Positions 1 to 64,000 of a stretch of 64,000 bases of DNA are shown in pieces. The notes under the pieces were generated by a model. It saw only the letters and a list, made by a program, of their open reading frames with translations. It ran no database searches and was not told where the DNA came from. Position 1 is the first letter of the stretch. The number at the start of each line of letters is the position of its first letter. The DNA comes from Sulfurimicrobium lacus (GTDB lineage: Bacteria; Pseudomonadota; Gammaproteobacteria; Burkholderiales; Sulfuricellaceae): the NCBI RefSeq assembly GCF_011764585.1, contig NZ_AP022853.1, positions 3,691,501-3,755,500 on the forward strand. Direction: 5' to 3'. A program made the translations under genes and the position numbers.

Positions 1-1086
1 AAGGACATCCTGAACCGCGAAGACGGCAGCGATTCGTGCGAGGCGACCTATGCCAAGGCCCTGTTGCTGAGCCTGGCCGACCCGCAACAACTGTCTTCCC
101 GGCAATTGCTGCAACTCGACCGCTGGCTCGACAAATGGTCCGCCCGCGCACCTTTGAGCAGGGAGCAGCCGCCCACGCCGACGCTGCCCCTGGTGGCGGT
201 GGACCTGTCCGGCGAAAGCGGCCCGGCGATGTACACCGGCCAGATGATGAAAGAAAAACGCTTCCTCGACACCGAGCGAACCGCCGTGTCGCTCAGGAAG
301 CGCATCAAATTTCTGCGCAGCGGCGGCAATTCTGCGGAAATCGGGCTCGGCGACGACTGCATCCAGCCCGGCTGCGAAGCCTTCCTCTCCATGCTTTACC
401 GGCGCTGGTGCGAAGTGCTGCCGACGCGCGCGCACAACCGCGACAGCGCCGAAACCGCGGTGCAGCTGTGCTTTGCTTTTCCCGCCATTCATTTCTTCCT
501 CAACGACGCCACTCCTTTCAAGCAACCGGGCGAAACACTCGACCTGGCACCCGAAATCATGGAAGACATGCGCATGTACGGGCGTGTCACCAAACGAACG
601 GAGAAACTGCTCGTCGCACGACTGGGATATACGCTGGAGAACTGGCGCTGCCTTGACCAGAGCGCGGGCGGCTTCCGCCTGTCGCGCAGCGGCGATGGGG
701 AAAGGATCAGCCAGAACCTGCTGCTTGCCCTGCGCCCGGAAGCGAGCGAGCATTTCACCCTGGCGGTGGTGCGCTGGCTGGTAATGAACGAGGATGGCAG
801 TCTCAACATCGGCACCCGCGCCCTGCCCGGATTTCCCACGCCGCTGGCGGCACGCCAGGTCACGCTCAACCCCAAGGATGCCGGCCATTTTGTCCCGGCG
901 TTCCTGCTTTCCGCCGTGCCGGAGAAAAAAGAACCCGCCAGCCTGGTGCTGCCCATCGGCTGGTTCCAGCCGGGCAAGCGCATCCACATTTACGGCAGCC
1001 AGATGGAAGAGGCGAAGCTCGTTGCGCTGCTGGAAAAAGGTGCCAATTTCGAGCGTGTCACCTTTGTCAGCGAAGTTATGTATTAG
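1..1086 (+). CDS. Conserved protein, 5' end cut by window edge
   Basis: The reading frame is open from the first base to the TAG at 1084-1086, giving about 361 visible residues; the true start lies outside the window. The first possible start codon inside (TTG at 64) is in the middle of a continuous helical stretch, so it is not the real start. No catalytic motif or transmembrane segment is visible. The last 80 residues (FVPAFLL, LVLPIGWFQPG) resemble the C-terminal part of large betaproteobacterial proteins sometimes called FimW-like or PilZ-type c-di-GMP receptors, but I cannot confirm this from sequence alone. It converges on phoR and shares a hairpin with it. Confidence 0.5.
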   Translation, partial: KDILNREDGSDSCEATYAKALLLSLADPQQLSSRQLLQLDRWLDKWSARAPLSREQPPTPTLPLVAVDLSGESGPAMYTGQMMKEKRFLDTERTAVSLRKRIKFLRSGGNSAEIGLGDDCIQPGCEAFLSMLYRRWCEVLPTRAHNRDSAETAVQLCFAFPAIHFFLNDATPFKQPGETLDLAPEIMEDMRMYGRVTKRTEKLLVARLGYTLENWRCLDQSAGGFRLSRSGDGERISQNLLLALRPEASEHFTLAVVRWLVMNEDGSLNIGTRALPGFPTPLAARQVTLNPKDAGHFVPAFLLSAVPEKKEPASLVLPIGWFQPGKRIHIYGSQMEEAKLVALLEKGANFERVTFVSEVMY

Positions 1087-1101
1087 CCTTTACGGCATTT
1101 T

Positions 1102-1156
1102 AACCACGGGGCACACGGGGATCAAAGCTCTTGTTTTCCCCGTGCACCCCGTGGTT
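1102..1156. terminator. Long inverted repeat between convergent genes
   Basis: Arms of 20 bases (1102-1121 and 1137-1156) pair with two mismatches around a 15-base loop. It sits directly after the + strand stop codon at 1086 and covers the last two bases of the phoR stop region, so it can serve both convergent transcripts. The arm (AACCACGGGGCACACGGGG) belongs to the same type as the repeat at 13427-13476. Confidence 0.7.
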
Positions 1157-2465
1157 AATTGGCTTTTCCCGATTCAATCACCCGCCGTGCCGGGAAGCAG
1201 GCGCAGAACAGACTGCCCTTGCCCGGTTCGCTGTGGATTTCCAGGCGACCCTGGTGGCGCGTCAGGATGTGCTTGACGATGGACAGCCCCAGACCGGTGC
1301 CGCCGGTTTCCCTTGAACGCCCCCGGTCCACACGGTAAAACCGTTCCGTGAGCCGGCTGATGTACTGAGGATCGATGCCGATCCCGCTATCCTTCACGCA
1401 GAACCTCGCCTCGCCGTTATTCAACTCCCAGCGCAACTCGATGTCCCCTCCTTCCGGCGTATAACGCACTGCGTTGCTGACCAGGTTGCCGAAAGCACTG
1501 CGCAAGTCGCGCTCGTTGCCGAGCAACTTGCTGTCCGTGGCGAGCTCGAGGGACAAGTGATGGCGCCCGTCGCTGAGGGACAATGCCTCCTTGTGCAGAA
1601 TCTGCAACAGGGCACACACGTCCACGGCTTCCTCTGACATCCTTTCCTGGTTGCTCTCGAGCCGCGAGAGCGTCAACAAATCATCCACCAGACCCTGCAT
1701 GCGCCGGGTCTGGTCGAGCATTAACTGGAAATGGCGCCGACTCTGCTGCATGTTGATCTGCTCGGCATCCTCGAAGGTCTCGAGAAACCCGCCCACCACC
1801 GTCAAGGGTGTGCGCAACTCATGGGAGACGTTGGCGACAAAGTCGCGGCGCATCGTTTCTACCCGTTCCAGCTGCGTGACGTCACGGCTGAGCAGCAGCT
1901 TCTGCCGGTCGCCGAAAGGAACCAGCTGGATCGACAGGGTGAGGTCGGGGTTGCGCAAGGACTTCATCATCAACGGCTCGGCGTAGTTTTGCGCGCTGAG
2001 GTAGTCGGTGAACTGCTCCTGGCGCACCAGGTAGGCCATGCGCTGCAAATGATCGCGCTGGTTGCTGATGTCGAACTGGGTTTCCGCCACCGGGTTGCAC
2101 CACTCGATCTGACTGGCCTCGTTGAGCATGACGATGCCGTCAGGCATGGCCTCGGCCGCGCGCTGGAAGCGCTCGAGCGCGGCACTCAGCTGGTGTTGGC
2201 TGCTCGACTGAATCCGGCCGGACTGGTAGATCACGTTGAACACTTCGCCCCACGCGCCGGAACCATCCGGCACTTCCGCACCAGGGGGCGCAAGCAGCCA
2301 GTTCGCCAGCGCGCGCAAATTGACGGCGTGGTGTAACAGCAGCACCAGCAGGAACGCGGCGAACATCCCCAGCGCCAGCGACGGCCCGAACAACGGCCAC
2401 ACCAGCAGCGCAACCATTGCCGCCAGTAATGGCGGCCAAAACAGGGACCAGATCAGGCCGTGCAT
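1155..2465 (-). CDS. phoR: Phosphate regulon sensor histidine kinase PhoR
   Basis: A 436-residue membrane sensor kinase. Two hydrophobic segments lie in the first 45 residues (about 5-25 and 28-46) with almost no periplasmic loop, as in PhoR. A PAS domain follows at about 105-205. The HisKA H-box SHELRTPL is near residue 215, and the HATPase domain shows the N box (FGNLVSNAVRYTP), DSGIGID and GGTGLGLSIVKH. PhoR phosphorylates and dephosphorylates PhoB according to PstSCAB transport activity. It lies 43 bases downstream of phoB on the same strand, so the pair is probably co-transcribed. No pst or phoU genes are in the window. Name based on domain order and the phoB neighbour. Confidence 0.93.
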   Translation of the reverse strand: MHGLIWSLFWPPLLAAMVALLVWPLFGPSLALGMFAAFLLVLLLHHAVNLRALANWLLAPPGAEVPDGSGAWGEVFNVIYQSGRIQSSSQHQLSAALERFQRAAEAMPDGIVMLNEASQIEWCNPVAETQFDISNQRDHLQRMAYLVRQEQFTDYLSAQNYAEPLMMKSLRNPDLTLSIQLVPFGDRQKLLLSRDVTQLERVETMRRDFVANVSHELRTPLTVVGGFLETFEDAEQINMQQSRRHFQLMLDQTRRMQGLVDDLLTLSRLESNQERMSEEAVDVCALLQILHKEALSLSDGRHHLSLELATDSKLLGNERDLRSAFGNLVSNAVRYTPEGGDIELRWELNNGEARFCVKDSGIGIDPQYISRLTERFYRVDRGRSRETGGTGLGLSIVKHILTRHQGRLEIHSEPGKGSLFCACFPARRVIESGKAN

Positions 2466-2508
2466 CAGTTTTTCTTCAAATCGGGCATGCCCGCCATGGT
2501 AAACGAAA

Positions 2509-3198
2509 TCAGCCGTTTTCTGAAAAACGGTAGCCGGAACCGCGCACCGTCTGGACCAGGTGTTCGTGCCCGGTTTCTTCCAGCGCCCGGCGCAGGCGGC
2601 GGATGTGCACGTCCACGGTGCGGTCTTCGACGAATACCTGGCTCCCCCACACTTTGTCCAGCAGCTGCCCGCGCGAATGAACTCGCTCCGCGTGAGTCAT
2701 GAGGAAATGCAGCAAACGGAACTCCGTCGGTCCGAGCTCGATCGGCCGGCCGCCGCCGGTGACCCGATGCGCGGAGGGATCGAGACGCAAGCCCCCGGTT
2801 TCCACCGGATCGTCGGTCATCTGCGGCGCGCGACGGCGCAATACCGCCTTGATACGCGCCATCAACTCGCGCGGCGAAAAAGGTTTGGTGAGGTAATCGT
2901 CGGCGCCGGTTTCGAAGCCCGCGATCTTGTCCTGCTCCTCGCCGCGCGCCGTCAGCATGATGATTGGAATAGTCTTGGTATAGGACTCTGCCTTGAGGCG
3001 GCGGGCAAACTCGATCCCACTCACGCCTGGCAGCATCCAATCGAGCAGGATCAGGTCGGGCAAGGCGTCGCGCAGCAGCGTGTACGCCTGTTCCGCGCTG
3101 ACCGCACTGATCGCGTGGTGGCCCGCCTGCTGCAGATTGAACACCAGCAATTCCTGAATCGCCGGTTCGTCTTCAACTACGAGAATATTTGCCGCCAT
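2509..3198 (-). CDS. phoB: Phosphate regulon response regulator PhoB
   Basis: A 229-residue OmpR-family regulator. The receiver domain (1-120) has the acidic pair E9-D10, phospho-acceptor D53 ([10 protein letters not shown]), T83 and K105 (TKPF). The winged-helix output domain covers about 128-226 and ends with the typical TVRGSGYRF. It activates Pho regulon promoters. A three-repeat Pho box lies 36 bases upstream of the ATG, which points to autoregulation. tsaC is upstream with a 67-base gap, so read-through from tsaC is also possible. Confidence 0.95.
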
Positions 3199-3233
3199 GA
3201 CCGTGTCCTTGACTTTTAACCTGCGAGGATAAT

Positions 3234-3262
3234 ATGTCAGGAATATTACAAGCTGGTGACAA
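3234..3262 (-). promoter_or_regulatory. Candidate Pho box upstream of phoB
   Basis: On the minus strand three 7-mers, TTGTCAC, TTGTAAT and CTGACAT, recur at exact 11-base spacing (7+4+7+4+7). The known PhoB half-site is CTGTCAT/TTGTCAC with a 4-base AT-rich spacer, so the repeats match at 7, 6 and 6 of 7 positions. A possible -10 (TATTAT, 3230-3235) overlaps the proximal end, and the phoB start codon is 36 bases downstream. Confidence 0.65.
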
Positions 3263-3265
3263 ATT

Positions 3266-3847
3266 TCACTTTCTCATCACCCCGCCGCTCGCCAGATCCA
3301 TGATGGTCGATGGTCGCCTGCGTCTGCCGATCAGGCCGGGCACCACGAGCGCATCGTTGCCGAAGCTGGTGAAGCATGACGCGTAGCTCCGGGCCGGTTT
3401 CAGTCCGGATCGGTTGGCGCTGGTTGAAACCAGCGCCATACCCAGCGTCTGGCACAAGCGTGCGGCCAGAGGATGCGCGCTCACGCGCACCGCGATGCTT
3501 TGATGACCGCCGCGCAACCAGGCGGGCGTCGCGTGCGCAGCAGGCAGCAGCCAGGTAACCGGCCCGGGCCAGGAAGGCGCAACGGTGCGCCATTGTTCGG
3601 CGCTGAGGGATGCGGCATAGGGCTGCAACTGGCCGAAATCAGCCCCGATCAGGATCAGCCCCTTGTGCTGGGGACGACCCTTGAGGCGCAGCAGTTTCAT
3701 GACCGCGCGGCGGTTGCGCGGGTCGCAGCCGAGGCCGTAGCAGGACTCGGTCGGGTAGGCGATCACCCCGCCCTGTTTGACATGAGCGCGCAACTTGCGC
3801 ACCAGTGCGGCGGTCAGAACCGCCGTCGCCGCTGAAAAACGGGACAT
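3266..3847 (-). CDS. tsaC: Threonylcarbamoyl-AMP synthase (YrdC/Sua5 family)
   Basis: At 193 residues this is the short TsaC form lacking the Sua5 C-terminal domain. The YrdC fold shows [16 protein letters not shown] near residue 28, [11 protein letters not shown] (KxR nucleotide-binding loop), [10 protein letters not shown] and [11 protein letters not shown]. It makes threonylcarbamoyl-AMP from threonine, bicarbonate and ATP for tRNA t6A37 modification. The ATG is 13 bases downstream of the purD stop codon, so it probably belongs to the purine transcript. Its stop codon lies at the edge of the phoB Pho box. Confidence 0.9.
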
Positions 3848-3860
3848 GACTTAGAGCTCG

Positions 3861-5138
3861 TTAACGCGCTTTCTTGTCGATAGCGCGGTAGCCGATGTCG
3901 CGCCGCATCTGGCAGCCGTCGAAGCGGACCTGGTCGGCAACCTGATAAGCGCGGCTTTGCGCCATGCGCACGCTGTCGCCCAAGGCGGTGACGCACAATA
4001 CGCGTCCGCCGCTGGTGACGACCTGGCCGTTGTGTTGGGCGGTGCCGGCATGGAATACGTGCGCATCCTCTTCCGCCTTGGGCAGCCCGCTAATCACATC
4101 GCCCTTGCGCGGGCTGTCGGGGTAGCCTGCTGCCGCCAGCACCACGCCCAGCGCCACGCGCCGGTCCCATTCCGCTTCCGCCTTGTCCAGAGTGCCGTTG
4201 ACCGCGTGCTCGACCAGGCCGACCAGATCGCTCTTGAGCCTCATCATGATGGGCTGGGTTTCCGGATCGCCCATGCGGCAATTGAATTCCAACGTCTTTA
4301 CGTTTCCCTGTGGATCGATCATCAGACCGGCATAGAGGAAGCCGGTGTAGGGGATGCCATCCCTGGCCATGCCGCTCACCGTCGGCAGGATGATTTCGCG
4401 CATCACCCGTGCATGGATCTCGGGTGTGACCACGGGCGCAGGTGAATAGGCGCCCATGCCGCCGGTATTGGGCCCCTTGTCGCCGTCCAGCAATCTTTTG
4501 TGGTCCTGGCTGGTGGCTAGCGCCAGCACATGCTCGCCGTCCACCATGACGATGAAGCTGGCTTCCTCGCCGGCGAGGAATTCCTCGATCACCACGCGCG
4601 ATCCGGCGGAACCCAGCTTGTTGCCTTCGAGCATCATGTCGACGGCGGCGTGCGCCTCATCCAGGCTCATCGCGACGACCACGCCTTTGCCCGCGGCCAA
4701 GCCGTCGGCCTTGATGACGATCGGTGCGCCGTGCTGGTCCAGATAGGCGTGGGCGGCGCCGGCATCGCTGAATGTGGCATAAGCGGCAGTGGGAATGCCG
4801 TGGCGCGCCATGAAAGCCTTGGCGAAATCCTTGGAGCTTTCCAGTTGGGCGGCCTGCTTTGTCGGCCCGAAAATTTTCAGCCCGGCAGCGCGGAACGCAT
4901 CCACCACACCTTCGGCCAGCGGCGCCTCAGGCCCGACCACGGTGAGGGCGACCTTCTCCGCCAGCGCGAATTCGACCAGCTCCGTCACGGATGTGATCGC
5001 CACGTTGGTCAAGTCCGGCTCCAGCGCCGTGCCGGCATTGCCGGGCGCAACGAAGATCTTGTGCAGACGCGGCGATTGCGCCAGTTTCCACGCGATGGCG
5101 TGTTCGCGACCACCGCCGCCGATAACCAGGACTTTCAT
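3861..5138 (-). CDS. purD: Phosphoribosylamine-glycine ligase PurD
   Basis: A 425-residue GAR synthetase, second step of de novo purine synthesis (5-phosphoribosylamine + glycine + ATP). It has the N-domain start MKVLVIGGGGREHAIAWKL, PGNAGT, the ATP-grasp segment IVIKADGLAAGKGVVVA, the family signature around RMGDPETQP, and normal full length. It follows purH on the same strand, separated by 87 bases that carry a palindromic repeat, and precedes tsaC. Confidence 0.97.
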   Translation of the reverse strand: MKVLVIGGGGREHAIAWKLAQSPRLHKIFVAPGNAGTALEPDLTNVAITSVTELVEFALAEKVALTVVGPEAPLAEGVVDAFRAAGLKIFGPTKQAAQLESSKDFAKAFMARHGIPTAAYATFSDAGAAHAYLDQHGAPIVIKADGLAAGKGVVVAMSLDEAHAAVDMMLEGNKLGSAGSRVVIEEFLAGEEASFIVMVDGEHVLALATSQDHKRLLDGDKGPNTGGMGAYSPAPVVTPEIHARVMREIILPTVSGMARDGIPYTGFLYAGLMIDPQGNVKTLEFNCRMGDPETQPIMMRLKSDLVGLVEHAVNGTLDKAEAEWDRRVALGVVLAAAGYPDSPRKGDVISGLPKAEEDAHVFHAGTAQHNGQVVTSGGRVLCVTALGDSVRMAQSRAYQVADQVRFDGCQMRRDIGYRAIDKKAR

Positions 5139-5160
5139 TGTTTAGCTCTCAGTGGGAGCT

Positions 5161-5210
5161 GTCAGCTATCAGCCATCAGCTCAGCTAGAAGCTGACGGCT
5201 GATAGCTGAC
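5161..5210. repeat. GCTGACGGCTGA-type inverted repeat, purH-purD junction
   Basis: Arms at 5161-5181 and 5190-5210 are 21 bases long with a single mismatch and an 8-base loop. Extra GGCTGACGGCTGA units continue to about 5223. The same repeat family occurs at 12329-12383 and 16546-16634. Transcribed, it gives a strong stem without a T-tract, so it may slow or process the purH-purD mRNA rather than end it. Confidence 0.75.
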
Positions 5211-5225
5211 GGCTGACGGCTGATT

Positions 5226-6794
<1,569 letters not shown>

Positions 6795-6810
6795 TTTATG
6801 AATTTCCGAT

Positions 6811-7047
6811 TTATTTGATGCCGTACGTCTGCATTTTCTTGCGCAGCGTGTTGCGGTTGATGCCGAGCAACTCGGCAGCCCGGGTCTGGTTGCCCTGCGC
6901 GTGATTGAGGATGACTTCGAGCAGGGGCTTTTCGACGCAGCCGACCACCATGTCGTAGATCGCGCAGGGTGTTTCACCGTCGAGGTCGGCAAAATACTGG
7001 CTCATGGCCTTGCGCACGCAGGTTGCGATTTCGTTTTCGTTGATCAT
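6811..7047 (-). CDS. fis: Fis family DNA-binding protein
   Basis: A 78-residue nucleoid-associated protein with the typical Fis core: hydrophobic helices, then [31 protein letters not shown], of which the last part is the helix-turn-helix (about residues 52-76). The order dusB-fis is the classic arrangement in proteobacteria. It follows dusB after a 166-base spacer full of palindromic repeats and precedes purH by 16 bases. Confidence 0.93.
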
Positions 7048-7106
7048 GCAGCGTTACCTTGTTTTAGCAGCGGCTCTAACATAAATCTCGCGCAGCGAGC
7101 CATCGT

Positions 7107-7198
7107 CCCCCTCTCCCTGTACCCGCAAGGGGCATCCCCGCCGAGAGCGGCAGCAAAGCTGCTCGCTCTGGCGAGACGGGGGAGGGCCGGGGTGGGGG
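7107..7198. repeat. CCCTCTCCC-type palindromic repeat, dusB-fis junction
   Basis: The outer parts (CCCCCTCTCCC at the left, GGGGGAGGG at the right) can pair, and an inner hairpin pairs 7144-7154 with 7158-7169 around an AAA loop, with one bulged base. It is the only sizeable structure in the 166-base gap between dusB and fis. Confidence 0.6.
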
Positions 7199-7213
7199 AA
7201 ACGGTCATGACCG

Positions 7214-8251
7214 TCATGCCGCTGCCAGCTCTTCGGAGTGACCTTCGGCCTGGCCGTCGGAGTGGTAAGTCAGGTGAATCGAGTGCGTGCCGAGTTCGGC
7301 AAAAAAATCCTCAACTGCAGCCAGCTGCTCTGCTACCGTCGGCAGCTGGTTCATGGCATGCCGGAAGCTGGCCGAGCCCGTCAGTCCCTTGGTGTACCAG
7401 GAGATATGCTTGCGCGCCATGCGCAGACCGGTGTATTCACCGTAAAACGCGTACAGGTCGTGCAGATGGCCGATCAGCACGCGATGGATTTCGGCCACCT
7501 CGGGCGGCGGCAAGTGGCTGCCGGTTTGCAGGTAATGCGCGATCTCGCGGAAAATCCACGGCCGCCCCATCGCCGCGCGGCCGATCATGACCCCGTCCGC
7601 CCCGGTGTAGTCGAGGACATACTTGGCTTTTTCCGGGGTGGTGATATCGCCGTTGGCGAGCACCGGAATGGCGATATGCGCCTTGACTGCCGCGATGGTG
7701 TCGTATTCGGCGTCGCCGCTGTAGCCGCAGGCGCGAGTGCGCCCGTGGATGGCGAGCGACTGGATGCCGGACAGTTCAGCGATGCGCGCCACGTTGAGGG
7801 CGTTGCGGTTGTCTTTATTCCAGCCGGTGCGTATTTTCAGCGTCACCGGCACGCTTACCGCCCCCACCACCGCTTCCAGAATCCGCGCCACCAGCGCTTC
7901 GTCCTGCAGCAGGGCTGAGCCGGCCATGACGTTGCACACTTTCTTGGCGGGACAGCCCATGTTGATGTCGATGATCTGCGCGCCCTGGTCCACATTGAAT
8001 CTTGCCGCTTCGGCCAGCATCTCCGGCACTGCGCCGGCGATCTGCACCGCGATGGGCTCGACCTCGCCGTCGTGGTTGGCCCGACGCAGGGTTTTGGCGC
8101 TGCCGTACAGCAGCGAGTTGCTGGTCACCATTTCGGATACCGCCATGCCCGCGCCCATCCGCTTGCACAACTGGCGGAAAGGGCGATCGGTCACCCCCGC
8201 CATGGGGGCGACGACAAGGTTGTTCCTGAGCTGGTAGGGCCCGATTTTCAT
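7214..8251 (-). CDS. dusB: tRNA-dihydrouridine synthase DusB
   Basis: A 345-residue FMN enzyme that reduces uridine in the tRNA D-loop. The TIM barrel begins with VVAPMAGVTDRPFRQL. The catalytic-cysteine loop is IDINMGCPAKKVCNVMAGSAL, followed by LKIRTGW, the IHGRTR motif, LANGDI and DGVMIGRAAMGRPW. The ATG at 8251 (MKIGPYQL) matches the family start; the frame stays open further upstream to 8314 but that part looks non-coding. fis follows it in the usual order. Confidence 0.95.
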   Translation of the reverse strand: MKIGPYQLRNNLVVAPMAGVTDRPFRQLCKRMGAGMAVSEMVTSNSLLYGSAKTLRRANHDGEVEPIAVQIAGAVPEMLAEAARFNVDQGAQIIDINMGCPAKKVCNVMAGSALLQDEALVARILEAVVGAVSVPVTLKIRTGWNKDNRNALNVARIAELSGIQSLAIHGRTRACGYSGDAEYDTIAAVKAHIAIPVLANGDITTPEKAKYVLDYTGADGVMIGRAAMGRPWIFREIAHYLQTGSHLPPPEVAEIHRVLIGHLHDLYAFYGEYTGLRMARKHISWYTKGLTGSASFRHAMNQLPTVAEQLAAVEDFFAELGTHSIHLTYHSDGQAEGHSEELAAA

Positions 8252-8332
8252 GGATATGCGGCTGTTTGGGGAAGCCAGTGATTTTATACCGTTTCCCGCA
8301 CCATAAAAAGGCATCGACAGGCTCCGGACAAC

Positions 8333-8361
8333 AAAAAAGGCGGCACAAGGCCGCCTTTTTT
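8333..8361. terminator. Rho-independent terminator downstream of fba
   Basis: Perfect 12-base arms (AAAAAAGGCGGC at 8333-8344 and its complement at 8350-8361) enclose a 5-base loop. The stem is GC-rich with a T-run in either direction. It lies 16 bases beyond the fba stop codon and ends the tkt-gap-pgk-pyk-fba run, separating it from dusB. Confidence 0.93.
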
Positions 8362-8377
8362 GCGCTGCTACAACAGT

Positions 8378-9442
8378 TTACTTGACGACTGCTTTCAGTT
8401 CGCCCTTGCTGTACATGGTCGCGACGCGGTCGAGCATGATCGGCTTGATCTTGTCGGCGTTGCCGGCGGAGCCGAAGGCTTCGAAGCGTGCCTTGCAAAT
8501 GTCCTTCATCGCCTTGGTGGCGGCAGCGTAGAACTTGCGCGGGTCGAAATCCTTGGTGTTTTCCGCCAGGTAGCGACGGATCGCGCCGGTGGACGCCATG
8601 CGCAGGTCGGTGTCGATGTTCACCTTGCGCACGCCGTGCTTGATACCTTCGACGATTTCTTCAACCGGCACGCCGTAGGTCTGGCCCATGGTGCCGCCGA
8701 AATCGTTGATGATCTTGAGCCATTCCTGCGGCACCGAGGAGGAGCCGTGCATGACCAGGTGGGTGTTGGGGATGCGGGCGTGGATTTCCTTGATGCGGGA
8801 AATCGCCAGCACGTCGCCGGTGGGCGGACGGGTGAACTTGTATGCGCCGTGGGAGGTGCCGATGGCGATTGCCAGCGCATCCACGCCGGTGGCCTTGACG
8901 AATTCAGCGGCCTCGTTGGGGTCGGTCAGCAATTGGTCCATGGTCAGCACGCCTTCCGCGCCGTGGCCATCTTCCTTCTCGCCGTGACCGGATTCGAGCG
9001 AACCCAGGCAGCCCAGTTCGCCTTCAACGGAAACGCCGACAGCGTGGGACATTTCCACGACCTTGCGCGTCACTTCCACGTTGTATTCGAAGCTGGACGG
9101 GGTCTTGCCGTCTTCCTTCAGGGAGCCGTCCATCATCACGCTGGAGAAGCCGGAACGGATGGCGTTGATGCACACCGCAGGGGAGGCACCGTGGTCCTGG
9201 TGCATCACCACCGGAATGTGGGGATAGGCTTCGATTGCGGCGTCGATCAGGTGGCGCAGAAACGCTTCACCGGCATATTTACGTGCGCCTGCGGAACCTT
9301 GCATGATCACCGGGCTGTTGCACTCATCGGCAGCCTGCATGATTGCCTGCACCTGCTCCAGGTTGTTGACGTTGAAGGCCGGCAGGCCGTAGCCATTCTC
9401 AGCCGCGTGATCCAGCAATTGACGCATTGATACTAATGCCAT
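8378..9442 (-). CDS. fba: Class II fructose-bisphosphate aldolase (CbbA type)
   Basis: A 354-residue zinc aldolase joining DHAP and glyceraldehyde-3-phosphate. The zinc/catalytic block HQDHG (H81, D83, H84) is present, as are [15 protein letters not shown], the HGSSS phosphate/zinc loop, and NIDTDLRMA. Length and sequence type match the CbbA group of autotrophic betaproteobacteria. A clear ribosome-binding site (AAGGAG, 7-base spacing) supports the ATG. It is last in the carbon-metabolism run and followed by a strong terminator. Confidence 0.96.
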
Positions 9443-9470
9443 GGTTTATCTCCTTGATTAACTATATGTT

Positions 9471-9556
9471 GGTGAGGCGTTAGGGGTGAGGGGTGAGGCG
9501 GAAAAATACGACCGCTCCACTTTGACTTCTCGCCTCACCCCTCCCCCCTCTCGCCT
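9471..9556. repeat. GAGGGGTGAGG-type inverted repeat, pyk-fba junction
   Basis: Copies of GGTGAGG-type units on one side (9471-9500) face complementary CCTCACCCC units on the other (9531-9556). The best arms, 9490-9500 and 9531-9541, pair perfectly over 11 bases. The same unit recurs at the pgk-pyk junction. Confidence 0.7.
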
Positions 9557-9564
9557 TATGAAAT

Positions 9565-10998
9565 TTATGCCTTGCGGTGCTCGCCTACCTTAACGATTTT
9601 CATGGTGTTGGTGCCACCCGACTTGCCGATCGGCTCGCCGATGGTCAACACGATCATGTCGCCATCGCGCACCGCACCACGGCGGCGCAACTCGTCTTCC
9701 GCCTCGCGCAACAACAACTCGGGGTCGTGCGTGAACATCTTGAAATTGATCGGATGCACACCGCGGAACAAGGTCACTTTTCTACGGGTTTCCACCTGGG
9801 GTGTCAAGGCGTAGATCGGCACGCTCGTGCTGATGCGCGACATCCACAAGGCGGTGGATCCGGACTGGGTCAGGGCGGCAATCGCTTTGACATTCAGATG
9901 GTTAGCCGTGTAAATCGCGGCCAGCGCGATGGACTCGTCAATCGAACCGATATTGCGCGTCATGCGCATGCTGGTAGGCGAAACCTCAATTTCCTTTTCC
10001 GCCTCCACGCATACCCGGTCCATGGCCTGCACCGCTTCGACGGGATACTGACCGGCGGCGGTTTCCGCCGACAGCATGACCGCATCGGTGCCATCGATCA
10101 CCGCGTTGGCCACGTCGGAGACTTCCGCCCGGGTCGGGATCGGGCTGGTGATCATGGATTCCATCATCTGGGTCGCGGTGATGGCAAGCTTGTTCTTTTC
10201 CCGCGCCATACGGATCATTCTCTTCTGCAGGGCGGGCACGGCGGCATCGCCCACTTCCACGCCGAGATCCCCGCGCGCCACCATGATTACGTCCGAGGCG
10301 TCGAGGATTTCTTCCAGCGCCGGGATCGCTTCAGCGCGTTCGATCTTCGCCACCAGCAGGCCGTGGCCGCCGGCGGCCTTCAACAGCTCGCGCGCCAGGA
10401 TCATGTCCGCGCCATTGCGCGGGAAGGACACCGCGACGTAATCCGCCTTGAGTTCGGCAGCCGTCTTGATGTCTTCCTTGTCCTTGTCGGTCAAGGCTGC
10501 CGCGGACAAGCCGCCGCCCTGCCGGTTGATGCCCTTGTTATTGGACAGCACGCCGCCCTGGCGGACCTGGCACATGATCTCGTTGCCGCGCACTTCCTCC
10601 ACCCACATGACGATGCGGCCATCGTCCAGCAACAGGGTGGATCCGCGCTTCACATCCTTGGGCAGATCCTTGTAATCCAGGCCGACGCGTTCCTGGTTGC
10701 CGAGTACACAGTCGGCATCCAGTATGAAGTTGTCGCCATTATTCAGGGTGATCTTGCCCTGTTCGAATTTTCCGATACGGATCTTGGGGCCCTGCAGATC
10801 CACCAGCACGCCGACTGCCCGGCCGCGTGCGCGCGCCAGGGAGCGCACCATCTCGGCACGCTGAATATGATCTTCGGGTTTGCCGTGGGAGAAATTCAGG
10901 CGCACCACGTCGACGCCGGCCTCGATCAGGGCATCAAGCACTTTCGGATCATTCGAAGACGGTCCGAGCGTGGCTACAATTTTGGTTCTGCGTATCAT
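9565..10998 (-). CDS. pyk: Pyruvate kinase
   Basis: A 477-residue glycolytic kinase (phosphoenolpyruvate + ADP to pyruvate + ATP). It starts MIRRTKIVATLGPSS and shows LVDLQGPKIRIG, the catalytic lysine region LLVAKIERAEAI, the metal site MVARGDLGVE, ATQMMESM, and the C-terminal allosteric domain with LTIGEP. No good ribosome-binding site precedes the ATG: the leader is made of the GAGGGGTGAGG repeat. It is third from the end in the order tkt-gap-pgk-pyk-fba read from upstream. Confidence 0.97.
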   Translation of the reverse strand: MIRRTKIVATLGPSSNDPKVLDALIEAGVDVVRLNFSHGKPEDHIQRAEMVRSLARARGRAVGVLVDLQGPKIRIGKFEQGKITLNNGDNFILDADCVLGNQERVGLDYKDLPKDVKRGSTLLLDDGRIVMWVEEVRGNEIMCQVRQGGVLSNNKGINRQGGGLSAAALTDKDKEDIKTAAELKADYVAVSFPRNGADMILARELLKAAGGHGLLVAKIERAEAIPALEEILDASDVIMVARGDLGVEVGDAAVPALQKRMIRMAREKNKLAITATQMMESMITSPIPTRAEVSDVANAVIDGTDAVMLSAETAAGQYPVEAVQAMDRVCVEAEKEIEVSPTSMRMTRNIGSIDESIALAAIYTANHLNVKAIAALTQSGSTALWMSRISTSVPIYALTPQVETRRKVTLFRGVHPINFKMFTHDPELLLREAEDELRRRGAVRDGDMIVLTIGEPIGKSGGTNTMKIVKVGEHRKA

Positions 10999-11003
10999 TG
11001 ATG

Positions 11004-11072
11004 GTGAGGAGTGAGGGGTGAGGGGTGAGGGGTAAAATCCCCTCTACGCGCCACACTCCTCACCCCTGTCTC
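11004..11072. repeat. GAGGGGTGAGG-type repeat, pgk-pyk junction
   Basis: Three tandem GTGAGGG units (about 11004-11033) face a complementary copy at 11055-11067 with one mismatch. It fills the entire spacer between pgk and pyk and lies directly upstream of the pyk start codon. Confidence 0.7.
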
Positions 11073-11073
11073 C

Positions 11074-12258
11074 TTACTTGTTGGCAGCGCGCTGTTCGAG
11101 GATTTCTACTGCGGGGAGCTTCTTGCCTTCGAGGAATTCGAGGAATGCGCCGCCGGCGGTAGAAATGTAGGACACCTTGTCATAGATGTCGTATTTCTGG
11201 ATGGCTGCGATGGTGTCGCCGCCACCGGCCAGGGTGAATGCCTTGGTTTCGGCGATCGCCATGGCAATGGCCTTGGTGCCCGCGCCGAACTGGTCGAACT
11301 CGAACACGCCGACCGGGCCGTTCCACACCACGGTACCGGCCTTCATGATGATGTCGACCAGCTCCTGAGCGGACTTGGGACCGATATCGAAAATCATGTC
11401 GTCATCGGCCACGTCACCGGCGTCTTTCAGTACGGCGGGTTCGTTGGCGTCGAATTTCTTGCCGCACACCACGTCGACCGCGATGGGGATGGTGGCGTTG
11501 CGGGCGGTCATTTTCTTCATCAATGCCTGGGCGGTAGGGACCAGGTCGTCTTCGCACAGGGATTTGCCGACGTTCTTGCCGGTCGCTTTGAGGAAGGTGT
11601 TGGCGATACCGCCCCCGACCACCATCTGGTCCACTTTCTCGGACAGCGCTTCGAGCACGGTCAGCTTGGTGGACACCTTGGAACCACCGACGATGGCCAC
11701 CATCGGGCGTGCCGGGCTGAGCAGCGCCTTGGTCAGGGCGTCCAGTTCTTCCGTCAGCAGAATGCCGGCGCAAGCAACAGGCGCAAACTTGGCTACGCCG
11801 TGGGTGGAGCCTTCGGCGCGGTGAGCGGTACCGAACGCATCCATCACGAACACGTCGCACAGCTTGGCGTATTTTTGCGTGGTTTCGTCCACGCTCTTCT
11901 TCTCGCCCTTGTTGAAGCGCACGTTCTCCAGCAGCACCAGTTCGCCATCGGCCACTTCAAAACCGCCGTCCACCCAGTCCTTGATCAGGCGTACCGGCTT
12001 GCCGAGCTTCTTGGCCAGATCGTCTGCCACCGGCTTGAGGGAGTTCTCTTCGGAATATTCGCCTTCGGTGGGGCGCCCGAGGTGGGACATCACCATGACC
12101 TTGGCGCCAGCCTTGAGGCAATGCTCAAAAGTCTTCATGGACGCCGAAATACGGGCATCCGAAGTCACTTTTCCGTCCTTGACGGGCACGTTGAGGTCGG
12201 AACGGATCAGGACACGCTTGCCCTTGAGGTCAAGATCGGTAACACGAATTACGGACAT
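11074..12258 (-). CDS. pgk: Phosphoglycerate kinase
   Basis: A 394-residue kinase interconverting 1,3-bisphosphoglycerate and 3-phosphoglycerate. Family signature [16 protein letters not shown] at residues 14-29, [21 protein letters not shown], and C-terminal nucleotide loops [18 protein letters not shown] and [13 protein letters not shown] lies 7 bases before the ATG. It sits between gap and pyk on the same strand and can work in either glycolysis or the Calvin cycle. Confidence 0.97.
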
Positions 12259-12283
12259 GTTTAGCTCCTGTGGAAATGTAAGA

Positions 12284-12313
12284 TGTAAGGCATAGGTTGG
12301 CCCATGCCTTACA
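12284..12313. repeat. Short perfect hairpin upstream of pgk
   Basis: TGTAAGGCAT (12284-12293) and ATGCCTTACA (12304-12313) pair perfectly over 10 bases with a 10-base loop. No T-tract follows. It lies in the pgk leader between the gap stop codon and the pgk ribosome-binding site. Confidence 0.55.
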
Positions 12314-12328
12314 GCTCACGCTGTTGAG

Positions 12329-12383
12329 CGATCAACTTTCAGCCGTCTGCGATCAGCTTTTTGCTGACGGCTGACGGCTGATT
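12329..12383. repeat. GCTGACGGCTGA-type repeat, gap-pgk junction
   Basis: Units of GCTGACGGCTGACGGCTGAT on the right face imperfect complementary TCAGCCGTC and GATCAGC units on the left. It is the second copy of the family seen at 5161-5223, just downstream of the gap stop codon. Confidence 0.6.
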
Positions 12384-12389
12384 GCTAAC

Positions 12390-13400
<1,011 letters not shown>

Positions 13401-13426
13401 TTAAAAGTAGAAAAACGAAAATCTTC

Positions 13427-13476
13427 GCCACAGAGAACACAGAGGTTTTCTCTGTGACCTCCGTGCCCTCCGTGGC
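13427..13476. repeat. CCACGGAGG-type inverted repeat, tkt-gap junction
   Basis: Arms of 19 bases (13427-13445 and 13458-13476) pair with four mismatches around a 12-base loop. One arm reads GCCACGGAGGGCACGGAGG on the minus strand. It resembles the hairpin at 1102-1156 and fills the spacer between tkt and gap. Confidence 0.65.
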
Positions 13477-13485
13477 TAATGGGTT

Positions 13486-15471
13486 TTACAGAACACCTTT
13501 GACCGTGTTGACCACGTTTTCGACCGTGAAGCCGAAGTGCTTGAACAGTTCAGGAGCAGGAGCGGATTCGCCGAAGCTGTGCATGCCCACCACCGCGCCG
13601 TCGCCGCCGACATATTTGTACCAGCCGTCGGTAATGCCGGCCTCAACAGCCACGCGCTTCACGCCCTTGGGCAGCACGCTGTCCTTGTAGGCCTGATCCT
13701 GACGGTCGAAGACATTGGTGGACGGCATGGAAACCACGCGCGTCGCCACGCCCTGCTCGTCCAGCACTTTCTTGGCGTCCATGGCCAGTTGCACTTCGGA
13801 ACCGGTAGCGATCAGCACCACTTTCGGGTTGGCCGCATCGGCCAGCACATAACCGCCCTTGGAAATGCTGGCGATGGTGGCGTCGTCGCGTTTCTGGAAG
13901 TTGAGGTTCTGGCGGCTGAAAATCAGGCAGCTCGGGCCGGTTTTCTTTTCCACGCCAGCCACCCAGGACACGGCGGATTCGACCGTATCGCACGGACGCC
14001 ACACGTCCATGTTGGGGATCATGCGCAGGGTTGCGATCTGTTCCACCGGCTGGTGGGTCGGGCCGTCTTCGCCCAGACCGATGGAGTCGTGGGTGAACAC
14101 ATAAAGCACGCGCTGCTTCATCAGGGCCGACATGCGCAGGGCGTTGCGGGCATATTCCGAGAACATCAGGAAGGTGCCGCCGAACGGCAGGATACCGCCG
14201 TGCAGTGCCATGCCGTTCATGATGTGCGACATGCCGAACTCGCGCACGCCGTAGCTGATGTAGTTGCCGGGCTTTTTGCCGTGCACGTGGTGGCAGCCTG
14301 TCCAGTTGGTCAGGTTGGAACCGGTCAGGTCGGCGGAACCGCCGACGAATTCGGGCAACGCCGGAGCCAGGCCGTTGATGCAGTTCTGCGAAGCCTTGCG
14401 GGTAGCGATGGTTTCCGCTTTCTCGTTGGTGGCCTTGATGAAGCCGGCGGCGTGCTTTTTCCACTCTGCGGACAGATCACCCGCCATGCGGCGCTTGAAC
14501 TCGGCGGCTTCCTTGGGGAACGCAGCGGCGTATTCGGCGAACTTGTTGTTCCACAGAGACTCGAGTCCCTCGCCCTTGGTGCGGCAATCCCAGCCTTCGT
14601 ACACGTCCTTGGGAATTTCGAAAGGACCGTGGTTCCAGCCCAGGTTGGCGCGGGTGGCGGCGATTTCAGCATCGCCCAGGGCGGCGCCGTGCACGTCGTG
14701 GGTGCCTTCCTTGTTGGGGGAGCCCTTGCCGATCACGGTCTTGCAGCAGATCAGGGAAGGCTTGTCGGTCACTGCCTTGGCAGCCGCCACGGCAGCCTCG
14801 ATGGCGGCCGGGTTGTGGCCGTCCACGCCCGGAACCACGTGCCAGCCATAGGCTTCGAAACGCTTGGCGGTGTCATCGGTGTACCAGCCCTCGATGTGGC
14901 CGTCGATGGAGATGCCGTTGTCGTCCCAGAAAGCGGTCAGCTTGCCCAGGCCCCAGGTGCCGGCCAGCGCGCAGGCTTCGTGGGAGATGCCTTCCATCAT
15001 GCAGCCGTCGCCGAGGAACACGTAAGTGTTGTGGTTGACGATTTCATGGCCGGGCTTGTTGAACTCGGCAGCCAGCAGCTTTTCCGCCATTGCCATGCCC
15101 ACGGCGTTGGTGATGCCCTGACCGAGTGGGCCGGTGGTGGTTTCCACGCCGGGGGTGTAGCCGTATTCGGGGTGACCCGGGGTCCTGGAGTGCATCTTGC
15201 GGAACTTCTTCAGCTCTTCGATCGGCAGGTCGTAGCCGGTCAGGTGCAGCAGGGAGTAGATCAGCATCGAGCCGTGGCCGTTGGACAGCACGAAACGATC
15301 GCGGTCGAACCATTTCGGGTTGGCGGGATTGTGGCGCAGGTTGTGGTTCCACACCACTTCGGCGATTTCCGCCATGCCCATCGGCGCGCCGGGGTGGCCG
15401 GAGTTGGCTGCCTGCACCGCATCCATGGAAAGAACGCGGATAGCGTTGGCGAGTTCTTTACGAGTTGCCAT
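13486..15471 (-). CDS. tkt: Transketolase
   Basis: A 661-residue TPP enzyme moving ketol units between sugar phosphates. It starts with [32 protein letters not shown] and contains the TPP-site segment [16 protein letters not shown]. The catalytic glutamate lies in the region of [14 protein letters not shown], followed by [16 protein letters not shown]. Full length. A GAGG site lies 10 bases before the ATG. It is first gene of the tkt-gap-pgk-pyk-fba run, preceded by a 282-base leader. A second, sugar-cluster transketolase-like gene is at 59057-61000. Confidence 0.97.
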
Positions 15472-15753
15472 AAGTTTGATCCCTCAAGAGTATAAATTCT
15501 TATTTGTTTTTACCGGGTGCCGTGACACCCGAAGCGCAAAACCACTATTGTGCGATGGTCTTTTCGCAAAAAAATTAGTGAAAGGTTTTGATTATTACTC
15601 ACGCGCAATTTTTGGGCAAGTACGCACGACGCCTCGCGTCGAACCCTTTGACCGCGCCGAAACAGGCACTTAGGCCAATTTCTAGACCTGCAAGTCCTGA
15701 AGGAGTACCCCAAAAGGGGGCTTAAAATTATTTTATGCGCGCGAAATAAATGC
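15472..15753. other. 282-base gap upstream of tkt
   Basis: No open frame with coding character was found here. It holds a 6-base-arm hairpin (CGGGTG at 15514-15519 and CACCCG at 15526-15531), a small CCCC-AAAA-GGGG stem near 15708-15719 just beyond the 15754 gene end, and an AT-rich patch near 15577-15615 where the tkt promoter is expected. No promoter elements stand out enough to call, and no LysR-type (CbbR) site could be established by eye. Confidence 0.4.
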
Positions 15754-16536
15754 TTATTTGGCCGCCATGACCCACGCCCGCCAGGCCTGGAACAAATCCG
15801 CGTTACGCGCCGCCACCACCGAACGCTGCCACACGTCGTCGCTCCAGAAATCATCCTGGACCAGCGTGCTCAGGACGCCGCCCGCTTCCTGCAGAATCAG
15901 CGAACCGGCGGCATAGTCCCACAACTTTTGCCCGCCATGCAGATAGACATCGAAGCGTCCCGCCGCGGTATAGCACCAGTCCAGGGTGCTGGCGCCGAAG
16001 TTGCGCTGCGAGCTGTAAGGCGGCGCGCTGGCAAGCTGCTGCGCCAGCTTCGATGAAATGCGTTTGAAATCGACGCCGGCCATGCAGTGGCACAGGTCGG
16101 GAATATATTCCTTGATCGGCAACTGGATGCCGTTGAGGAAAGCGCCGTTGCCCTCCATGGCATAGAACATCTCGTCGGCCACCGGGTCATACACCACGCC
16201 GAGCACGCTGCGCCCGTGCCGCATCAGGGCGACCGACACGGCGAAATAGGGCAGGCCGTTGACGAAATTGGAGGTGCCGTCGATGGGATCGATGCACCAC
16301 AGCCCGGCATCTCCAGCCTGCCACAATTCCTTTTGCAGCTCGAAGGGCATTTCTTCGCCCAGCACCGGGTGGTCGGCGATTTTCACCAACGCAGCCACCA
16401 GGGCATTCTGCGAGGCGATATCCGCTTCCGTGAACATGCTGCCGTCGCTCTTGCGCTGGCGTGCCACTTTCAGGTAGCGCGGCATGATTTCGACCTGGGC
16501 GACGGTTTTGACGACTTCGATGACTGAGTTGAGCAT
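15754..16536 (-). CDS. Inositol monophosphatase family phosphatase
   Basis: A 260-residue Mg2+-dependent, Li+-sensitive type phosphatase. The metal-binding signatures are clear: LGEEMP (first Glu, near 70), WCIDPIDGTSNFVNG (near 81-95) and LWDYAAGSLILQEAGG (near 205-220). Members dephosphorylate inositol phosphate, histidinol phosphate, fructose-1,6-bisphosphate or PAP, and sequence alone does not choose among them. Being next to Calvin-type carbon genes makes a sugar-bisphosphate or histidinol-phosphate role possible. Separate transcription from tkt is likely because of the 282-base gap. Confidence 0.88.
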   Translation of the reverse strand: MLNSVIEVVKTVAQVEIMPRYLKVARQRKSDGSMFTEADIASQNALVAALVKIADHPVLGEEMPFELQKELWQAGDAGLWCIDPIDGTSNFVNGLPYFAVSVALMRHGRSVLGVVYDPVADEMFYAMEGNGAFLNGIQLPIKEYIPDLCHCMAGVDFKRISSKLAQQLASAPPYSSQRNFGASTLDWCYTAAGRFDVYLHGGQKLWDYAAGSLILQEAGGVLSTLVQDDFWSDDVWQRSVVAARNADLFQAWRAWVMAAK

Positions 16537-16545
16537 TTGTTTTGA

Positions 16546-16634
16546 GCTTTCAGCTATCAGCTTTCAGCGGTCAGCCATTGTGCGCGGCAAAGCCGCGCGG
16601 TTTTGCTGATAGCTGAAAGCTGACGGCTGACAGC
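16546..16634. repeat. GCTGACGGCTGA-type palindrome with nested hairpin
   Basis: AGCTTTCAGCTATCAGC-type units at the left face their complements at the right (GCTGATAGCTGAAAGCTGA). Between them lies a separate hairpin, GCGCGGC-AAA-GCCGCGC. This is the third and longest copy of the family in the window and fills the spacer between the thioredoxin-family gene and the phosphatase gene. Confidence 0.75.
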
Positions 16635-17188
16635 TATTCCCTCCATTTGATCGAGCAGCCCATGCTCGGAATCTGCTCCGCCGGCCCCTGGCCGGTCTTG
16701 GCCACTTGCACCATGGACTCGAACAGGTCGCGGCGGACATCGGCCGGGGCGGCTTCCTTGCGCGACGCATCGAGCCGTCCGCGGTACTGCAGCTCCAGCC
16801 TGGTGTTGAAGCCGAAAAAGTCCGGCGTGCATACCGCGCCATAGGCCTTCGCCACCTCCTGCGTTTCGTCCAGCAGGTAGGGGAATGGGTAGGCGAATTC
16901 GGCAGCCACCTTCTTCATGTTGTCGAAAGAATCCTCGGCATATTCGGTCGGATCGTTGGACATGATGGCCACGCTGCCGATGCCTTGGATTTTAAGTTCC
17001 GCGCAGTCCCGCACCAGACGGTCGCGCACCGCCTTGACATAAGGACAGTGGTTGCAGATGAACATCACCAGCAAACCGTTCGGTCCGCGCACATCGGACA
17101 GGCTGTAGCGCTTGCCATCCACGCCCGGCAAGTCGAAATCCAGCGCGTTCCAGCCAAAATCGCACACTGGCGTTTGCAAACTGACCAT
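16634..17188 (-). CDS. Thioredoxin-like / AhpC-TSA family protein
   Basis: A 184-residue protein with a thioredoxin fold and no signal peptide, so cytoplasmic. The redox motif is CNHCP (CxxC, near residues 45-48) after a beta strand LLVMFI, followed by VKAVRDRL. The FxYLLDETQEVAKAYGAVCTPDFF segment carries the cis-proline region. This subgroup of redoxins is common and mostly uncharacterised; a peroxidase or disulfide reductase role is possible. GAGG lies 6 bases before the ATG. It is divergent from rsmE. Confidence 0.8.
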   Translation of the reverse strand: MVSLQTPVCDFGWNALDFDLPGVDGKRYSLSDVRGPNGLLVMFICNHCPYVKAVRDRLVRDCAELKIQGIGSVAIMSNDPTEYAEDSFDNMKKVAAEFAYPFPYLLDETQEVAKAYGAVCTPDFFGFNTRLELQYRGRLDASRKEAAPADVRRDLFESMVQVAKTGQGPAEQIPSMGCSIKWRE

Positions 17189-17240
17189 TAGTACCTCTAC
17201 TGAAAATACAAAACCGGCTTGAAGTATAACGCCCGTTTCT

Positions 17241-17268
17241 TTGCCAACGCCAGCGCAAGCGTTATAGT
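17241..17268 (+). promoter_or_regulatory. Probable sigma-70 promoter for rsmE
   Basis: TTGCCA (17241-17246) and TATAGT (17263-17268) are separated by 16 bases. The expected transcription start, about 17275, is within two bases of the rsmE ATG at 17277, so the message would be nearly leaderless. No ribosome-binding site is visible in front of this ATG. Confidence 0.5.
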
Positions 17269-17276
17269 TTCAACCC

Positions 17277-18008
17277 ATGACCATTTCACGTTTTTATCAC
17301 CCCTCCCTGCCCCCTCACGCCCGACTCGTGGAACTCCCTCCCGAATCCGCCCACCACGCAGCCAAGGTGCTGCGCCTGCAAGCCGGCGACGCGATCGTCC
17401 TGTTCGACGGCACGGGGGGAGAGTATCCGGCCCTTATCGAACAGATCGGCAAACAGCGCGTAACGGTGGAAATCGGGACGTGGCGCGAGCGGGAATGCGA
17501 ATCGCCGCTCGACGTCACCTTGGTGCAGGCGCTTTCCAGCGGCGACAAAATGGATTTCACCCTGCAGAAGGCCGTGGAGCTCGGCATTACCGCCATCCAG
17601 CCGATTGCCAGCGAGCGCAGCGTCGTCAAGCTGAGCGGGGAACGGGCGGAAAAGCGCGTGCGGCACTGGCAGCAGATCGTCGTCTCCGCCTGCGAACAGT
17701 GCGGCCGCAACCGCGTTCCCCAAGTCGCGCCCATCCTGTCGCTGAACGATTGGCTGGGCCAAGCGGCAAAGCCGGGGGTGCGCCTGACCCTGGCGCCTGA
17801 CGCGCCGGCCAGCCTGCGCGAGCTGCCGCGACCGAGCGCGCCCGTCACCCTGCTCATCGGCCCGGAAGGCGGTTTTGCGCCGAGCGAAATCAAAGCCGCC
17901 GCGAGCTGCGGTTTTGCCCCGGTGCGCCTGGGGCCGCGCGTGCTGCGCACCGAGACCGCCGCGCTGGCTGCCTTGGCCGCAATGCAGGCAGTGTGGGGAG
18001 ATTTTTGA
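17277..18008 (+). CDS. rsmE: 16S rRNA (uracil-1498-N3)-methyltransferase RsmE
   Basis: A 243-residue SPOUT-class methyltransferase acting on U1498 of 16S rRNA. It has the N-terminal PUA-like part with HHAAKVLRLQAGD, then TLVQALSSGDKMDFTLQKAVELGITAIQP, ISERS-type segment (IASERSVVK), and the knot motifs LLIGPEGGFAPSEI and LGPRVLRTETAALAAL. Full length for the family. Transcribed away from the thioredoxin-family gene and upstream of argA with a 57-base gap. Confidence 0.95.
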   Translation: MTISRFYHPSLPPHARLVELPPESAHHAAKVLRLQAGDAIVLFDGTGGEYPALIEQIGKQRVTVEIGTWRERECESPLDVTLVQALSSGDKMDFTLQKAVELGITAIQPIASERSVVKLSGERAEKRVRHWQQIVVSACEQCGRNRVPQVAPILSLNDWLGQAAKPGVRLTLAPDAPASLRELPRPSAPVTLLIGPEGGFAPSEIKAAASCGFAPVRLGPRVLRTETAALAALAAMQAVWGDF

Positions 18009-18065
18009 AACATCCGGGTTAATTCCTTTTACAATTCAAAAATCAAAACAAAATAAATCAAAGCC

Positions 18066-19415
18066 ATGCCCAGCAAGCTCAAAGCGGATTTCGTCAAACC
18101 CGAAATATTCGTCGACGTGTTCGTGCAGTGGTTCCGCACCGCCACGCCATTTATCCACAAGTTCCGCGGCAAGACTTTCGTCATCGCCTTCGGCGGTGAA
18201 GTGGTGAGCGAAGAGCAGTTCGTCACCCTGGCGCAAGACCTCAACCTGCTCAACAGCCTGGGCGTGCGCCTGGTGCTGGTGCACGGCGCGCGGCCACAGA
18301 TCGAGGAAGAACTGACCGAACGCGGCGCCTCGATCCGCTACGTCAACGGCCTGCGCGTCACCGACGTCGACGCGCTGAAATGCGTCAAGGAAGCCGCCGG
18401 CACAGTGCGCGTGGAAATCGAAGCCCTGCTCTCCCTGGGCATGGCCAATTCCCCCATGGCCGGCGCCGACATCCGCGTGGCCAGCGGCAACTTCGTCACC
18501 GCCAAACCCATGGGCGTGCGCAACGGCGTGGATCTCCAGCACACCGGCGAAGTGCGCAAGATCGACGTGGAGGGCATCAGGCGCCGCCTCGACCAGGGCG
18601 ACATCGTGCTGCTCTCGCCGCTGGGCTACTCGCCCACCGGGGAAATCTTCAACCTGTCGCTGGAAGACGTCGCCACCCGCGCGGCCATTGATCTCGACGC
18701 CGACAAGCTGGTGTTCCTCATGAACACCGCGGGCGTCACCGACGAAGGCGGCGAGCTGCTGCACAGCCTGACCACCCAGGACGCGGAAGCCATTTTGGCG
18801 CGGCCGCACGGTTTGCCCGAAGACATCGACTATTTCCTGCCCTGCGCCATTCGTGCCTGCCGCAACGGGGTGGCGCGCGTGCACCTGATCAGCCGCCACG
18901 TGGACGGCGCCCTGCTGCAGGAATTCTTCACCCACGAAGGCATCGGCACCATGCTCGCCGAGGACACGCTGGAAACCCTGCGCCCCGCCACCATCAACGA
19001 CGTGGGCGGCCTGCTGGCGCTGATCGAGCCGCTGGAAGCGGAAGGCACGCTGGTGCGGCGCTCGCGCGAACTGCTGGAGATGGAAATCGAGCGCTTCACC
19101 GTGCTGGAATACGACGGTCTGATCATCGGATGCGCCGCGCTCTACCCCTTTCCCGAGGAACAGTCAGCCGAACTGGCCTGCATGGCGGTGAACAGGGACT
19201 ACCGCGGCGCGGGACGGGGAGAGGCGCTGCTGGAATACATGCAGGTTCAAGCCCTGGAAAAAGGCTTCCGCCAGTTATTCGTGCTCACCACGCGCACCGC
19301 CCACTGGTTCGTCGAACGCGGCTTCATCGAAGCCGGCGTGCAAGCGCTGCCCAAGGCGAAGCAGGGTTTATATAACTACCAGCGCCGTTCCAAAGTATTC
19401 GTCAAAACGCTATGA
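18066..19415 (+). CDS. argA: N-acetylglutamate synthase ArgA
   Basis: A 449-residue enzyme for the first step of arginine synthesis. The N-terminal amino-acid-kinase domain (about 1-285) includes FVIAFGGEVV and LVLVHGARPQIEEEL and provides arginine binding. The C-terminal GNAT domain (about 300-449) has LACMAVNRDYRGAGRGEALLEYM as acetyl-CoA loop and HWFVERGF. The AT-rich leader has no obvious ribosome-binding site. Its TGA overlaps the next gene's ATG (ATGA), so argA leads a three-gene operon. Confidence 0.96.
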   Translation: MPSKLKADFVKPEIFVDVFVQWFRTATPFIHKFRGKTFVIAFGGEVVSEEQFVTLAQDLNLLNSLGVRLVLVHGARPQIEEELTERGASIRYVNGLRVTDVDALKCVKEAAGTVRVEIEALLSLGMANSPMAGADIRVASGNFVTAKPMGVRNGVDLQHTGEVRKIDVEGIRRRLDQGDIVLLSPLGYSPTGEIFNLSLEDVATRAAIDLDADKLVFLMNTAGVTDEGGELLHSLTTQDAEAILARPHGLPEDIDYFLPCAIRACRNGVARVHLISRHVDGALLQEFFTHEGIGTMLAEDTLETLRPATINDVGGLLALIEPLEAEGTLVRRSRELLEMEIERFTVLEYDGLIIGCAALYPFPEEQSAELACMAVNRDYRGAGRGEALLEYMQVQALEKGFRQLFVLTTRTAHWFVERGFIEAGVQALPKAKQGLYNYQRRSKVFVKTL

Positions 19416-20254
19416 AACGCCTTTTCACCCTGCTCGTCGGGCTGCTGCTCGCGACAATATCCTGCCACGTCCCCGCGGCCGGACAACAAACGCTCTCGGT
19501 GGGGCTGTTTCCCAATCTCAGCGCGCGCCAGCTAGTGGAAACCTACCAGCCGCTGCGGGAATTTCTCGAACTGCGACTCGGACGCCCGGTCATGCTTTAT
19601 ACCGCGCCCGATTTCAAGGGCTTTGTCAGCCGCACGCAAAGCGGCGAATACGACGTCATCGTCACCGCGCCGCATTTCGCCCGTCTGGCGCAAATCGACG
19701 CGGGTTATCAGCCCCTGTTCGCCTACCGCAGCGACATCACAGCAGCCCTCGTGGTTCCAGCCGGCAGCCGGATCGGCAGCTTTGCGCAGCTACGCGGGGC
19801 AAAAATCATTGCGCCCGGCCATCTCGCCCTCGTCACCATGCTGGGCCAGAAGCTGTTGCACGACCACGGCCTCGACGCTGGTCGCGACTACGCCCTGCAG
19901 GAAACCGCCACGCACGGCAACGTCGCCCTGGCTGTGCTGCGCGGAGAAGCCCAGGCCGGCATCATCGGCGTCCTGCCCCTGAAACAGCTGGCGGAGAACA
20001 CTACGCGCCAGCTCCGTATACTGTCGCTCTCGCCCGCCGTCCCGTCGCAGATGTTGCTCGCTCATCCCGCTCTGGCGGCGAACCAAATCCAGCAGATCAA
20101 GGAAGCGCTGCTGCAATTCGAGCAAAGCCCGGCCGGGCAAAAATTTTTCCAGTCCAGCGGCTTGGCCGGCCTCAAGCCGGTCAGCGCAGCCGACCTCAAA
20201 CAACTCGATCCGTATGCGAAAGAAGTGAAGCGCCTGCTGGACCAGCCGAATTAA
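19412..20254 (+). CDS. PhnD-like periplasmic substrate-binding protein
   Basis: A 280-residue protein with a signal peptide (KRLFTLLVGLLLATISCHVPAAG, cleavage near 23) and a type II periplasmic binding fold of the phosphate/phosphonate/phosphite family: LSVGLFPNLSARQLVETYQPLREFLELRLGRPV, YDVIVTAPHFARL, and HGNVALAVLRGEAQAGIIG. No ABC permease or ATPase is adjacent. Instead it starts inside the argA stop codon and ends one base before a membrane GGDEF/EAL gene. It is therefore likely a ligand sensor for that protein rather than a transporter part; that is inference. Confidence 0.83.
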   Translation: MKRLFTLLVGLLLATISCHVPAAGQQTLSVGLFPNLSARQLVETYQPLREFLELRLGRPVMLYTAPDFKGFVSRTQSGEYDVIVTAPHFARLAQIDAGYQPLFAYRSDITAALVVPAGSRIGSFAQLRGAKIIAPGHLALVTMLGQKLLHDHGLDAGRDYALQETATHGNVALAVLRGEAQAGIIGVLPLKQLAENTTRQLRILSLSPAVPSQMLLAHPALAANQIQQIKEALLQFEQSPAGQKFFQSSGLAGLKPVSAADLKQLDPYAKEVKRLLDQPN

Positions 20255-22675
20255 ATGAAGAAAGCCTTCCTGTCGCTACGTGCCAAGCTGGTCCTCATCA
20301 CCGTCATTATCGAGGTGCTCATGCTGGCGCTCCTGGTCAGCAACAACAACCGCCTGACCCAGGACAGCCTGATGGAACAGGCGCAACTGCGCCTCAGGGA
20401 ATACGGACTGCTGTTCAACACCGCCCTTGCGCCGTCACTGGTGGCAAAGGATTACTCGACGCTGCAGGAAATTCTGGGCGAAAGCCGCAAAAACAACGGC
20501 ATTGCCTACCTGATACTCACGGACACGACTGGACGGGTGATCGCAGCCGACGGCTGGAGCCCCGGCGAAGCGCTACCGAAGCTCGACCGTGATCTTGCGG
20601 TCAGCGTCCGCGAAGCTCACCAGATTTTCGACACCGAGCTGCCGATCCATATCGCCGGACAGACTTATGGAACCCTGCGTTACGGTATCGACACACGCTT
20701 CATGCAGGAAGCCCAATCGAGATTATTGCAGCAAAGCCTGTTGATCGCCGGCGTTGCGCTCCTGCTTTCCGTTGTGCTGCTCACTGCTGCCGGCTTATGG
20801 CTTACCCGTCACCTTGGCCGCCTCAGCGCTGCCAGCCGGGCAGTAGCAGAAGGGAATTTCGACATCTCCCTGCAAATCGACTCCCGAGACGAAATCGGCC
20901 AGCTGACGCAACCCTTCAATACCATGGCCCGTGCGGTGAGTGCACGCATCAGCGAACTCGAAACGTCTCAGGAGATGCAGCGCCGTTATCTCAATCAGGC
21001 TCAGGAAGAGCACGCCCGGCTTATCTCCCTGCTCTCGGCGATGAACTTCGGCGTTCTGTTCGTCAACCAGGATGAAACCGTGATGTATTACAACCCGGCT
21101 TTCGTGCGCATCTGGATGATTCCCGAGCGCAACGACCTGATCGGCCGGCCGGTAGCGGAGGTCCTGCGCCATTCCGCCAACATGCTGGCGCAACCGGATC
21201 ATTTCTCCAAGCATTTCCTGCAGGTGGTAACCGCCCGCGAAGTCAGCGACACCTTCGAAATCGGCCTGGCCGACGGGCGCACCGTGACCCAGATGTCCTA
21301 CCCGGTGCACGACCCGAAGAACCGCTTCATCGGCCGCCTGTGGGTATATGAAGACATCACGCGCGAACGCCAGACTGCCGAGCAGCTGATTTACCTGGCC
21401 GAGCGCGATTCGCTCACCGGCCTCTACAACCGCCACCGTTTTCAGGATGAACTGGCACGCGCCCTCAGCGAGGCGGAACGGCGCGACTTCCAGGTCGCCT
21501 TGCTGTTCTTCGACCTGGACGAATTCAAATACGTCAACGACACTTTCGGGCACCGCGCCGGCGATGCCATGCTGATCCGCGTTGCCGGGGAAGTCGGCAC
21601 GATCGTGCGCAACAACGAGTTGCTCAGCCGCCTGGGGGGTGACGAGTTTGCCGTACTCGTCAGCGACGTCGACATCGCACAAGCGGAAGCGCTGGCCGAA
21701 CGCATCGTACGCGCCATCGCTCATATTCCCCTGCGTTTCGACGGCCACAACCTGCGCCTCACCACCAGCCTGGGCATCGCCTTCTACCCCGCGCACGCCA
21801 GCACTGCCGAAGAGCTGATCGCCCATGCCGACTCCGCCATGTACCAGGCCAAGCAGGCGGGCAAGAACACCTGGCGCACTTACCGGCCGGAGCTCGACGA
21901 CTCCCTCACGATGGTCAGGCATCTGTCCTGGAACGAACGCATCAGCAGGGCACTGGAACAAGACCCGCTACTCTTGCATTTCCAGGGCGTTTACCATGCC
22001 CAGACAGGAAAACTGGCACACCTGGAAGCGCTGGTGCGCATGATCGACACGGAAAATCCGGACCAGCTCATCATGCCCGGCCACTTCATTTCGCACGCGG
22101 AGAAAAGCGGCAAAATCCGCGACATCGACCGCTGGGTCATCGGCGCGACGATCGCCATGCTGGCTAGCTCGACAAAAGTGCCACCGATCGCGGTGAACAT
22201 TTCGGGCCGCTCCTTCGACGACCCGACCCTGCCGCAATACATTTCCGAGCAACTGACTCGCCGCGGCGTCGCGCCGCAACGCTTGCTGGTGGAACTGACC
22301 GAGACTTCAGCGGTAACCGACCTGCACGACGCGCAACGCTTTATCGAGTCCCTGCGCCAGACCGGATGCCCGGTGTGTCTGGACGACTTCGGCACCGGCT
22401 TCTCCTCCTTCGCCTACCTGAAGCACCTCAACGCGGATATCCTCAAGATCGACGGCCTGTTCATCCGCAACCTGACCAACGATCACGACAACCAGGTGTT
22501 CGTCAAAGCCATCGTCGACGTGGCGCGCGGCATGAAGAAGACCACGGTGGCGGAATTCGTCGAGAACGAAGACATTCTGGAAATGCTCAGACGCTTCGGC
22601 GTCGACCTGGTGCAGGGCTACCACCTCGATATGCCAAGGGCGGACCACCCGGCACTCTCGGCCGCCGGAGAATAG
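20255..22675 (+). CDS. Membrane GGDEF/EAL protein with HAMP and PAS
   Basis: An 806-residue c-di-GMP enzyme. TM1 is near 12-30, a periplasmic sensor of about 130 residues follows, TM2 near 160-183, HAMP to about 236, and PAS near 255-375. The GGDEF domain has RLGGDEFAVL near 459-468, intact for cyclase activity; the inhibitory RxxD site reads RNNE. The EAL domain has HLEALVRM near 590, LVELTET, CLDDFGTGFSSF, DILKIDG and VQGYHLDMP, so phosphodiesterase activity is also plausible. The ATG follows the binding-protein stop codon directly, suggesting a sensor-transducer pair. Confidence 0.93.
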   Translation: MKKAFLSLRAKLVLITVIIEVLMLALLVSNNNRLTQDSLMEQAQLRLREYGLLFNTALAPSLVAKDYSTLQEILGESRKNNGIAYLILTDTTGRVIAADGWSPGEALPKLDRDLAVSVREAHQIFDTELPIHIAGQTYGTLRYGIDTRFMQEAQSRLLQQSLLIAGVALLLSVVLLTAAGLWLTRHLGRLSAASRAVAEGNFDISLQIDSRDEIGQLTQPFNTMARAVSARISELETSQEMQRRYLNQAQEEHARLISLLSAMNFGVLFVNQDETVMYYNPAFVRIWMIPERNDLIGRPVAEVLRHSANMLAQPDHFSKHFLQVVTAREVSDTFEIGLADGRTVTQMSYPVHDPKNRFIGRLWVYEDITRERQTAEQLIYLAERDSLTGLYNRHRFQDELARALSEAERRDFQVALLFFDLDEFKYVNDTFGHRAGDAMLIRVAGEVGTIVRNNELLSRLGGDEFAVLVSDVDIAQAEALAERIVRAIAHIPLRFDGHNLRLTTSLGIAFYPAHASTAEELIAHADSAMYQAKQAGKNTWRTYRPELDDSLTMVRHLSWNERISRALEQDPLLLHFQGVYHAQTGKLAHLEALVRMIDTENPDQLIMPGHFISHAEKSGKIRDIDRWVIGATIAMLASSTKVPPIAVNISGRSFDDPTLPQYISEQLTRRGVAPQRLLVELTETSAVTDLHDAQRFIESLRQTGCPVCLDDFGTGFSSFAYLKHLNADILKIDGLFIRNLTNDHDNQVFVKAIVDVARGMKKTTVAEFVENEDILEMLRRFGVDLVQGYHLDMPRADHPALSAAGE

Positions 22676-22735
22676 CCTGCGACATAAACACGCGGGCTAC
22701 GCCCTGATTTACCAATTGACCACAGACCGATAATC

Positions 22736-22763
22736 TTGCTTTGCCCGAGTTTCCCGATAGAAT
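22736..22763 (+). promoter_or_regulatory. Probable sigma-70 promoter for the Tim44-like gene
   Basis: TTGCTT (22736-22741) and TAGAAT (22758-22763) are spaced by 16 bases. The predicted transcription start is about 22770, 24 bases before the ATG, with GAGG in between as ribosome-binding site. This separates the gene from the argA operon. Confidence 0.5.
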
Positions 22764-22793
22764 GGCCCTTCACGTTTTGCACCTGAGGATTTT

Positions 22794-23624
22794 ATGAACA
22801 AGCTTTTCACCCTGTTTCTGGTAACGCTGCTCAGCCTTGGCCTCACCATCGGCGAAGCCAGTGCCAAACGCTTCGGCGGCGGCTCGAGTTTCGGCAAGCA
22901 GCGCCAAAGCGTTACCCAGACTGCGCCCAAGGCTCCGTCCGCCGCACCCGCCCCTGCCAGCGCGCCGGCCAAGCCCGGCAACAGGTGGCTCGGCCCGCTG
23001 GCCGGCCTGGCTGCTGGCGGCCTGCTCGCCTCCCTGTTCATGGGACACGGTTTCGAAGGCATCAAAATGATGGACATTCTGATGATGCTCGGCATCGCGG
23101 CCGCCGTGTTCTTCGTTTTCCGCGCCCTGCGCCGCAACAGCACGCCACAGCCCGCTTTGGCAGGAAACACGCCATACAGCGGCTACAGCGACCACCCGAT
23201 CGAACAACCCATCGGCGGCAGCGCCCCCTTAATGGCCGCCAGCACCCGCCCCGCCTGGTTCGAGGATGAGCCCTTCCTGCGCCAGGCCAAGGGCAACTTC
23301 ATCCGCCTGCAAGACGCCAACGACAAGGGCGACCTCAACGACATCCGCGAATTCACCTCGCCGGAAGTGTTCGCCGAAATCAGCCTGCAGATCCAGGAAC
23401 GCGGCGGCAAGCCGCAGCACACCGAAGTCGTGATGCTCAACGCCGAGATGGCCGACGTGGTCACCGAAGGCGATCACGTCATCGCCAGCGTGCGCTTCTC
23501 CGGCCTGATCCGCGAAGAACAGGGCGCCAACGCCGAGTCCTTCAACGAAATCTGGCACATCCAGAAAGCGCTCAACCAGCCGAACGGCAGCTGGTTCATT
23601 GCCGGAATCCAGCAGGCAAACTAG
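22794..23624 (+). CDS. Tim44-like domain membrane protein
   Basis: A 276-residue protein. It has a signal sequence (1-24), a Gly/Pro/Ala-rich linker with KRFGGGSSFGKQR, then two hydrophobic segments (about 66-84 and 92-110). The C-terminal Tim44-like (NTF2-fold) domain at about 150-274 includes FLRQAKGNFIRLQDANDKGDL, FTSPEVFAEI and EIWHIQK. Such proteins are widespread in betaproteobacteria; their function is not established. A hairpin follows the stop codon. Confidence 0.85.
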   Translation: MNKLFTLFLVTLLSLGLTIGEASAKRFGGGSSFGKQRQSVTQTAPKAPSAAPAPASAPAKPGNRWLGPLAGLAAGGLLASLFMGHGFEGIKMMDILMMLGIAAAVFFVFRALRRNSTPQPALAGNTPYSGYSDHPIEQPIGGSAPLMAASTRPAWFEDEPFLRQAKGNFIRLQDANDKGDLNDIREFTSPEVFAEISLQIQERGGKPQHTEVVMLNAEMADVVTEGDHVIASVRFSGLIREEQGANAESFNEIWHIQKALNQPNGSWFIAGIQQAN

Positions 23625-23632
23625 GCGTTCCG

Positions 23633-23657
23633 ATGGGGGAGAGTCTCTCTCCCCCAT
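23633..23657. terminator. Perfect hairpin between Tim44-like gene and LPS operon
   Basis: ATGGGGGAGAG (23633-23643) and its exact complement (23647-23657) flank a TCT loop, giving an 11-base stem. No T-run follows, so it is an incomplete intrinsic terminator. It marks the boundary between ordinary genes and the lipopolysaccharide region. Confidence 0.55.
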
Positions 23658-23678
23658 CCTGTTCCGCAGTCTTCCCAC

Positions 23679-24815
23679 ATGAAAATTGCCTTGATCCGCC
23701 AGCGCTACACCCCGTTCGGCGGCGCCGAGCGCTTCGTCTCCAATGCCGTTCAGGCGCTACGGGCAGAAGGCGCTTCGCTCACGGTGATTACCCGGCAGTG
23801 GGAAAGCGGCAGCGAAGGCAACGCCCTGATCTGCAACCCGCCCTACCTCGGCAGCCTGTGGCGTGACTGGAGTTTCGCCCGTTGTGTTTGCGATACGCTG
23901 CGAAAACACGCCTTCGATCTGGTGCAGTCGCATGAGCGCGTCACCTGTTGCGATATATTCCGCGCCGGCGATGGCGTGCACCGAGAATGGCTCAGGCAGC
24001 GTCGGCGCATACTTGGCCCCCTGGGCAAACTCCGCCTCGCTCTTAATCCTTACCATCGCTATGTGCTGGCAGCGGAAAAAAAACTTTTCTCCAGCCCGCG
24101 CCTGAAAGCGGTAATCTGCATTTCCCGGATGGTGAAGGACGACATCCTCCGTCACTACGCCGTGCCGGAAGACAAGCTGCACGTCATCTACAACGGCGTG
24201 GACACGACCGTTTTTCACCCTTCGCTGGCGGAAAAACACCGGCAAGCCACCCGGCTTGCGTTCGGCATCCCACCCGACGCCCCTTTGTTCCTGTTCGTCG
24301 GTTCGGGCTTCGAGCGCAAGGGGCTGGCGGTTGCGCTGGGCGCAATGACGGAATTGCCGGAAGAAGCTCATCTGCTGGTGGTCGGAAAAGACAAGCAGAT
24401 GAAGAAACTAATGCGGCAAGCGGCAAATCTCGGTATTGCCGGACGCATCCATTTCGCCGGCGCTCAGAAAGACGTCAAGCCGTTTTACGGCGCCGCCGAC
24501 GCTTTGGTGTTTCCTACCCTGTATGAGCCTTTCGGCAACGTTGCCCTGGAAGCCTTTGCCTGCGGTCTGCCCGTGATCACCAGCACCAGCAGCGGCGCGG
24601 CGGAACTGGTTCGGGAAGGAGAAAACGGCTTTACCTGCGATGCGCTCGACCGACGCCAATTGAGCGAGGCGATGAAAAAGCTGCTTTCACCCGACCTGCG
24701 CCGGAAAGCTGCGACAGCGGCTCGCGCCACGGCGGAGTCATTTAGTCTGGAAAGGATGAGTTTAGATCTGATGTCGCTGTATAATGCGCTTCTTTCCGTA
24801 AACTCAACGACATAG
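23679..24815 (+). CDS. WaaG-like GT4 glycosyltransferase (LPS core)
   Basis: A 378-residue GT-B glycosyltransferase. It begins KIALIRQRYTPFGGAERFV. The segment SHERVTCCDIFRAGDGVHREWL (about 88-109) is a hallmark of WaaG, the lipopolysaccharide core glucosyltransferase I. The C-terminal donor site reads FPTLYEPFGNVALEAFACGLPVI (E-x7-E). The enzyme adds the first hexose to inner-core heptose on the cytoplasmic face in known relatives; the exact sugar here is not known. Its TAG shares a base with the GTG start of msbA. Confidence 0.87.
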   Translation: MKIALIRQRYTPFGGAERFVSNAVQALRAEGASLTVITRQWESGSEGNALICNPPYLGSLWRDWSFARCVCDTLRKHAFDLVQSHERVTCCDIFRAGDGVHREWLRQRRRILGPLGKLRLALNPYHRYVLAAEKKLFSSPRLKAVICISRMVKDDILRHYAVPEDKLHVIYNGVDTTVFHPSLAEKHRQATRLAFGIPPDAPLFLFVGSGFERKGLAVALGAMTELPEEAHLLVVGKDKQMKKLMRQAANLGIAGRIHFAGAQKDVKPFYGAADALVFPTLYEPFGNVALEAFACGLPVITSTSSGAAELVREGENGFTCDALDRRQLSEAMKKLLSPDLRRKAATAARATAESFSLERMSLDLMSLYNALLSVNSTT

Positions 24816-26581
24816 TGACTTCATCTCCGGAACTTGACGGCAAACAGCTTTACCAGCGTTTGCTGCGATTTGTCCTGCCCTACTGGCGCATTTTCCTGGT
24901 TTCCATAATCAGCATGGCGCTGGTTGCCGCCACCGAACCAGCCTTCCCGGCATTGCTCAAGCCCCTGCTCGACGGCAGTTTCGTGAAAAAAGACCCCGGC
25001 ATGATGCGCCTTATCCCGCTGTTGCTGATCGGGCTTTTCATCCTGCGCGGCATCGCCACGTTCACCAGTTCCTACGCCATCAGCTGGGTCGCAAACAAAG
25101 TGGTGATGGATCTGCGCTGCCTGATGTTCGGAAAGCTCGTGGCCTTGCCCACTCACTACTACGACGACAACTCCTCCGGCGTCCTGATGTCCAAGGTTAC
25201 CTACGACGTCAGCCAGGTGACCAATGCCGCCACCAACGTCATCACCATCGTGGTGCGCGACTCCCTCAGCATCGCCGGCCTGCTTGGCTGGCTGCTCTAT
25301 CTGAACTGGCGACTGACCCTGGTGGCCCTGATCGTGGTGCCGGCCATCGCCTTCGTCATTCGCAGCTTCAGCGGGCGCCTGCGCAACATGAGCCGCGGTG
25401 CCCAGCAAGCGATGGGCCACATCACCCATGTGCTGGAAGAAACCATCGAGTGCCACAAGGTAGTGAAGATATTCGGCGGCCAGGAATATGAAGCGCGACG
25501 TTTTCAGGAAGCGGCCAACCAGGTGCGCCGTTTCAACATCAAGCAGGCTATCGCCGCGTCGGCCACCGTGCCGCTGGTACAGCTCATCGCGGCTATCGCA
25601 CTGGCGGTGATCATCTATATCGCCACCATGCAATCGGCTTCGGACCAGACCACGGTTGGCGGCTTCGTCTCCTTCATTACCGCCATGCTGATGCTGCTGG
25701 CGCCGCTGAAACGCCTCACCGGCGTCAGCGAAAGCCTGCAACGCGGCCTGGCTGCGGCGGAAAGCGTATTCAACCTGATCGACGAAGAAGCGGAAACCGA
25801 CAAGGGCACGATTTCCCTGCCACGCGCGCAGGGCGCGCTGGAGTTCAGGGATCTCGGCTTTACCTATGGCCGTTCCGAACGCATGGCTCTAAACAGCATC
25901 TCGCTGGCCATCCGTCCGGGCGAAACCGTCGCGCTGGTTGGCCAGTCCGGCAGCGGCAAGACTACACTGGCCAACCTGATTCCACGTTTTTACACGCCGA
26001 CCAGCGGCCAAATTCTGCTGGACGGATACGACATTCAAACCATCAGGCTCGCCGATCTGCGTTCCAATACCGCCCTGGTCAGCCAGGATGTCGTACTGTT
26101 CAACGACAGCGTATCCGCCAACATCGCCTACGGAAGGCAAAGCGGGGCCACCGAAGCCGAAATCGTTGCCGCTGCTGAAGCAGCCCATGCCATGGAATTC
26201 ATCCGCGAAATGCCTGAAGGCATTCATACCCAGATCGGCGAAAACGGTGTGCGCCTGTCCGGTGGACAGCGCCAGCGCCTGGCGATAGCGCGAGCGATCC
26301 TGAAAAACGCACCGGTGCTGATCCTCGACGAAGCCACTTCGGCGCTCGACACCGAATCCGAGCGCCACGTCCAGGCAGCCCTGGAAACGCTGATGCAGGG
26401 ACGCACCACCATCGTGATCGCGCACCGCCTTTCCACCATCGAGAAAGCCGACCGTATCGTCGTCCTGCAAAAAGGGCACATCGCCGAGATCGGCAGCCAC
26501 AGCGAACTTTTGGCAAAAGATGGCATCTACGCGAACCTTCACCGTATCCAGTTCAGCCAGGAAAAACCACACGAGACATGA
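24815..26581 (+). CDS. msbA: Lipid A export ATP-binding/permease protein MsbA
   Basis: A 588-residue ABC half-transporter that flips lipid A-core across the inner membrane. The N-terminal half (about 20-310) has six membrane helices. The ATPase has Walker A GQSGSGKTTL, the Q-loop, signature LSGGQRQRLAIARAI and Walker B VLILDEATSALD. The start codon is GTG overlapping the previous TAG, so translation is coupled to the WaaG-like gene. The next gene overlaps by ATGA. Surrounding LPS-core genes support MsbA over another ABCB exporter. Confidence 0.93.
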   Translation: MTSSPELDGKQLYQRLLRFVLPYWRIFLVSIISMALVAATEPAFPALLKPLLDGSFVKKDPGMMRLIPLLLIGLFILRGIATFTSSYAISWVANKVVMDLRCLMFGKLVALPTHYYDDNSSGVLMSKVTYDVSQVTNAATNVITIVVRDSLSIAGLLGWLLYLNWRLTLVALIVVPAIAFVIRSFSGRLRNMSRGAQQAMGHITHVLEETIECHKVVKIFGGQEYEARRFQEAANQVRRFNIKQAIAASATVPLVQLIAAIALAVIIYIATMQSASDQTTVGGFVSFITAMLMLLAPLKRLTGVSESLQRGLAAAESVFNLIDEEAETDKGTISLPRAQGALEFRDLGFTYGRSERMALNSISLAIRPGETVALVGQSGSGKTTLANLIPRFYTPTSGQILLDGYDIQTIRLADLRSNTALVSQDVVLFNDSVSANIAYGRQSGATEAEIVAAAEAAHAMEFIREMPEGIHTQIGENGVRLSGGQRQRLAIARAILKNAPVLILDEATSALDTESERHVQAALETLMQGRTTIVIAHRLSTIEKADRIVVLQKGHIAEIGSHSELLAKDGIYANLHRIQFSQEKPHET

Positions 26582-27681
26582 CCGCCGCCAAACTCCATAT
26601 TGTCCACACCGAAGCCTCGCTCGGCTGGGGCGGTCAGGAAATCCGCATCCTTACCGAAGCAGCCGGGATGATCCAGCGCGGGCACCAGGTAACCCTGCTG
26701 TGTCCACCGCAAGCGCGTATCTACAGCGAAGCGCAAAGTCGCGGCCTGCCCGTGGTGGCGCTACCCATCGGCAGGAAGAACCTGCGCGGCGTACTGGCCC
26801 TGCGGCGCTGGCTCAAGACTCACGCGGTTGATGTAATCAATACGCACAGCTCCACCGACGCCTGGCTCGCCGCCCTGGCGATGAAGTCTCTCGGGAAACG
26901 GGTACCAATCGTGCGCACCCGCCACATTTCAGCCCCAATCCCGCACAACCCCGCCACCCGCTGGCTGTACCAGCGCGCCAGCCACCACATCGTCACCACT
27001 GGAGAGCGCCTGCGCGAACAGCTGATCGGGATAAACCGCTTTTCCCCGACAGCCATTACCTCGGTACCCACCGGCGTGGATACTGCGCATTTCGTGCCGG
27101 GAGACAAGGCGGCAGTGCGACAGCAACTGGGCTTGCCGCTGGATGCGCCCATCGTCGGCATCGTCGCCACCCTGCGCAGCTGGAAAGGCCATCGCTATCT
27201 GGTGGAAGCTTTCGCCGCCCTGCCAGACACAACCCGACTGCTGATCGTCGGCGACGGCCCGGTAAAGGAAGCTCTGCTGGCCCAGATAGCACAACTAGGC
27301 ATTGCCGACCGCGTGGTTCTGCCCGGCAACCAGCGCGACGTTCTTCCCTGGCTCCAGGCCATGGATGTCTTCGCCCTGCCCTCCTATGCCAACGAAGGCG
27401 TGCCCCAGGCAATACTGCAGGCCATGCTGTGCGGACTGCCCATCATCTCCACGCCGGTAGGCAGCATTCTGGAAGCGGTAGAACACGAACGCACCGGACT
27501 GATTGTCGAGCCACAAAATTCGGCGGAACTGCAGCACGCAATCCAGCGGCTGTTGGGAGATGCAGACCTGCGTCAGAAACTGGGAAGCGCCGCGCGGGAA
27601 CGCGCACTTGCCCGCTTTGGTTTCGAAGCCATGGTAGAACGCATGGAGGGGATATTCCGTAACGTGACAGAAAATGTCTAG
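26578..27681 (+). CDS. GT4 family glycosyltransferase
   Basis: A 367-residue GT-B enzyme. The N-terminal domain starts KLHIVHTEASLGWGGQEIRI, and the C-terminal domain carries ATLRSWKGHRYLVEAF and the donor motif ALPSYANEGVPQAILQAMLCGLPII. No signal peptide, so it acts at the cytoplasmic face. It overlaps msbA by ATGA and the following GT9 gene by 8 bases. A core-oligosaccharide sugar transfer role is inferred from context; the donor sugar cannot be predicted. Confidence 0.87.
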   Translation: MTAAKLHIVHTEASLGWGGQEIRILTEAAGMIQRGHQVTLLCPPQARIYSEAQSRGLPVVALPIGRKNLRGVLALRRWLKTHAVDVINTHSSTDAWLAALAMKSLGKRVPIVRTRHISAPIPHNPATRWLYQRASHHIVTTGERLREQLIGINRFSPTAITSVPTGVDTAHFVPGDKAAVRQQLGLPLDAPIVGIVATLRSWKGHRYLVEAFAALPDTTRLLIVGDGPVKEALLAQIAQLGIADRVVLPGNQRDVLPWLQAMDVFALPSYANEGVPQAILQAMLCGLPIISTPVGSILEAVEHERTGLIVEPQNSAELQHAIQRLLGDADLRQKLGSAARERALARFGFEAMVERMEGIFRNVTENV

Positions 27682-28789
27682 CCGTCTCGCCAGCCGCTTA
27701 AGGGTGATCGCACTTGCCCTCGGCAACATGCTCATCCTCCGGGTGCGGAAACGAAACGATATCCCGCGTCGCATTCTGGTAGCCCATCACTTGCTGCTGG
27801 GCGATACAATCATGCTGACTCCGCTGCTAGCCAAGCTACGCCAGCAGTATCCCGCGGCCGAAATCGTCATGGTTGCGCCCAAAGCCGCAGTCCCGCTCTA
27901 CCAGAAGCGCCCCTACGACGTCATCGTCATGCCGCACGACCCGCGCGACCCCGCCACATTCCATGCCTTGCGACAAAAAACCGGCTTCGATCTCGCCATC
28001 GTGCCCGGCGACAACCGTTACAGCTGGCTTGCCAAGGCGCTGGGCGCGCGACACATCGTCGCCTTTTCCGGTGACCGCCCCGCGTATAAAAGCTGGCCCG
28101 TGGACGAACTGTTTCCCTACCCGGACAGCCCTGCAGCCTGGGGTGATATGGTGGCCGGCTTGGTCCCCGGCCCGGCGCCAGCCCCCTACCGACCGGATGC
28201 CTGGCCCGACCCGGACTGCACTCCTTTCGAGCCCCCATCGAAGCCTTACTGCGTACTTCACGTCGGTGCGAGCACCCCTCTCAAGCAATGGGAAAAGGAA
28301 AAATGGCTCGGCCTGGCCGATTTGCTCGAAAAGCAGGGCCTCCAGGTTGTCTGGAGCGGAGGGCGTGGCGAGGAAAAACTGGTTGCCGGACTCGACCCTG
28401 AAGGACGCCGTCTTTCCTACGCCGGGAGACTCGACCTGGCGCAACTATGGCAGCTGCTCAAGAACGCGAAACTGCTGGTTTGCCCGGATACCGGCGTGGC
28501 CCATCTCGGGCGCCTCACCGGCACCCCGACGGTAGCGCTGTTCGGCCCAGGCTCGGCATCGATCTACGGCGCCGGCAATTTCTGGCGCGACAGCCCTTAT
28601 GTTGCAGTCACCGTGGATCCATTCCCCTGCCGCGACCAGCACCGGCTCTTCAAGCGAGAGATCCCATGGGTACTGCGTTGCGGGCGCAATCCCCGCGAAT
28701 GTGCAGCCCCGCGCTGCATGCAGGCGATCAGCCTGGAGGCAGTGAGCGATGCGGTTCGCCGCTTGCTGGATGGGAACTGGCAGCACTGA
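27674..28789 (+). CDS. GT9 heptosyltransferase-family glycosyltransferase
   Basis: A 371-residue protein of the ADP-heptose:LPS heptosyltransferase family. It has RILVAHHLLLGDTIMLTPLLAKLRQQYP after a 30-residue leader, the donor-site pattern LVCPDTGVAHLGRLTGTPTVALFGPGS, and a C-terminal cysteine-bearing stretch (RCGRNPRECAAPRCMQ) typical of some WaaQ/RfaQ-like members. The normal GT9 motif GD(N/T)...TP is intact. It overlaps both neighbours (8 bases upstream, TGATG downstream). Confidence 0.85.
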   Translation: MSSRLASRLRVIALALGNMLILRVRKRNDIPRRILVAHHLLLGDTIMLTPLLAKLRQQYPAAEIVMVAPKAAVPLYQKRPYDVIVMPHDPRDPATFHALRQKTGFDLAIVPGDNRYSWLAKALGARHIVAFSGDRPAYKSWPVDELFPYPDSPAAWGDMVAGLVPGPAPAPYRPDAWPDPDCTPFEPPSKPYCVLHVGASTPLKQWEKEKWLGLADLLEKQGLQVVWSGGRGEEKLVAGLDPEGRRLSYAGRLDLAQLWQLLKNAKLLVCPDTGVAHLGRLTGTPTVALFGPGSASIYGAGNFWRDSPYVAVTVDPFPCRDQHRLFKREIPWVLRCGRNPRECAAPRCMQAISLEAVSDAVRRLLDGNWQH

Positions 28790-29955
28790 TGGCCGGCACC
28801 TGCTACCAGATCAACCTGCAGCAAGGGATGGGCGGCGGCGAGATCTACACGCGCTTTTTTACCCGCGCGCTATGCGAATTGGGATGGAAAGTCGTGCTGT
28901 TCGTTCACGAGCAGGCGCATTTCTGGCATGAGACGAAGATGCCGGGTGCACATTTCATCCCGGTCAGGCGCTACGAAGACATCATTCCTCATTTGCCGGA
29001 AAATCCGGCACTGTTCATCACGCACTCTCCCGCTCTGGGGCCGCTCGGGAAGCAACTGCGCGAGCACCATTTCTTGGCCAGCTTCGCCCATATGCCCCTG
29101 TATGGCAGAAACCCGGCCCCTTTCAGCGAAGTAGACCTGATCTTCGCAGTCTCCGGCCATGTCATTGCCAGCCTGCAAGCTGCGGGATTGAATCACTACT
29201 ATCCGCACCCCCTCTATGGCGTGGCCGATCTGGAGCGGGGCAGCGGGGACGACGCCCCCATCCTTGCCGCGTCCAGCTATGACTGGGATACGCGCAAATT
29301 TCGTGACCGTATGCTCGGGCTGGTCGAACCCCTATACCGCAAACTGCGCCCAACACCGGAATTTTCGCGCAGGGAAGGGCTGACGCTAGGCATCGTTTCT
29401 CGTCTCACACCGATCAAGCAATTTCCCCTGATGTTCGAGATACTAGCGCCTGCCATCCGCCAATTCCCCCGGGTCAACCTGGAAATTTTCGGCAGCGGCG
29501 GATACGCGTCAGTCCGCGACCTTAAGCGGGCGCTCACTCCGATACGCAGTCAGGTCCGTTTCTGGGGGCACCAGTCGAACGTAGGCGCGATCTACCGGCA
29601 GCTCGATTTCCTTCTCACCGGTCTGCCCGAAAAGGAAGCGCTCGGCCTCAACATCATCGAAGCGGAGCATTGCGGCACCCCGGTGCTTGCGATACACTCG
29701 CCGCCGTTCACGGAAACAGTGACGGAAGGCGAAACCGGGCTGTTCTACACCGATCCCAGGCAGGACCAGGGCAAGGATTTCACGCGGCTGCTGAGCGAAC
29801 TGACGGCGGGCCGAGAACGGCCGAAACCCCACCCCGACAGTCCGCACCTGATCAAATTCTCTTTTCCGGAATTCAAACAGCGCGTCGCCGCAGCGATGGA
29901 TTTTGCCACCCATGCCGCGCAAGCGCGCGGAATCGAATGCAGCCAACCCTTATGA
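28789..29955 (+). CDS. GT4-like glycosyltransferase
   Basis: A 388-residue GT-B protein. The ATG at 28789 shares its A with the preceding TGA and begins MAGTCYQINLQQGMGGGEIYTRFFTRAL; the open frame extends upstream only through the heptosyltransferase gene and is not used. The C-terminal half shows GIVSRLTPIKQFPLMFEIL and a donor motif GLPEKEALGLNIIEAEHCGTPVLA. Role in outer-core assembly inferred from position. It overlaps the next gene by ATGA. Confidence 0.82.
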   Translation: MAGTCYQINLQQGMGGGEIYTRFFTRALCELGWKVVLFVHEQAHFWHETKMPGAHFIPVRRYEDIIPHLPENPALFITHSPALGPLGKQLREHHFLASFAHMPLYGRNPAPFSEVDLIFAVSGHVIASLQAAGLNHYYPHPLYGVADLERGSGDDAPILAASSYDWDTRKFRDRMLGLVEPLYRKLRPTPEFSRREGLTLGIVSRLTPIKQFPLMFEILAPAIRQFPRVNLEIFGSGGYASVRDLKRALTPIRSQVRFWGHQSNVGAIYRQLDFLLTGLPEKEALGLNIIEAEHCGTPVLAIHSPPFTETVTEGETGLFYTDPRQDQGKDFTRLLSELTAGRERPKPHPDSPHLIKFSFPEFKQRVAAAMDFATHAAQARGIECSQPL

Positions 29956-31007
29956 CCACAAAACCGCGCGTCCTGATCAGCTACTTTTTCGGCAAAGATA
30001 CCATTCCCCTGGGTGCGTCCTGTGCGGCCGGCTTCCACGAACTGGGCTGGGACACCTACTGCTTCAACAGCCAGGCGGAAAGCCCGGTGAACCGCTATTT
30101 CCTGAAATGGATCAACAAGCTCATCCGTCCGTTCGGCATGCGTTCCGTTGACGTCTCCCGCAACACCCCATGGGGCAACCACAATTACCGCCAAAGACAA
30201 CTGGAAAAGGCCGTGGAGGCCTTTCGCCCGGACGTGCTGCTGGTGATTCGCGGCAATAGCTTCGATTCCGATCTGATCCGTGATTTGAAAAGCCGCTACG
30301 GCATCCGGCACACGGTGGGCTGGTGGGTGAAAGATCCGCGCACGACCAATGAGATGCTGGAAGACTCCCGGATATACGACCACTATTTCTGCATTCACCG
30401 CTTCGGCTACGGCGAAAAGGACAACATCCACTACCTGCCGGCGCTCGGTGTCGACAGAGCCCTGTACCGCCCTTACCCTGGCGAAAAGAGCTTCAGCCAC
30501 GAGGTGGTGTTCGTCGGCGGCTGGAGCCCGCGCCGCCAGGAAATGATGGACGCGTTACTCGACCTGCCGGTGGAAATATACGGCCCGGGCTGGCGCAAAC
30601 GGCGCAACTGGTTCAATCCCAAGCTGCGTGAAAAGGTAAAGGCCAGCCGCATCTGGGGAGAAGACCTGATCGCGCTCTACAACAGCGCCAAAATCGTACT
30701 CAACATCTCATCATGGGACCCCACCCGCAGCGGCCTCAACCTGCGCGTCTTCGATGTGCCGGCTACCGGCGCATTCCTGCTCACCGATTATTCTGAAGAA
30801 CTGGCCCAGCATTTCGAACTCGGGGGCGAACTGGACTCGTTTTCCACTCCGCAAGAACTCCGGGAAAAAATTATCCATTATCTGAGCCATGACCCGGAAC
30901 GGTCCGAAATTGCCAAGGCCGGCTATCAAAAAGTATTACGGCTGGAGAGCTATACCGACAAGATGCGGAACCTTCTGGAAATGGTCGGGATAGATGCCCG
31001 GAAATGA
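29952..31007 (+). CDS. CgeB-like glycosyltransferase
   Basis: A 351-residue protein of the CgeB/DUF3880 plus Glyco_trans_1_2 type. N-terminal part MTTKPRVLISYFFGKD, then FRPDVLLVIRGNSF, HTVGWWVKDPRT, EVVFVGGWSPRRQEMM, and C-terminal LNISSWDPTRSGLNLRVFDVPATGAFLLTDYSEEL, the family hallmark. The start at 29952 overlaps the previous TGA (ATGA) and fits the family length. Relatives occur in spore-coat, flagellar and O-antigen glycosylation. It is followed by a second CgeB-like gene. Confidence 0.83.
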   Translation: MTTKPRVLISYFFGKDTIPLGASCAAGFHELGWDTYCFNSQAESPVNRYFLKWINKLIRPFGMRSVDVSRNTPWGNHNYRQRQLEKAVEAFRPDVLLVIRGNSFDSDLIRDLKSRYGIRHTVGWWVKDPRTTNEMLEDSRIYDHYFCIHRFGYGEKDNIHYLPALGVDRALYRPYPGEKSFSHEVVFVGGWSPRRQEMMDALLDLPVEIYGPGWRKRRNWFNPKLREKVKASRIWGEDLIALYNSAKIVLNISSWDPTRSGLNLRVFDVPATGAFLLTDYSEELAQHFELGGELDSFSTPQELREKIIHYLSHDPERSEIAKAGYQKVLRLESYTDKMRNLLEMVGIDARK

Positions 31008-31963
31008 AGCTGTTGCTCAATTTCACAGCTGGTTTGCAAGCCCAGAAGGAGGGCTTTGAAGCTATCGGCTGTACCTTCGCGGAAAACCTCTGGCAGCCTG
31101 GCAGGTCCGATCTGGAAAACTGCACTGCCTGCATAATCGATCTCTATGAAGGCATCCGTCATCCTTTCCGGACGCTTGGACTGAAATTTCGCCTGCGGCG
31201 CCATGGTATCCCCCTGATAGCAATCGACCGCGACGCTCCGTGGTACCGCGGCGTGCGCCCACGCAGGTTATGGCTATTCAAGGCGCTTGGGTTGCTCGAT
31301 ATCTACGCCAGCCATTCCCTGCAGAATGCCGACCGATTTGCCCCAATCGCGCTTTATCTGCCGAACGCAGCCCGGACCAATGTATACAACCTTGCCGGAA
31401 GATCATTGAGCGAGCTCAGGCAGCCTGCGGCTTACCGCTACGACGTCAGCTTCATCGGCAACCTTAACGCGATCCGCTACCGCGAGCACCGCAAACGTGC
31501 GGAATTCCTCGAAGAGCTTCTCCGCCGGCTGACGGCGCTGGGCATCAATTGCCATTTCGCTGATTCCGCCGGTCTCTCGCCTGCCGAGCAAGTTGATCTG
31601 ATCCAGCAGAGTCGTATCAACCTCAACTATGGAGCAGCCTGCGACAATGGCGCACAAAAAAGCTGGGGCCTGCCTGAACGTTGCTATGGGATTCCTGCCT
31701 GCGGTGGCTTCTTGCTCTCCGATTCCCGCGAGCACGCCAAGAATGATTTCGACCGGGAGACAGAATGGGCCTCCTTCGACGGAATGGAAGACTGCATTGC
31801 CAGGATCCGCTTTTACCTGGACCATTTCGAACTGACCCGGAAGATCGCCGAGGCCGCACACCAACGTGTGCTCCGTAGCCATACCTATGAAATTCGCGCC
31901 CGGCAAATACTGGAAGCCGCCCTGGGCTGGCGCAGAAACCGCTCCCTTGGAGATGCCTCTTGA
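31004..31963 (+). CDS. CgeB-like glycosyltransferase, second
   Basis: A 319-residue relative of the preceding protein with low identity. It shows YDVSFIGNLNAIRYREHRKRAEFLEEL, then INLNYGAACDNGAQKSWGLPERCYGIPACGGFLLSDSREHA, matching the C-terminal CgeB pattern (loss of face via GLPER and GGFLL). The N-terminal nucleotide-binding half is shortened. It overlaps by ATGA upstream and by TTGA downstream. Probably transfers an outer-core sugar; specificity unknown. Confidence 0.72.
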   Translation: MKLLLNFTAGLQAQKEGFEAIGCTFAENLWQPGRSDLENCTACIIDLYEGIRHPFRTLGLKFRLRRHGIPLIAIDRDAPWYRGVRPRRLWLFKALGLLDIYASHSLQNADRFAPIALYLPNAARTNVYNLAGRSLSELRQPAAYRYDVSFIGNLNAIRYREHRKRAEFLEELLRRLTALGINCHFADSAGLSPAEQVDLIQQSRINLNYGAACDNGAQKSWGLPERCYGIPACGGFLLSDSREHAKNDFDRETEWASFDGMEDCIARIRFYLDHFELTRKIAEAAHQRVLRSHTYEIRARQILEAALGWRRNRSLGDAS

Positions 31964-33204
31964 ACCCCGCTCAATTTTTTCGTGACTATAAGCACCTGCT
32001 CCCTGCGGCCGTGCTGCTGGTTATCCTCCCGCTCAACCACAACATGGCATTGCGCCTGCTGTGCCTGTTCCTGGCCGGCGGCTTTGCCATTTGGTATGCG
32101 CGCAAAAACCCGGCTCCGCGCATGCCCCTGAAGCTGCCGCTCGCGCTCTGGGCCGGCATAGCCACTTTGTCGCTGACCTGGTCGCTCAACCCAATGTTCT
32201 CCTTCAACGAACTCAAGACCGAAATCGGCTACGGCATGATCGCGTTCTTTTCCTTTTACGCCCTTACCCATAGCGAGCGCGAATGGAAGCTATGGCTGAG
32301 ATGCGTTGCGGCGGGAATGGTGACAACCGCAGCATTGGCCCTATGGGCAAACCGCGCCAACCTGGGTGATTTCCAAAATTACGATTTGGACTGGCAGCAT
32401 GGTTTCGTTACCTACAGCACCTACCTGGTAACCGTTCTGCCCTTGTTGATTTATATGTGGCTTAAAACACCTATAACGAAATTCCCGCGCAATCTGCTGT
32501 GGCTAATAGTCCCTTTATTTCTGTATGCCGGGTATGCCACGCTCAACCGCATGTTCTGGCTTTCATCCAGCCTGGTTTTCATGACCTGGATCGGCCTATG
32601 GTGGGTGCGCCACGGCCGTGCGCACCGCACTGGAATCACGCTTGCGATCGTTTCAGGCTGCATGCTGGCGCTCGCGCTGCTGTTTCTCATCGTGGCGAAA
32701 CAAAGGCCCGCTGACACCGTTATTCGCCCGCCTGCCGCCATCACGAGCTCGAACCATATTGTCGATACCTTCGAACATAGCGAGCGTTACGACATCTGGC
32801 GCTTCTGGATGGCGCGCATCGCAGAGAAACCTCTTACCGGCGTTGGCTTTGGACGTGATTTGCCGCATTTAGTCTACGCCGACAAGAGGCCAAAGGAATG
32901 GCATATGCTGATGTTCGCGCATGCGCACAATGTACTAATCGATTATGCGGTACAGCTCGGCATCGGGGGATTAGCCGCTTTCATATTCCTGCTCGGCGCA
33001 TTGGTGCATCGATTCTGGCTCCTTTATCGTGCACCTTTGGAGGAAGCTTCCCTTGTCGGCATTTGCGGCATCACGACGGTTTTCGCCATGCTTTCCAAGA
33101 ACATGACCGACGACCTGTTCTGGCGCGGCGATGCCCTGCTGTTCTGGGCACTGATGGGCATTCTGCTAGGGTATGGCATGCGACTGGAAGGACGCCCGAA
33201 GTGA
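31960..33204 (+). CDS. O-antigen ligase / polymerase family membrane protein
   Basis: A 414-residue protein with about ten to twelve hydrophobic helices and one large periplasmic loop (about 245-305). The loop and following helix hold ERYDIWRFWMARIAEKPLTGVGFGRD and AHAHNVLIDYAVQLGIGG, typical of the Wzy_C/WaaL family, including the HAHN motif. The TTG start overlaps the previous TGA. Being inside the core cluster argues for WaaL (ligase of O-chain to core), but Wzy polymerase cannot be excluded, because no other Wzy candidate is present in the window. Confidence 0.83.
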   Translation: MNPAQFFRDYKHLLPAAVLLVILPLNHNMALRLLCLFLAGGFAIWYARKNPAPRMPLKLPLALWAGIATLSLTWSLNPMFSFNELKTEIGYGMIAFFSFYALTHSEREWKLWLRCVAAGMVTTAALALWANRANLGDFQNYDLDWQHGFVTYSTYLVTVLPLLIYMWLKTPITKFPRNLLWLIVPLFLYAGYATLNRMFWLSSSLVFMTWIGLWWVRHGRAHRTGITLAIVSGCMLALALLFLIVAKQRPADTVIRPPAAITSSNHIVDTFEHSERYDIWRFWMARIAEKPLTGVGFGRDLPHLVYADKRPKEWHMLMFAHAHNVLIDYAVQLGIGGLAAFIFLLGALVHRFWLLYRAPLEEASLVGICGITTVFAMLSKNMTDDLFWRGDALLFWALMGILLGYGMRLEGRPK

Positions 33205-34250
33205 GCATTGCCGAACCACGCTTTCTTGTCATCCGCCGTGACAATATCGGCGACCTGGTCTGCACCACACCGCTGATACATGCCCTGCGCCAGCATTTCC
33301 CCAAATCTACCATCACCGCCCTGGTTAACAGCTACAACGCCCCGGTGCTCGCCAACAACCCTGATATTGACGCCTTATATGCGTATACCAAAGCCAAGCA
33401 CCGGCCAGCCGGGAGCAGCATATTAAAGGTTTACTGGGACCGGCTGCATATCTTCTGGCGTCTTAGAAAATATCACTTCGACTACGCAATTCTAGCGGCG
33501 CCAGGATTCCAACCGCGCTTGCTTCGACTGGCTCGCTTTGCCGGGGCAAAACATGTTCTTGGCTTTACCGAACCCGGCAAACGGGGCGCCTCGGCCATCG
33601 ACACTGGCGTCCTTTATGAAGCGGATAAGCGGCAGCACGAAGTAGAGGCCGTTTTTAAGTTGCTGGCAACGCTCGGCATTAACGGGGAGCCGCCTGCAGC
33701 GCAAGTATTTCCCCAAGCCGATGAAGTCGCTTGTGCTACAGAAGCATTGCACGGCGCTATGCCCATCCGGCCGCCACTCCTGATCGGCATCCACGTCAGC
33801 GCAAGGAAGCCGAGCCAGCGCTGGCCCGCACAGCACTTTGCCGACCTCATGAAACGCCTGCACACTGAACACCAGGCTTCTTTCATGCTTTTCTGGTCGC
33901 CCGGGGAAACCGGCAACTCTCTGCATCCGGGTGATGACTCAAAAGCGCAGGAAATCATTGCCGCCACGAAAGGGATTCCCATCCTCGCATATCCCACGCA
34001 TAACCTGGGACAACTGGTTGCGGGACTATCTCTGTGCAACATGGTGGTTTGCAGCGATGGCGGCGCCATGCATCTTGCCGCAGGTTTAGGCAAACCCATT
34101 CTGTGTTTTTTTGGGAAATCGGATGCAACCCGCTGGCACCCGTGGGGAGTGCCCTATGTGGTTTTGCAGTCCCCCAGCTTGGATGTGGCGAAAATGACGG
34201 TGGACGAGGCATTGAACGGCTTCAGGAAGCTAATTAAAGCCCAGTGTTAA
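33201..34250 (+). CDS. GT9 heptosyltransferase-family glycosyltransferase
   Basis: A 349-residue GT9 protein starting at a GTG that overlaps the preceding TGA. The longer open frame upstream lies inside the ligase gene and is not used. It has PRFLVIRRDNIGDLVCTTPLIHALRQHFP, GIHVSARKPSQRWPAQHFADLM and VCSDGGAMHLAAGLGKPILCFFGKSD, the donor-binding signature. Closest in pattern to WaaF/RfaF-like and related heptosyltransferases. It ends the LPS-core operon. Confidence 0.87.
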   Translation: MSIAEPRFLVIRRDNIGDLVCTTPLIHALRQHFPKSTITALVNSYNAPVLANNPDIDALYAYTKAKHRPAGSSILKVYWDRLHIFWRLRKYHFDYAILAAPGFQPRLLRLARFAGAKHVLGFTEPGKRGASAIDTGVLYEADKRQHEVEAVFKLLATLGINGEPPAAQVFPQADEVACATEALHGAMPIRPPLLIGIHVSARKPSQRWPAQHFADLMKRLHTEHQASFMLFWSPGETGNSLHPGDDSKAQEIIAATKGIPILAYPTHNLGQLVAGLSLCNMVVCSDGGAMHLAAGLGKPILCFFGKSDATRWHPWGVPYVVLQSPSLDVAKMTVDEALNGFRKLIKAQC

Positions 34251-34292
34251 CTCGGGATAAGGCGGTTGTTGGACTAGCGGCTCATCAGGCGC

Positions 34293-34321
34293 TCGTCACA
34301 TTCAGCAGATGATATTATAAT
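34293..34321 (+). promoter_or_regulatory. Probable sigma-70 promoter for the ATPase gene
   Basis: A perfect TATAAT (34316-34321) is preceded at 17 bases by TCGTCA (34293-34298), 4 of 6 matches to TTGACA. The predicted start, about 34328, leaves a 33-base leader before the ATG at 34361, so this gene does not depend on the upstream operon. Confidence 0.5.
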
Positions 34322-34360
34322 TCCTTGCAATTCATGGAACACAACTCCACAATTGCGCAC

Positions 34361-35527
34361 ATGATAGACAGGATTGTTTCTTCGCAGCTTGCAGATGCAA
34401 TCGCCCACTCCCCGGCGGTGGCACTGCTCGGGCCGCGCCAAGTTGGCAAGACCACGCTAGCATTGGAAATCGGCCAACGCTATGGCGCAATCTATCTTGA
34501 CCTTGAATCCGAACGGGATCGCGCCAAATTAGCGCAACCCGAGCTTTACCTGGCAGACCATCAGGATAAGCTGGTCATTTTCGACGAAGTACATAGAGCC
34601 CCGGGTTTGTTCCCCGTCCTGCGCGGACTAATTGACCAAGGACGAAGAACTGGGCGTAAATCCGGGCAATATTTGCTGCTTGGCTCCGCCTCGCTCGACT
34701 TGCTCAAACAATCCGGCGAGACTTTGGCTGGTCGTATCGCTTATTTGGAGCTTTCTCCTTTCAATGTTCTGGAAACACGATCATTGCCGGCAGACGATTT
34801 GTGGGTGCGTGGTGGGTTCCCAGAAAGCCTCCTTGCATCCGATGCCGCACGAAGTCTGCGCTGGCGACAGGATTTTATTCGCACCTACTTGGAACGGGAT
34901 ATTCCGCAGTTTGGTCCGCGCATTGCGGCTGAAACCTTGCGCCGCTTCTGGTCCATGCTGGCGTACCATCAGGGGGGATTACTCAACACCGCTCAATTCG
35001 CCCGCAACCTTGGTGTAGATGTAAAGACCGCCGGAGGTTATCTAGATCTGCTCGTCGATCTGTTACTCGTGCGGCGCCTGTCGCCGTGGCATGCAAATCT
35101 GGGAAAACGATTGGTCAAGTCGCCCAAGGTTTTTGTGCGAGATAGTGGCCTCGTTCACGCACTGCTTAACATTTCCGATAAGGAAACGCTTCTCGCACAC
35201 CCTGTTATTGGGCAAAGCTGGGAGTGCTTCGTTATCGAAAATCTGCTCACATGTACCTCAAACAAAGTACAGGGTTATTTTTATCGGACTAGCGGCGGCG
35301 CCGAGATAGACCTATTACTGTTATGGCCGGATGGGAGTTTGTGGGCCATTGAGATCAAGCGTAGCCTTAGCCCGAAGGTGGCGAGAGGTTTTCATGAAGC
35401 CTGTGCAGACCTTGCGCCCGTCCGGAAGTTTGTTGTTTATCCCGGCGAGGAACGCTATCCATTGGCGAGCGATATTGAAGCGATCTCTTTAGAAGAGTTG
35501 GCAAGAGAAATCGTTCGAGCACAATAA
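34361..35527 (+). CDS. AAA_14 / DUF4143 family ATPase
   Basis: A 388-residue protein, MIDRIVSSQLADAI at the start. P-loop ALLGPRQVGKTTLA near residues 22-34, Walker B KLVIFDEVHRAPGLF, sensor LLLGSASLDLLK, then a DUF4143 C-terminal part with GAEIDLLLLWPDGSLWAIEIKRS, which looks like a PD-(D/E)XK nuclease-like core (E-x-D, E-x-K). Family members are scattered, often mobile, and of unknown function. ATG at 34361 is chosen on family start and promoter position; 34334 is an alternative. It sits alone at the junction of core and O-antigen blocks, convergent with wcaJ. Confidence 0.8.
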   Translation: MIDRIVSSQLADAIAHSPAVALLGPRQVGKTTLALEIGQRYGAIYLDLESERDRAKLAQPELYLADHQDKLVIFDEVHRAPGLFPVLRGLIDQGRRTGRKSGQYLLLGSASLDLLKQSGETLAGRIAYLELSPFNVLETRSLPADDLWVRGGFPESLLASDAARSLRWRQDFIRTYLERDIPQFGPRIAAETLRRFWSMLAYHQGGLLNTAQFARNLGVDVKTAGGYLDLLVDLLLVRRLSPWHANLGKRLVKSPKVFVRDSGLVHALLNISDKETLLAHPVIGQSWECFVIENLLTCTSNKVQGYFYRTSGGAEIDLLLLWPDGSLWAIEIKRSLSPKVARGFHEACADLAPVRKFVVYPGEERYPLASDIEAISLEELAREIVRAQ

Positions 35528-35549
35528 TCGCCATTGGCCAAACCCACCC

Positions 35550-36947
35550 TCAATACGCGTTCTTGTTGATAAACCCCTTGAACACCGTCAGCAAAATAAT
35601 CCGCAGATCAAACCACAACGACCAGTTTTCAATGTAGTAAAGGTCGTACTCAACCCGCTTGCTCATTTTCTCCAGCGTATCCGTCTCGCCGCGCCAGCCA
35701 TTGATCTGGGCCCATCCGGTGATGCCCGGCTTTACCTTGTGCCGCTGCATATAGTCGTCGATCAATTCCTTGTACTGCTCATTATGTGAAATGGCATGCG
35801 GGCGCGGGCCAACGATGGACATCGTGCCCTGCAGCACATTGAAGAATTGCGGCAATTCGTCCAGGCTGCTCCGGCGCAAAAATGCGCCAAACGGGGTCAC
35901 CCGGGCGTCGCCCCTGCTTGCCTGGGTGAGCTGGCCGCCGGTTTCCTGATGCACCACCATGCTGCGGAATTTATACACCTTGAACGGCTGTCCATCCCAA
36001 CCCAGCCGCCCCTGCTTGAACAGTACCGGGCCCGGCGAAGACAGCTTCACCCCGAGTGCAATCAACAGCATCAGGGGAGAGATCATGAGCAGGATAAGCA
36101 GCGCGAGCAGTCTGTCCTCCACCGCCTTCACCAACCGGTTCACCCCCACCATCGGCGTGGCGGAAAGATTCATCACCGGAAACCCTGCCACCTCGGTCAC
36201 GGAGTGATTCAGCAGCCGGAAACCGAAAATATCCGGGACAAAGCGAATATCCACCACGCTATGGCGCAGCTCATGTAGCAAGGACTCCACCTTGTCCTGA
36301 TCCTTGAGCGGCAGGGCAATCCACACTTGGTCGATGCGCGCCTTCGCCACATAATCGGCCACATCGGGAAGCCCGCCCAATACCGGCACACCTGGCTGCG
36401 GAGCCCCCCCGCCGACATTAAAAAAACCCGTTACCTGCAGGCCGATCCAGGGAGAAATCAGCAGCCGCTCAGCTAACTCCTCGCCGAGGCCCTCGGTTCC
36501 CACAATCACAATGCGCCGCTGGTTATAACCATGGCTGCGCAGCCAGCGCAAACCCACGCGCAGCAGAAGTCGCCCGCAGACCAGAGCACTCCATCCCAGC
36601 ACAGACCAGATACCAATCCAGCCGCGGGAAAACTGAATTCCCATCTTCGTGGTAAAGGCAAAGGCAAAAAGCAGAGACAGCACCAGCGCCCAGGCCAGCG
36701 TCATCGCCCTCACCTCATCAAAAAGCGACGCGCCGCGCCATGCCTCATAGAGATTGAAACGCGGGAACAATAACGCCGACAACAGCACCACGATGCCAAT
36801 CACTACGCCATATGCAGCAGGCAAGCTCGAATTACCCAGGTAGAGGCGGTGAGCCAGCCAGGCGGCAAAGATGATGCCCGCCCAATCAAGAAGATGCAGC
36901 ACGGCATTCAGTATGCTGGAATGCTCTTTTAACAAGCCACGGCGCAT
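35550..36947 (-). CDS. wcaJ: Undecaprenyl-phosphate glucose phosphotransferase (WcaJ type)
   Basis: A 465-residue membrane enzyme that starts repeat-unit synthesis by moving a hexose-1-phosphate onto undecaprenyl phosphate. It has four N-terminal membrane helices (about 15-120), a CoA-binding-like middle domain (VGTEGLGEELAERLL), one further helix (about 275), and the bacterial sugar transferase domain with KVYKFRSM, RRSSLDELPQFFNVLQG, SIVGPRPHA and KPGITGWAQ. Start ATG 36947 overlaps the upstream TGA. Glucose as substrate is the usual assignment but not proven here. It is the last gene of this long minus-strand block. Confidence 0.9.
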   Translation of the reverse strand: MRRGLLKEHSSILNAVLHLLDWAGIIFAAWLAHRLYLGNSSLPAAYGVVIGIVVLLSALLFPRFNLYEAWRGASLFDEVRAMTLAWALVLSLLFAFAFTTKMGIQFSRGWIGIWSVLGWSALVCGRLLLRVGLRWLRSHGYNQRRIVIVGTEGLGEELAERLLISPWIGLQVTGFFNVGGGAPQPGVPVLGGLPDVADYVAKARIDQVWIALPLKDQDKVESLLHELRHSVVDIRFVPDIFGFRLLNHSVTEVAGFPVMNLSATPMVGVNRLVKAVEDRLLALLILLMISPLMLLIALGVKLSSPGPVLFKQGRLGWDGQPFKVYKFRSMVVHQETGGQLTQASRGDARVTPFGAFLRRSSLDELPQFFNVLQGTMSIVGPRPHAISHNEQYKELIDDYMQRHKVKPGITGWAQINGWRGETDTLEKMSKRVEYDLYYIENWSLWFDLRIILLTVFKGFINKNAY

Positions 36948-38104
36948 CACGGTAACGAACACTCCACTTTGCGATTCGTTCTCGCCTGGAATGCCTTCCA
37001 CGCATCCTCGACAAAAGTCCCGAACGCCTGCCTGAAGCACTCGGGTGAGAAGCGCATCGCGTTTTCCCTGCAGCTGACGGGGAGAATTTGTTGCCCTGCC
37101 TGCTCGAACCGGCTCACTGCATCCCGAATAGCCTCAACCGATTGCTCAAAAAAGAACACACCGGTAGGCAATTCGTCATCCAGGCCGCGAATCGTTTCCA
37201 GCGCACCGCCCTTGCCAAAGGCAATCACCGGCGTGCCGCAAGCCTGCGCTTCCAGCGGCGCGATGCCGAAATCCTCTTCCGCCGCGAAAACAAAGCCACG
37301 CGCGCGCTGCAAGTGATCCTTCAGAACGGCATGGCTTTGATAGCCCAGCAAAACGACATTGCCGCCCGCTTCGGCTTTGATCTTGTCGAAATCAGGCCCA
37401 TCGCCAATCACCACGAGTCGCTTGTCCGGCATTCCGGAAAACGCCTCGACAATCAGATCGATCTTCTTGTAAGGCACCATGCGGGAAGCCGTCAGGTAAA
37501 AATCCTCCTTCTCCTCCCGCAGTTCGAAGGCATGCACATCGACTGGCGGATAAACAATGCTGGATTCCCGGCGGTAAACCTTCCAGATACGCCGCGCGAT
37601 AAAAGCGGAAATCGCCATGAATCCATCCACCCCGTTCGCAGTCCGCGCATCCCAGATACGAATCTTGTGCAGCAGCCACTTGGCCAGCCAGCCCTTGAAG
37701 CCGCGATCAAGACCGGATTCTTTCAGATATTGGTGCTGCAGATCCCAGGCATAGCGAATCGGCGAATAGCACATGCACAGATGCAACTGATCCGGCCCGG
37801 TCAAAACCCCTTTTGCCACGGCATGCGAGCTTGAAATAACCACGTCATAGCCGGAAAGGTCGAACTGCTCAACCGCAAGCGGCATGAGCGGGAGATAGTT
37901 GCGATACCTGGATTTTGCGAACGGCAGATGCTGGATGAAGGAAGTGGCAACCGGCTTGTCCAGTATAAAACCCCGCTGGCCGTCGGGCAGAAAATCGACG
38001 GTGCTGAAAAGATCGGCATCCGGATAGCAAGCCAGCATCTGCTCCAGCACCCGCTCGGCGCCGGCATAAACAGTCAGCCAGTCATGAACAATCGCGATTT
38101 TCAT
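36947..38104 (-). CDS. GT4 glycosyltransferase, WbaZ-like
   Basis: A 385-residue GT-B enzyme. It begins MKIAIVHDWLTVYAGAERVLEQML, contains CYSPIRYAWDLQHQYL, VYPPVDVHAFELRE, TASRMVPYKKIDLIVEAF, and donor motif AEEDFGIAPLEAQACGTPVIAFGKGGALETI. This pattern matches the WbaZ mannosyltransferase group acting on O-antigen units. The start codon shares bases with the TAA of the gene upstream (TAATG), and its TGA overlaps wcaJ. Confidence 0.87.
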   Translation of the reverse strand: MKIAIVHDWLTVYAGAERVLEQMLACYPDADLFSTVDFLPDGQRGFILDKPVATSFIQHLPFAKSRYRNYLPLMPLAVEQFDLSGYDVVISSSHAVAKGVLTGPDQLHLCMCYSPIRYAWDLQHQYLKESGLDRGFKGWLAKWLLHKIRIWDARTANGVDGFMAISAFIARRIWKVYRRESSIVYPPVDVHAFELREEKEDFYLTASRMVPYKKIDLIVEAFSGMPDKRLVVIGDGPDFDKIKAEAGGNVVLLGYQSHAVLKDHLQRARGFVFAAEEDFGIAPLEAQACGTPVIAFGKGGALETIRGLDDELPTGVFFFEQSVEAIRDAVSRFEQAGQQILPVSCRENAMRFSPECFRQAFGTFVEDAWKAFQARTNRKVECSLP

Positions 38105-39201
38105 TAATTAATCATTCTCACGGTTTCTTTCCAAATAGCACGAGCTGTGTCAGTCCACAGAAACCTTGCGGCCCGCAGTCTTCCCGTTTCGCATAATTTT
38201 TCACGCAATGCCTCATCGGTCAGCAACAAGCCAATTTTGTCCGCAATGTCTTCGTGTGACTTTGGATCGCAGTATAGCGCCGCCGCGCCGCAGACCTCAT
38301 TCAGCGAAGCCGCATTGGAAACAATGACCGGGCACCCACAAGCCATCGCCTCCAGGGGCGGCAAACCAAACCCCTCATAAAGCGAGGGATATACGAAACA
38401 GTGCGCGCGCTCGTAAAGCGCTTTCAGCTCTCCATCACTGACGTAGCCAAGATAATGTACGTTGGACTGGTGTGAAGAAAAACGAGAATTGCTGAACACT
38501 TTAGAGTTAGCCCCCCCCGCGACAACAATATCCACATCCTCATTCCGCAAGAGGTCAAAAGCCTGAACCAGCCGCATGAAGTTTTTGTGCGGGCTCAGGC
38601 TGCTGACTGCGAGAATGTAAGGCTTTTCACCGAGCCGATGTTTCTGGAAAACATCGTAATCTGGCTGCAAGCGGCTCATGTGATCGACACCGAGAGGCAC
38701 CACCGCAATTTTACCCGGCGGCAATCCACAATACTTGATGAGTTCGCTTTCCGAGAAGTGAGAGTCTGTAACAATCTTCGCTGCTGTCTTGCCCAAGAGC
38801 GGCAAGGCAAACTTATACCACGCACGAAAACCAGGGGAATAAGCCTCCGGATAGGCAAAAATCGAAGCGTCGTGAATAGTAACCACATGGCGGCGCTTAA
38901 TAAGCGGTCCGACATTGCAGAAACTGAGAATCCACTCCTTCCTTGAAATGGCTGGCAGAAAAAGTTGCTCCCAAGCCTGGCCTCGCAATGGTCCCATGGA
39001 ACGGATGGCGATGTGTTTCAGGCCGGGGAAATCGCTTGCGCCGGCAGGCGACACAATCACAAAGGCATAACGGTTGCGATCGATTTCACCCGCTTCCAAC
39101 AAATCATCCAGCGCCAAAACGACTTCACGCGCGTAGCGTTGCACACCCGTCACGGACTGAGCAAGAAAGCGGCCATTGATAAATATTTGCTGTGGATTCA
39201 T
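38104..39201 (-). CDS. GT4 glycosyltransferase, mannosyltransferase-like
   Basis: A 365-residue GT-B enzyme starting MNPQQIFINGRFLAQSVTGVQRYAREVV, the usual start of the group; a further in-frame stretch to 39327 has no coding character. It shows TIHDASIFAYPEAYSPGF, AVSSLSPHKNFMRLVQAF and YPSLYEGFGLPPLEAMACGCPVIVSNAASL. Relatives include MtfB/WbdB-type mannosyltransferases. Its stop overlaps the WbaZ-like start. An 80-base spacer with no visible structure separates it from the frameshifted gene upstream. Confidence 0.87.
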   Translation of the reverse strand: MNPQQIFINGRFLAQSVTGVQRYAREVVLALDDLLEAGEIDRNRYAFVIVSPAGASDFPGLKHIAIRSMGPLRGQAWEQLFLPAISRKEWILSFCNVGPLIKRRHVVTIHDASIFAYPEAYSPGFRAWYKFALPLLGKTAAKIVTDSHFSESELIKYCGLPPGKIAVVPLGVDHMSRLQPDYDVFQKHRLGEKPYILAVSSLSPHKNFMRLVQAFDLLRNEDVDIVVAGGANSKVFSNSRFSSHQSNVHYLGYVSDGELKALYERAHCFVYPSLYEGFGLPPLEAMACGCPVIVSNAASLNEVCGAAALYCDPKSHEDIADKIGLLLTDEALREKLCETGRLRAARFLWTDTARAIWKETVRMIN

Positions 39202-39280
39202 TGAGCGCCCTCGCCCTTTCAGGAAAGGAGAGGGGCTGGCTGGCGCCTTACCTGTAGAAAGTTCGGCGGTCCCCAAGATT

Positions 39281-40001
39281 TTACCGCTTCTCACACCAAA
39301 GCACCCCATCGCAAAAAACACCACCATTAAACGCGCTCAGAGCACGTTTCAACTTGCTAGGCGAGCACGGTATAAAAGAGACATCGAAGCCATGCACTTG
39401 CAGATAGTATTTATACTGCGCCAACAAATACATGTTCTCGGAAACATTCGCCGAAACTTCCGGGGTACTCAGGAGCTTGGCTAGTTGTTTCTTCGCGCGG
39501 AACGCGCTCAAGTAAGATTCTCTCTGGGCAACAATAACGCCATTTTCTTTGAGCACCCGGCGACATTCCGCCAACAAGTGCCACATGGATCGGCTGTGGT
39601 GCAGTGATGCATCAAATAAAACAGCATCCAGAGAAGCATCAGGAAATGGCAGTCGCAAATTAAAATCGGCCTCCAACGGCTCGATTTTTGTCAGGTCGCC
39701 GCCCAGCGCAACCCCGGAAAGGTCAATCATCTTCTGCATCCGGATGCATGCTGATATCTACAGCATAAATCTTTTTAACGTTGGGCAACCTGCTGCAACA
39801 CACACTCAGTCCACAGCTTCCAGCCCCCAACTCGGCGATGGCTCCATTTGTCCCCAACAACTCGGTGTTCAGCTTGTCGGCGTACGAGAGGAAATAAAAC
39901 TCGATTTCTCGCATCCAGTTTTCATGTGCTTTTCCTGAACCCACCGGTTCCTGATCATAAAAAGCCTTGTCGGTCGACACATTGGAATTGGTTTCAATCA
40001 T
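39281..40001 (-). pseudogene. SAM methyltransferase split by a frameshift
   Basis: Two overlapping frames make one class I methyltransferase of about 240 residues. The 5' part (from ATG 40001) has GAIAELGAGSCGLSV (motif I) and runs to AVDISMHP before an early stop at 39723. The 3' part carries on in another frame from about 39739 with MIDLSGVALGG, FDASLHH and CRRVLKENGVIVAQRESYLS. Dropping one C in the CCGG of a 12-base palindrome (39736-39747) restores SMHRMQKMID. This could be a disrupted gene or a base-call error. Substrate unknown; probably an O-antigen sugar. Confidence 0.7.
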
Positions 40002-40042
40002 GGATTTTCCGTTTGTTTCTTAACATTGGTTTCAGTGGCGGT

Positions 40043-41779
40043 TCAACGCCCGGTGAGAACGGGCGCCGAGTCGTGGATAAATGGCGCGCCATTCAGGATG
40101 CCCTCGCATATACAGTCCAGACCGCTATCGACTCGCTCCTCTAAACACTCTGTACTTGTACAACCGAATTTATATGGCGGCCACCCCGGGCCCTTCTCGA
40201 AAAAGCCCACCGGGATCATCCGCCGGAAAAAGAAATGATAGGCATACTTTCGCGCTCTCTGGACAATTTCAGGCGGCAAACGCGAACCGACGGGAAGCAT
40301 ATCCAAGATTCCCCTGTAGGCCGATTCTGAATCGGCATCGGTCGTTACACCTTTATTCCTGATCCACGCCTCGCCCGCCACGATTACCGGAATCCCGACG
40401 CTGGTCAGTTCCACCCCGGTTTTCGTGCCGTAAATAATCACCGAATTGCAGAGTTCTGAAAGCACGTAGGTGCTGATGTTGCTGTCCGGAGGAACCACAA
40501 AGACATTCGCGGGAAGCTGTGGGAAATGCTTTTTCAGTTCTTCGGCCACCGGCTGCCGTGTAGGTACCGAGCCCCGGATTTCCGCCGGATGCACCCGAAT
40601 TACCAGTTGCAGGTCAGGTCTTTTTTCAAAATAGCGGACAGTAGAAAGCAGCCATTCGAGCATATTCGGAAAGGCGTTGGCAGGGTAATGCAGCTGGGCG
40701 TCCCACATCACGTTGGTCAGCAGGCCAATGATCGGGCGAGCGGGATCACAGCCGATATCGGCGAGAATCCGATCTTTCTCGAAGTAAGGGTTTTCGTGGA
40801 AGCGTATCCAGTCGTTCTCCCCTTCCCAGCGGCTTCGTAGATAACCGGTGATGGTTTTTTCCCGCTCAGGTGTCCACTCCATGTCTTCCCACACCGACAC
40901 TTGTTCGTCCATCAGAGTATGGTGATAGGTGTCGCCATGGCTGAAAATAAAACAGTTCTTCCGATAGGCCGGGTTCCAGTTGACGACCCGGACCCCCTCT
41001 TGCCTCGCCACCTCGCCGATGATGCCTTGCGGCACATAAATACCGTGATGGAAAACCGCCACATCGTATTTTTCGCTTCGCAGAAGCTTGGGTATCGACA
41101 AGGCGGTCAGCACTGCGGCCTCCAGATAGCGGCGCAAAACCTGCTCGCCCAGCGGCTCTTCGTCGAGGGTAGCTCGGGCAAAAAACCTTAGCGCTCCTGC
41201 TTTGGCGTGCTCACCGATCTTGAGGCCATGCAACACAAAACCCTCGATTTCATCGAGCGGGAGTTCCGCTGCCAATTTCCCTGCGTAGCGCTTGTCTTCC
41301 TCGGTCAAGCTATCGGAATATGCGTGCACCTTGATGCCGATATCTTCATAGACCCTGCGACCGGGACGGTAGCAGTCGCGACACAGGTCCTTGGTCGGGC
41401 CATAGTCGGCAAACCGTTTCGAGCTAGGGAAAAAGCGCGGCTCGCACATCTGGCAGCCAGGCAAGAGCTCATCACAGAGCAAGGCATGTACATCGGCACC
41501 CCGTAACGTCAAGGCAACCGCAAGCGCGGTTTCCATCTGCATTGCGGCGAGATGAGAACCGATGCTGGTAGCGATCAGAACCTTCTTGCCCTGTTTAGCG
41601 GCAGTGAACGCCGCCTGCCATTGTCCCTGGCTGTTTCCGAGAATGCTTTGCCAATCGGGGTAGCCTTCTCCTGTCGACAGGATTTTTCGACGCGCAAGTT
41701 GAAGCCGGCTATCCAAGTATGGGAAGCGCTTAATGATCTTAACCGCATTCGCTTTTAGCTGATCAAGATTTCGGGACAT
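40043..41779 (-). CDS. Unknown protein with Cys4 motif, paralog of the gene at 51059
   Basis: A 578-residue soluble protein. ATG 41779 is preferred over the TTG three codons upstream because AAGG lies 10 bases before it. A cysteine set C102-x6-C109-x23-C133-x2-C136 (plus C112) suggests a bound metal. The second half has RPIIGLLTNVMWDAQLHYPANAF, LVIRVHPAE and VIIYGTKTGVELTSVGIPVIV, resembling the donor half of capsule-type (KpsS/KpsC-like) GT-B glycosyltransferases. I do not recognise a named function. It lies between the flippase and the frameshifted methyltransferase, and shares long conserved stretches with the 51059-52789 protein. Confidence 0.75.
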   Translation of the reverse strand: MSRNLDQLKANAVKIIKRFPYLDSRLQLARRKILSTGEGYPDWQSILGNSQGQWQAAFTAAKQGKKVLIATSIGSHLAAMQMETALAVALTLRGADVHALLCDELLPGCQMCEPRFFPSSKRFADYGPTKDLCRDCYRPGRRVYEDIGIKVHAYSDSLTEEDKRYAGKLAAELPLDEIEGFVLHGLKIGEHAKAGALRFFARATLDEEPLGEQVLRRYLEAAVLTALSIPKLLRSEKYDVAVFHHGIYVPQGIIGEVARQEGVRVVNWNPAYRKNCFIFSHGDTYHHTLMDEQVSVWEDMEWTPEREKTITGYLRSRWEGENDWIRFHENPYFEKDRILADIGCDPARPIIGLLTNVMWDAQLHYPANAFPNMLEWLLSTVRYFEKRPDLQLVIRVHPAEIRGSVPTRQPVAEELKKHFPQLPANVFVVPPDSNISTYVLSELCNSVIIYGTKTGVELTSVGIPVIVAGEAWIRNKGVTTDADSESAYRGILDMLPVGSRLPPEIVQRARKYAYHFFFRRMIPVGFFEKGPGWPPYKFGCTSTECLEERVDSGLDCICEGILNGAPFIHDSAPVLTGR

Positions 41780-41838
41780 AGTTGTCAAACCTTACGTAAC
41801 CGGTTGCCAAGGATATGGACAACATTTTTTAACAGGCC

Positions 41839-43362
41839 TTAGGAAATTAGGGCCTTCGATTTTATTATCAGAATTGAAAATACTTTGCTTAATTGTCGCC
41901 TGGTATGCTTGGCCAACATGATAGACGCGGCGAAAGCGAGGGTGCCTGAGGATATCAAAAACAAAAACCATTCAATTCGACTAGCCGAACCGCTCGGTTT
42001 AACAAGATATGCTGCTATTAGAACAACAAGAGGTCCTAAAAGTGGCAATATCACGTCAGTTCCATACCAGCGCCATTTTTCTGTAGGGAACAGCTTTAAA
42101 TGCATGAATTGGATGCCAACTAATACATACGCAGCATTTAGCGCCACCCATATCCACGCAGCGCCCATTGCACCATACTTTGGGACCAGCCAAAGGATCG
42201 CGGGAATCAGTATGCTTACTGCGACTGCATTGATTCCCACCCCTAATTTAACCCATCCATGGGCAAGTTGGCACTGGTATGGCATCCACATCAACCCATT
42301 TAAAAAGCTGCCCAATGCCAGTATGGAAAGTATAGGGCCGACATTCTTGCTTAATTCAATATCGCCGGACCATATGTAAATCACATTCTCGGCGAAAAAC
42401 ACCAGCAGTAGAAGTCCAGACGATGTTAATACAGTGACAAGCTGTGCCGCTTGATGGTAAAGGGCGATGACCTTCGACTGATTACCCTCAACAACCAACT
42501 GCACCATGCGAGGGTATATCGCTTGAGTAACTGGACCGATGAGCGAAAACAAGACGGTAGAAACAGTGGCCGCCAAAGTGTAGTACCCAAAATTCTCTAG
42601 CGACAGAAGGCGTGACAGCAGCACCTTGTCTACTTGTGTGAGCATGAGTTTAAGAAAAGTGATGCCCATCATTCCGCCGGCAAATCGCCAAATTGCTGTT
42701 AGCGCCTTGCGCGAAAAAGCCGCTGGAACTTCTGACCTCGGCAAGATCGATTGCAGTTTTGATGAAAACACTATCAGGCTTAGCAAGGAAACCAGTGCCT
42801 GCCAATAAAAAAAAGCCTCTATGGTCGGCGAATACAGCACAAGTATGCTCAACGCGCCGCCATAGCGCAGCGTAGAAATCAAGGCCTGTGTGCCGTTGTA
42901 CCAGACCTGCTTTTGGAGTCCCATAAGTGCGCTACGGTAAATCCCTTCACAAAACCTCAAGGCCGCAACCAACGCCATGATGGTAAGGGACTGAGCAATC
43001 ACGTGAACGGGTAGTCGTTCGCCGTGGAGCCATGCGTTAGCCAGCCAATCGGATGCAGCCCATATTACGAGCCCGATTAACAGCGCCAAGCCAAAACAAA
43101 CGATTTCGAGGCTTCGCAGCAAGTCGCGGATGGATTTTGCGGTGTGTGCTCCCGCCGTGAAACGTGCCATCTCGCGCCCAAGCGTCGGTGTCATGCCCAG
43201 ATCGAGCAAACTTAGCCAAGCCTGCATGACAGCAAACAGACCAATCAGGCCATAGGCTTCTATTCCCAGGTACTTTATGTAAAGCGGAACGAAGGCCAGG
43301 CCCATGACGGCAGACCAGCCTTGTCCGAGATAATTGGAGAGGACGTTACGCTTGACAGACAT
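41839..43362 (-). CDS. wzx: O-antigen flippase, Wzx/PST family
   Basis: A 507-residue integral membrane protein with about twelve to fourteen hydrophobic helices spread over its whole length. It starts MSVKRNVLSNYLGQGWSAVMGLAFVPLYIKYLG and has LGMTPTLGREMARF, both typical of the polysaccharide transporter (MATE-like) family. It moves undecaprenyl-linked repeat units to the periplasm. The gene is visibly more AT-rich than the LPS-core genes, consistent with transfer. A Wzm/Wzt exporter is found 4 kb away. Confidence 0.9.
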   Translation of the reverse strand: MSVKRNVLSNYLGQGWSAVMGLAFVPLYIKYLGIEAYGLIGLFAVMQAWLSLLDLGMTPTLGREMARFTAGAHTAKSIRDLLRSLEIVCFGLALLIGLVIWAASDWLANAWLHGERLPVHVIAQSLTIMALVAALRFCEGIYRSALMGLQKQVWYNGTQALISTLRYGGALSILVLYSPTIEAFFYWQALVSLLSLIVFSSKLQSILPRSEVPAAFSRKALTAIWRFAGGMMGITFLKLMLTQVDKVLLSRLLSLENFGYYTLAATVSTVLFSLIGPVTQAIYPRMVQLVVEGNQSKVIALYHQAAQLVTVLTSSGLLLLVFFAENVIYIWSGDIELSKNVGPILSILALGSFLNGLMWMPYQCQLAHGWVKLGVGINAVAVSILIPAILWLVPKYGAMGAAWIWVALNAAYVLVGIQFMHLKLFPTEKWRWYGTDVILPLLGPLVVLIAAYLVKPSGSASRIEWFLFLISSGTLAFAASIMLAKHTRRQLSKVFSILIIKSKALIS

Positions 43363-43466
43363 TGCGCATTTTCATTCTTCTTCTATGCCTGCTCTTCTGA
43401 CCAGTATGGCTTGGTTTGAGCAAGTTCATCACTTAACGCAATATCCGAATGTCCTTACCACCCTGG

Positions 43467-45488
43467 TTATGAATGGTAAATAGATTCGACGAGGTATGGG
43501 TTCTCCTCCCGATACTCCAACTCAAGGCTATGGGGTAGATTGCCTAGCTTGTGGTTCATAACATCGACACCATCGATATAAACCAGCAAGCATGTTGAAC
43601 GGATACGGAAAAGCGGCCGATCTTGTGTAAATTCCTTGAAGAAACGAACCAGTCCATCGGACTTTGGCGCGTAGTCGTGCCACATGATGACACCACCCTG
43701 CTTTATCAGTTCAAACGCCTTTTGGGTGTCATTCTTCACCAGGTCATAACTATGGTCACCATCAACGAACACAAAATCGAATTGCTGACGGTACGGTGCC
43801 GTATCGAATTCGCGTGAATCAGAGTGTATTTGCGTAATACGCTTTTCTTCTTCTCGCCCTTTAAACAGCACCCCCATATAAGGCGCATAGCGGGGATCCC
43901 TTTCTGGCGGGAGATTCAATGTGAACACCTGACCATCGGGGTTGTTATGCGCCAGATGAAAGGTGGTGCGCCCCATGTAGGTGCCGAACTCGAACATTTT
44001 CTTGGCACCGATGTGTTTTGCAACCGCTGACACGTACAACATATCGGTCTTGTTCGCGTGGCCCGTTAACTCGTTGATCACCCCTATGGGAACGGACTCT
44101 TTTTCAATGCCAGGAAAGAGTTCCTGAACGTACACCTCGCGGATTCGGCTATCTTCCAAATTGCGAACGAACTCCACCACCTTGCGATGTTTCTCAATAC
44201 GCTGGACGGCGTGATCTGACAATTGATTGCTTTTGGTTCGGGCTACAGCCAGATCCGGATGAAGGAGCGTGTCACTAAGATACCGTAGCTCTCTCAACGT
44301 CCGGTTTATTTCTTGATCATTGCCAGAAAGCTTTCTCTCGATGGATTTCTGGGCTCGAATTGCCCAGCCTCTGTTAAGCAGCACAGCGGCGACCAATAGC
44401 CAAGCAGCGGAGAGGGTGCCAACGGCGAATTCTGACGAGATCACATTCAGATAAGCCAAAAACCCGCCGATGACAGCAGAAACGCCAAACAACCCGATTG
44501 CCATTACCAGCGACCTGGGCGATATAAAAAATTTACGTGCAATTATTTTGATCATATTCAATCTCTTAAATTGTTTTTGCGGAATGCTCAACATGAAATA
44601 TTGCATTAGTGCGACAGGAAGGCATGCCTTCCGCCACCACGGGATAACGCTAGAACCTAAAATCGTGCCGGCAAATGAAATCATTTGCCTGCGCAAAGTC
44701 CCCCTTTTCGCCATTGTTTCCATGTATGCATCAAAATTCTTCGGCTGATGAGTGCGCGTGAGAAGTATCTCGTCCACATAGGCGAACCGGCAGGCGAGGG
44801 CCATCTGGGCAATAAACTGCCGGTCTCCCCCAAGCACCACCGGAAAGTGACGCATCGCACGCTGCAGAAGGGGCTTGCGGAACAATCCATAAATAAACAA
44901 GTTGTACTTGGCCCCTGACAGGATTTTTCCCAGCAATCGCAGGTGCCCCATTCCGTTCGGATTCATGTCGCCGATGAACCGGATCAGGTCAAATGGAGCT
45001 CCGTCCGGGAGGCGCCGGTCAACTGCGCACATTGCGACCCCGGCTGCAGAGTCAGCTCGCAATGCGGGCAGCAGCCGACTTATAAAGTGCGGATACCAGT
45101 AATCGTCCGCAGCCGCCCACATGAAGAACTCGCCTTCAGCCGCATCCAGCACGGTCCTGAAATTGGCCACAGCCCCTTCGTTTACCTGCTTTCGGATAAT
45201 GCGGATACGCGGATCCCCGCGAGCGAACTCCTCACAGATCGCCAAGGTCCCATCGGTGGATGCATTGTCTGAAATAATGATCTGCAGGTTTGGATAGTCT
45301 TGCCTTACCAGCGTTTCCAGTGCCGCCGCCAATGTGGTGGCTCCATTGAAAACCGGAAGGCCGATAGTGACAAGAGGAAAATGAGCAGAATTTAAATTCC
45401 CGGCGACCTGATTTGCGAAAGGCCTTGATGTGCCGGGTTCCCTGGTTCCTCCGAAAACGGCTTGATCCAGTCCAGCTAGTTCAACCAT
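43467..45488 (-). CDS. Fusion: GT2 glycosyltransferase - membrane segments - methyltransferase
   Basis: A 673-residue protein. After a 36-residue leader, a GT2 domain (about 37-290) shows VTIGLPVFNGATTLAAALETL, ISDNASTDGTL and the acidic pair in WAAADDYWYP. Two hydrophobic segments lie near 330-352 and 362-385, then a charged helical linker (about 385-465). The C-terminal class I methyltransferase (about 475-640) has KMFEFGTYMGRTTFHLA and FDFVFVDGDHSYDLVKNDT. AGAG about 8 bases ahead supports the ATG. One chain could both add a sugar and methylate it. Separate single-domain relatives are common; this fusion is unusual. Confidence 0.82.
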   Translation of the reverse strand: MVELAGLDQAVFGGTREPGTSRPFANQVAGNLNSAHFPLVTIGLPVFNGATTLAAALETLVRQDYPNLQIIISDNASTDGTLAICEEFARGDPRIRIIRKQVNEGAVANFRTVLDAAEGEFFMWAAADDYWYPHFISRLLPALRADSAAGVAMCAVDRRLPDGAPFDLIRFIGDMNPNGMGHLRLLGKILSGAKYNLFIYGLFRKPLLQRAMRHFPVVLGGDRQFIAQMALACRFAYVDEILLTRTHQPKNFDAYMETMAKRGTLRRQMISFAGTILGSSVIPWWRKACLPVALMQYFMLSIPQKQFKRLNMIKIIARKFFISPRSLVMAIGLFGVSAVIGGFLAYLNVISSEFAVGTLSAAWLLVAAVLLNRGWAIRAQKSIERKLSGNDQEINRTLRELRYLSDTLLHPDLAVARTKSNQLSDHAVQRIEKHRKVVEFVRNLEDSRIREVYVQELFPGIEKESVPIGVINELTGHANKTDMLYVSAVAKHIGAKKMFEFGTYMGRTTFHLAHNNPDGQVFTLNLPPERDPRYAPYMGVLFKGREEEKRITQIHSDSREFDTAPYRQQFDFVFVDGDHSYDLVKNDTQKAFELIKQGGVIMWHDYAPKSDGLVRFFKEFTQDRPLFRIRSTCLLVYIDGVDVMNHKLGNLPHSLELEYREENPYLVESIYHS

Positions 45489-45557
45489 ATATGAATCTCT
45501 TTTCCATTGCTTTTAGAATTCTTTCGTGGCAAAGGCATGCAAGGGGTTCCAATCGAC

Positions 45558-46526
45558 TCAGGGCCGGTCAAAAACGACTTCTACAGCCTTGGAAAGCGAC
45601 GCGATTTTTATCGCCAAGTTCTTCCTTGCCGTGTACCTCAAGTGCTCAGTAGCATTATGTGGTGTAAAAAAATCAGATTCATCGCAGTCATATGCGAGAT
45701 TTAATATGGACGGACCAAATGCCTTGCGGTTACCCGGAGTTAGCTCGGAACCTTTAATCACTTTTACACCGAAATTCCGCAGATACTTTTCGATAATCGC
45801 TATATTACTGGAGACATTCCGCTCGAAAGCCCCACCTACATATTTCTTGCCAGCACGGTGATTGATAGGCGTGATATACAGCCCTACGCCAATACCACTA
45901 CGCTGCAGGTTTTTTACGGCCGAACCTAAGTATCGTAGCTTGCGGTGCGCTGGATAGAGGTTATGCACATAATGGAATGTAAAAATATCTCGAATTCGGT
46001 TTTTCCATGCGGAACCTGACTCTTTACTCACCCGGGCAGCAATGATCTCCAAGAACTCGCCGATGGGTCGAATTTCACCTGAAGGCAGATGCAGCGGTGC
46101 GGCCTGAAACACTGCCCTCGCGACAGGCGTAGATTCTATCGGTGGCCGCACCCCATCTATACCACGTGCAAAATCATCGAGAGTGGCGGTTTCCCACAGA
46201 AATTGATAATCAGGATGAAGATCCCATGAAAGAGAAAATGAGCGGAGGTTAATTGGGATAATGACGCTACGGGGCTGATGGCGAAGTTTAGGAAGACAGT
46301 TGCAGAATAGACAATAGACTTGGGAATGGAATGCAGAATGTGAAATGCAACAAGCCGATTGCCCCCCCAGCTCGGCAGATACCAAGTCTTCCAATGTGTC
46401 ATGGCAGGTGTCGTCGTCCGCAACCCTGAGTGCAACAGAATCTCCAAAAAGCAAGTGAGCTGGCGGATTCTCGCCGTTGTACGCATCAACAAATTTCTTG
46501 AAAAGAGGAAATTCGGCGTGAGGCAT
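45558..46526 (-). CDS. Putative SGNH/GDSL-fold protein
   Basis: A 322-residue protein without signal peptide. LLFGDSVALRVADDD (about 25-39) resembles the SGNH block I (GDS serine). The C-terminal NATEHLRYTARKNLA recalls the block V histidine region, where DxxH would be expected near 295. IPINLRSFSLSWDLHP and YITPINHRAG are also seen in sugar-modifying SGNH proteins. If real, it could add or remove an O-acyl group on a polysaccharide. The family call is weak; the gene itself is well supported by codon structure and by lying between the fusion gene and wzt. Confidence 0.5.
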   Translation of the reverse strand: MPHAEFPLFKKFVDAYNGENPPAHLLFGDSVALRVADDDTCHDTLEDLVSAELGGQSACCISHSAFHSQVYCLFCNCLPKLRHQPRSVIIPINLRSFSLSWDLHPDYQFLWETATLDDFARGIDGVRPPIESTPVARAVFQAAPLHLPSGEIRPIGEFLEIIAARVSKESGSAWKNRIRDIFTFHYVHNLYPAHRKLRYLGSAVKNLQRSGIGVGLYITPINHRAGKKYVGGAFERNVSSNIAIIEKYLRNFGVKVIKGSELTPGNRKAFGPSILNLAYDCDESDFFTPHNATEHLRYTARKNLAIKIASLSKAVEVVFDRP

Positions 46527-46616
46527 CAGTTAGGCTTCTCAAAAAAATTGATTTTATGACGAATTACAGCGGCAGTTTTCACGAGACAGCCAAATTTCGG
46601 GTTAGGAAACCAAGTT

Positions 46617-47795
46617 CTAGTCATTGTTACTTAAACAATCCCATTTAAAATCGACAAGCACATCGCCCAAGTTTCCCTGCTGAAGCCGTCCAGTTCCAAA
46701 GTAATTGCTGTCGGAGACTGTGATATGGCACGTATTGGAAATTTTGTCGGTCAGTTCGCGGTTGACGATGCAGCTGGCCACGATGTCGTAATTGCCGGGA
46801 AGCAGCGGCAACTTGGGAACGGTACAGACGAACTGGCCCCGTTTCTTGTCCAGCGTCAATTCGGAGCGGATGATATCGCTGGGCAGGCCGAACAGGCGCG
46901 TACCCTTGCTTCCGGCGACGACGACGGTAAGGATAACGTCGTTGGATGGCTTTTCCAGATTGCTCTCGTAATCGAACACGATGCGGACCCCGCCTCCGGC
47001 AGGAACGCTGCTGATCGCGTTTCCGTCCAGGTCTTCGAGTTGCATACTGGTAAAGCGCACCAGACCAGAACCTGGGCGCCCCTTCGCTACACTCAGGTCT
47101 GCCTCCCCGGTTGGACCAAGCAATAGCGTGGTGTAGGCCCTGACTACCGTTTCGGTGGCGCCTTCGGTATGCACATTGCTGTTCTCGATCAGAATCGCCC
47201 GGTTACACAGGGATTGAATCGCCCCCATGCTATGGCTGACGAACAAGATGGTACGTTCCTGATGCTGGGTCAGCTGATCCATCTTGTTGAGACACTTTTC
47301 CTGAAATGCAATGTCGCCTACGGCCAGGACCTCGTCGACCATCAGGATTTCAGTGTCCAGATGGGCGGCGACAGCGAAGCTTAGGCGCGAACGCATGCCT
47401 GAGGAATAGGTCTTGACTCGAGAATTGATGAATTTTCCGATGCCGGCGAAATCCACGATTTCTTCGAATTTTGCATTGATCTCCTTCGACCGCATGCCGA
47501 GGATGGCGCCGTTGAGATAAACATTCTCGCGCCCGGTCAGATCCGGGTGGAAACCAGTGCCGGTTTCCAACAGGGTGCCTATGCGTCCCTTGATGCGGGC
47601 TTCGCCCTCGGTCGGGTCGGTGATGCGTGACAGCACGCGAAGCATCGTCGTTTTGCCGGCGCCGTTACGCCCGACTACACCCAACACGTCGCCGCGCTGT
47701 ACGTCGAAGTTGATATCACGGATTGCCCAATGGGGCTTGCCGCCGACCTGATAACTCTTGCCGAGGCCCCTGACGCTGATTACGGTGTCGCTCAT
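46617..47795 (-). CDS. wzt: O-antigen ABC exporter ATPase Wzt
   Basis: A 392-residue ATPase. ATG 47795 starts MSDTVISVRGLGKSYQVGG; the open frame upstream overlaps wzm and is not used. It has Walker A GRNGAGKTTM, signature YSSGMRSRLSF, and Walker B ILMVDEVLAVGD, typical of polysaccharide ABC-2 exporters. A C-terminal extension (about 250-392), beta-rich, matches the Wzt carbohydrate-binding domain that recognises the chain end in terminally capped O-antigens. Its partner wzm lies 17 bases upstream. Confidence 0.93.
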   Translation of the reverse strand: MSDTVISVRGLGKSYQVGGKPHWAIRDINFDVQRGDVLGVVGRNGAGKTTMLRVLSRITDPTEGEARIKGRIGTLLETGTGFHPDLTGRENVYLNGAILGMRSKEINAKFEEIVDFAGIGKFINSRVKTYSSGMRSRLSFAVAAHLDTEILMVDEVLAVGDIAFQEKCLNKMDQLTQHQERTILFVSHSMGAIQSLCNRAILIENSNVHTEGATETVVRAYTTLLLGPTGEADLSVAKGRPGSGLVRFTSMQLEDLDGNAISSVPAGGGVRIVFDYESNLEKPSNDVILTVVVAGSKGTRLFGLPSDIIRSELTLDKKRGQFVCTVPKLPLLPGNYDIVASCIVNRELTDKISNTCHITVSDSNYFGTGRLQQGNLGDVLVDFKWDCLSNND

Positions 47796-47812
47796 AAAAT
47801 CTCCATTCGACT

Positions 47813-48712
47813 CTACAGGGAATCGACCATGGTGCGCTCGGCACGCGTGAACGCAACCAGACCATAATAGATACCGATAACGATCATGATGGCAGCCAAA
47901 CCCACCGACCATAACGGTGGTGGTACCTCACCCCATAAGGACCAGCGAATGCCCTGTATCAGCGATGCCATCGGATTCATGTAATACAGGGTCAATAATT
48001 TTTTGGGCACCATGGAAATTGGATATACGCATGGCATGGCGTAGACCATCACACGCATGATCACGGGGAGCGCCATCATGATGTCGCGTCGCTCTATGGA
48101 ATGAGCTGCCAGCACCAGCCCCAAAGCAAACGACACCAGGGCCAGGCCGCCCAAAAAGAATGGAAAATACACAATGTTCCACCCTGGATAAACCCCGTAA
48201 ATCAACATCAGGCCAACAATCACCGCAAACGAGGCCAACAAATCCATGATGTTTACAAACAGCGATGTCAGCGGCACGATCAGTCGCGGGTAGTAGACCT
48301 TGCTCATAATTCCGGCGTTGTTCGCCAGCGACGACGCCGTATCCGATACTGTGCCCGAAAAAAACAGATACAGGCTGATACCCAAAAACACAAACAGCGG
48401 AAATGGAATGGGGTCGGTCTTTACTCCAACCATGTAGCCAAACACACCGACATAAACCAGGCACAGCAACAACGGCCGGAAGATGATCCAGCCATAGCCC
48501 ATCGACGTCGGGCGGTAGCGCCCACGGATCGAGCGCAGCACGAAATACTTCAACAAGTGTTTGCTTTCCCACACTTGGGGTAGTCCGAGGCGGCCAATCT
48601 TGTTGCTCGGTTTGATGACCACAACATCATCGCCTTCGATTGTTACGCCACCATCGAACACGGTGCGCGAATGCTCCGCACTGTCTTCTGGGTTCATTCT
48701 GGAATTCATCAT
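47813..48712 (-). CDS. wzm: O-antigen ABC exporter permease Wzm
   Basis: A 299-residue ABC-2 permease. A 50-residue cytoplasmic N-terminus is followed by six membrane helices. It shows RSIRGRYRPTSMGYGWIIFRPLLLCLVYVGVFG, FSGTVSDTASSLANNAGIMSKVYYPRLIVPL, characteristic of Wzm/KpsM proteins. Together with Wzt it exports complete undecaprenyl-linked chains. Directly precedes wzt on the same strand; 27 bases separate it from the glycosyltransferase upstream. Confidence 0.92.
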   Translation of the reverse strand: MMNSRMNPEDSAEHSRTVFDGGVTIEGDDVVVIKPSNKIGRLGLPQVWESKHLLKYFVLRSIRGRYRPTSMGYGWIIFRPLLLCLVYVGVFGYMVGVKTDPIPFPLFVFLGISLYLFFSGTVSDTASSLANNAGIMSKVYYPRLIVPLTSLFVNIMDLLASFAVIVGLMLIYGVYPGWNIVYFPFFLGGLALVSFALGLVLAAHSIERRDIMMALPVIMRVMVYAMPCVYPISMVPKKLLTLYYMNPMASLIQGIRWSLWGEVPPPLWSVGLAAIMIVIGIYYGLVAFTRAERTMVDSL

Positions 48713-48739
48713 AAAGGTTCCTTGCTCGAGCCCATCAGG

Positions 48740-50149
48740 CTAGCTCAGCATCTCATCGAGCAACTTTTTTTGCTCATTGTTTAAGGAAGCTTTGGCTGCG
48801 TGTCGGTAAACGGTGTCGAACATCGTCGCGATCTTGTCCGGACTGGGAAACCCATGTTCAATGCGATGCGTTCCCTTGATGCGTAAATCATCGAGCATTT
48901 CCGGATTTCGCATCACTTCCAGCAAAGCACGGGCAATATCGGCCTCATCGAATGGATCGAACATCAAGGCAGCATCGCCGACCACTTCAGGGATGCAAGC
49001 GGCAGTTGAAGCCAATACCGGCAACCCGTTGTGGAATGCCTCCAGCAAGGGCAGGCCCAAGCCCTCGAAAATAGACGGGTGCACCAGAAACCTGGCGCTC
49101 TTGTACAAGGTATTGAGCCGTTCGACCGGAACCACACCCAGAAACTGTACCTGATTTTCCAGGTTATGACGCCCGATCTCGGAATTGATTTGCTCTGATT
49201 CCGGCGTGTCGGTGCGGCCTGTGCAAACAAGATTAACCGATACACCGTGTTCATCTCGCAACCGGGCAATGGCGCGTATAAGGCGGATGTGGTTTTTGGT
49301 CACCCAGGTCGCCGACGGAAACAAGGCAAATGTTTCGGGGAGGCCGGCAAGCGCTTTATCTCGATCCATGAATTGATCGGCGTGATCGAATCGAGGCAGT
49401 CGAGGGATAACAGCTATGCGCTCGGGCTCAATGCCGTATTTGGCAATGATGTCTTGCTTAACCCAGCGAGTAGCAGTGACCACCATGGCGGCTTTGCGAC
49501 AGCCCCTGCCAAACAATCCATCCATCCACTCAGCCTCGCCTGGACGAAAGCACTCGGGCTGATGATGGTGCGGCAACCCCCACGGCTCGTAGACGTAGGG
49601 CAAGCCCGTATCGAAATGCAGCGGATAAGGAAAATGCACCACGGACACGTTCTTCGACTTCAAGATTTTGTCCGCACGGGCTGCCACCATTGGCCTGGTG
49701 ACCTCATAACGCACGCCCCGATAGAGGCGATACGCAGGCGGCACCATGAACTTCATCGGCCCCATATACTTGGCCAGGCGCCGGGCTTTAGGAGACAGCG
49801 GCGCATTAACGGCGTAGTAGCGGTATAGAATCTGGACGACACCGCCCAAAGGCCCCAGCACAGACTGCAACTTTTGCCAGCGTGACTTCTTTGCGGTGGA
49901 TCCTTCAATTGCCGGGTCGTACCAGCGGTAGCTCGCAGGCCAGACAAACTTGTCCATATTCGCTCCCATAAAGGGAGCTAACTCGTTGGCATACCCTTTT
50001 AAACCTATTAGTACGAAGCGGTCGTGAATCTTCGACGCACCCAGCGCCAGCAGAAGAGATAACAACGCCGTCTCTGTGCCGCCGGAGGCTTTGGCCGAGA
50101 TTTGAGCGTCAATGGCTACGGCAATGGGTTCCTGGCTTTCTGATTTCAT
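48740..50149 (-). CDS. GT4 family glycosyltransferase
   Basis: A 469-residue GT-B protein with an extended N-terminal half. It starts MKSESQEPIAVAIDAQISAKASGGTETALL (ATG 50149 overlapping the preceding TGA as ATGA). HFPYPLHFDTGLPYVYEPWGLPHHHQPECF lies in the middle; LFPSATWVTKNHIRLIRAI and VHPSIFEGLGLPLLEAFHNGLPVLAS form the donor domain. It probably adds a sugar of the O-chain. Donor and linkage are not predictable. Confidence 0.86.
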   Translation of the reverse strand: MKSESQEPIAVAIDAQISAKASGGTETALLSLLLALGASKIHDRFVLIGLKGYANELAPFMGANMDKFVWPASYRWYDPAIEGSTAKKSRWQKLQSVLGPLGGVVQILYRYYAVNAPLSPKARRLAKYMGPMKFMVPPAYRLYRGVRYEVTRPMVAARADKILKSKNVSVVHFPYPLHFDTGLPYVYEPWGLPHHHQPECFRPGEAEWMDGLFGRGCRKAAMVVTATRWVKQDIIAKYGIEPERIAVIPRLPRFDHADQFMDRDKALAGLPETFALFPSATWVTKNHIRLIRAIARLRDEHGVSVNLVCTGRTDTPESEQINSEIGRHNLENQVQFLGVVPVERLNTLYKSARFLVHPSIFEGLGLPLLEAFHNGLPVLASTAACIPEVVGDAALMFDPFDEADIARALLEVMRNPEMLDDLRIKGTHRIEHGFPSPDKIATMFDTVYRHAAKASLNNEQKKLLDEMLS

Positions 50150-51075
50150 GCTTTTCGAACTAGTTCCAAGCATGCGACGGCACGTGCCGCTGCGGCGAAA
50201 TCAGGGCCGAATTCCGGCGTGCGCACGATGTTGAAAAACTCAAGCTCCGCACATTCTTCGGGCTTGGCCGTATGCCAGCCGTCCGCAGCATGGCGGTAAT
50301 ACGTTTCAGAAACACATTCTCCGCCAAAGGATTTTTTGACATCGGCAATCTGCTCCGCACCAAATATTTGCAGCCAGTCCTGATCCTCGGCTTTGCCGTA
50401 GGGTACGGTTAGCAACAATCTCCCACCGGGCTTCAGCAAATTGTGGAAAGTCTTCATTACCCCGCGATAGGCGAACAAATCCTTCTCAGGCTGAGGCATC
50501 TTGAGGGTCACATCGTATGGCGGTTTGGGGATCGGCCACATTCCGATGTGTTCCACGGTGCTGATGCAAACGATGGCGTCGAAGATACCGTCCCGCAGCA
50601 CCGGCTCACGGAAATCGCCGTGCAGGTATGACAGCCGCGGGTCAAGGCGAACCGAATCCATTTCCAGCGAATAGATGATGATTTTTTGCTGACTAAGTTC
50701 GGGGGCATCAAGGAACATCGGCGTATTGAGCACCGAGCCGGCATCCAGAAGCAATCCCGGGCCTGGCTTCACACGCGAGATCGCCCACGGGCATTCGACT
50801 ACCCGCTCGTCGAGGCGCATACCAAACCCTTTTGGAAGGGGTTTCCCCTGGCGGAATATCTCCATCAGGCTCTTATCTGCGAGCGTCTCGATCATGAACA
50901 TGTTTTTGAACTTGGCATACCCCGGAGACCAGGGGATACGGCCATTCTTCTTATACTGCTCCACAAGGCTGAGAGAACTCGCGATGTTCTTGGCAGTGGC
51001 TACAGGATTGCCGCTGCTAAAAATTTTCTTGAGGCCCCGGCCAACGCGGGAAATCGCTTTATTTTTGCTTGTCAT
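50146..51075 (-). CDS. SAM-dependent methyltransferase-like protein
   Basis: A 309-residue cytoplasmic protein. Class I methyltransferase features are PGPGLLLDAGSVLNTP (motif I, about 105-120), SYLHGDFREP, FDAIVCISTVEHIGMW (motif IV) and NLLKPGGRLLLTVPYG. The first 70 residues form an extra N-terminal part. It overlaps the paralogous 51059 gene by 17 bases and the GT4 gene by ATGA. A sugar O-methyltransferase, perhaps a chain-terminating one, is a reasonable guess. Substrate unknown. Confidence 0.78.
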   Translation of the reverse strand: MTSKNKAISRVGRGLKKIFSSGNPVATAKNIASSLSLVEQYKKNGRIPWSPGYAKFKNMFMIETLADKSLMEIFRQGKPLPKGFGMRLDERVVECPWAISRVKPGPGLLLDAGSVLNTPMFLDAPELSQQKIIIYSLEMDSVRLDPRLSYLHGDFREPVLRDGIFDAIVCISTVEHIGMWPIPKPPYDVTLKMPQPEKDLFAYRGVMKTFHNLLKPGGRLLLTVPYGKAEDQDWLQIFGAEQIADVKKSFGGECVSETYYRHAADGWHTAKPEECAELEFFNIVRTPEFGPDFAAAARAVACLELVRKA

Positions 51076-52789
51076 GAAGCCCTAACTCCTCTGCCTGATA
51101 AATAAACGCAGAACCGTTGAGGATGCCATCGCAGATGACATCCAGCCCTTTGTGTACCCCGGGCAACAATTCATCCAGATTTTTAATTGAGATCTCAAAC
51201 GGTGGCCAAGCTTTTGGCGCTGGTTCCAGGAAAGGCAATGGCAACATGCGACGAAAGAAGAAATGGTAGGCATATTTTCGTGCCCGCTCAATCATCGCTG
51301 GGGGCATACGCTTCCCCAAAGGCAGCGTGTCCAGATGACGGAAATAGTCATCGGCATTCGATGCATCCAAGGTCATGCCCTTGTTGCGAATCCAAGCCTC
51401 CCCGCCGACAATCACAGGGATGCCGACACTGGTCAACTCCACACCGGTCTTGGTTCCGTAAATAATGACGCTATCGCACCGGTCCATCGCCGCATAGGTA
51501 CTGACCGTGCTTTCCGGCCCGATAATGAAGACATTCTTAGGCATATCCGGGAAGGCACTTCGGATTTCCTCAACAATTGGTTGCCGCGATACGGTTGAGC
51601 CCCCTGGCGGCGCCAATTCGCCGGGATGAACCCGGATCAACAACTGCAAGTCCGGGCGATCCCTGAAGTAAGCTACAGTGCGCATCACCCAATCGACCAT
51701 CCCCGGAAAGGCGTTGGCCGGATAGTGGAGCTGCGCGTCCCATACCACGTTGGTCAGCATGCCGATCACCGGGCGCTTCCAATCCAGCCCCACCGTGGCG
51801 GCAAAACGATCCATGTCATCGTCGGCATCTCGGTTAAACCAAATCCAGTCGCGACTACCTTTGCGGCGGCTCTCCAGATAATTGACGATTTCGGCTTCCC
51901 GATCCTTGGACCACGCCATGTCTTCCCAGTCGCTTGTGGGCTCGTCCATCAACGTATGGTGATAGGTATCGGTGTGGCTAAAAATCGCGCACTGCTTGCG
52001 ATAAGCCAGGTTCCACGATGCCGTGCGCACGTTGCGGCTTCGGCACGCGGCGCTGATAATGCCGTGAGGAACATAGATGCCGTGATTATTAACGACGGCA
52101 TCATACTTTTTATCCAGCAACAAGCGGTTAATACAGAACGCCGTCAGCAGCGACGATTCCAGATAGCGCCGAAGAACAGCCTCGCCCTCCGGCTCCAAGG
52201 ACAAATCGCCAACGCCATAATAGCGTAGAGCGCCAGCCATGGCGTGTTCGCCTATGGGCAGGCCATCCAGAACGTAGCTGGCGATATCGCCGGCCGGAAC
52301 GGAGATGGAAATATCTCGCGCCCTGGCTCGTTCGTCATCGCTGATATGTTCACTCATCTGCAGAATATTGATTCCTGGCGCGGAAAAAACCGCTTTCCCG
52401 GTGGCCATGCAGCCCGCACAAAACACGTCTTTTAGCTTGCCATCCGCCAACGCCGGGGGTTTAACCCCGGAAATTTTGGCGCGCTGGCAGCCGGGCATGG
52501 CAGCGTCACACAACAGAACATCGACTTTCGCTCCCCGCAGAGTCAAGGCGACATTGAGAGCGCTTTCCAGCACCGTGAACTGGGGATGCCCCCCAATGGC
52601 TGTAGCCATAAGGATGCGCGGACCCTCTTCGGCCTTCGCCAAAGAGTCTTTCCACAGGACCTCATTGGTGGCGACTACCGCTTCCCAATTGGGAAGCGCC
52701 GCTTTCGACTTCTGCTTGCCTGTCGCGATTTGTTGCTTTTCACGCAATGGCCGGACAAGTTGCTTGAGTTGACGGTATAGATTAAGCAT
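51059..52789 (-). CDS. Unknown protein with Cys4 motif, paralog of the gene at 40043
   Basis: A 576-residue soluble protein with the same layout as the 40043-41779 product. Conserved stretches include YGTKTGVELTSVGIPVIV, GEAWIRNKG, ARKYAYHFFFRRM, NAYRKQ-type (LAYRKQCAIFSHTDTYHHTLMDE) and VWDAQLHYPANAF. The cysteine set is C94-x6-C101-x22-C124-x2-C127, lacking the fifth cysteine of its paralog. The C-terminal half resembles GT-B capsule-type transferases. GAGGAG lies 10 bases before the ATG. I do not recognise a named function; perhaps a glycosyltransferase with a metal-bound N-terminal module. Confidence 0.75.
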   Translation of the reverse strand: MLNLYRQLKQLVRPLREKQQIATGKQKSKAALPNWEAVVATNEVLWKDSLAKAEEGPRILMATAIGGHPQFTVLESALNVALTLRGAKVDVLLCDAAMPGCQRAKISGVKPPALADGKLKDVFCAGCMATGKAVFSAPGINILQMSEHISDDERARARDISISVPAGDIASYVLDGLPIGEHAMAGALRYYGVGDLSLEPEGEAVLRRYLESSLLTAFCINRLLLDKKYDAVVNNHGIYVPHGIISAACRSRNVRTASWNLAYRKQCAIFSHTDTYHHTLMDEPTSDWEDMAWSKDREAEIVNYLESRRKGSRDWIWFNRDADDDMDRFAATVGLDWKRPVIGMLTNVVWDAQLHYPANAFPGMVDWVMRTVAYFRDRPDLQLLIRVHPGELAPPGGSTVSRQPIVEEIRSAFPDMPKNVFIIGPESTVSTYAAMDRCDSVIIYGTKTGVELTSVGIPVIVGGEAWIRNKGMTLDASNADDYFRHLDTLPLGKRMPPAMIERARKYAYHFFFRRMLPLPFLEPAPKAWPPFEISIKNLDELLPGVHKGLDVICDGILNGSAFIYQAEELGLHDKQK

Positions 52790-52849
52790 CAGCGGCTCAC
52801 TCCTCGAAAAGGAGTAGGGTTGCAGTTAGTCAATTGTCCATCACCCGAA

Positions 52850-53602
52850 TTAGTTTTTCACGCATTTCAGGTAGCCGTCAGGAGCCACCGTCAGAAGCAG
52901 TTTGTCCTGAATTTCCCGGCTGATCTCAAAGCGATCATTGGACTTGAGGAATTCCCAAACGGCGGTCTTGGGGTTGTCCCCTTTCCCCCAGGGGCGGTCA
53001 GGGAAGGCGTCTTCCGGCATGTCTTCAATCACTGTATCAAAAACAACCAAGTAGCTACCCGCCTTGACTAGCGAGGAATAAAGTTCCAACTCCTTTGCTA
53101 CGTGCGCGTGGGTATGATTGGAATCGAGTATCACGAGTACACGTTTTTTGTCTTCTGCGAATTTGAGGACTTTGGCTGCCACATCTTCGTCTATGGACGA
53201 ACCTTCAAGCATCGTGATCCGCTTGAACATGGGGTGCTTTTCAATGGCCTCACGGTTATGGGCGCGAATGTCGATATCAAGCCCCAACACTTCAGCATTT
53301 TGCGGTCCACCGCAGGCGGCGTTCAGTTCCAGCATGGCTGCTGAAAAAATCAAGGAGCCTCCGTGCGCTATACCCGTTTCGAAAATCAGGTCGGGCTGCA
53401 CTGTCCAGATGATCTCTTGCATGGCCACCATATCCTGAGGATATTGGATGATCGGACGACCAAGCCACTCGAAATGGTAAGAGTACTTTCTCGGGTTGGC
53501 CAAGTTCATCCATTCGTGCGACGCGCGCGTGAGCAAGGGGTCCTTGCCCTGAATTGCAACTTCCTCTGCGCATTCCTGTTTGAACTTATCGTAGACACTC
53601 AT
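52850..53602 (-). CDS. Cephalosporin hydroxylase (CmcI)-family methyltransferase
   Basis: A 250-residue protein of the CmcI/RhmO-type Rossmann methyltransferases. Visible motifs are WLGRPIIQYPQDMVAMQEII, LIFETGIAHGGSLIFSAAML (SAM loop), GLDIDIRAHNREAI, VILDSNHTHAHVAKEL and LVVFDTVIEDMP. In polysaccharide loci these proteins are sugar O-methyltransferases despite the family name. A good ribosome-binding site (AGGAG, 6-base spacing) supports the ATG. It lies between the NeuD-like gene and the Cys4 paralog. Confidence 0.85.
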   Translation of the reverse strand: MSVYDKFKQECAEEVAIQGKDPLLTRASHEWMNLANPRKYSYHFEWLGRPIIQYPQDMVAMQEIIWTVQPDLIFETGIAHGGSLIFSAAMLELNAACGGPQNAEVLGLDIDIRAHNREAIEKHPMFKRITMLEGSSIDEDVAAKVLKFAEDKKRVLVILDSNHTHAHVAKELELYSSLVKAGSYLVVFDTVIEDMPEDAFPDRPWGKGDNPKTAVWEFLKSNDRFEISREIQDKLLLTVAPDGYLKCVKN

Positions 53603-53652
53603 CTGCTTCTCCTCGCTTTCTCTAATATATTGTTTCCGACTTTGCAGCCGGA

Positions 53653-54309
53653 TTAAATGTTTCTAATGATTCGAGCCGGATTACCCGCAACGACTACTCC
53701 AGTTGGCAGATCCCGAGTGACGACTGCACCGGCACCCACCACTGTATTCTCGCCGATCGTCACACGGGGCAGCACCACAGCACCCGCGCCAATCATCACG
53801 TTGTTGCCGATTTTTACACAACCGCAAAGTGTCGCACCCGGTGCGAGATGCACCCCATCGCCCAACACGCATTCGTGATCCGCGGCAGCGCGGTGGTTGA
53901 CGATACAAGCTTCTCCCAAGTGTGCGTCAGAAGCCACAACTGCTCCGGCCAGCACTTGGGTGCCGGGGCCTAGCAAGGCCGTCTGGCACACCGAGGCATG
54001 GGGGTGCACGAGGGGTTCAACCCGCACATTATGCATTCGAAAGTATTCATGGACTGCCAACCGATCGCGACCATGTGCCCCCCCGATTGCGGCCAACCCA
54101 TAAAGATTGGTGCGATCTTGCTCCCCCTCGTACCAGCGAGCAAAGCCCTCCTTGGCGACATACAAGGGCACCCCAGGGATAACTGAAACCGCATTAGGAT
54201 TGTTATCGAAGAGTGCCACTACTTTTCCACCGCATAGTGCGATGAGACTTGCCAACACTTTTGCATGACCGCTACTGCCCCATAGGACATAGCGTGCGCA
54301 CTCAGCCAT
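53653..54309 (-). CDS. NeuD-family sugar N/O-acyltransferase
   Basis: A 218-residue protein. The N-terminal PglD-like Rossmann part has YVLWGSSGHAKVLASLI and the left-handed beta-helix (about 100-215) has hexapeptide repeats such as VNHRAAADHECVLGDGVHLAPGATLCG, with the likely catalytic histidine in NHRAAADHE. Members acetylate amino sugars (PglD, PerB) or sialic acids. Its start overlaps the aminotransferase stop by 8 bases, so N-acylation of that enzyme's amino-sugar product is likely. Confidence 0.88.
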   Translation of the reverse strand: MAECARYVLWGSSGHAKVLASLIALCGGKVVALFDNNPNAVSVIPGVPLYVAKEGFARWYEGEQDRTNLYGLAAIGGAHGRDRLAVHEYFRMHNVRVEPLVHPHASVCQTALLGPGTQVLAGAVVASDAHLGEACIVNHRAAADHECVLGDGVHLAPGATLCGCVKIGNNVMIGAGAVVLPRVTIGENTVVGAGAVVTRDLPTGVVVAGNPARIIRNI

Positions 54310-55411
54310 TTAGACACCCGCGAATGACATCCACTACCCGGTCCTGCTCCGCCGTCGTTATGTCATGAAAACTGGGCAAATTGATCGCACGTCCCGGAAT
54401 ATCCCAGGCGTTAAGATTTTGCGGTTGTTGGTCGAACATTGGCAGGCTTGATAATGGATGGAAAAACACCCTTGCATCAATGTTTTCGCTTGCGAAAACA
54501 CCTTGCAGGCGTTCTCGGGTTACCCCTGTTTGCGGGTCAAATACTACTGTAGGCATCCACGCCCCATTAACCGTACCTGCTGGTTCCGCATTAATGGATA
54601 AGCCCGGGAGGATCTCCAGGCAATTGCGGTAATACGAAAAAATTTCTCGCTTGCGGGTGGTCAATTCTTCAATTCGGTCAGTCTGCGCACACCCAATCGC
54701 TGCCTGGATGTTCGACATCTTGTACTTGAACCCAACCATGTCCGGCCAGAACTGCTTGGTTTGGCCTCGTGCTCGTCCATGATTACTCAGCGTAAGCACA
54801 TGCTCGTAAAGTTCCGGATCGTTGGTGACAAACATTCCACCTTCGCCCGTTGTAAGCGTTTTGGTGCCATGAAAGGAAAAAGTTCCAAATTTCCCCATCG
54901 ATCCAGCACGCTTTCCATGGTAGATCGAGCCAATTGCTTCTGCGGCATCTTCAATAACGGGGATGCCGTATTTATCACCGATGGCGAGCAGTTTGTCCAT
55001 CTCGCAAAGATTGCCATACAAGTGGACAGCGACGATTGCCTTGGTCCGGGGTGTGATCGCCCGCTCAACCAATTCCGGATCAAGGCACCAGGAGTCAGGC
55101 AAAATATCGACGAATACTGGTTTTGCGCCCAGATGAACTATCGGTGAGGCCGTAGCAATCCAATTGGTGTCAGCCATGATGACCTCATCACCCGGTCCGA
55201 TCCCCAATGCAGCCATACCCATGTGGAGCGCCCCCGTGCAACTGGATGTGGCGATGGCATAATTGACGCCGAGGTGGGCTTTGAAGGCCTCTTCAAAACG
55301 ATTGATGTACTCGTAGCATTTCTCGCCCCAACCATTCGCGGCAGCATCGGATGCGTAACGAACCTCTAACTCGGTGATGGATGGCTTAGTGTAGTGAATG
55401 CGGGCTTTCAT
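54302..55411 (-). CDS. DegT/DnrJ/EryC1/StrS PLP aminotransferase
   Basis: A 369-residue sugar aminotransferase. The PLP lysine is K184 in SFHGTKTLTTGEGG, the pattern of perosamine-synthase-like C4 aminotransferases; D155-type residue lies in IEDAAEAIGS. The lysine excludes the 3-dehydrase RfbH, which has histidine there, even though CDP-sugar genes are adjacent. It probably converts a 4-keto-6-deoxy sugar nucleotide to the 4-amino form with glutamate. ATGA overlap with the C-methyltransferase gene. Confidence 0.88.
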   Translation of the reverse strand: MKARIHYTKPSITELEVRYASDAAANGWGEKCYEYINRFEEAFKAHLGVNYAIATSSCTGALHMGMAALGIGPGDEVIMADTNWIATASPIVHLGAKPVFVDILPDSWCLDPELVERAITPRTKAIVAVHLYGNLCEMDKLLAIGDKYGIPVIEDAAEAIGSIYHGKRAGSMGKFGTFSFHGTKTLTTGEGGMFVTNDPELYEHVLTLSNHGRARGQTKQFWPDMVGFKYKMSNIQAAIGCAQTDRIEELTTRKREIFSYYRNCLEILPGLSINAEPAGTVNGAWMPTVVFDPQTGVTRERLQGVFASENIDARVFFHPLSSLPMFDQQPQNLNAWDIPGRAINLPSFHDITTAEQDRVVDVIRGCLNG

Positions 55412-56631
55412 GCGACCACCAACTTCGGCACCGCCGTGACAAACCTCGTACCAAGGGTCGCAAGCTTGGCGTTTTGTTGTTCAACCTCTGCAGCTATGTT
55501 CCAGGGCAGGATCACCAGATAGTCGGGACGCTGTTCCAGCAGGGCAGCCGGAGTGAGAATGGGAATGTGGCTGCCTGGCATGAATTTACCTTGTTTGGCA
55601 GTTGCGGCATCACAGACAAACGGCAGCAGGTCCGGCTTCACGCCGGCATAGTTGAGCAGCGTATTACCCTTGGCAGCAGCACCGTAGGCGGCCACCTTTT
55701 TACCCGCTCGTTTTTGTTCAATCAGAAAAGACAAGAGGTCGTCCTTGACGCGATCTGCCTTGGCCTGAAAGTTTTGATATGTGGCGAGCGTTTGCAGGCC
55801 AAGCTGCGCCTCCTCTGCCAGCATCGCTCCAACGGCAGGAGAAACCTGACGAGCGTCTTCTCCATGGCAACCATACACTCGCAAGCTGCCACCATGGGTG
55901 GGCAATTCTTCCACGTCCCATATGCGCAATCCGGCCATTTTGAAGATGCGGTCCACCGTATAAAGGGAAAGATATGAAAAATGCTCGTGGTAAACCGTAT
56001 CGAATTGGGTGTGTTCGAGCAACCTCATTAAATGAGGAAATTCCAGGGTAATGGTGCCACCAGGTTTTAACGCCGCCTTCAGGCCACGGGTAAAATCGTT
56101 GATGTCAGGCACATGAGCATAGACGTTGTTTCCGGCAATTAAATCAGCTTGCTGGCCGTTAGCGGCCAACTGTTTGCCCAGCTGCTCGCCGTAAAACTCA
56201 CGCATGACGGGGATGCCAAGTTTCTCTGCTGCGGCAGCGGTACTGGCGGTGGGCTCGATACCCAGGCAAGGAATACCTGCAGCCACAAAGTTCTTGAGGA
56301 GGTAGCCATCGTTGGAAGCCACTTCGATGACCAGGCTGTCTTGCGTGAGCTGCAGCTGGCGGATCATCTTTTCCGTATACCTTGCAGCATGAGCCAGCCA
56401 ACCGGAAGAGGTGCTGGAGAAGTAAGCGTAGTCCGGGCTGAACAGCTCGTCGGCCTGCGCGTAGTCCTCGGTCTGGACTAACCAGCATTGACCGCAGACT
56501 TTGACTTTCAGTGGATAGTATTTTTCTGGTCTGGTCAGGTCTTCGCGGGTAAGGTATGCGTTCGAAGGGGGAGCGAAGCCGAGATCAAGGAAAGTGTGCT
56601 CCAGCGGAGAGGAGCAATGACGACATTTCAC
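55408..56631 (-). CDS. Sugar C-methyltransferase (TylC3/NovU type)
   Basis: A 407-residue three-part protein. The zinc-binding N-terminal domain has CRHC near 3-6 and CGQC near 46-49. The SAM domain shows LVIEVASNDGYLLKNFV, IEPTAS and FDTVYHEHFSYLSLYTV. The C-terminal part contains KVAAYGAAAKGNTLLNY. This is the layout of sugar 3-C-methyltransferases that act on 4-keto deoxy sugar nucleotides. It overlaps both neighbours by ATGA within the CDP-sugar set. Confidence 0.88.
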   Translation of the reverse strand: MKCRHCSSPLEHTFLDLGFAPPSNAYLTREDLTRPEKYYPLKVKVCGQCWLVQTEDYAQADELFSPDYAYFSSTSSGWLAHAARYTEKMIRQLQLTQDSLVIEVASNDGYLLKNFVAAGIPCLGIEPTASTAAAAEKLGIPVMREFYGEQLGKQLAANGQQADLIAGNNVYAHVPDINDFTRGLKAALKPGGTITLEFPHLMRLLEHTQFDTVYHEHFSYLSLYTVDRIFKMAGLRIWDVEELPTHGGSLRVYGCHGEDARQVSPAVGAMLAEEAQLGLQTLATYQNFQAKADRVKDDLLSFLIEQKRAGKKVAAYGAAAKGNTLLNYAGVKPDLLPFVCDAATAKQGKFMPGSHIPILTPAALLEQRPDYLVILPWNIAAEVEQQNAKLATLGTRFVTAVPKLVVA

Positions 56632-57188
56632 AGCATCATTCCTTTAAATTGGTGGTCCAGCAGAGGGTGTTGCGCATCTCGAGATGACAGTTCGGCAATG
56701 TCCAGCGGCCATGAAATCGATAGCTTGGAATCATTCGGATTCAGTCCAGCCTCCGCTTCGGGCGTGTAGAAGGCTGTATGCAGGTAGAGAAGTTCACAGT
56801 CGTCATGAATAGTCTGGAAACCGTGGGCGAAACCTTCAGGTATCAGCAGTGCACGTCGGTTGGCGGCGGAAAGCTCTTCGGCGTGCCATTGCAAAAATGT
56901 CGGGGATCCAGCACGCAAATCAACGGCCACATCCCAGATGGCGCCACGCAGGCAAGTCACGAGTTTCATTTCGCAATGCGGCGGTTGCTGGAAATGCATG
57001 CCGCGCACCGTGCCTGACTTTTGCGTAAATGTGTGGTTGATCTGGGCGATGGGCTTGCGCCAGCCGGCAGCAGCCAGCTCTTCCGCGCAAAAGAGACGAG
57101 AGAGGAAACCTCGGCTGTCGCCCAGTTGCTGACGCTCGATAATTTTCAGGTCGACGATAGGCGTATCGAGAATGGCGAAGCGACTCAT
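56628..57188 (-). CDS. RmlC-type 4-keto-6-deoxy sugar epimerase
   Basis: A 186-residue cupin of the dTDP-4-dehydrorhamnose 3,5-epimerase family. Visible are LGDSRGFLSRLF, QINHTFTQKSGTVRGMHFQ with the catalytic histidine, WDVAVDLRAGSPTF, and LIPEGFAHGFQT. The usual segment after EAGL reads NPNDSK rather than the common WNDP form. With CDP-sugar genes around, it may act on CDP-4-keto-6-deoxyglucose as a 3-, 5- or 3,5-epimerase. No rmlA, rmlB or rmlD is present in the window. Confidence 0.85.
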   Translation of the reverse strand: MSRFAILDTPIVDLKIIERQQLGDSRGFLSRLFCAEELAAAGWRKPIAQINHTFTQKSGTVRGMHFQQPPHCEMKLVTCLRGAIWDVAVDLRAGSPTFLQWHAEELSAANRRALLIPEGFAHGFQTIHDDCELLYLHTAFYTPEAEAGLNPNDSKLSISWPLDIAELSSRDAQHPLLDHQFKGMML

Positions 57189-58273
57189 GATGCCTGGTTA
57201 GAATTATTGACCGCTTCATAGGCGGCGATGTCTGCTTCGCATGCTACCCGGACGTCGATACCGTCATGCTGCTGACGATACCAATGCATGGTACGCTGCA
57301 CAGCGTCGACCAGAGACCAGCGTGGTTTAACACCCAGCACTGTGCGGGCCTTGGAGATTTCAAGGGCCAGCCAGCCAGCTTCATGCGGGCCATCGCTGCC
57401 GTCACCCCAATGAATTTCTCCCTGGCCATAGGCCTTTTGTGCCAGCTGTACCACTTCGCGCACAGACGCGGCCTCATGGGTTTCCGGGCCGAAGTTGTAA
57501 GCGCCCGCCAATTTGGGGTTTTGCCAGAGTTGCTCGGCAAGCTTGATGTAGCCGGAGAGAGGCTCTAATACGTGCTGCCAGGGCCGAATGGATTGCGGAC
57601 GTCGAATCTGTAGCGGCTGGTTTCCATTCCAGGCCCGAATTGCGTCCGGAATCAGGCGGTCTTCTGACCAGTCTCCTCCTCCAATGACGTTGCCTGCTCG
57701 AGCCGAGGCGACGGCAATGTTTTTCTCCGCCAGGTAAGAATCTCGGTAACTGGCAATAACAATTTCCGCTGCCGCCTTGCTGGCGCTGTAGGGATCGTAG
57801 CCGCCAAGCGCATCGGTCTCACGGTAAGGGTACGGCTGTTCAAGATTGTGATAAACCTTGTCAGTGGTTATGGCAACAACGGCGCGGACCGAATCGATAT
57901 CGCGCAAGGCATCAAGCACATTTGCAGTGCCTTGAATATTGGTAGCCAAGGTTGCCAGTGGATCACGATAGCTGGCCCGTACCAAAGCTTGCGCGGCAAA
58001 ATGGAAAATAATTTCCGGATGGGCCTTATCAATCAATACCGCGAGCGCTGCTGCATCCCGGATATCGCAGATATGGCTTTTGGTAAGCGTTTCAATGCCA
58101 GCCAAATCGAAGAGATTGGGCGTAGTCACTGGGGACAGGCTGATGCCGGTCACATGAGCGCCGAGCCTGTGCAACCAAAATGCCAGCCAGGAACCTTTAA
58201 AACCGGTATGGCCGGTGAGCAGAACGCGCTTGCCGCGCCAGAAGGCAGGCATCGGATTAACCGAATTCGTCAT
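57185..58273 (-). CDS. rfbG: CDP-glucose 4,6-dehydratase
   Basis: A 362-residue extended SDR. It has the NAD site VLLTGHTGFKGSWLAFWL, FHFAAQALVRASYRDPLAT, ITTDKVYHN, catalytic YSASKAAAE, SARAGNVIGGGDWSEDRLIPD and RPWQHVLEPLSGY, all characteristic of RfbG. It makes CDP-4-keto-6-deoxyglucose. ATG 58273 overlaps the rfbF TGA (ATGA); earlier in-frame starts up to 58309 lie in rfbF. Confidence 0.94.
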   Translation of the reverse strand: MTNSVNPMPAFWRGKRVLLTGHTGFKGSWLAFWLHRLGAHVTGISLSPVTTPNLFDLAGIETLTKSHICDIRDAAALAVLIDKAHPEIIFHFAAQALVRASYRDPLATLATNIQGTANVLDALRDIDSVRAVVAITTDKVYHNLEQPYPYRETDALGGYDPYSASKAAAEIVIASYRDSYLAEKNIAVASARAGNVIGGGDWSEDRLIPDAIRAWNGNQPLQIRRPQSIRPWQHVLEPLSGYIKLAEQLWQNPKLAGAYNFGPETHEAASVREVVQLAQKAYGQGEIHWGDGSDGPHEAGWLALEISKARTVLGVKPRWSLVDAVQRTMHWYRQQHDGIDVRVACEADIAAYEAVNNSNQAS

Positions 58274-59043
58274 TGCCAAATTTTCCATGGCGCCTTGCCG
58301 GCCCCCCAAAGCTCTTCAAGGTGATTCTTTTCTCGCAAGGTATCCATCGGCTGCCAGAAACCCAGATGCTCAAAAGCCATCATTTCACCCATCTCCGCCA
58401 GCTTGATAAGCGGCTCTCCTTCCCAGCTGCTGTGATCGCCCTCTATGAAATCAAGACATTTCGGAGAAAGTATAAAAAAACCACCATTAATAAGTCCGCC
58501 ATCGCCACGCGGCTTTTCCGCAAACCCCGTCACTTGGTCGCCCGACCTTTCCAGCGCGCCATAGCGGCCGGGAGGCTGCACGGCCGTGACAGTAGATAAT
58601 TTTCCATGCTGGCGATGAAATTCGATGGATGCCCGAATATCGACATTGCTCACCCCATCACCATAGGTAAAGCAAAACGCCTCCTCGTTTTTAATGTAAT
58701 CGGCCACACGCTTGAGGCGTCCGCCCGTGAGAGTGTCTTCGCCGGTATCGACCAGGGTCACTTTCCAGGGCTCAGCTTTCTTCTGATGCACTTCCATACG
58801 GTTGTCCGCCATGTCGAAAGTGACATCGGACATGTGCAGGAAGTAGTTGGCAAAGTACTCCTTGATGAGATAGCCCTTGTAGCCGCAGCAAATCACGAAT
58901 TCATTTACCCCATGGGCCGAATACATTTTCATGATGTGCCAGAGAATCGGCTTGCCACCGATTTCAATCATTGGCTTGGGTTTCAGGTAAGTTTCCTCGG
59001 AAATGCGGGTCCCGAGGCCACCGGCGAGGATGACGGCTTTCAC
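58270..59043 (-). CDS. rfbF: Glucose-1-phosphate cytidylyltransferase
   Basis: A 257-residue nucleotidyltransferase making CDP-glucose from CTP and glucose-1-phosphate. It starts KAVILAGGLGTRISEETYLKPKPMIEIG (nucleotide loop with metal-binding lysine), and has CCGYKGYLIKEYF, TYGDGVSNVDI, PPGRYGAL and FWQPMDTLREKN, the RfbF pattern that sets it apart from RmlA. It is first gene in the coupled rfbF-rfbG-epimerase-methyltransferase-aminotransferase-NeuD series. 13 bases separate it from the transketolase-like gene. Confidence 0.95.
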   Translation of the reverse strand: MKAVILAGGLGTRISEETYLKPKPMIEIGGKPILWHIMKMYSAHGVNEFVICCGYKGYLIKEYFANYFLHMSDVTFDMADNRMEVHQKKAEPWKVTLVDTGEDTLTGGRLKRVADYIKNEEAFCFTYGDGVSNVDIRASIEFHRQHGKLSTVTAVQPPGRYGALERSGDQVTGFAEKPRGDGGLINGGFFILSPKCLDFIEGDHSSWEGEPLIKLAEMGEMMAFEHLGFWQPMDTLREKNHLEELWGAGKAPWKIWQ

Positions 59044-59056
59044 GGATCAATCCTTC

Positions 59057-61000
59057 CTATTTGTTGAGTTTGGCGCGAATAACGGCAGATATTGATGCGC
59101 TGTCCAGGCCATGCACTTTCAGGATTTCCGGATTTGTGCCACAGGCCGGAATTTCACCGATACCAACTCTGAACAGCTTCTTTTCTGACAAGGCTTCTTT
59201 CGCAATAATCTCGGCGATCCGATCCCCCTGCCCACCAACGAGATAGTGGTTGTCGAGCGAGAATATGTCCATGCACGTTCCCACTTCGCGGGTCAGCCAT
59301 TCGGCATCGATGTTATTCAGCCAGGGCAGGTTGATTACCTTGACCGACAAGCCTTTCTCTTCGCGCAAAGACTGCGCTGCCTGCACCGCCGCGGAAAGCA
59401 GCACCGGGCCATAGGTGATTAGCACGGCATCCTTCCCCTCGGTCAAGGTGACACCTTTACCGAGTTGTGGTTTGTAGTCCGAGGGCAGTTCAAACGGGAT
59501 TACCCAGGGCAGGCTTACCAGTCGCAGGTAGCTGCTCCCGGCGCTCTGGTTGACAGCCCAGTCGAGAAGCATGGCGACCTCCGCCTCACAGGAAGGCTCC
59601 ATGAGCGTTAGCCCAGGTATGCCGCCAAGCGCGGAAATGTCGCGCACGGCCTGGTGGGAATGCCCCGGTCCACCTGGAACGACGCCGGCCAGCGAACCGA
59701 CATAGATGATTTTTTCCAGTTCGGTGGCATTGTTGTATATCTGTTCGTTCGGGCGGGAGGAAAGAAAACAGGCAAACGAGTGGACAACCGGCAGCAAGCC
59801 TTGCAGGGCCATGCCGCCTGCCTGAGAAACCATGTCCTGTTCGGCAATTCCACATTCAACGAATCGATCCGGAAATTCCTTCTGGAACGGGATCAGGCCG
59901 GTGTCCAGGATAAGATCGGCGTCCAGGGCGACGATGTTTGGATTGCGCCGCGCCTGCTCGATTAAAGCATTCGAATAGGCCTGAATCAGTCGTTGTGGAT
60001 TTTCCGGCAACACCGCTGCGGGGCGGATGATGGTTTCGAGTTCCAGTTGGGCCGCACCGGCTGTGTTCAGCTTGGCGTTCGCCGTATCAATCAGTTCCTG
60101 CGCTGCCTTGACGTAAGCTTCGTCGCTGGGCGCGCCACTGTGGAACTTGTAGAACTCCACGTCGGAATCGATGGAGGTGTGTTCCATAAAGGAAACACCC
60201 TTACCCTTGATGGTGTCGGCAATAATGACCTTGGGCTTATCAGTAACATTTTTGGTAGCCGCGAGCGTTTGGGCGAGAGCGGCAAGGTCGTTACCATCGC
60301 AGCGACTGACATGCCAGCCGAAGGCAGCCAGCTTGGCCTCAAGATCGCCAAGATCGCTGACCTTGGCGACAAGTGTGTCCGACTGCAACTTGTTGTGATC
60401 GATAATGACCGTAAGCTCGTGCAGTTTGTTATTGGCGGCGGAAACCAGCGATTCCCAGAACTGGCCTTCCTGCAGCTCGCCATCTCCGGTCAGGACGAAG
60501 ACATTTCCGGAGCGCTTGCGCAGACGGTTGGCGAAGATCATGCCCTTGGCCTTGGAAACCCCCATGCCCAGCGAGCCGGTATTGGTGACGATATTGGGCG
60601 TGGCGATATCCGGATGACCGGGCAGACCACCCAGTTTTCGCAGGGTATGAATCAGGTCGAAATCGAGCCGGCCCAGTCCGATGAACGTGTTGTAAAGACC
60701 AGGTGCATCGTGCCCCTTGGACGAGAAAAAAATGTCCTGTGGGGAGACTTCATCGCCCTCAGGTGCAATCCGGAGTTCGTTAAGCTGCAACCATGACATG
60801 ATATCCATACTGCTGAAGCTGCTACCGATGTGGCCGGATCCTGCGCGGGCGATCATGTAAAGGGTGTTGATCCGGCAGAGAGCGGCAAACAGGCCGGTTT
60901 TTTCTACCGGGGGCACGGGCAGAGCTCGAACCCGCTCAAATTCCTTGAAAGGTACGTAATACAGGGTACCGCTAACGGCTTCTCCAATTTGATCGCCCAC
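59057..61000 (-). CDS. Transketolase-like TPP enzyme of the sugar cluster
   Basis: A 647-residue protein combining transketolase N-terminal and C-terminal halves. TPP motif GDG at 172-174 with DHNK at 201-204; GHIGSSFSSMDI near 56-67; catalytic glutamate in FVECGIAEQD (E387); SFACFLSSRPNEQIYNN. I choose GTG 61000 because GGAG lies 6 bases ahead and the longer frame (to 61057) overlaps the upstream gene. It is far from the housekeeping tkt at 13486-15471 in sequence, and similar genes in other clusters are often split in two. It may transfer a two-carbon unit to or from a sugar precursor. Confidence 0.82.
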   Translation of the reverse strand: MGDQIGEAVSGTLYYVPFKEFERVRALPVPPVEKTGLFAALCRINTLYMIARAGSGHIGSSFSSMDIMSWLQLNELRIAPEGDEVSPQDIFFSSKGHDAPGLYNTFIGLGRLDFDLIHTLRKLGGLPGHPDIATPNIVTNTGSLGMGVSKAKGMIFANRLRKRSGNVFVLTGDGELQEGQFWESLVSAANNKLHELTVIIDHNKLQSDTLVAKVSDLGDLEAKLAAFGWHVSRCDGNDLAALAQTLAATKNVTDKPKVIIADTIKGKGVSFMEHTSIDSDVEFYKFHSGAPSDEAYVKAAQELIDTANAKLNTAGAAQLELETIIRPAAVLPENPQRLIQAYSNALIEQARRNPNIVALDADLILDTGLIPFQKEFPDRFVECGIAEQDMVSQAGGMALQGLLPVVHSFACFLSSRPNEQIYNNATELEKIIYVGSLAGVVPGGPGHSHQAVRDISALGGIPGLTLMEPSCEAEVAMLLDWAVNQSAGSSYLRLVSLPWVIPFELPSDYKPQLGKGVTLTEGKDAVLITYGPVLLSAAVQAAQSLREEKGLSVKVINLPWLNNIDAEWLTREVGTCMDIFSLDNHYLVGGQGDRIAEIIAKEALSEKKLFRVGIGEIPACGTNPEILKVHGLDSASISAVIRAKLNK

Positions 61001-61011
61001 AATATGCTCCG

Positions 61012-61767
61012 TTATTCGTGAATAGGGTAAATGGATCGGTTGATGCTGGGCAAGCAAGCCTCGCCTTTAGCAAGATAGTGCTCTGCCAACAACCAGTCCT
61101 CAGGTTCGTTAATGTCGAAGCCTTCCAGTCCCTGACTGACAAAGGGAATGATCGCCTCCCCGGCGATGCTGCCCGATTCGAGCGGCACACGGGACCAGGC
61201 AATCTCGAGGCTGGCATCTTGCGCGTAAATCTCGGGTAAGGCAGCGTACTGGCTGCTGTGCCAGGGTGTGTTACCGTTGGTGAAGGGCATGACGGGCAAC
61301 ATGCGTTGGCCGCGTATCACCCACATCTTTCCAGGGTGTTGTTTGCATTTTTCGATGGCGCGCAGGGAATCCGCGCTCTTGTCTTGTGTAAACAGCTTCC
61401 AGGCCCGTTGAATTGTTTCTGGCAGGCGGAACGGGCTGGTGGGGCGAAGAATGCTGAAAATCTCGTAATCTCTGCCTTGTTCCTTCAGAGCGTTTAGCAT
61501 CCAGACAACCCACTCGATGTCGGGCGATTTATCGCCAGAAATCTCCGATGAGCGCAGAAATGGCACCTCCGCCCCATAATAGCGGGCGACATCGGCATAC
61601 TGTTCGCTGTCCGTCGCACAGATCACTGCATCGAAGACGCCGCTTTCGATGGCGGCGCACACGGTGTAGGCAAGCATCGGGTGCCCGCCCAACGGCTTGA
61701 TGTTCTTGTTGGGGACCCGCTTGGAGCCGGATCGGGCAGGAATGAAGGCGACGGATTTTGGCTTCAT
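61012..61767 (-). CDS. CMP-sugar synthetase (acylneuraminate cytidylyltransferase family)
   Basis: A 251-residue NeuA/SpsF-type nucleotidyltransferase. The nucleotide loop reads FIPARSGSKRVPNKNIKPLGGHPML, followed by AVICATDSEQYADVARYYGAEVPFLR and LRPTSPFRLPETI. Such enzymes activate nonulosonic or other ulosonic acids as CMP esters. No NeuB or NeuC homolog is in the window. It is 7 bases downstream of the aldehyde dehydrogenase gene and 11 bases upstream of the transketolase-like gene. Confidence 0.85.
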   Translation of the reverse strand: MKPKSVAFIPARSGSKRVPNKNIKPLGGHPMLAYTVCAAIESGVFDAVICATDSEQYADVARYYGAEVPFLRSSEISGDKSPDIEWVVWMLNALKEQGRDYEIFSILRPTSPFRLPETIQRAWKLFTQDKSADSLRAIEKCKQHPGKMWVIRGQRMLPVMPFTNGNTPWHSSQYAALPEIYAQDASLEIAWSRVPLESGSIAGEAIIPFVSQGLEGFDINEPEDWLLAEHYLAKGEACLPSINRSIYPIHE

Positions 61768-61774
61768 GGCGTAG

Positions 61775-63247
61775 TCAGATCAGATTGCTGCGCGTAAGGA
61801 AGGAGATGTTTTTCAACTCGGAGTACACGTCCAGCGCCTCAACCCCTGGCTCTCGCGTGCCGTTGCCGGATGCGCCGAATCCGCCAAATGGCATGTGCGG
61901 TTCGCTGCCGAAGGTACCGAGGTTAATGTTGGCCACGCCGGCTCTTACCCGTTGAGCGAACCACATGGCCCGATCGACATTGCGGGTATGAATCGCCGCC
62001 GTGAGACCGTATTCGGTGGCGTTGGCGAGTGCCAGGGCATCCGCCAGGTCATCGACGGGATGCAGCGTGACGACCGGGCCGAATACTTCCTTGCAACTGA
62101 GTTCGGCCGAGGGCTGAAGCCCTTCGATGACGGTGGGCTGGATGTAATATCCATTGGCGAGTTCGGGGCTTGACGGTGCTGCGCCGCCGCACAGGATACG
62201 CCCACCTTCTGTCTTGGCGTAATCGATGGCCGCAAGGATTGCCTGCTGTTGACGTTTGTTGATGACCGGACCCAGGTCGCAGCTGGCGCTTACCCCAAGT
62301 TTCAGACTTTGTGCCTTGACCACCAACTTGTCGCGAAAGGCTTCGTATACCTCTCTGAATACAAGAATGCGGCTGCCTGCAGCACAACGCTGTCCAGCGT
62401 TGCTAAAGGCCGAAAGTGATGCCCAGTGGACCGCTTGATCAAGGTCGGCATCGTCACATACCACGAACGGATTCTTGCCGCCGAGTTCGAGCGATATGCG
62501 AGCCAGGCGCTTGCCAGCCACTTCTGCGATCCAGCGGCCGACGCCGGTGGATCCAGTAAAGCTGATCACTGCGACGCGGGGGTCTTCGACCAAGGCGGCG
62601 CCAGCCGGTTGTCCTCGTCCCTGAACAACGTTGAACACACCATCCGGCAGTCCCGCTTCCTTGGCTATCTTGCCAAACAGCAGGGCAATTTGCGGCGAAT
62701 CCTCAGCCGCCTTCAACACCACGGTATTGCCACAAACCAAGGCCGGAAAAGTTTTCCAGGCGATATTCGCGATAGGTGTGTTGGCAGGAACAATCAGGCC
62801 GGCGATACCGCGCGGCTGCCTGACAGTATGGCTATATTTACCTGGCGTACCGGAGGTAAGAGAACGGCCGTAAAGGCGCATGCCTTCGCCGGCGAAGTAT
62901 TCGGCCTGAAGAATGGCGCCTCCCACTTCACCCTTGGCATCCTGCGGGGGTTTTCCGGTTTCCACGGCGATGCACTCGCCAAGTTCGTCGGCGCGCCGTT
63001 TCATTCCCGCCACGATCTCCGCGAGAATCTGGCCACGCCGGACCGGGGTGAACTCGGACCAGGTCAGGAATGCTTCGCCTGCTGCCGCGATGGCACCTTG
63101 CACGTCGGCGGCTGACGAGTCGGCAACCCGGCATAGCAGTTCGCTATTGTGCGGGTTGAACTTGTCCAGCCATGCATCGTTCTCGGGCAGACTTTCGCAG
63201 CCATTAACCCAGTTAGGTACGCGAGGGGTGTTGTTGGTCATGGTCAA
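61775..63247 (-). CDS. NAD(P)-dependent aldehyde dehydrogenase
   Basis: A 490-residue ALDH-superfamily enzyme. Catalytic C288 in NAGQRCAAGSR, general base E255 in LELGGKN, cofactor loop FTGSTGVG near 230-237 and terminal FGGFGASGNGTREPGVEAL are intact. Substrate is not evident. The ATG overlaps the SDR gene stop by ATGA, so it is coupled to a sugar-cluster gene set and may oxidise a sugar aldehyde to the acid. Confidence 0.87.
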   Translation of the reverse strand: MTMTNNTPRVPNWVNGCESLPENDAWLDKFNPHNSELLCRVADSSAADVQGAIAAAGEAFLTWSEFTPVRRGQILAEIVAGMKRRADELGECIAVETGKPPQDAKGEVGGAILQAEYFAGEGMRLYGRSLTSGTPGKYSHTVRQPRGIAGLIVPANTPIANIAWKTFPALVCGNTVVLKAAEDSPQIALLFGKIAKEAGLPDGVFNVVQGRGQPAGAALVEDPRVAVISFTGSTGVGRWIAEVAGKRLARISLELGGKNPFVVCDDADLDQAVHWASLSAFSNAGQRCAAGSRILVFREVYEAFRDKLVVKAQSLKLGVSASCDLGPVINKRQQQAILAAIDYAKTEGGRILCGGAAPSSPELANGYYIQPTVIEGLQPSAELSCKEVFGPVVTLHPVDDLADALALANATEYGLTAAIHTRNVDRAMWFAQRVRAGVANINLGTFGSEPHMPFGGFGASGNGTREPGVEALDVYSELKNISFLTRSNLI

Positions 63248-64000
63248 ATCGCCGTCCAGCCGCCATCAATGACGAGATTTGCACCTGTCATGTAGCGAGA
63301 TGCGGAACTGGCCAGGAAAAGCACCGCGCCGTTGTAGTCGTCGACGTTCGCCATATGCCCGACAGGTATGCGCCCGCAATAGACGTCAAGAAAAGCTTGT
63401 TCCTGGTTGTTGAATACGCCAGCGATGGTGAGCGTGTTCACCCGAACGTTTTTCTTGGCCCAATAGACAGCGAGATAGCGGGTGAGGTTGAGTATGCCGG
63501 ACTTCGATGCGGAGTACGCGACGGGTTTGTAAAAGGTCTCGCCGCGCTGACGACGGTATTCATAAAGATTCTGGTCGGGCGATACCACCCCGTAAATCGA
63601 GGCGACATTGATAATTGAACCCTTGCCCGCCTTTGCCATGGCAGCGCCGAAGACCTGGCAGCAAAGATAGACACCTTTGAGGTTGACGTCGATCACTTTG
63701 TCCCATGAGGCTTCCGGATAGTCCTCGAATGGGCCATTCTCTTCCGGAGGCGCAGAAGGCGGGGAATCAATCGCAGCGTTGTTGATCAGGACGGTAGGCG
63801 TTCCGAACTTGCTGGCAATTTCAACCAGGGCTTGTTGCAGCGAAGCCTTGGCGGTGACGTCCGACGCACAAAAAAGGTAATTATCCGGGTATTGCCCAGC
63901 CAGTGATTCGCTTCCCGCCGACGGCCGGACATCCAGCCCAACAACGCGTGCGCCACGTTCAAGAAACGCCTTGGCGTACTCGCCGCCCAATTGGCCGGAC
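63244..64000 (-). CDS. SDR oxidoreductase, 5' end cut by window edge
   Basis: About 252 residues are visible and the frame is open through the right edge. The first visible residues, GQLGGEYAKAFLERGARVVGLD, are the second half of the TGxxGxLG cofactor loop, so only about 10-15 residues are missing. NNAAIDSPP, SIINVASIYG and catalytic YSASKSG are intact. The extended C-terminus MTGANLVIDGGWTAI is typical of classical SDRs. It is the first visible gene of the SDR-ALDH-CMP synthetase-transketolase group, and more may lie beyond the window. Confidence 0.87.
   Translation of the reverse strand, partial: SGQLGGEYAKAFLERGARVVGLDVRPSAGSESLAGQYPDNYLFCASDVTAKASLQQALVEIASKFGTPTVLINNAAIDSPPSAPPEENGPFEDYPEASWDKVIDVNLKGVYLCCQVFGAAMAKAGKGSIINVASIYGVVSPDQNLYEYRRQRGETFYKPVAYSASKSGILNLTRYLAVYWAKKNVRVNTLTIAGVFNNQEQAFLDVYCGRIPVGHMANVDDYNGAVLFLASSASRYMTGANLVIDGGWTAI

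Follow-up and report, generated by a model that had tools for sequence, protein, structure and literature searches.

A conserved gene cassette combining a NeuB-type synthase with an atypical transketolase-like enzyme: a candidate chain-shortening route to CMP-activated heptulosaric acids

Background

The 9-phosphate pathway to Kdn and the sialic acids is built from a synthase, a HAD phosphatase and a CMP-synthetase. Transketolases have likewise given rise to special forms with non-standard substrates, such as sulfo-transketolase and the split transketolases. A further point of comparison is the route to L-tartaric acid, in which a ketol stands beside a terminal CH2OH, transketolase removes a two-carbon unit and the aldehyde is oxidized. 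The available part of PMC12016104 proposes transketolase together with succinate semialdehyde dehydrogenase for L-tartrate, and describes an E. coli TktA variant, R358I/H461S/R520Q, with 55.3% enhanced activity on 5-ketogluconate, yielding tartaric semialdehyde; the gain is modest there, and the wild type is itself somewhat active. Among C7 ulosaric acids, the 3-deoxy-D-lyxo-heptulosaric acid (Dha) of plant RG-II still has its biosynthetic enzymes and nucleotide form listed as unknown in the accessible text of PMC12168206. Among open-licence PMC papers, the matches listed for heptulosaric acid are mostly plant and pectin papers.

Here we describe a bacterial cassette that resembles the Kdn/sialic acid pathway in having a NeuB/SAF synthase, a KdsC-type phosphatase and a CMP-synthetase, here in one operon, and differs from it in its additional short-chain dehydrogenase (SDR), aldehyde dehydrogenase (ALDH) and transketolase-like enzyme (TK), and in the lack of NeuC.

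Results

A six-gene set crossing the edge of the window

The window, that is, the whole 64,000-nucleotide stretch of Sulfurimicrobium lacus DNA that was analysed, ends within a closely packed series of minus-strand genes. These are listed together with the two genes beyond its last position, for which coordinates continue on the window scale:

59057..61057, minus strand: transketolase-like TPP enzyme (TK; Pfam Transketolase_N, Transket_pyr, Transketolase_C)
61012..61767, minus strand: CMP-sugar (ulosonate) synthetase of the PseF/NeuA/KdsB superfamily (CTP_transf_3)
61775..63247, minus strand: ALDH, from profile matches and catalytic residues
63244..64000 in the window, minus strand: SDR oxidoreductase, gluconate-5-DH/KduD-like, the full gene starting at 64056
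64072-64650, beyond the window (L002 2572-3150): KdsC-like HAD phosphatase
64583-65614, beyond the window (L002 3083-4114): NeuB/SAF synthase, 343 aa

The first three are complete open reading frames, and the SDR crosses the window edge, its start lying 56 bases past the end; the phosphatase and the NeuB-family synthase follow at distances of 72 and 583 bases from position 64000. An earlier sequence-only reading had proposed a coupled set of a TPP enzyme, a NeuA-like synthetase, an ALDH and an SDR, and these reading frames bear it out. Its further claim that NeuB is missing proved to be an effect of the window edge, and the PEP- and NeuB-independent route that it envisaged falls with it, the synthase being present both in this operon and in 55 of the 60 long loci considered below. 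A neuB-neuC pair to the right, which that reading had named as evidence against itself, is found only by half: NeuB is there, and no protein of the whole genome scores above the NeuC family cut-off (top score 67.8 bits, 235.9 required). The unit is thus a cassette of NeuB, phosphatase, SDR, ALDH, CMP-synthetase and TK, and this region holds most of a six-gene operon that would make one CMP-activated ulosonic-type sugar.

Conservation of the cassette across genomes

We assembled 82 loci, comprising the best 80 of 308 pattern hits, this genome and L004, a sample biased towards close relatives. Co-occurrence was counted in the 60 loci longer than 14 kb, leaving aside the 22 of 14 kb or shorter, with presence thresholds that we set ourselves and profiles built from the same loci that they scored. 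Excluded were the own-genome duplicates (L001, L086-L093), L005, the ALDH of L047, whose frame is interrupted, and those family members that had less than 75% coverage or fell below 150 bits.

NeuB, SDR, ALDH and CMP-synthetase all accompany TK in 48 of the 60 long loci, from many phyla, and 41 of these 48 share one gene order; in seven of the 48 the CMP-synthetase is a distant one only. Methylomonas koyamae, Magnetospirillum fulvum and Thalassospira povalilytica are among the culturable strains that carry the cassette. The grouping therefore recurs in other genomes, where the sequence-only reading had suggested looking for it, and its preservation in order across phyla would be noteworthy even if the chemistry proposed below were wrong. 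Gene by gene, NeuB is present in 55 loci, the CMP-synthetase in 55, the SDR in 54 and ALDH in 50. Where a partner was missing at the TK locus, the rest of the genome was searched for it, covering 11 genomes for 12 loci. All three searched genomes without NeuB at the TK locus (L024, L029, L030) encode one elsewhere. ALDH is absent from the TK locus in 10 of the 60; of six such genomes searched, three have a relative elsewhere (L064, L029, L030), and in the other three (L034, L060, L063), searched whole, none was found at E 1e-90, so that oxidation to an acid is not universal. The phosphatase is of the KdsC type in 30 loci and a Gph-type protein following TK in 12, the two never occurring together; the remaining 18 have neither.

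TK was detected at E 1e-100 in one of 80 close-relative genomes, namely this one, so the cassette is probably an accessory set. No paper describing it was found in the open-licence PMC literature, and PMC11766843, PMC12342839 and PMC5047448, as far as their available text goes, deal with other subjects; the cassette's route to surface sugars seems to be undescribed so far.

A transketolase-like enzyme with an altered phosphate pocket

TK matches PF00456, PF02779 and PF02780, each above the gathering score, and falls below the cut-offs of the NCBIfam equivalog models for transketolase (NF004559, 381.7 of 488; TIGR00232, 145.9 of 682) and DXS (TIGR00204, 176.3 of 466). Its distinctness from the housekeeping enzyme, claimed from the start, is confirmed by a separate tkt gene in the same window (about 13492-15459, minus strand), which scores 1005.5 bits against TIGR00232 as compared with 108.1 for the best stretch of TK. 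Its TTG start codon is assigned with some doubt: the structure model is of low confidence over residues 1-28, and alignments to most homologs begin at about residue 16-32.

In E. coli numbering, H26, H66, H100, H261, E411 and H473 are retained by all 82 members, the first five of which we take to be the catalytic histidine set and glutamate of transketolase. Inactive TPP-site residues in homologs, which the sequence-only reading had named as evidence against its proposal, are accordingly not seen. The positions that presumably bind the substrate phosphate are altered throughout: R358 is lost in all 82 members (I/V in 73), as is R520 (S in 79), S385 is replaced by D and H461 by L in every one. 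Next to these, D469 has become P in 80 and T in two. The window's own tkt retains R358, S385, H461, D469 and R520. These replacements suggest that TK is without the usual phosphate pocket. Like the sulfo- and split transketolases, it would be a special transketolase with non-standard substrates; here, however, it is a single chain with different residues. A split TK from a Pse-type cluster of Solidesulfovibrio (L005), left out of the counts, keeps R358, H461, D469 and R520 and has Gly at S385.

The predicted TK structure (pLDDT 85), a lone monomer model, superposes on DXS with Z 37.4 and rmsd 2.6 over 541 residues, as against an rmsd of about 20 on transketolase. On this model a DXS-like carboligation by TK is possible.

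The partner enzymes

NeuB has the NeuB and SAF Pfam domains and lies under the TIGR03569 equivalog cut-off (249 of 400). The equivalents of E25, K53, Q55, K129, S213, H236 and D247, presumably its active-site residues, are present in 61 of 61 members; N184 differs and E134 is replaced by D in all 61, and N74 is retained in 54. The arginine equivalent to Arg314 of meningococcal NeuB, which we assume to read the N-acetyl group, is Ser, Ile or Ala in all 61, a further difference from the sialic acid pathway. Lysine at the F288 position was considered a possible hint that the acceptor is phosphorylated; as two NeuB paralogs from these loci have it too, the argument was given up.

The phosphatase carries its Asp/Lys motif residues in 31 of 31 members and is under the cut-offs for KdsC (PRK09484, 112.5 of 208) and KDN-9-P (88.2 of 180). 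ALDH has the catalytic Cys288 and Glu254 in all 58 aligned members, its top model being alpha-ketoglutaric semialdehyde dehydrogenase, below cut-off. The SDR retains Ser-Tyr-Lys in 64 of 64, and its better models, also below cut-off, include gluconate-5-dehydrogenase and KduD. The CMP-synthetase is nearest to PseF (136.5 bits, cut-off 205.7).

Discussion

A candidate chain-shortening pathway

What is observed comprises the genes and their co-occurrence, catalytic residues that are intact, a changed TK pocket and a transferase-like model (see below); it is best read as a chain shortening of the tartaric acid kind. We put this reading at evens; all its substrates, its product and the sequence of steps 3-6 are inferred. 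The steps would be: 1) NeuB joins PEP to a hexose-6-phosphate, which yields a nonulosonic acid 9-phosphate. 2) This product is dephosphorylated by the HAD phosphatase. 3) The SDR oxidizes the C8 hydroxyl, turning C9-C8-C7 into a 2-ketose head (HOCH2-CO-CHOH-). 4) TK takes off C8-C9 as a hydroxyacetyl unit, passed to some acceptor, and leaves a C7 aldehyde. 5) ALDH converts this aldehyde to the carboxylate, giving 3-deoxy-hept-2-ulosaric acid. 6) The CMP-synthetase activates the latter to the predicted CMP-3-deoxy-hept-2-ulosaric acid. 7) A KpsC-like protein transfers the activated sugar onto an exported polysaccharide. What was first suggested for this locus, namely that one ulosonic-type sugar undergoes a two-carbon transfer by a TPP enzyme, is oxidized to an acid and is activated with CMP, still makes the best sense of it.

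By hand derivation, the ketol head of 8-keto-Kdn has the D-threo configuration found in natural transketolase donors; an initial acid of the Kdo type (C8) agrees with the stereochemistry of the enzyme as well. The more specific proposal, that a CMP-activated C7 ulosaric acid is produced across many bacterial phyla by way of a nine-carbon Kdn-type acid cut by a dedicated transketolase devoid of its phosphate pocket, we consider plausible at somewhat under even odds. The chain-shortening route accounts for the lost pocket together with the SDR and ALDH partners. The engineered TktA alters three of the very positions that differ naturally in the cassette TK, as far as the available part of PMC12016104 shows. 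The L-tartaric route differs in starting from a ketogluconate and not an ulosonic acid, in having neither NeuB nor CMP activation, and in using an engineered housekeeping transketolase. Several points count against chain shortening: the usual acceptors of the transketolase C2 unit are phosphorylated, 18 of 60 loci have neither type of phosphatase and 10 of 60 have no ALDH at the TK locus, the gain of the engineered TktA was modest, and the monomer model is packed more like DXS than like transketolase. The predicted product is of the same class as plant Dha, with the L-arabino configuration from a Kdn start as opposed to D-lyxo.

The DXS-like domain packing of the monomer model and the intact TPP residues would also suit a carboligase that adds a C2 unit (from a ketose, hydroxypyruvate or, DXS-like, pyruvate) to an ulosonic aldehyde, the SDR reducing the new ketone of the longer or branched acid. 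We hold this to be unlikely, if the foremost of the alternatives. The transketolase-type His100 is kept in all 82 members, and D469, a residue also present in DXS, is Pro or Thr in all of them; the profiles, both below cut-off, favour transketolase over DXS (381.7 against 176.3 bits), and the operon's ALDH would be a competitor for the aldehyde acceptor.

Second among the alternatives, and also improbable, is that TK acts before NeuB, removing or moving a ketol unit to make an unusual aldose phosphate for condensation with PEP, the SDR and ALDH following later. The biosynthesis of 3-amino-5-hydroxybenzoate offers a precedent, in that a dedicated transketolase supplies its amino-DAHP synthase. 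Of the 60 long loci, 55 have NeuB together with TK, and a Streptomyces plasmid locus combines NeuB, SDR and TK but lacks an ALDH and a CMP-synthetase of the cassette type. However, the phosphatase in 42 of 60 loci points to a phosphorylated NeuB acceptor, and TK has lost R358, S385, H461 and R520 in all members.

Another modified nonulosonic acid, with SDR, ALDH and TK working in a different order or at a different position, would be in keeping with a CMP-synthetase nearest to PseF, albeit below cut-off; leaving unexplained why the phosphate pocket is lost alongside SDR and ALDH partners, it ranks third and has a low probability.

Transfer, export and a neighbouring CDP-sugar set

Further along the minus strand lie genes that would serve the last step, and a second sugar set adjoining TK:

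51059..52789, minus strand: GTcap, putative CMP-ulosonate glycosyltransferase, 576 aa, from fold prediction
46617..48712, minus strand: ABC-2 polysaccharide exporter pair, assigned by eye from the translations, with no profile
47813-48712, minus strand: ABC-2 permease of this pair, by eye
46617-47912, minus strand: ABC ATPase with C-terminal extension, by eye
53653..59043, minus strand: CDP-glucose-derived sugar set, composed of the following six genes
58270-59043, minus strand: rfbF
57185-58309, minus strand: rfbG
56628-57188, minus strand: rmlC-like gene
55408-56631, minus strand: C-methyltransferase
54302-55411, minus strand: DegT aminotransferase
53653-54309, minus strand: NeuD-type acetyltransferase

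GTcap has no Pfam or NCBIfam match and occurs in 30 of the 60 long loci (38 of 82 overall). The top five VIA rows for its model are KpsC Kdo transferases (Z 14.5-15.4, rmsd 4.0-4.2, 265-291 residues), with WbbB at Z 12.2-12.8 and an unrelated epimerase row at 12.9; the family thus models best as putative KpsC-like Kdo transferases. Its predicted fold may be that of the KpsC/WbbB CMP-Kdo transferases, from which it differs in its larger size, the lack of a Pfam match and an identity of about 10-13%. The ABC-2 pair is likely the export route of the glycan.

The CDP-glucose-derived set probably makes a separate sugar. A two-carbon branch placed by TK on the CDP-4-keto-6-deoxyhexose from rfbF/rfbG, the other option raised initially, is very improbable: TK is directly followed by rfbF-rfbG in four of 82 loci, three of them without a close CMP-synthetase relative at the usual place, but rfbF/rfbG are found in only five of 82 (22 loci being short, a few could be cut off), and the C-methyltransferase, RmlC-like epimerase and DegT aminotransferase of the window are enough to build a separate branched amino sugar.

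Implications and variant arrangements

If the chain-shortening route is correct, several consequences would follow: 1) A chain-shortening step would be added to sialic-acid-type biosynthesis, and nonulosonic acid metabolism would gain a new branch, equipped with a transferase of its own. 2) Natural transketolases for free keto acids would exist, of use in tartaric-type biocatalysis. 3) A TK with D385, L461 and P/T469 (E. coli numbering) would mark bacterial genomes for which surface glycans with an acidic sugar can be predicted. 4) The origin of heptulosaric acids would become understandable in biosynthetic terms, that of the plant compound being still listed as unknown in the accessible text of PMC12168206.

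We also considered a link to rhizobia. At E 1e-150, TK was found in at least two of 247 genomes from one family of this kind; the starting genome accounts for one of the two, and five candidates were scored per genome. Going by a title in a reference list, Rhizobiaceae LPS cores reportedly contain 3-deoxy-lyxo-heptulosaric acid; with so few TK-bearing genomes the link is weak, and the cassette does not explain that report.

Pairwise identities correlate with those of TK at 0.81 for ALDH (n=58), 0.76 for the CMP-synthetase (n=65), 0.71 for the SDR (n=64) and 0.59 for NeuB (n=61), and with those of GTcap at 0.73 for TK (n=31) and 0.36 for NeuB (n=24); having no null model behind them, these figures lend weak support. 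One Moorena genome holds NeuB-SDR-ALDH as a block of their own. An apparent SDR-TK fusion at the Streptomyces locus (908-aa ORF) was discarded, as no ORF matched both, the SDR being encoded in a frame that overlaps. At L048, TK is fused to a methyltransferase, in frame by translation.

Operon organization in Sulfurimicrobium lacus

The transketolase-like TPP enzyme (TK) is encoded in a set of genes packed end to end, all on the minus strand:

59057-61057, minus strand: TK
61012-61767, minus strand: CMP-sugar synthetase
61775-63247, minus strand: ALDH
63244 to a start at 64056, past the window end, minus strand: SDR

The four-gene set recognized by the sequence-only reading is real, and its TPP enzyme is indeed distinct from the housekeeping tkt, a separate gene elsewhere in the same window. 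The genome has an additional transketolase-like gene (G000:C1:1659407-1660966), which lies in an open frame of 1011 aa and carries active-site residues of the human type. The window corresponds to G000:C1:3691501-3755500, and in the adjoining genome stretch the operon continues after the SDR start with a KdsC-like HAD phosphatase and then a 343-aa NeuB/SAF synthase, beyond which lie ORFs that, read by eye, are of the GDP-mannose and dTDP-rhamnose type. The supposed lack of NeuB was therefore an edge effect, and the PEP- and NeuB-independent route once proposed is wrong. Of a neuB-neuC pair just past the window, NeuB was found, with no NeuC above the family cut-off in the S. lacus genome. The polysaccharide region looks horizontally acquired, because G+C content drops to 49-58% in window positions 34001-64000 versus 57-64% in positions 1-32000, and a search of 79 other genomes of relatives gave no TK at E 1e-100.

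Conservation of the cassette across genomes

A search of genome contigs with TK yielded 308 relatives. The top 80 were retained; together with S. lacus and a Streptomyces plasmid locus (L004) they form a set of 82 loci, 60 of them longer than 14 kb. In these 60, TK is accompanied by NeuB (55), SDR (54), CMP-synthetase (55) and ALDH (50), with all four partners in 48, or 41 if a strict CMP-synthetase threshold (>300 bits) is applied. The order NeuB-SDR-ALDH-CMP-synthetase-TK is observed in 41 of the 48 full loci, and the labelled origins include Pseudomonadota, Acidobacteria, Chloroflexi, Cyanobacteria, Bacteroidetes, Nitrospirae, Planctomycetota, Myxococcota and others. We are almost certain that the cassette is real and widely conserved; our verdict is that it represents a NeuB-CMP-ulosonate kind of pathway with an added transketolase step, apparently new to description.

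A KdsC-type phosphatase is present in 30 of the long loci, a distinct Gph-like HAD enzyme after TK in 12, and neither in 18. The two never occur together (Fisher p 1e-4, relatedness of loci not being corrected for), and hence one type looks to have been replaced by the other. Whole-genome searches of 11 genomes from loci without some partner, with four complete ones as controls, recovered NeuB in all 11 and an ALDH relative in 8, ALDH still not being found in the genomes of loci L034, L060 and L063. One Moorena genome has a NeuB-SDR-ALDH block separate from CMP-synthetase, TK and HAD. The cassette is also present on a contig labelled as a Bifidobacterium breve MAG (L052), whose neighbouring genes cluster with those of Acidobacteria contigs; this contig is probably mis-binned.

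Active-site residues

The window's own tkt, used as a control, has R, S, H, D and R at E. coli positions 358, 385, 461, 469 and 520, whereas TK has I/V at 358 in 73 of 82 sequences (other non-Arg residues in 9), D at 385 and L at 461 in all 82, P at 469 in 80 (T in 2), and S at 520 in 79 (P in 2, T in 1). We take R358, S385, H461 and R520 of E. coli transketolase to be substrate-phosphate ligands. In one account S385 and R520 belong to the entrance of the active site, and H461 and R358 are mentioned for docking (PMC10787763). The E. coli TktA variant R358I/H461S/R520Q, described in 2025, showed 55.3% enhanced activity on 5-ketogluconate and was used to make tartaric semialdehyde; earlier work cited there suggested transketolase plus succinate semialdehyde dehydrogenase for conversion of 5-ketogluconate to L-tartaric acid (PMC12016104). 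All three engineered positions are naturally changed in TK, with the very same residue (I at R358) in 35/82.

The cassette enzymes look active, judging from residue conservation: TK has its four catalytic histidines, H473 and the Glu that activates TPP intact in 82/82 homologs, as are the SDR Ser/Tyr/Lys in 64/64, the ALDH Cys and Glu in 58/58, and the KdsC-type phosphatase Asp/Lys residues in 31/31. In NeuB the equivalents of E25, K53, Q55, K129, S213, H236 and D247 are kept in 61/61, with departures at N184 and E134, and at N74 in part of the family.

A possible chain-shortening pathway

In the tartrate route a ketol is made by gluconate 5-dehydrogenase, two carbons are removed by transketolase, and an aldehyde dehydrogenase yields the acid. 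The cassette has one enzyme of each kind, accompanied by NeuB and a phosphatase. By analogy, C8 of a Kdn-type acid would be oxidised, C8-C9 removed, and C7 then oxidised to give a 3-deoxy-hept-2-ulosaric acid still able to form a pyranose ring via O6. A derivation by hand shows that 8-keto-Kdn, viewed from its C9 end, shares the D-threo head found in xylulose-5-P and fructose-6-P, and the predicted product is L-arabino; with glucose-6-P as NeuB acceptor it would be L-lyxo. A Kdo start also fits stereochemically, but without O6 for the pyranose ring. The earlier idea that a single sugar undergoes a two-carbon TPP reaction, oxidation and activation with CMP is plausible and retained, and to chain shortening as such we assign about even chances. 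Against the proposed route, ALDH is absent at 10/60 long loci and from three of six such genomes searched whole.

A DXS-like ligase is a possible alternative, since the TK monomer model packs closer to DXS (Z 37.4, rmsd 2.6, 541 residues) than to transketolase (Z 35.6, rmsd 19.8 over 568). The loss of phosphate ligands argues against TK as maker of a phosphorylated NeuB acceptor, and for this reason we place it after the phosphatase. A two-carbon branch on the CDP-4-keto sugar, also envisaged earlier, is unlikely because rfbF/rfbG follow TK in 4/82 loci.

Chain shortening from Kdn would not give the D-lyxo configuration of plant Dha. 3-Deoxy-lyxo-heptulosaric acid is reported from Rhizobiaceae LPS cores, but in the family to which the Rhizobium locus belongs, 2 of the 247 genomes searched have TK at E 1e-150, that locus being one of the two, which speaks against the cassette as its source.

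Candidate transferase and export

Two features lie downstream of the cassette:

51059-52789, 6 kb downstream of the cassette: KpsC-like 576-aa protein
46617-48712: ABC-2 exporter pair, read by eye

The 576-aa protein has no Pfam or NCBIfam match, and its family is present in 30/60 long loci. The best structural matches of its model (pLDDT 88) are KpsC Kdo transferases (Z 14.5-15.4); WbbB (Z 12.2-12.8) falls in the same range as other GT-B-like enzymes, which reach Z 12.9 at larger rmsd, and Foldseek placed UDP-GlcNAc epimerases top by E-value, with TM-scores below KpsC. The protein is likely a CMP-ulosonate transferase. WbbB is a chain terminator, and by analogy the 576-aa protein is possibly one too. 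Four cysteines (C94, C101, C124, C127), invariant in 22 aligned members, perhaps form a metal site. The ABC-2 pair suggests an exported O-antigen or capsule.

Variant loci

The Streptomyces sp. NBC_01237 plasmid locus (L004:10732-25437) has NeuB, SDR and TK with no cassette-type ALDH, CMP-synthetase or phosphatase, which counts against the proposed chemistry. Its neighbours encode glyoxalase-family, FMN-dependent dehydrogenase, aminotransferase, AMP-ligase, P450 and O-methyltransferase proteins; the first three look like a hydroxyphenylglycine biosynthesis set, and the surroundings resemble a secondary-metabolite cluster. In three loci (L037, L039, L049) ALDH is directly followed by TK and rfbF-rfbG, with nothing closely related to the cassette CMP-synthetase between ALDH and TK; two of them have weak CMP-synthetase matches ~11 kb off. 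A Solidesulfovibrio carbinolicus plasmid (L005:5621-21841) carries a split transketolase, keeping R358, H461, D469 and R520, inside a pseB/pseC/pseF/NeuB cluster, and is a further pairing of transketolase with nonulosonate genes. O-methylation of the cassette sugar or of its neighbour is possible: in Thalassospira povalilytica (L048:10001-12700) TK continues in frame into a C-terminal FkbM methyltransferase domain, and separate methyltransferases, FkbM-like by eye, form one cluster grouped in 12 loci.
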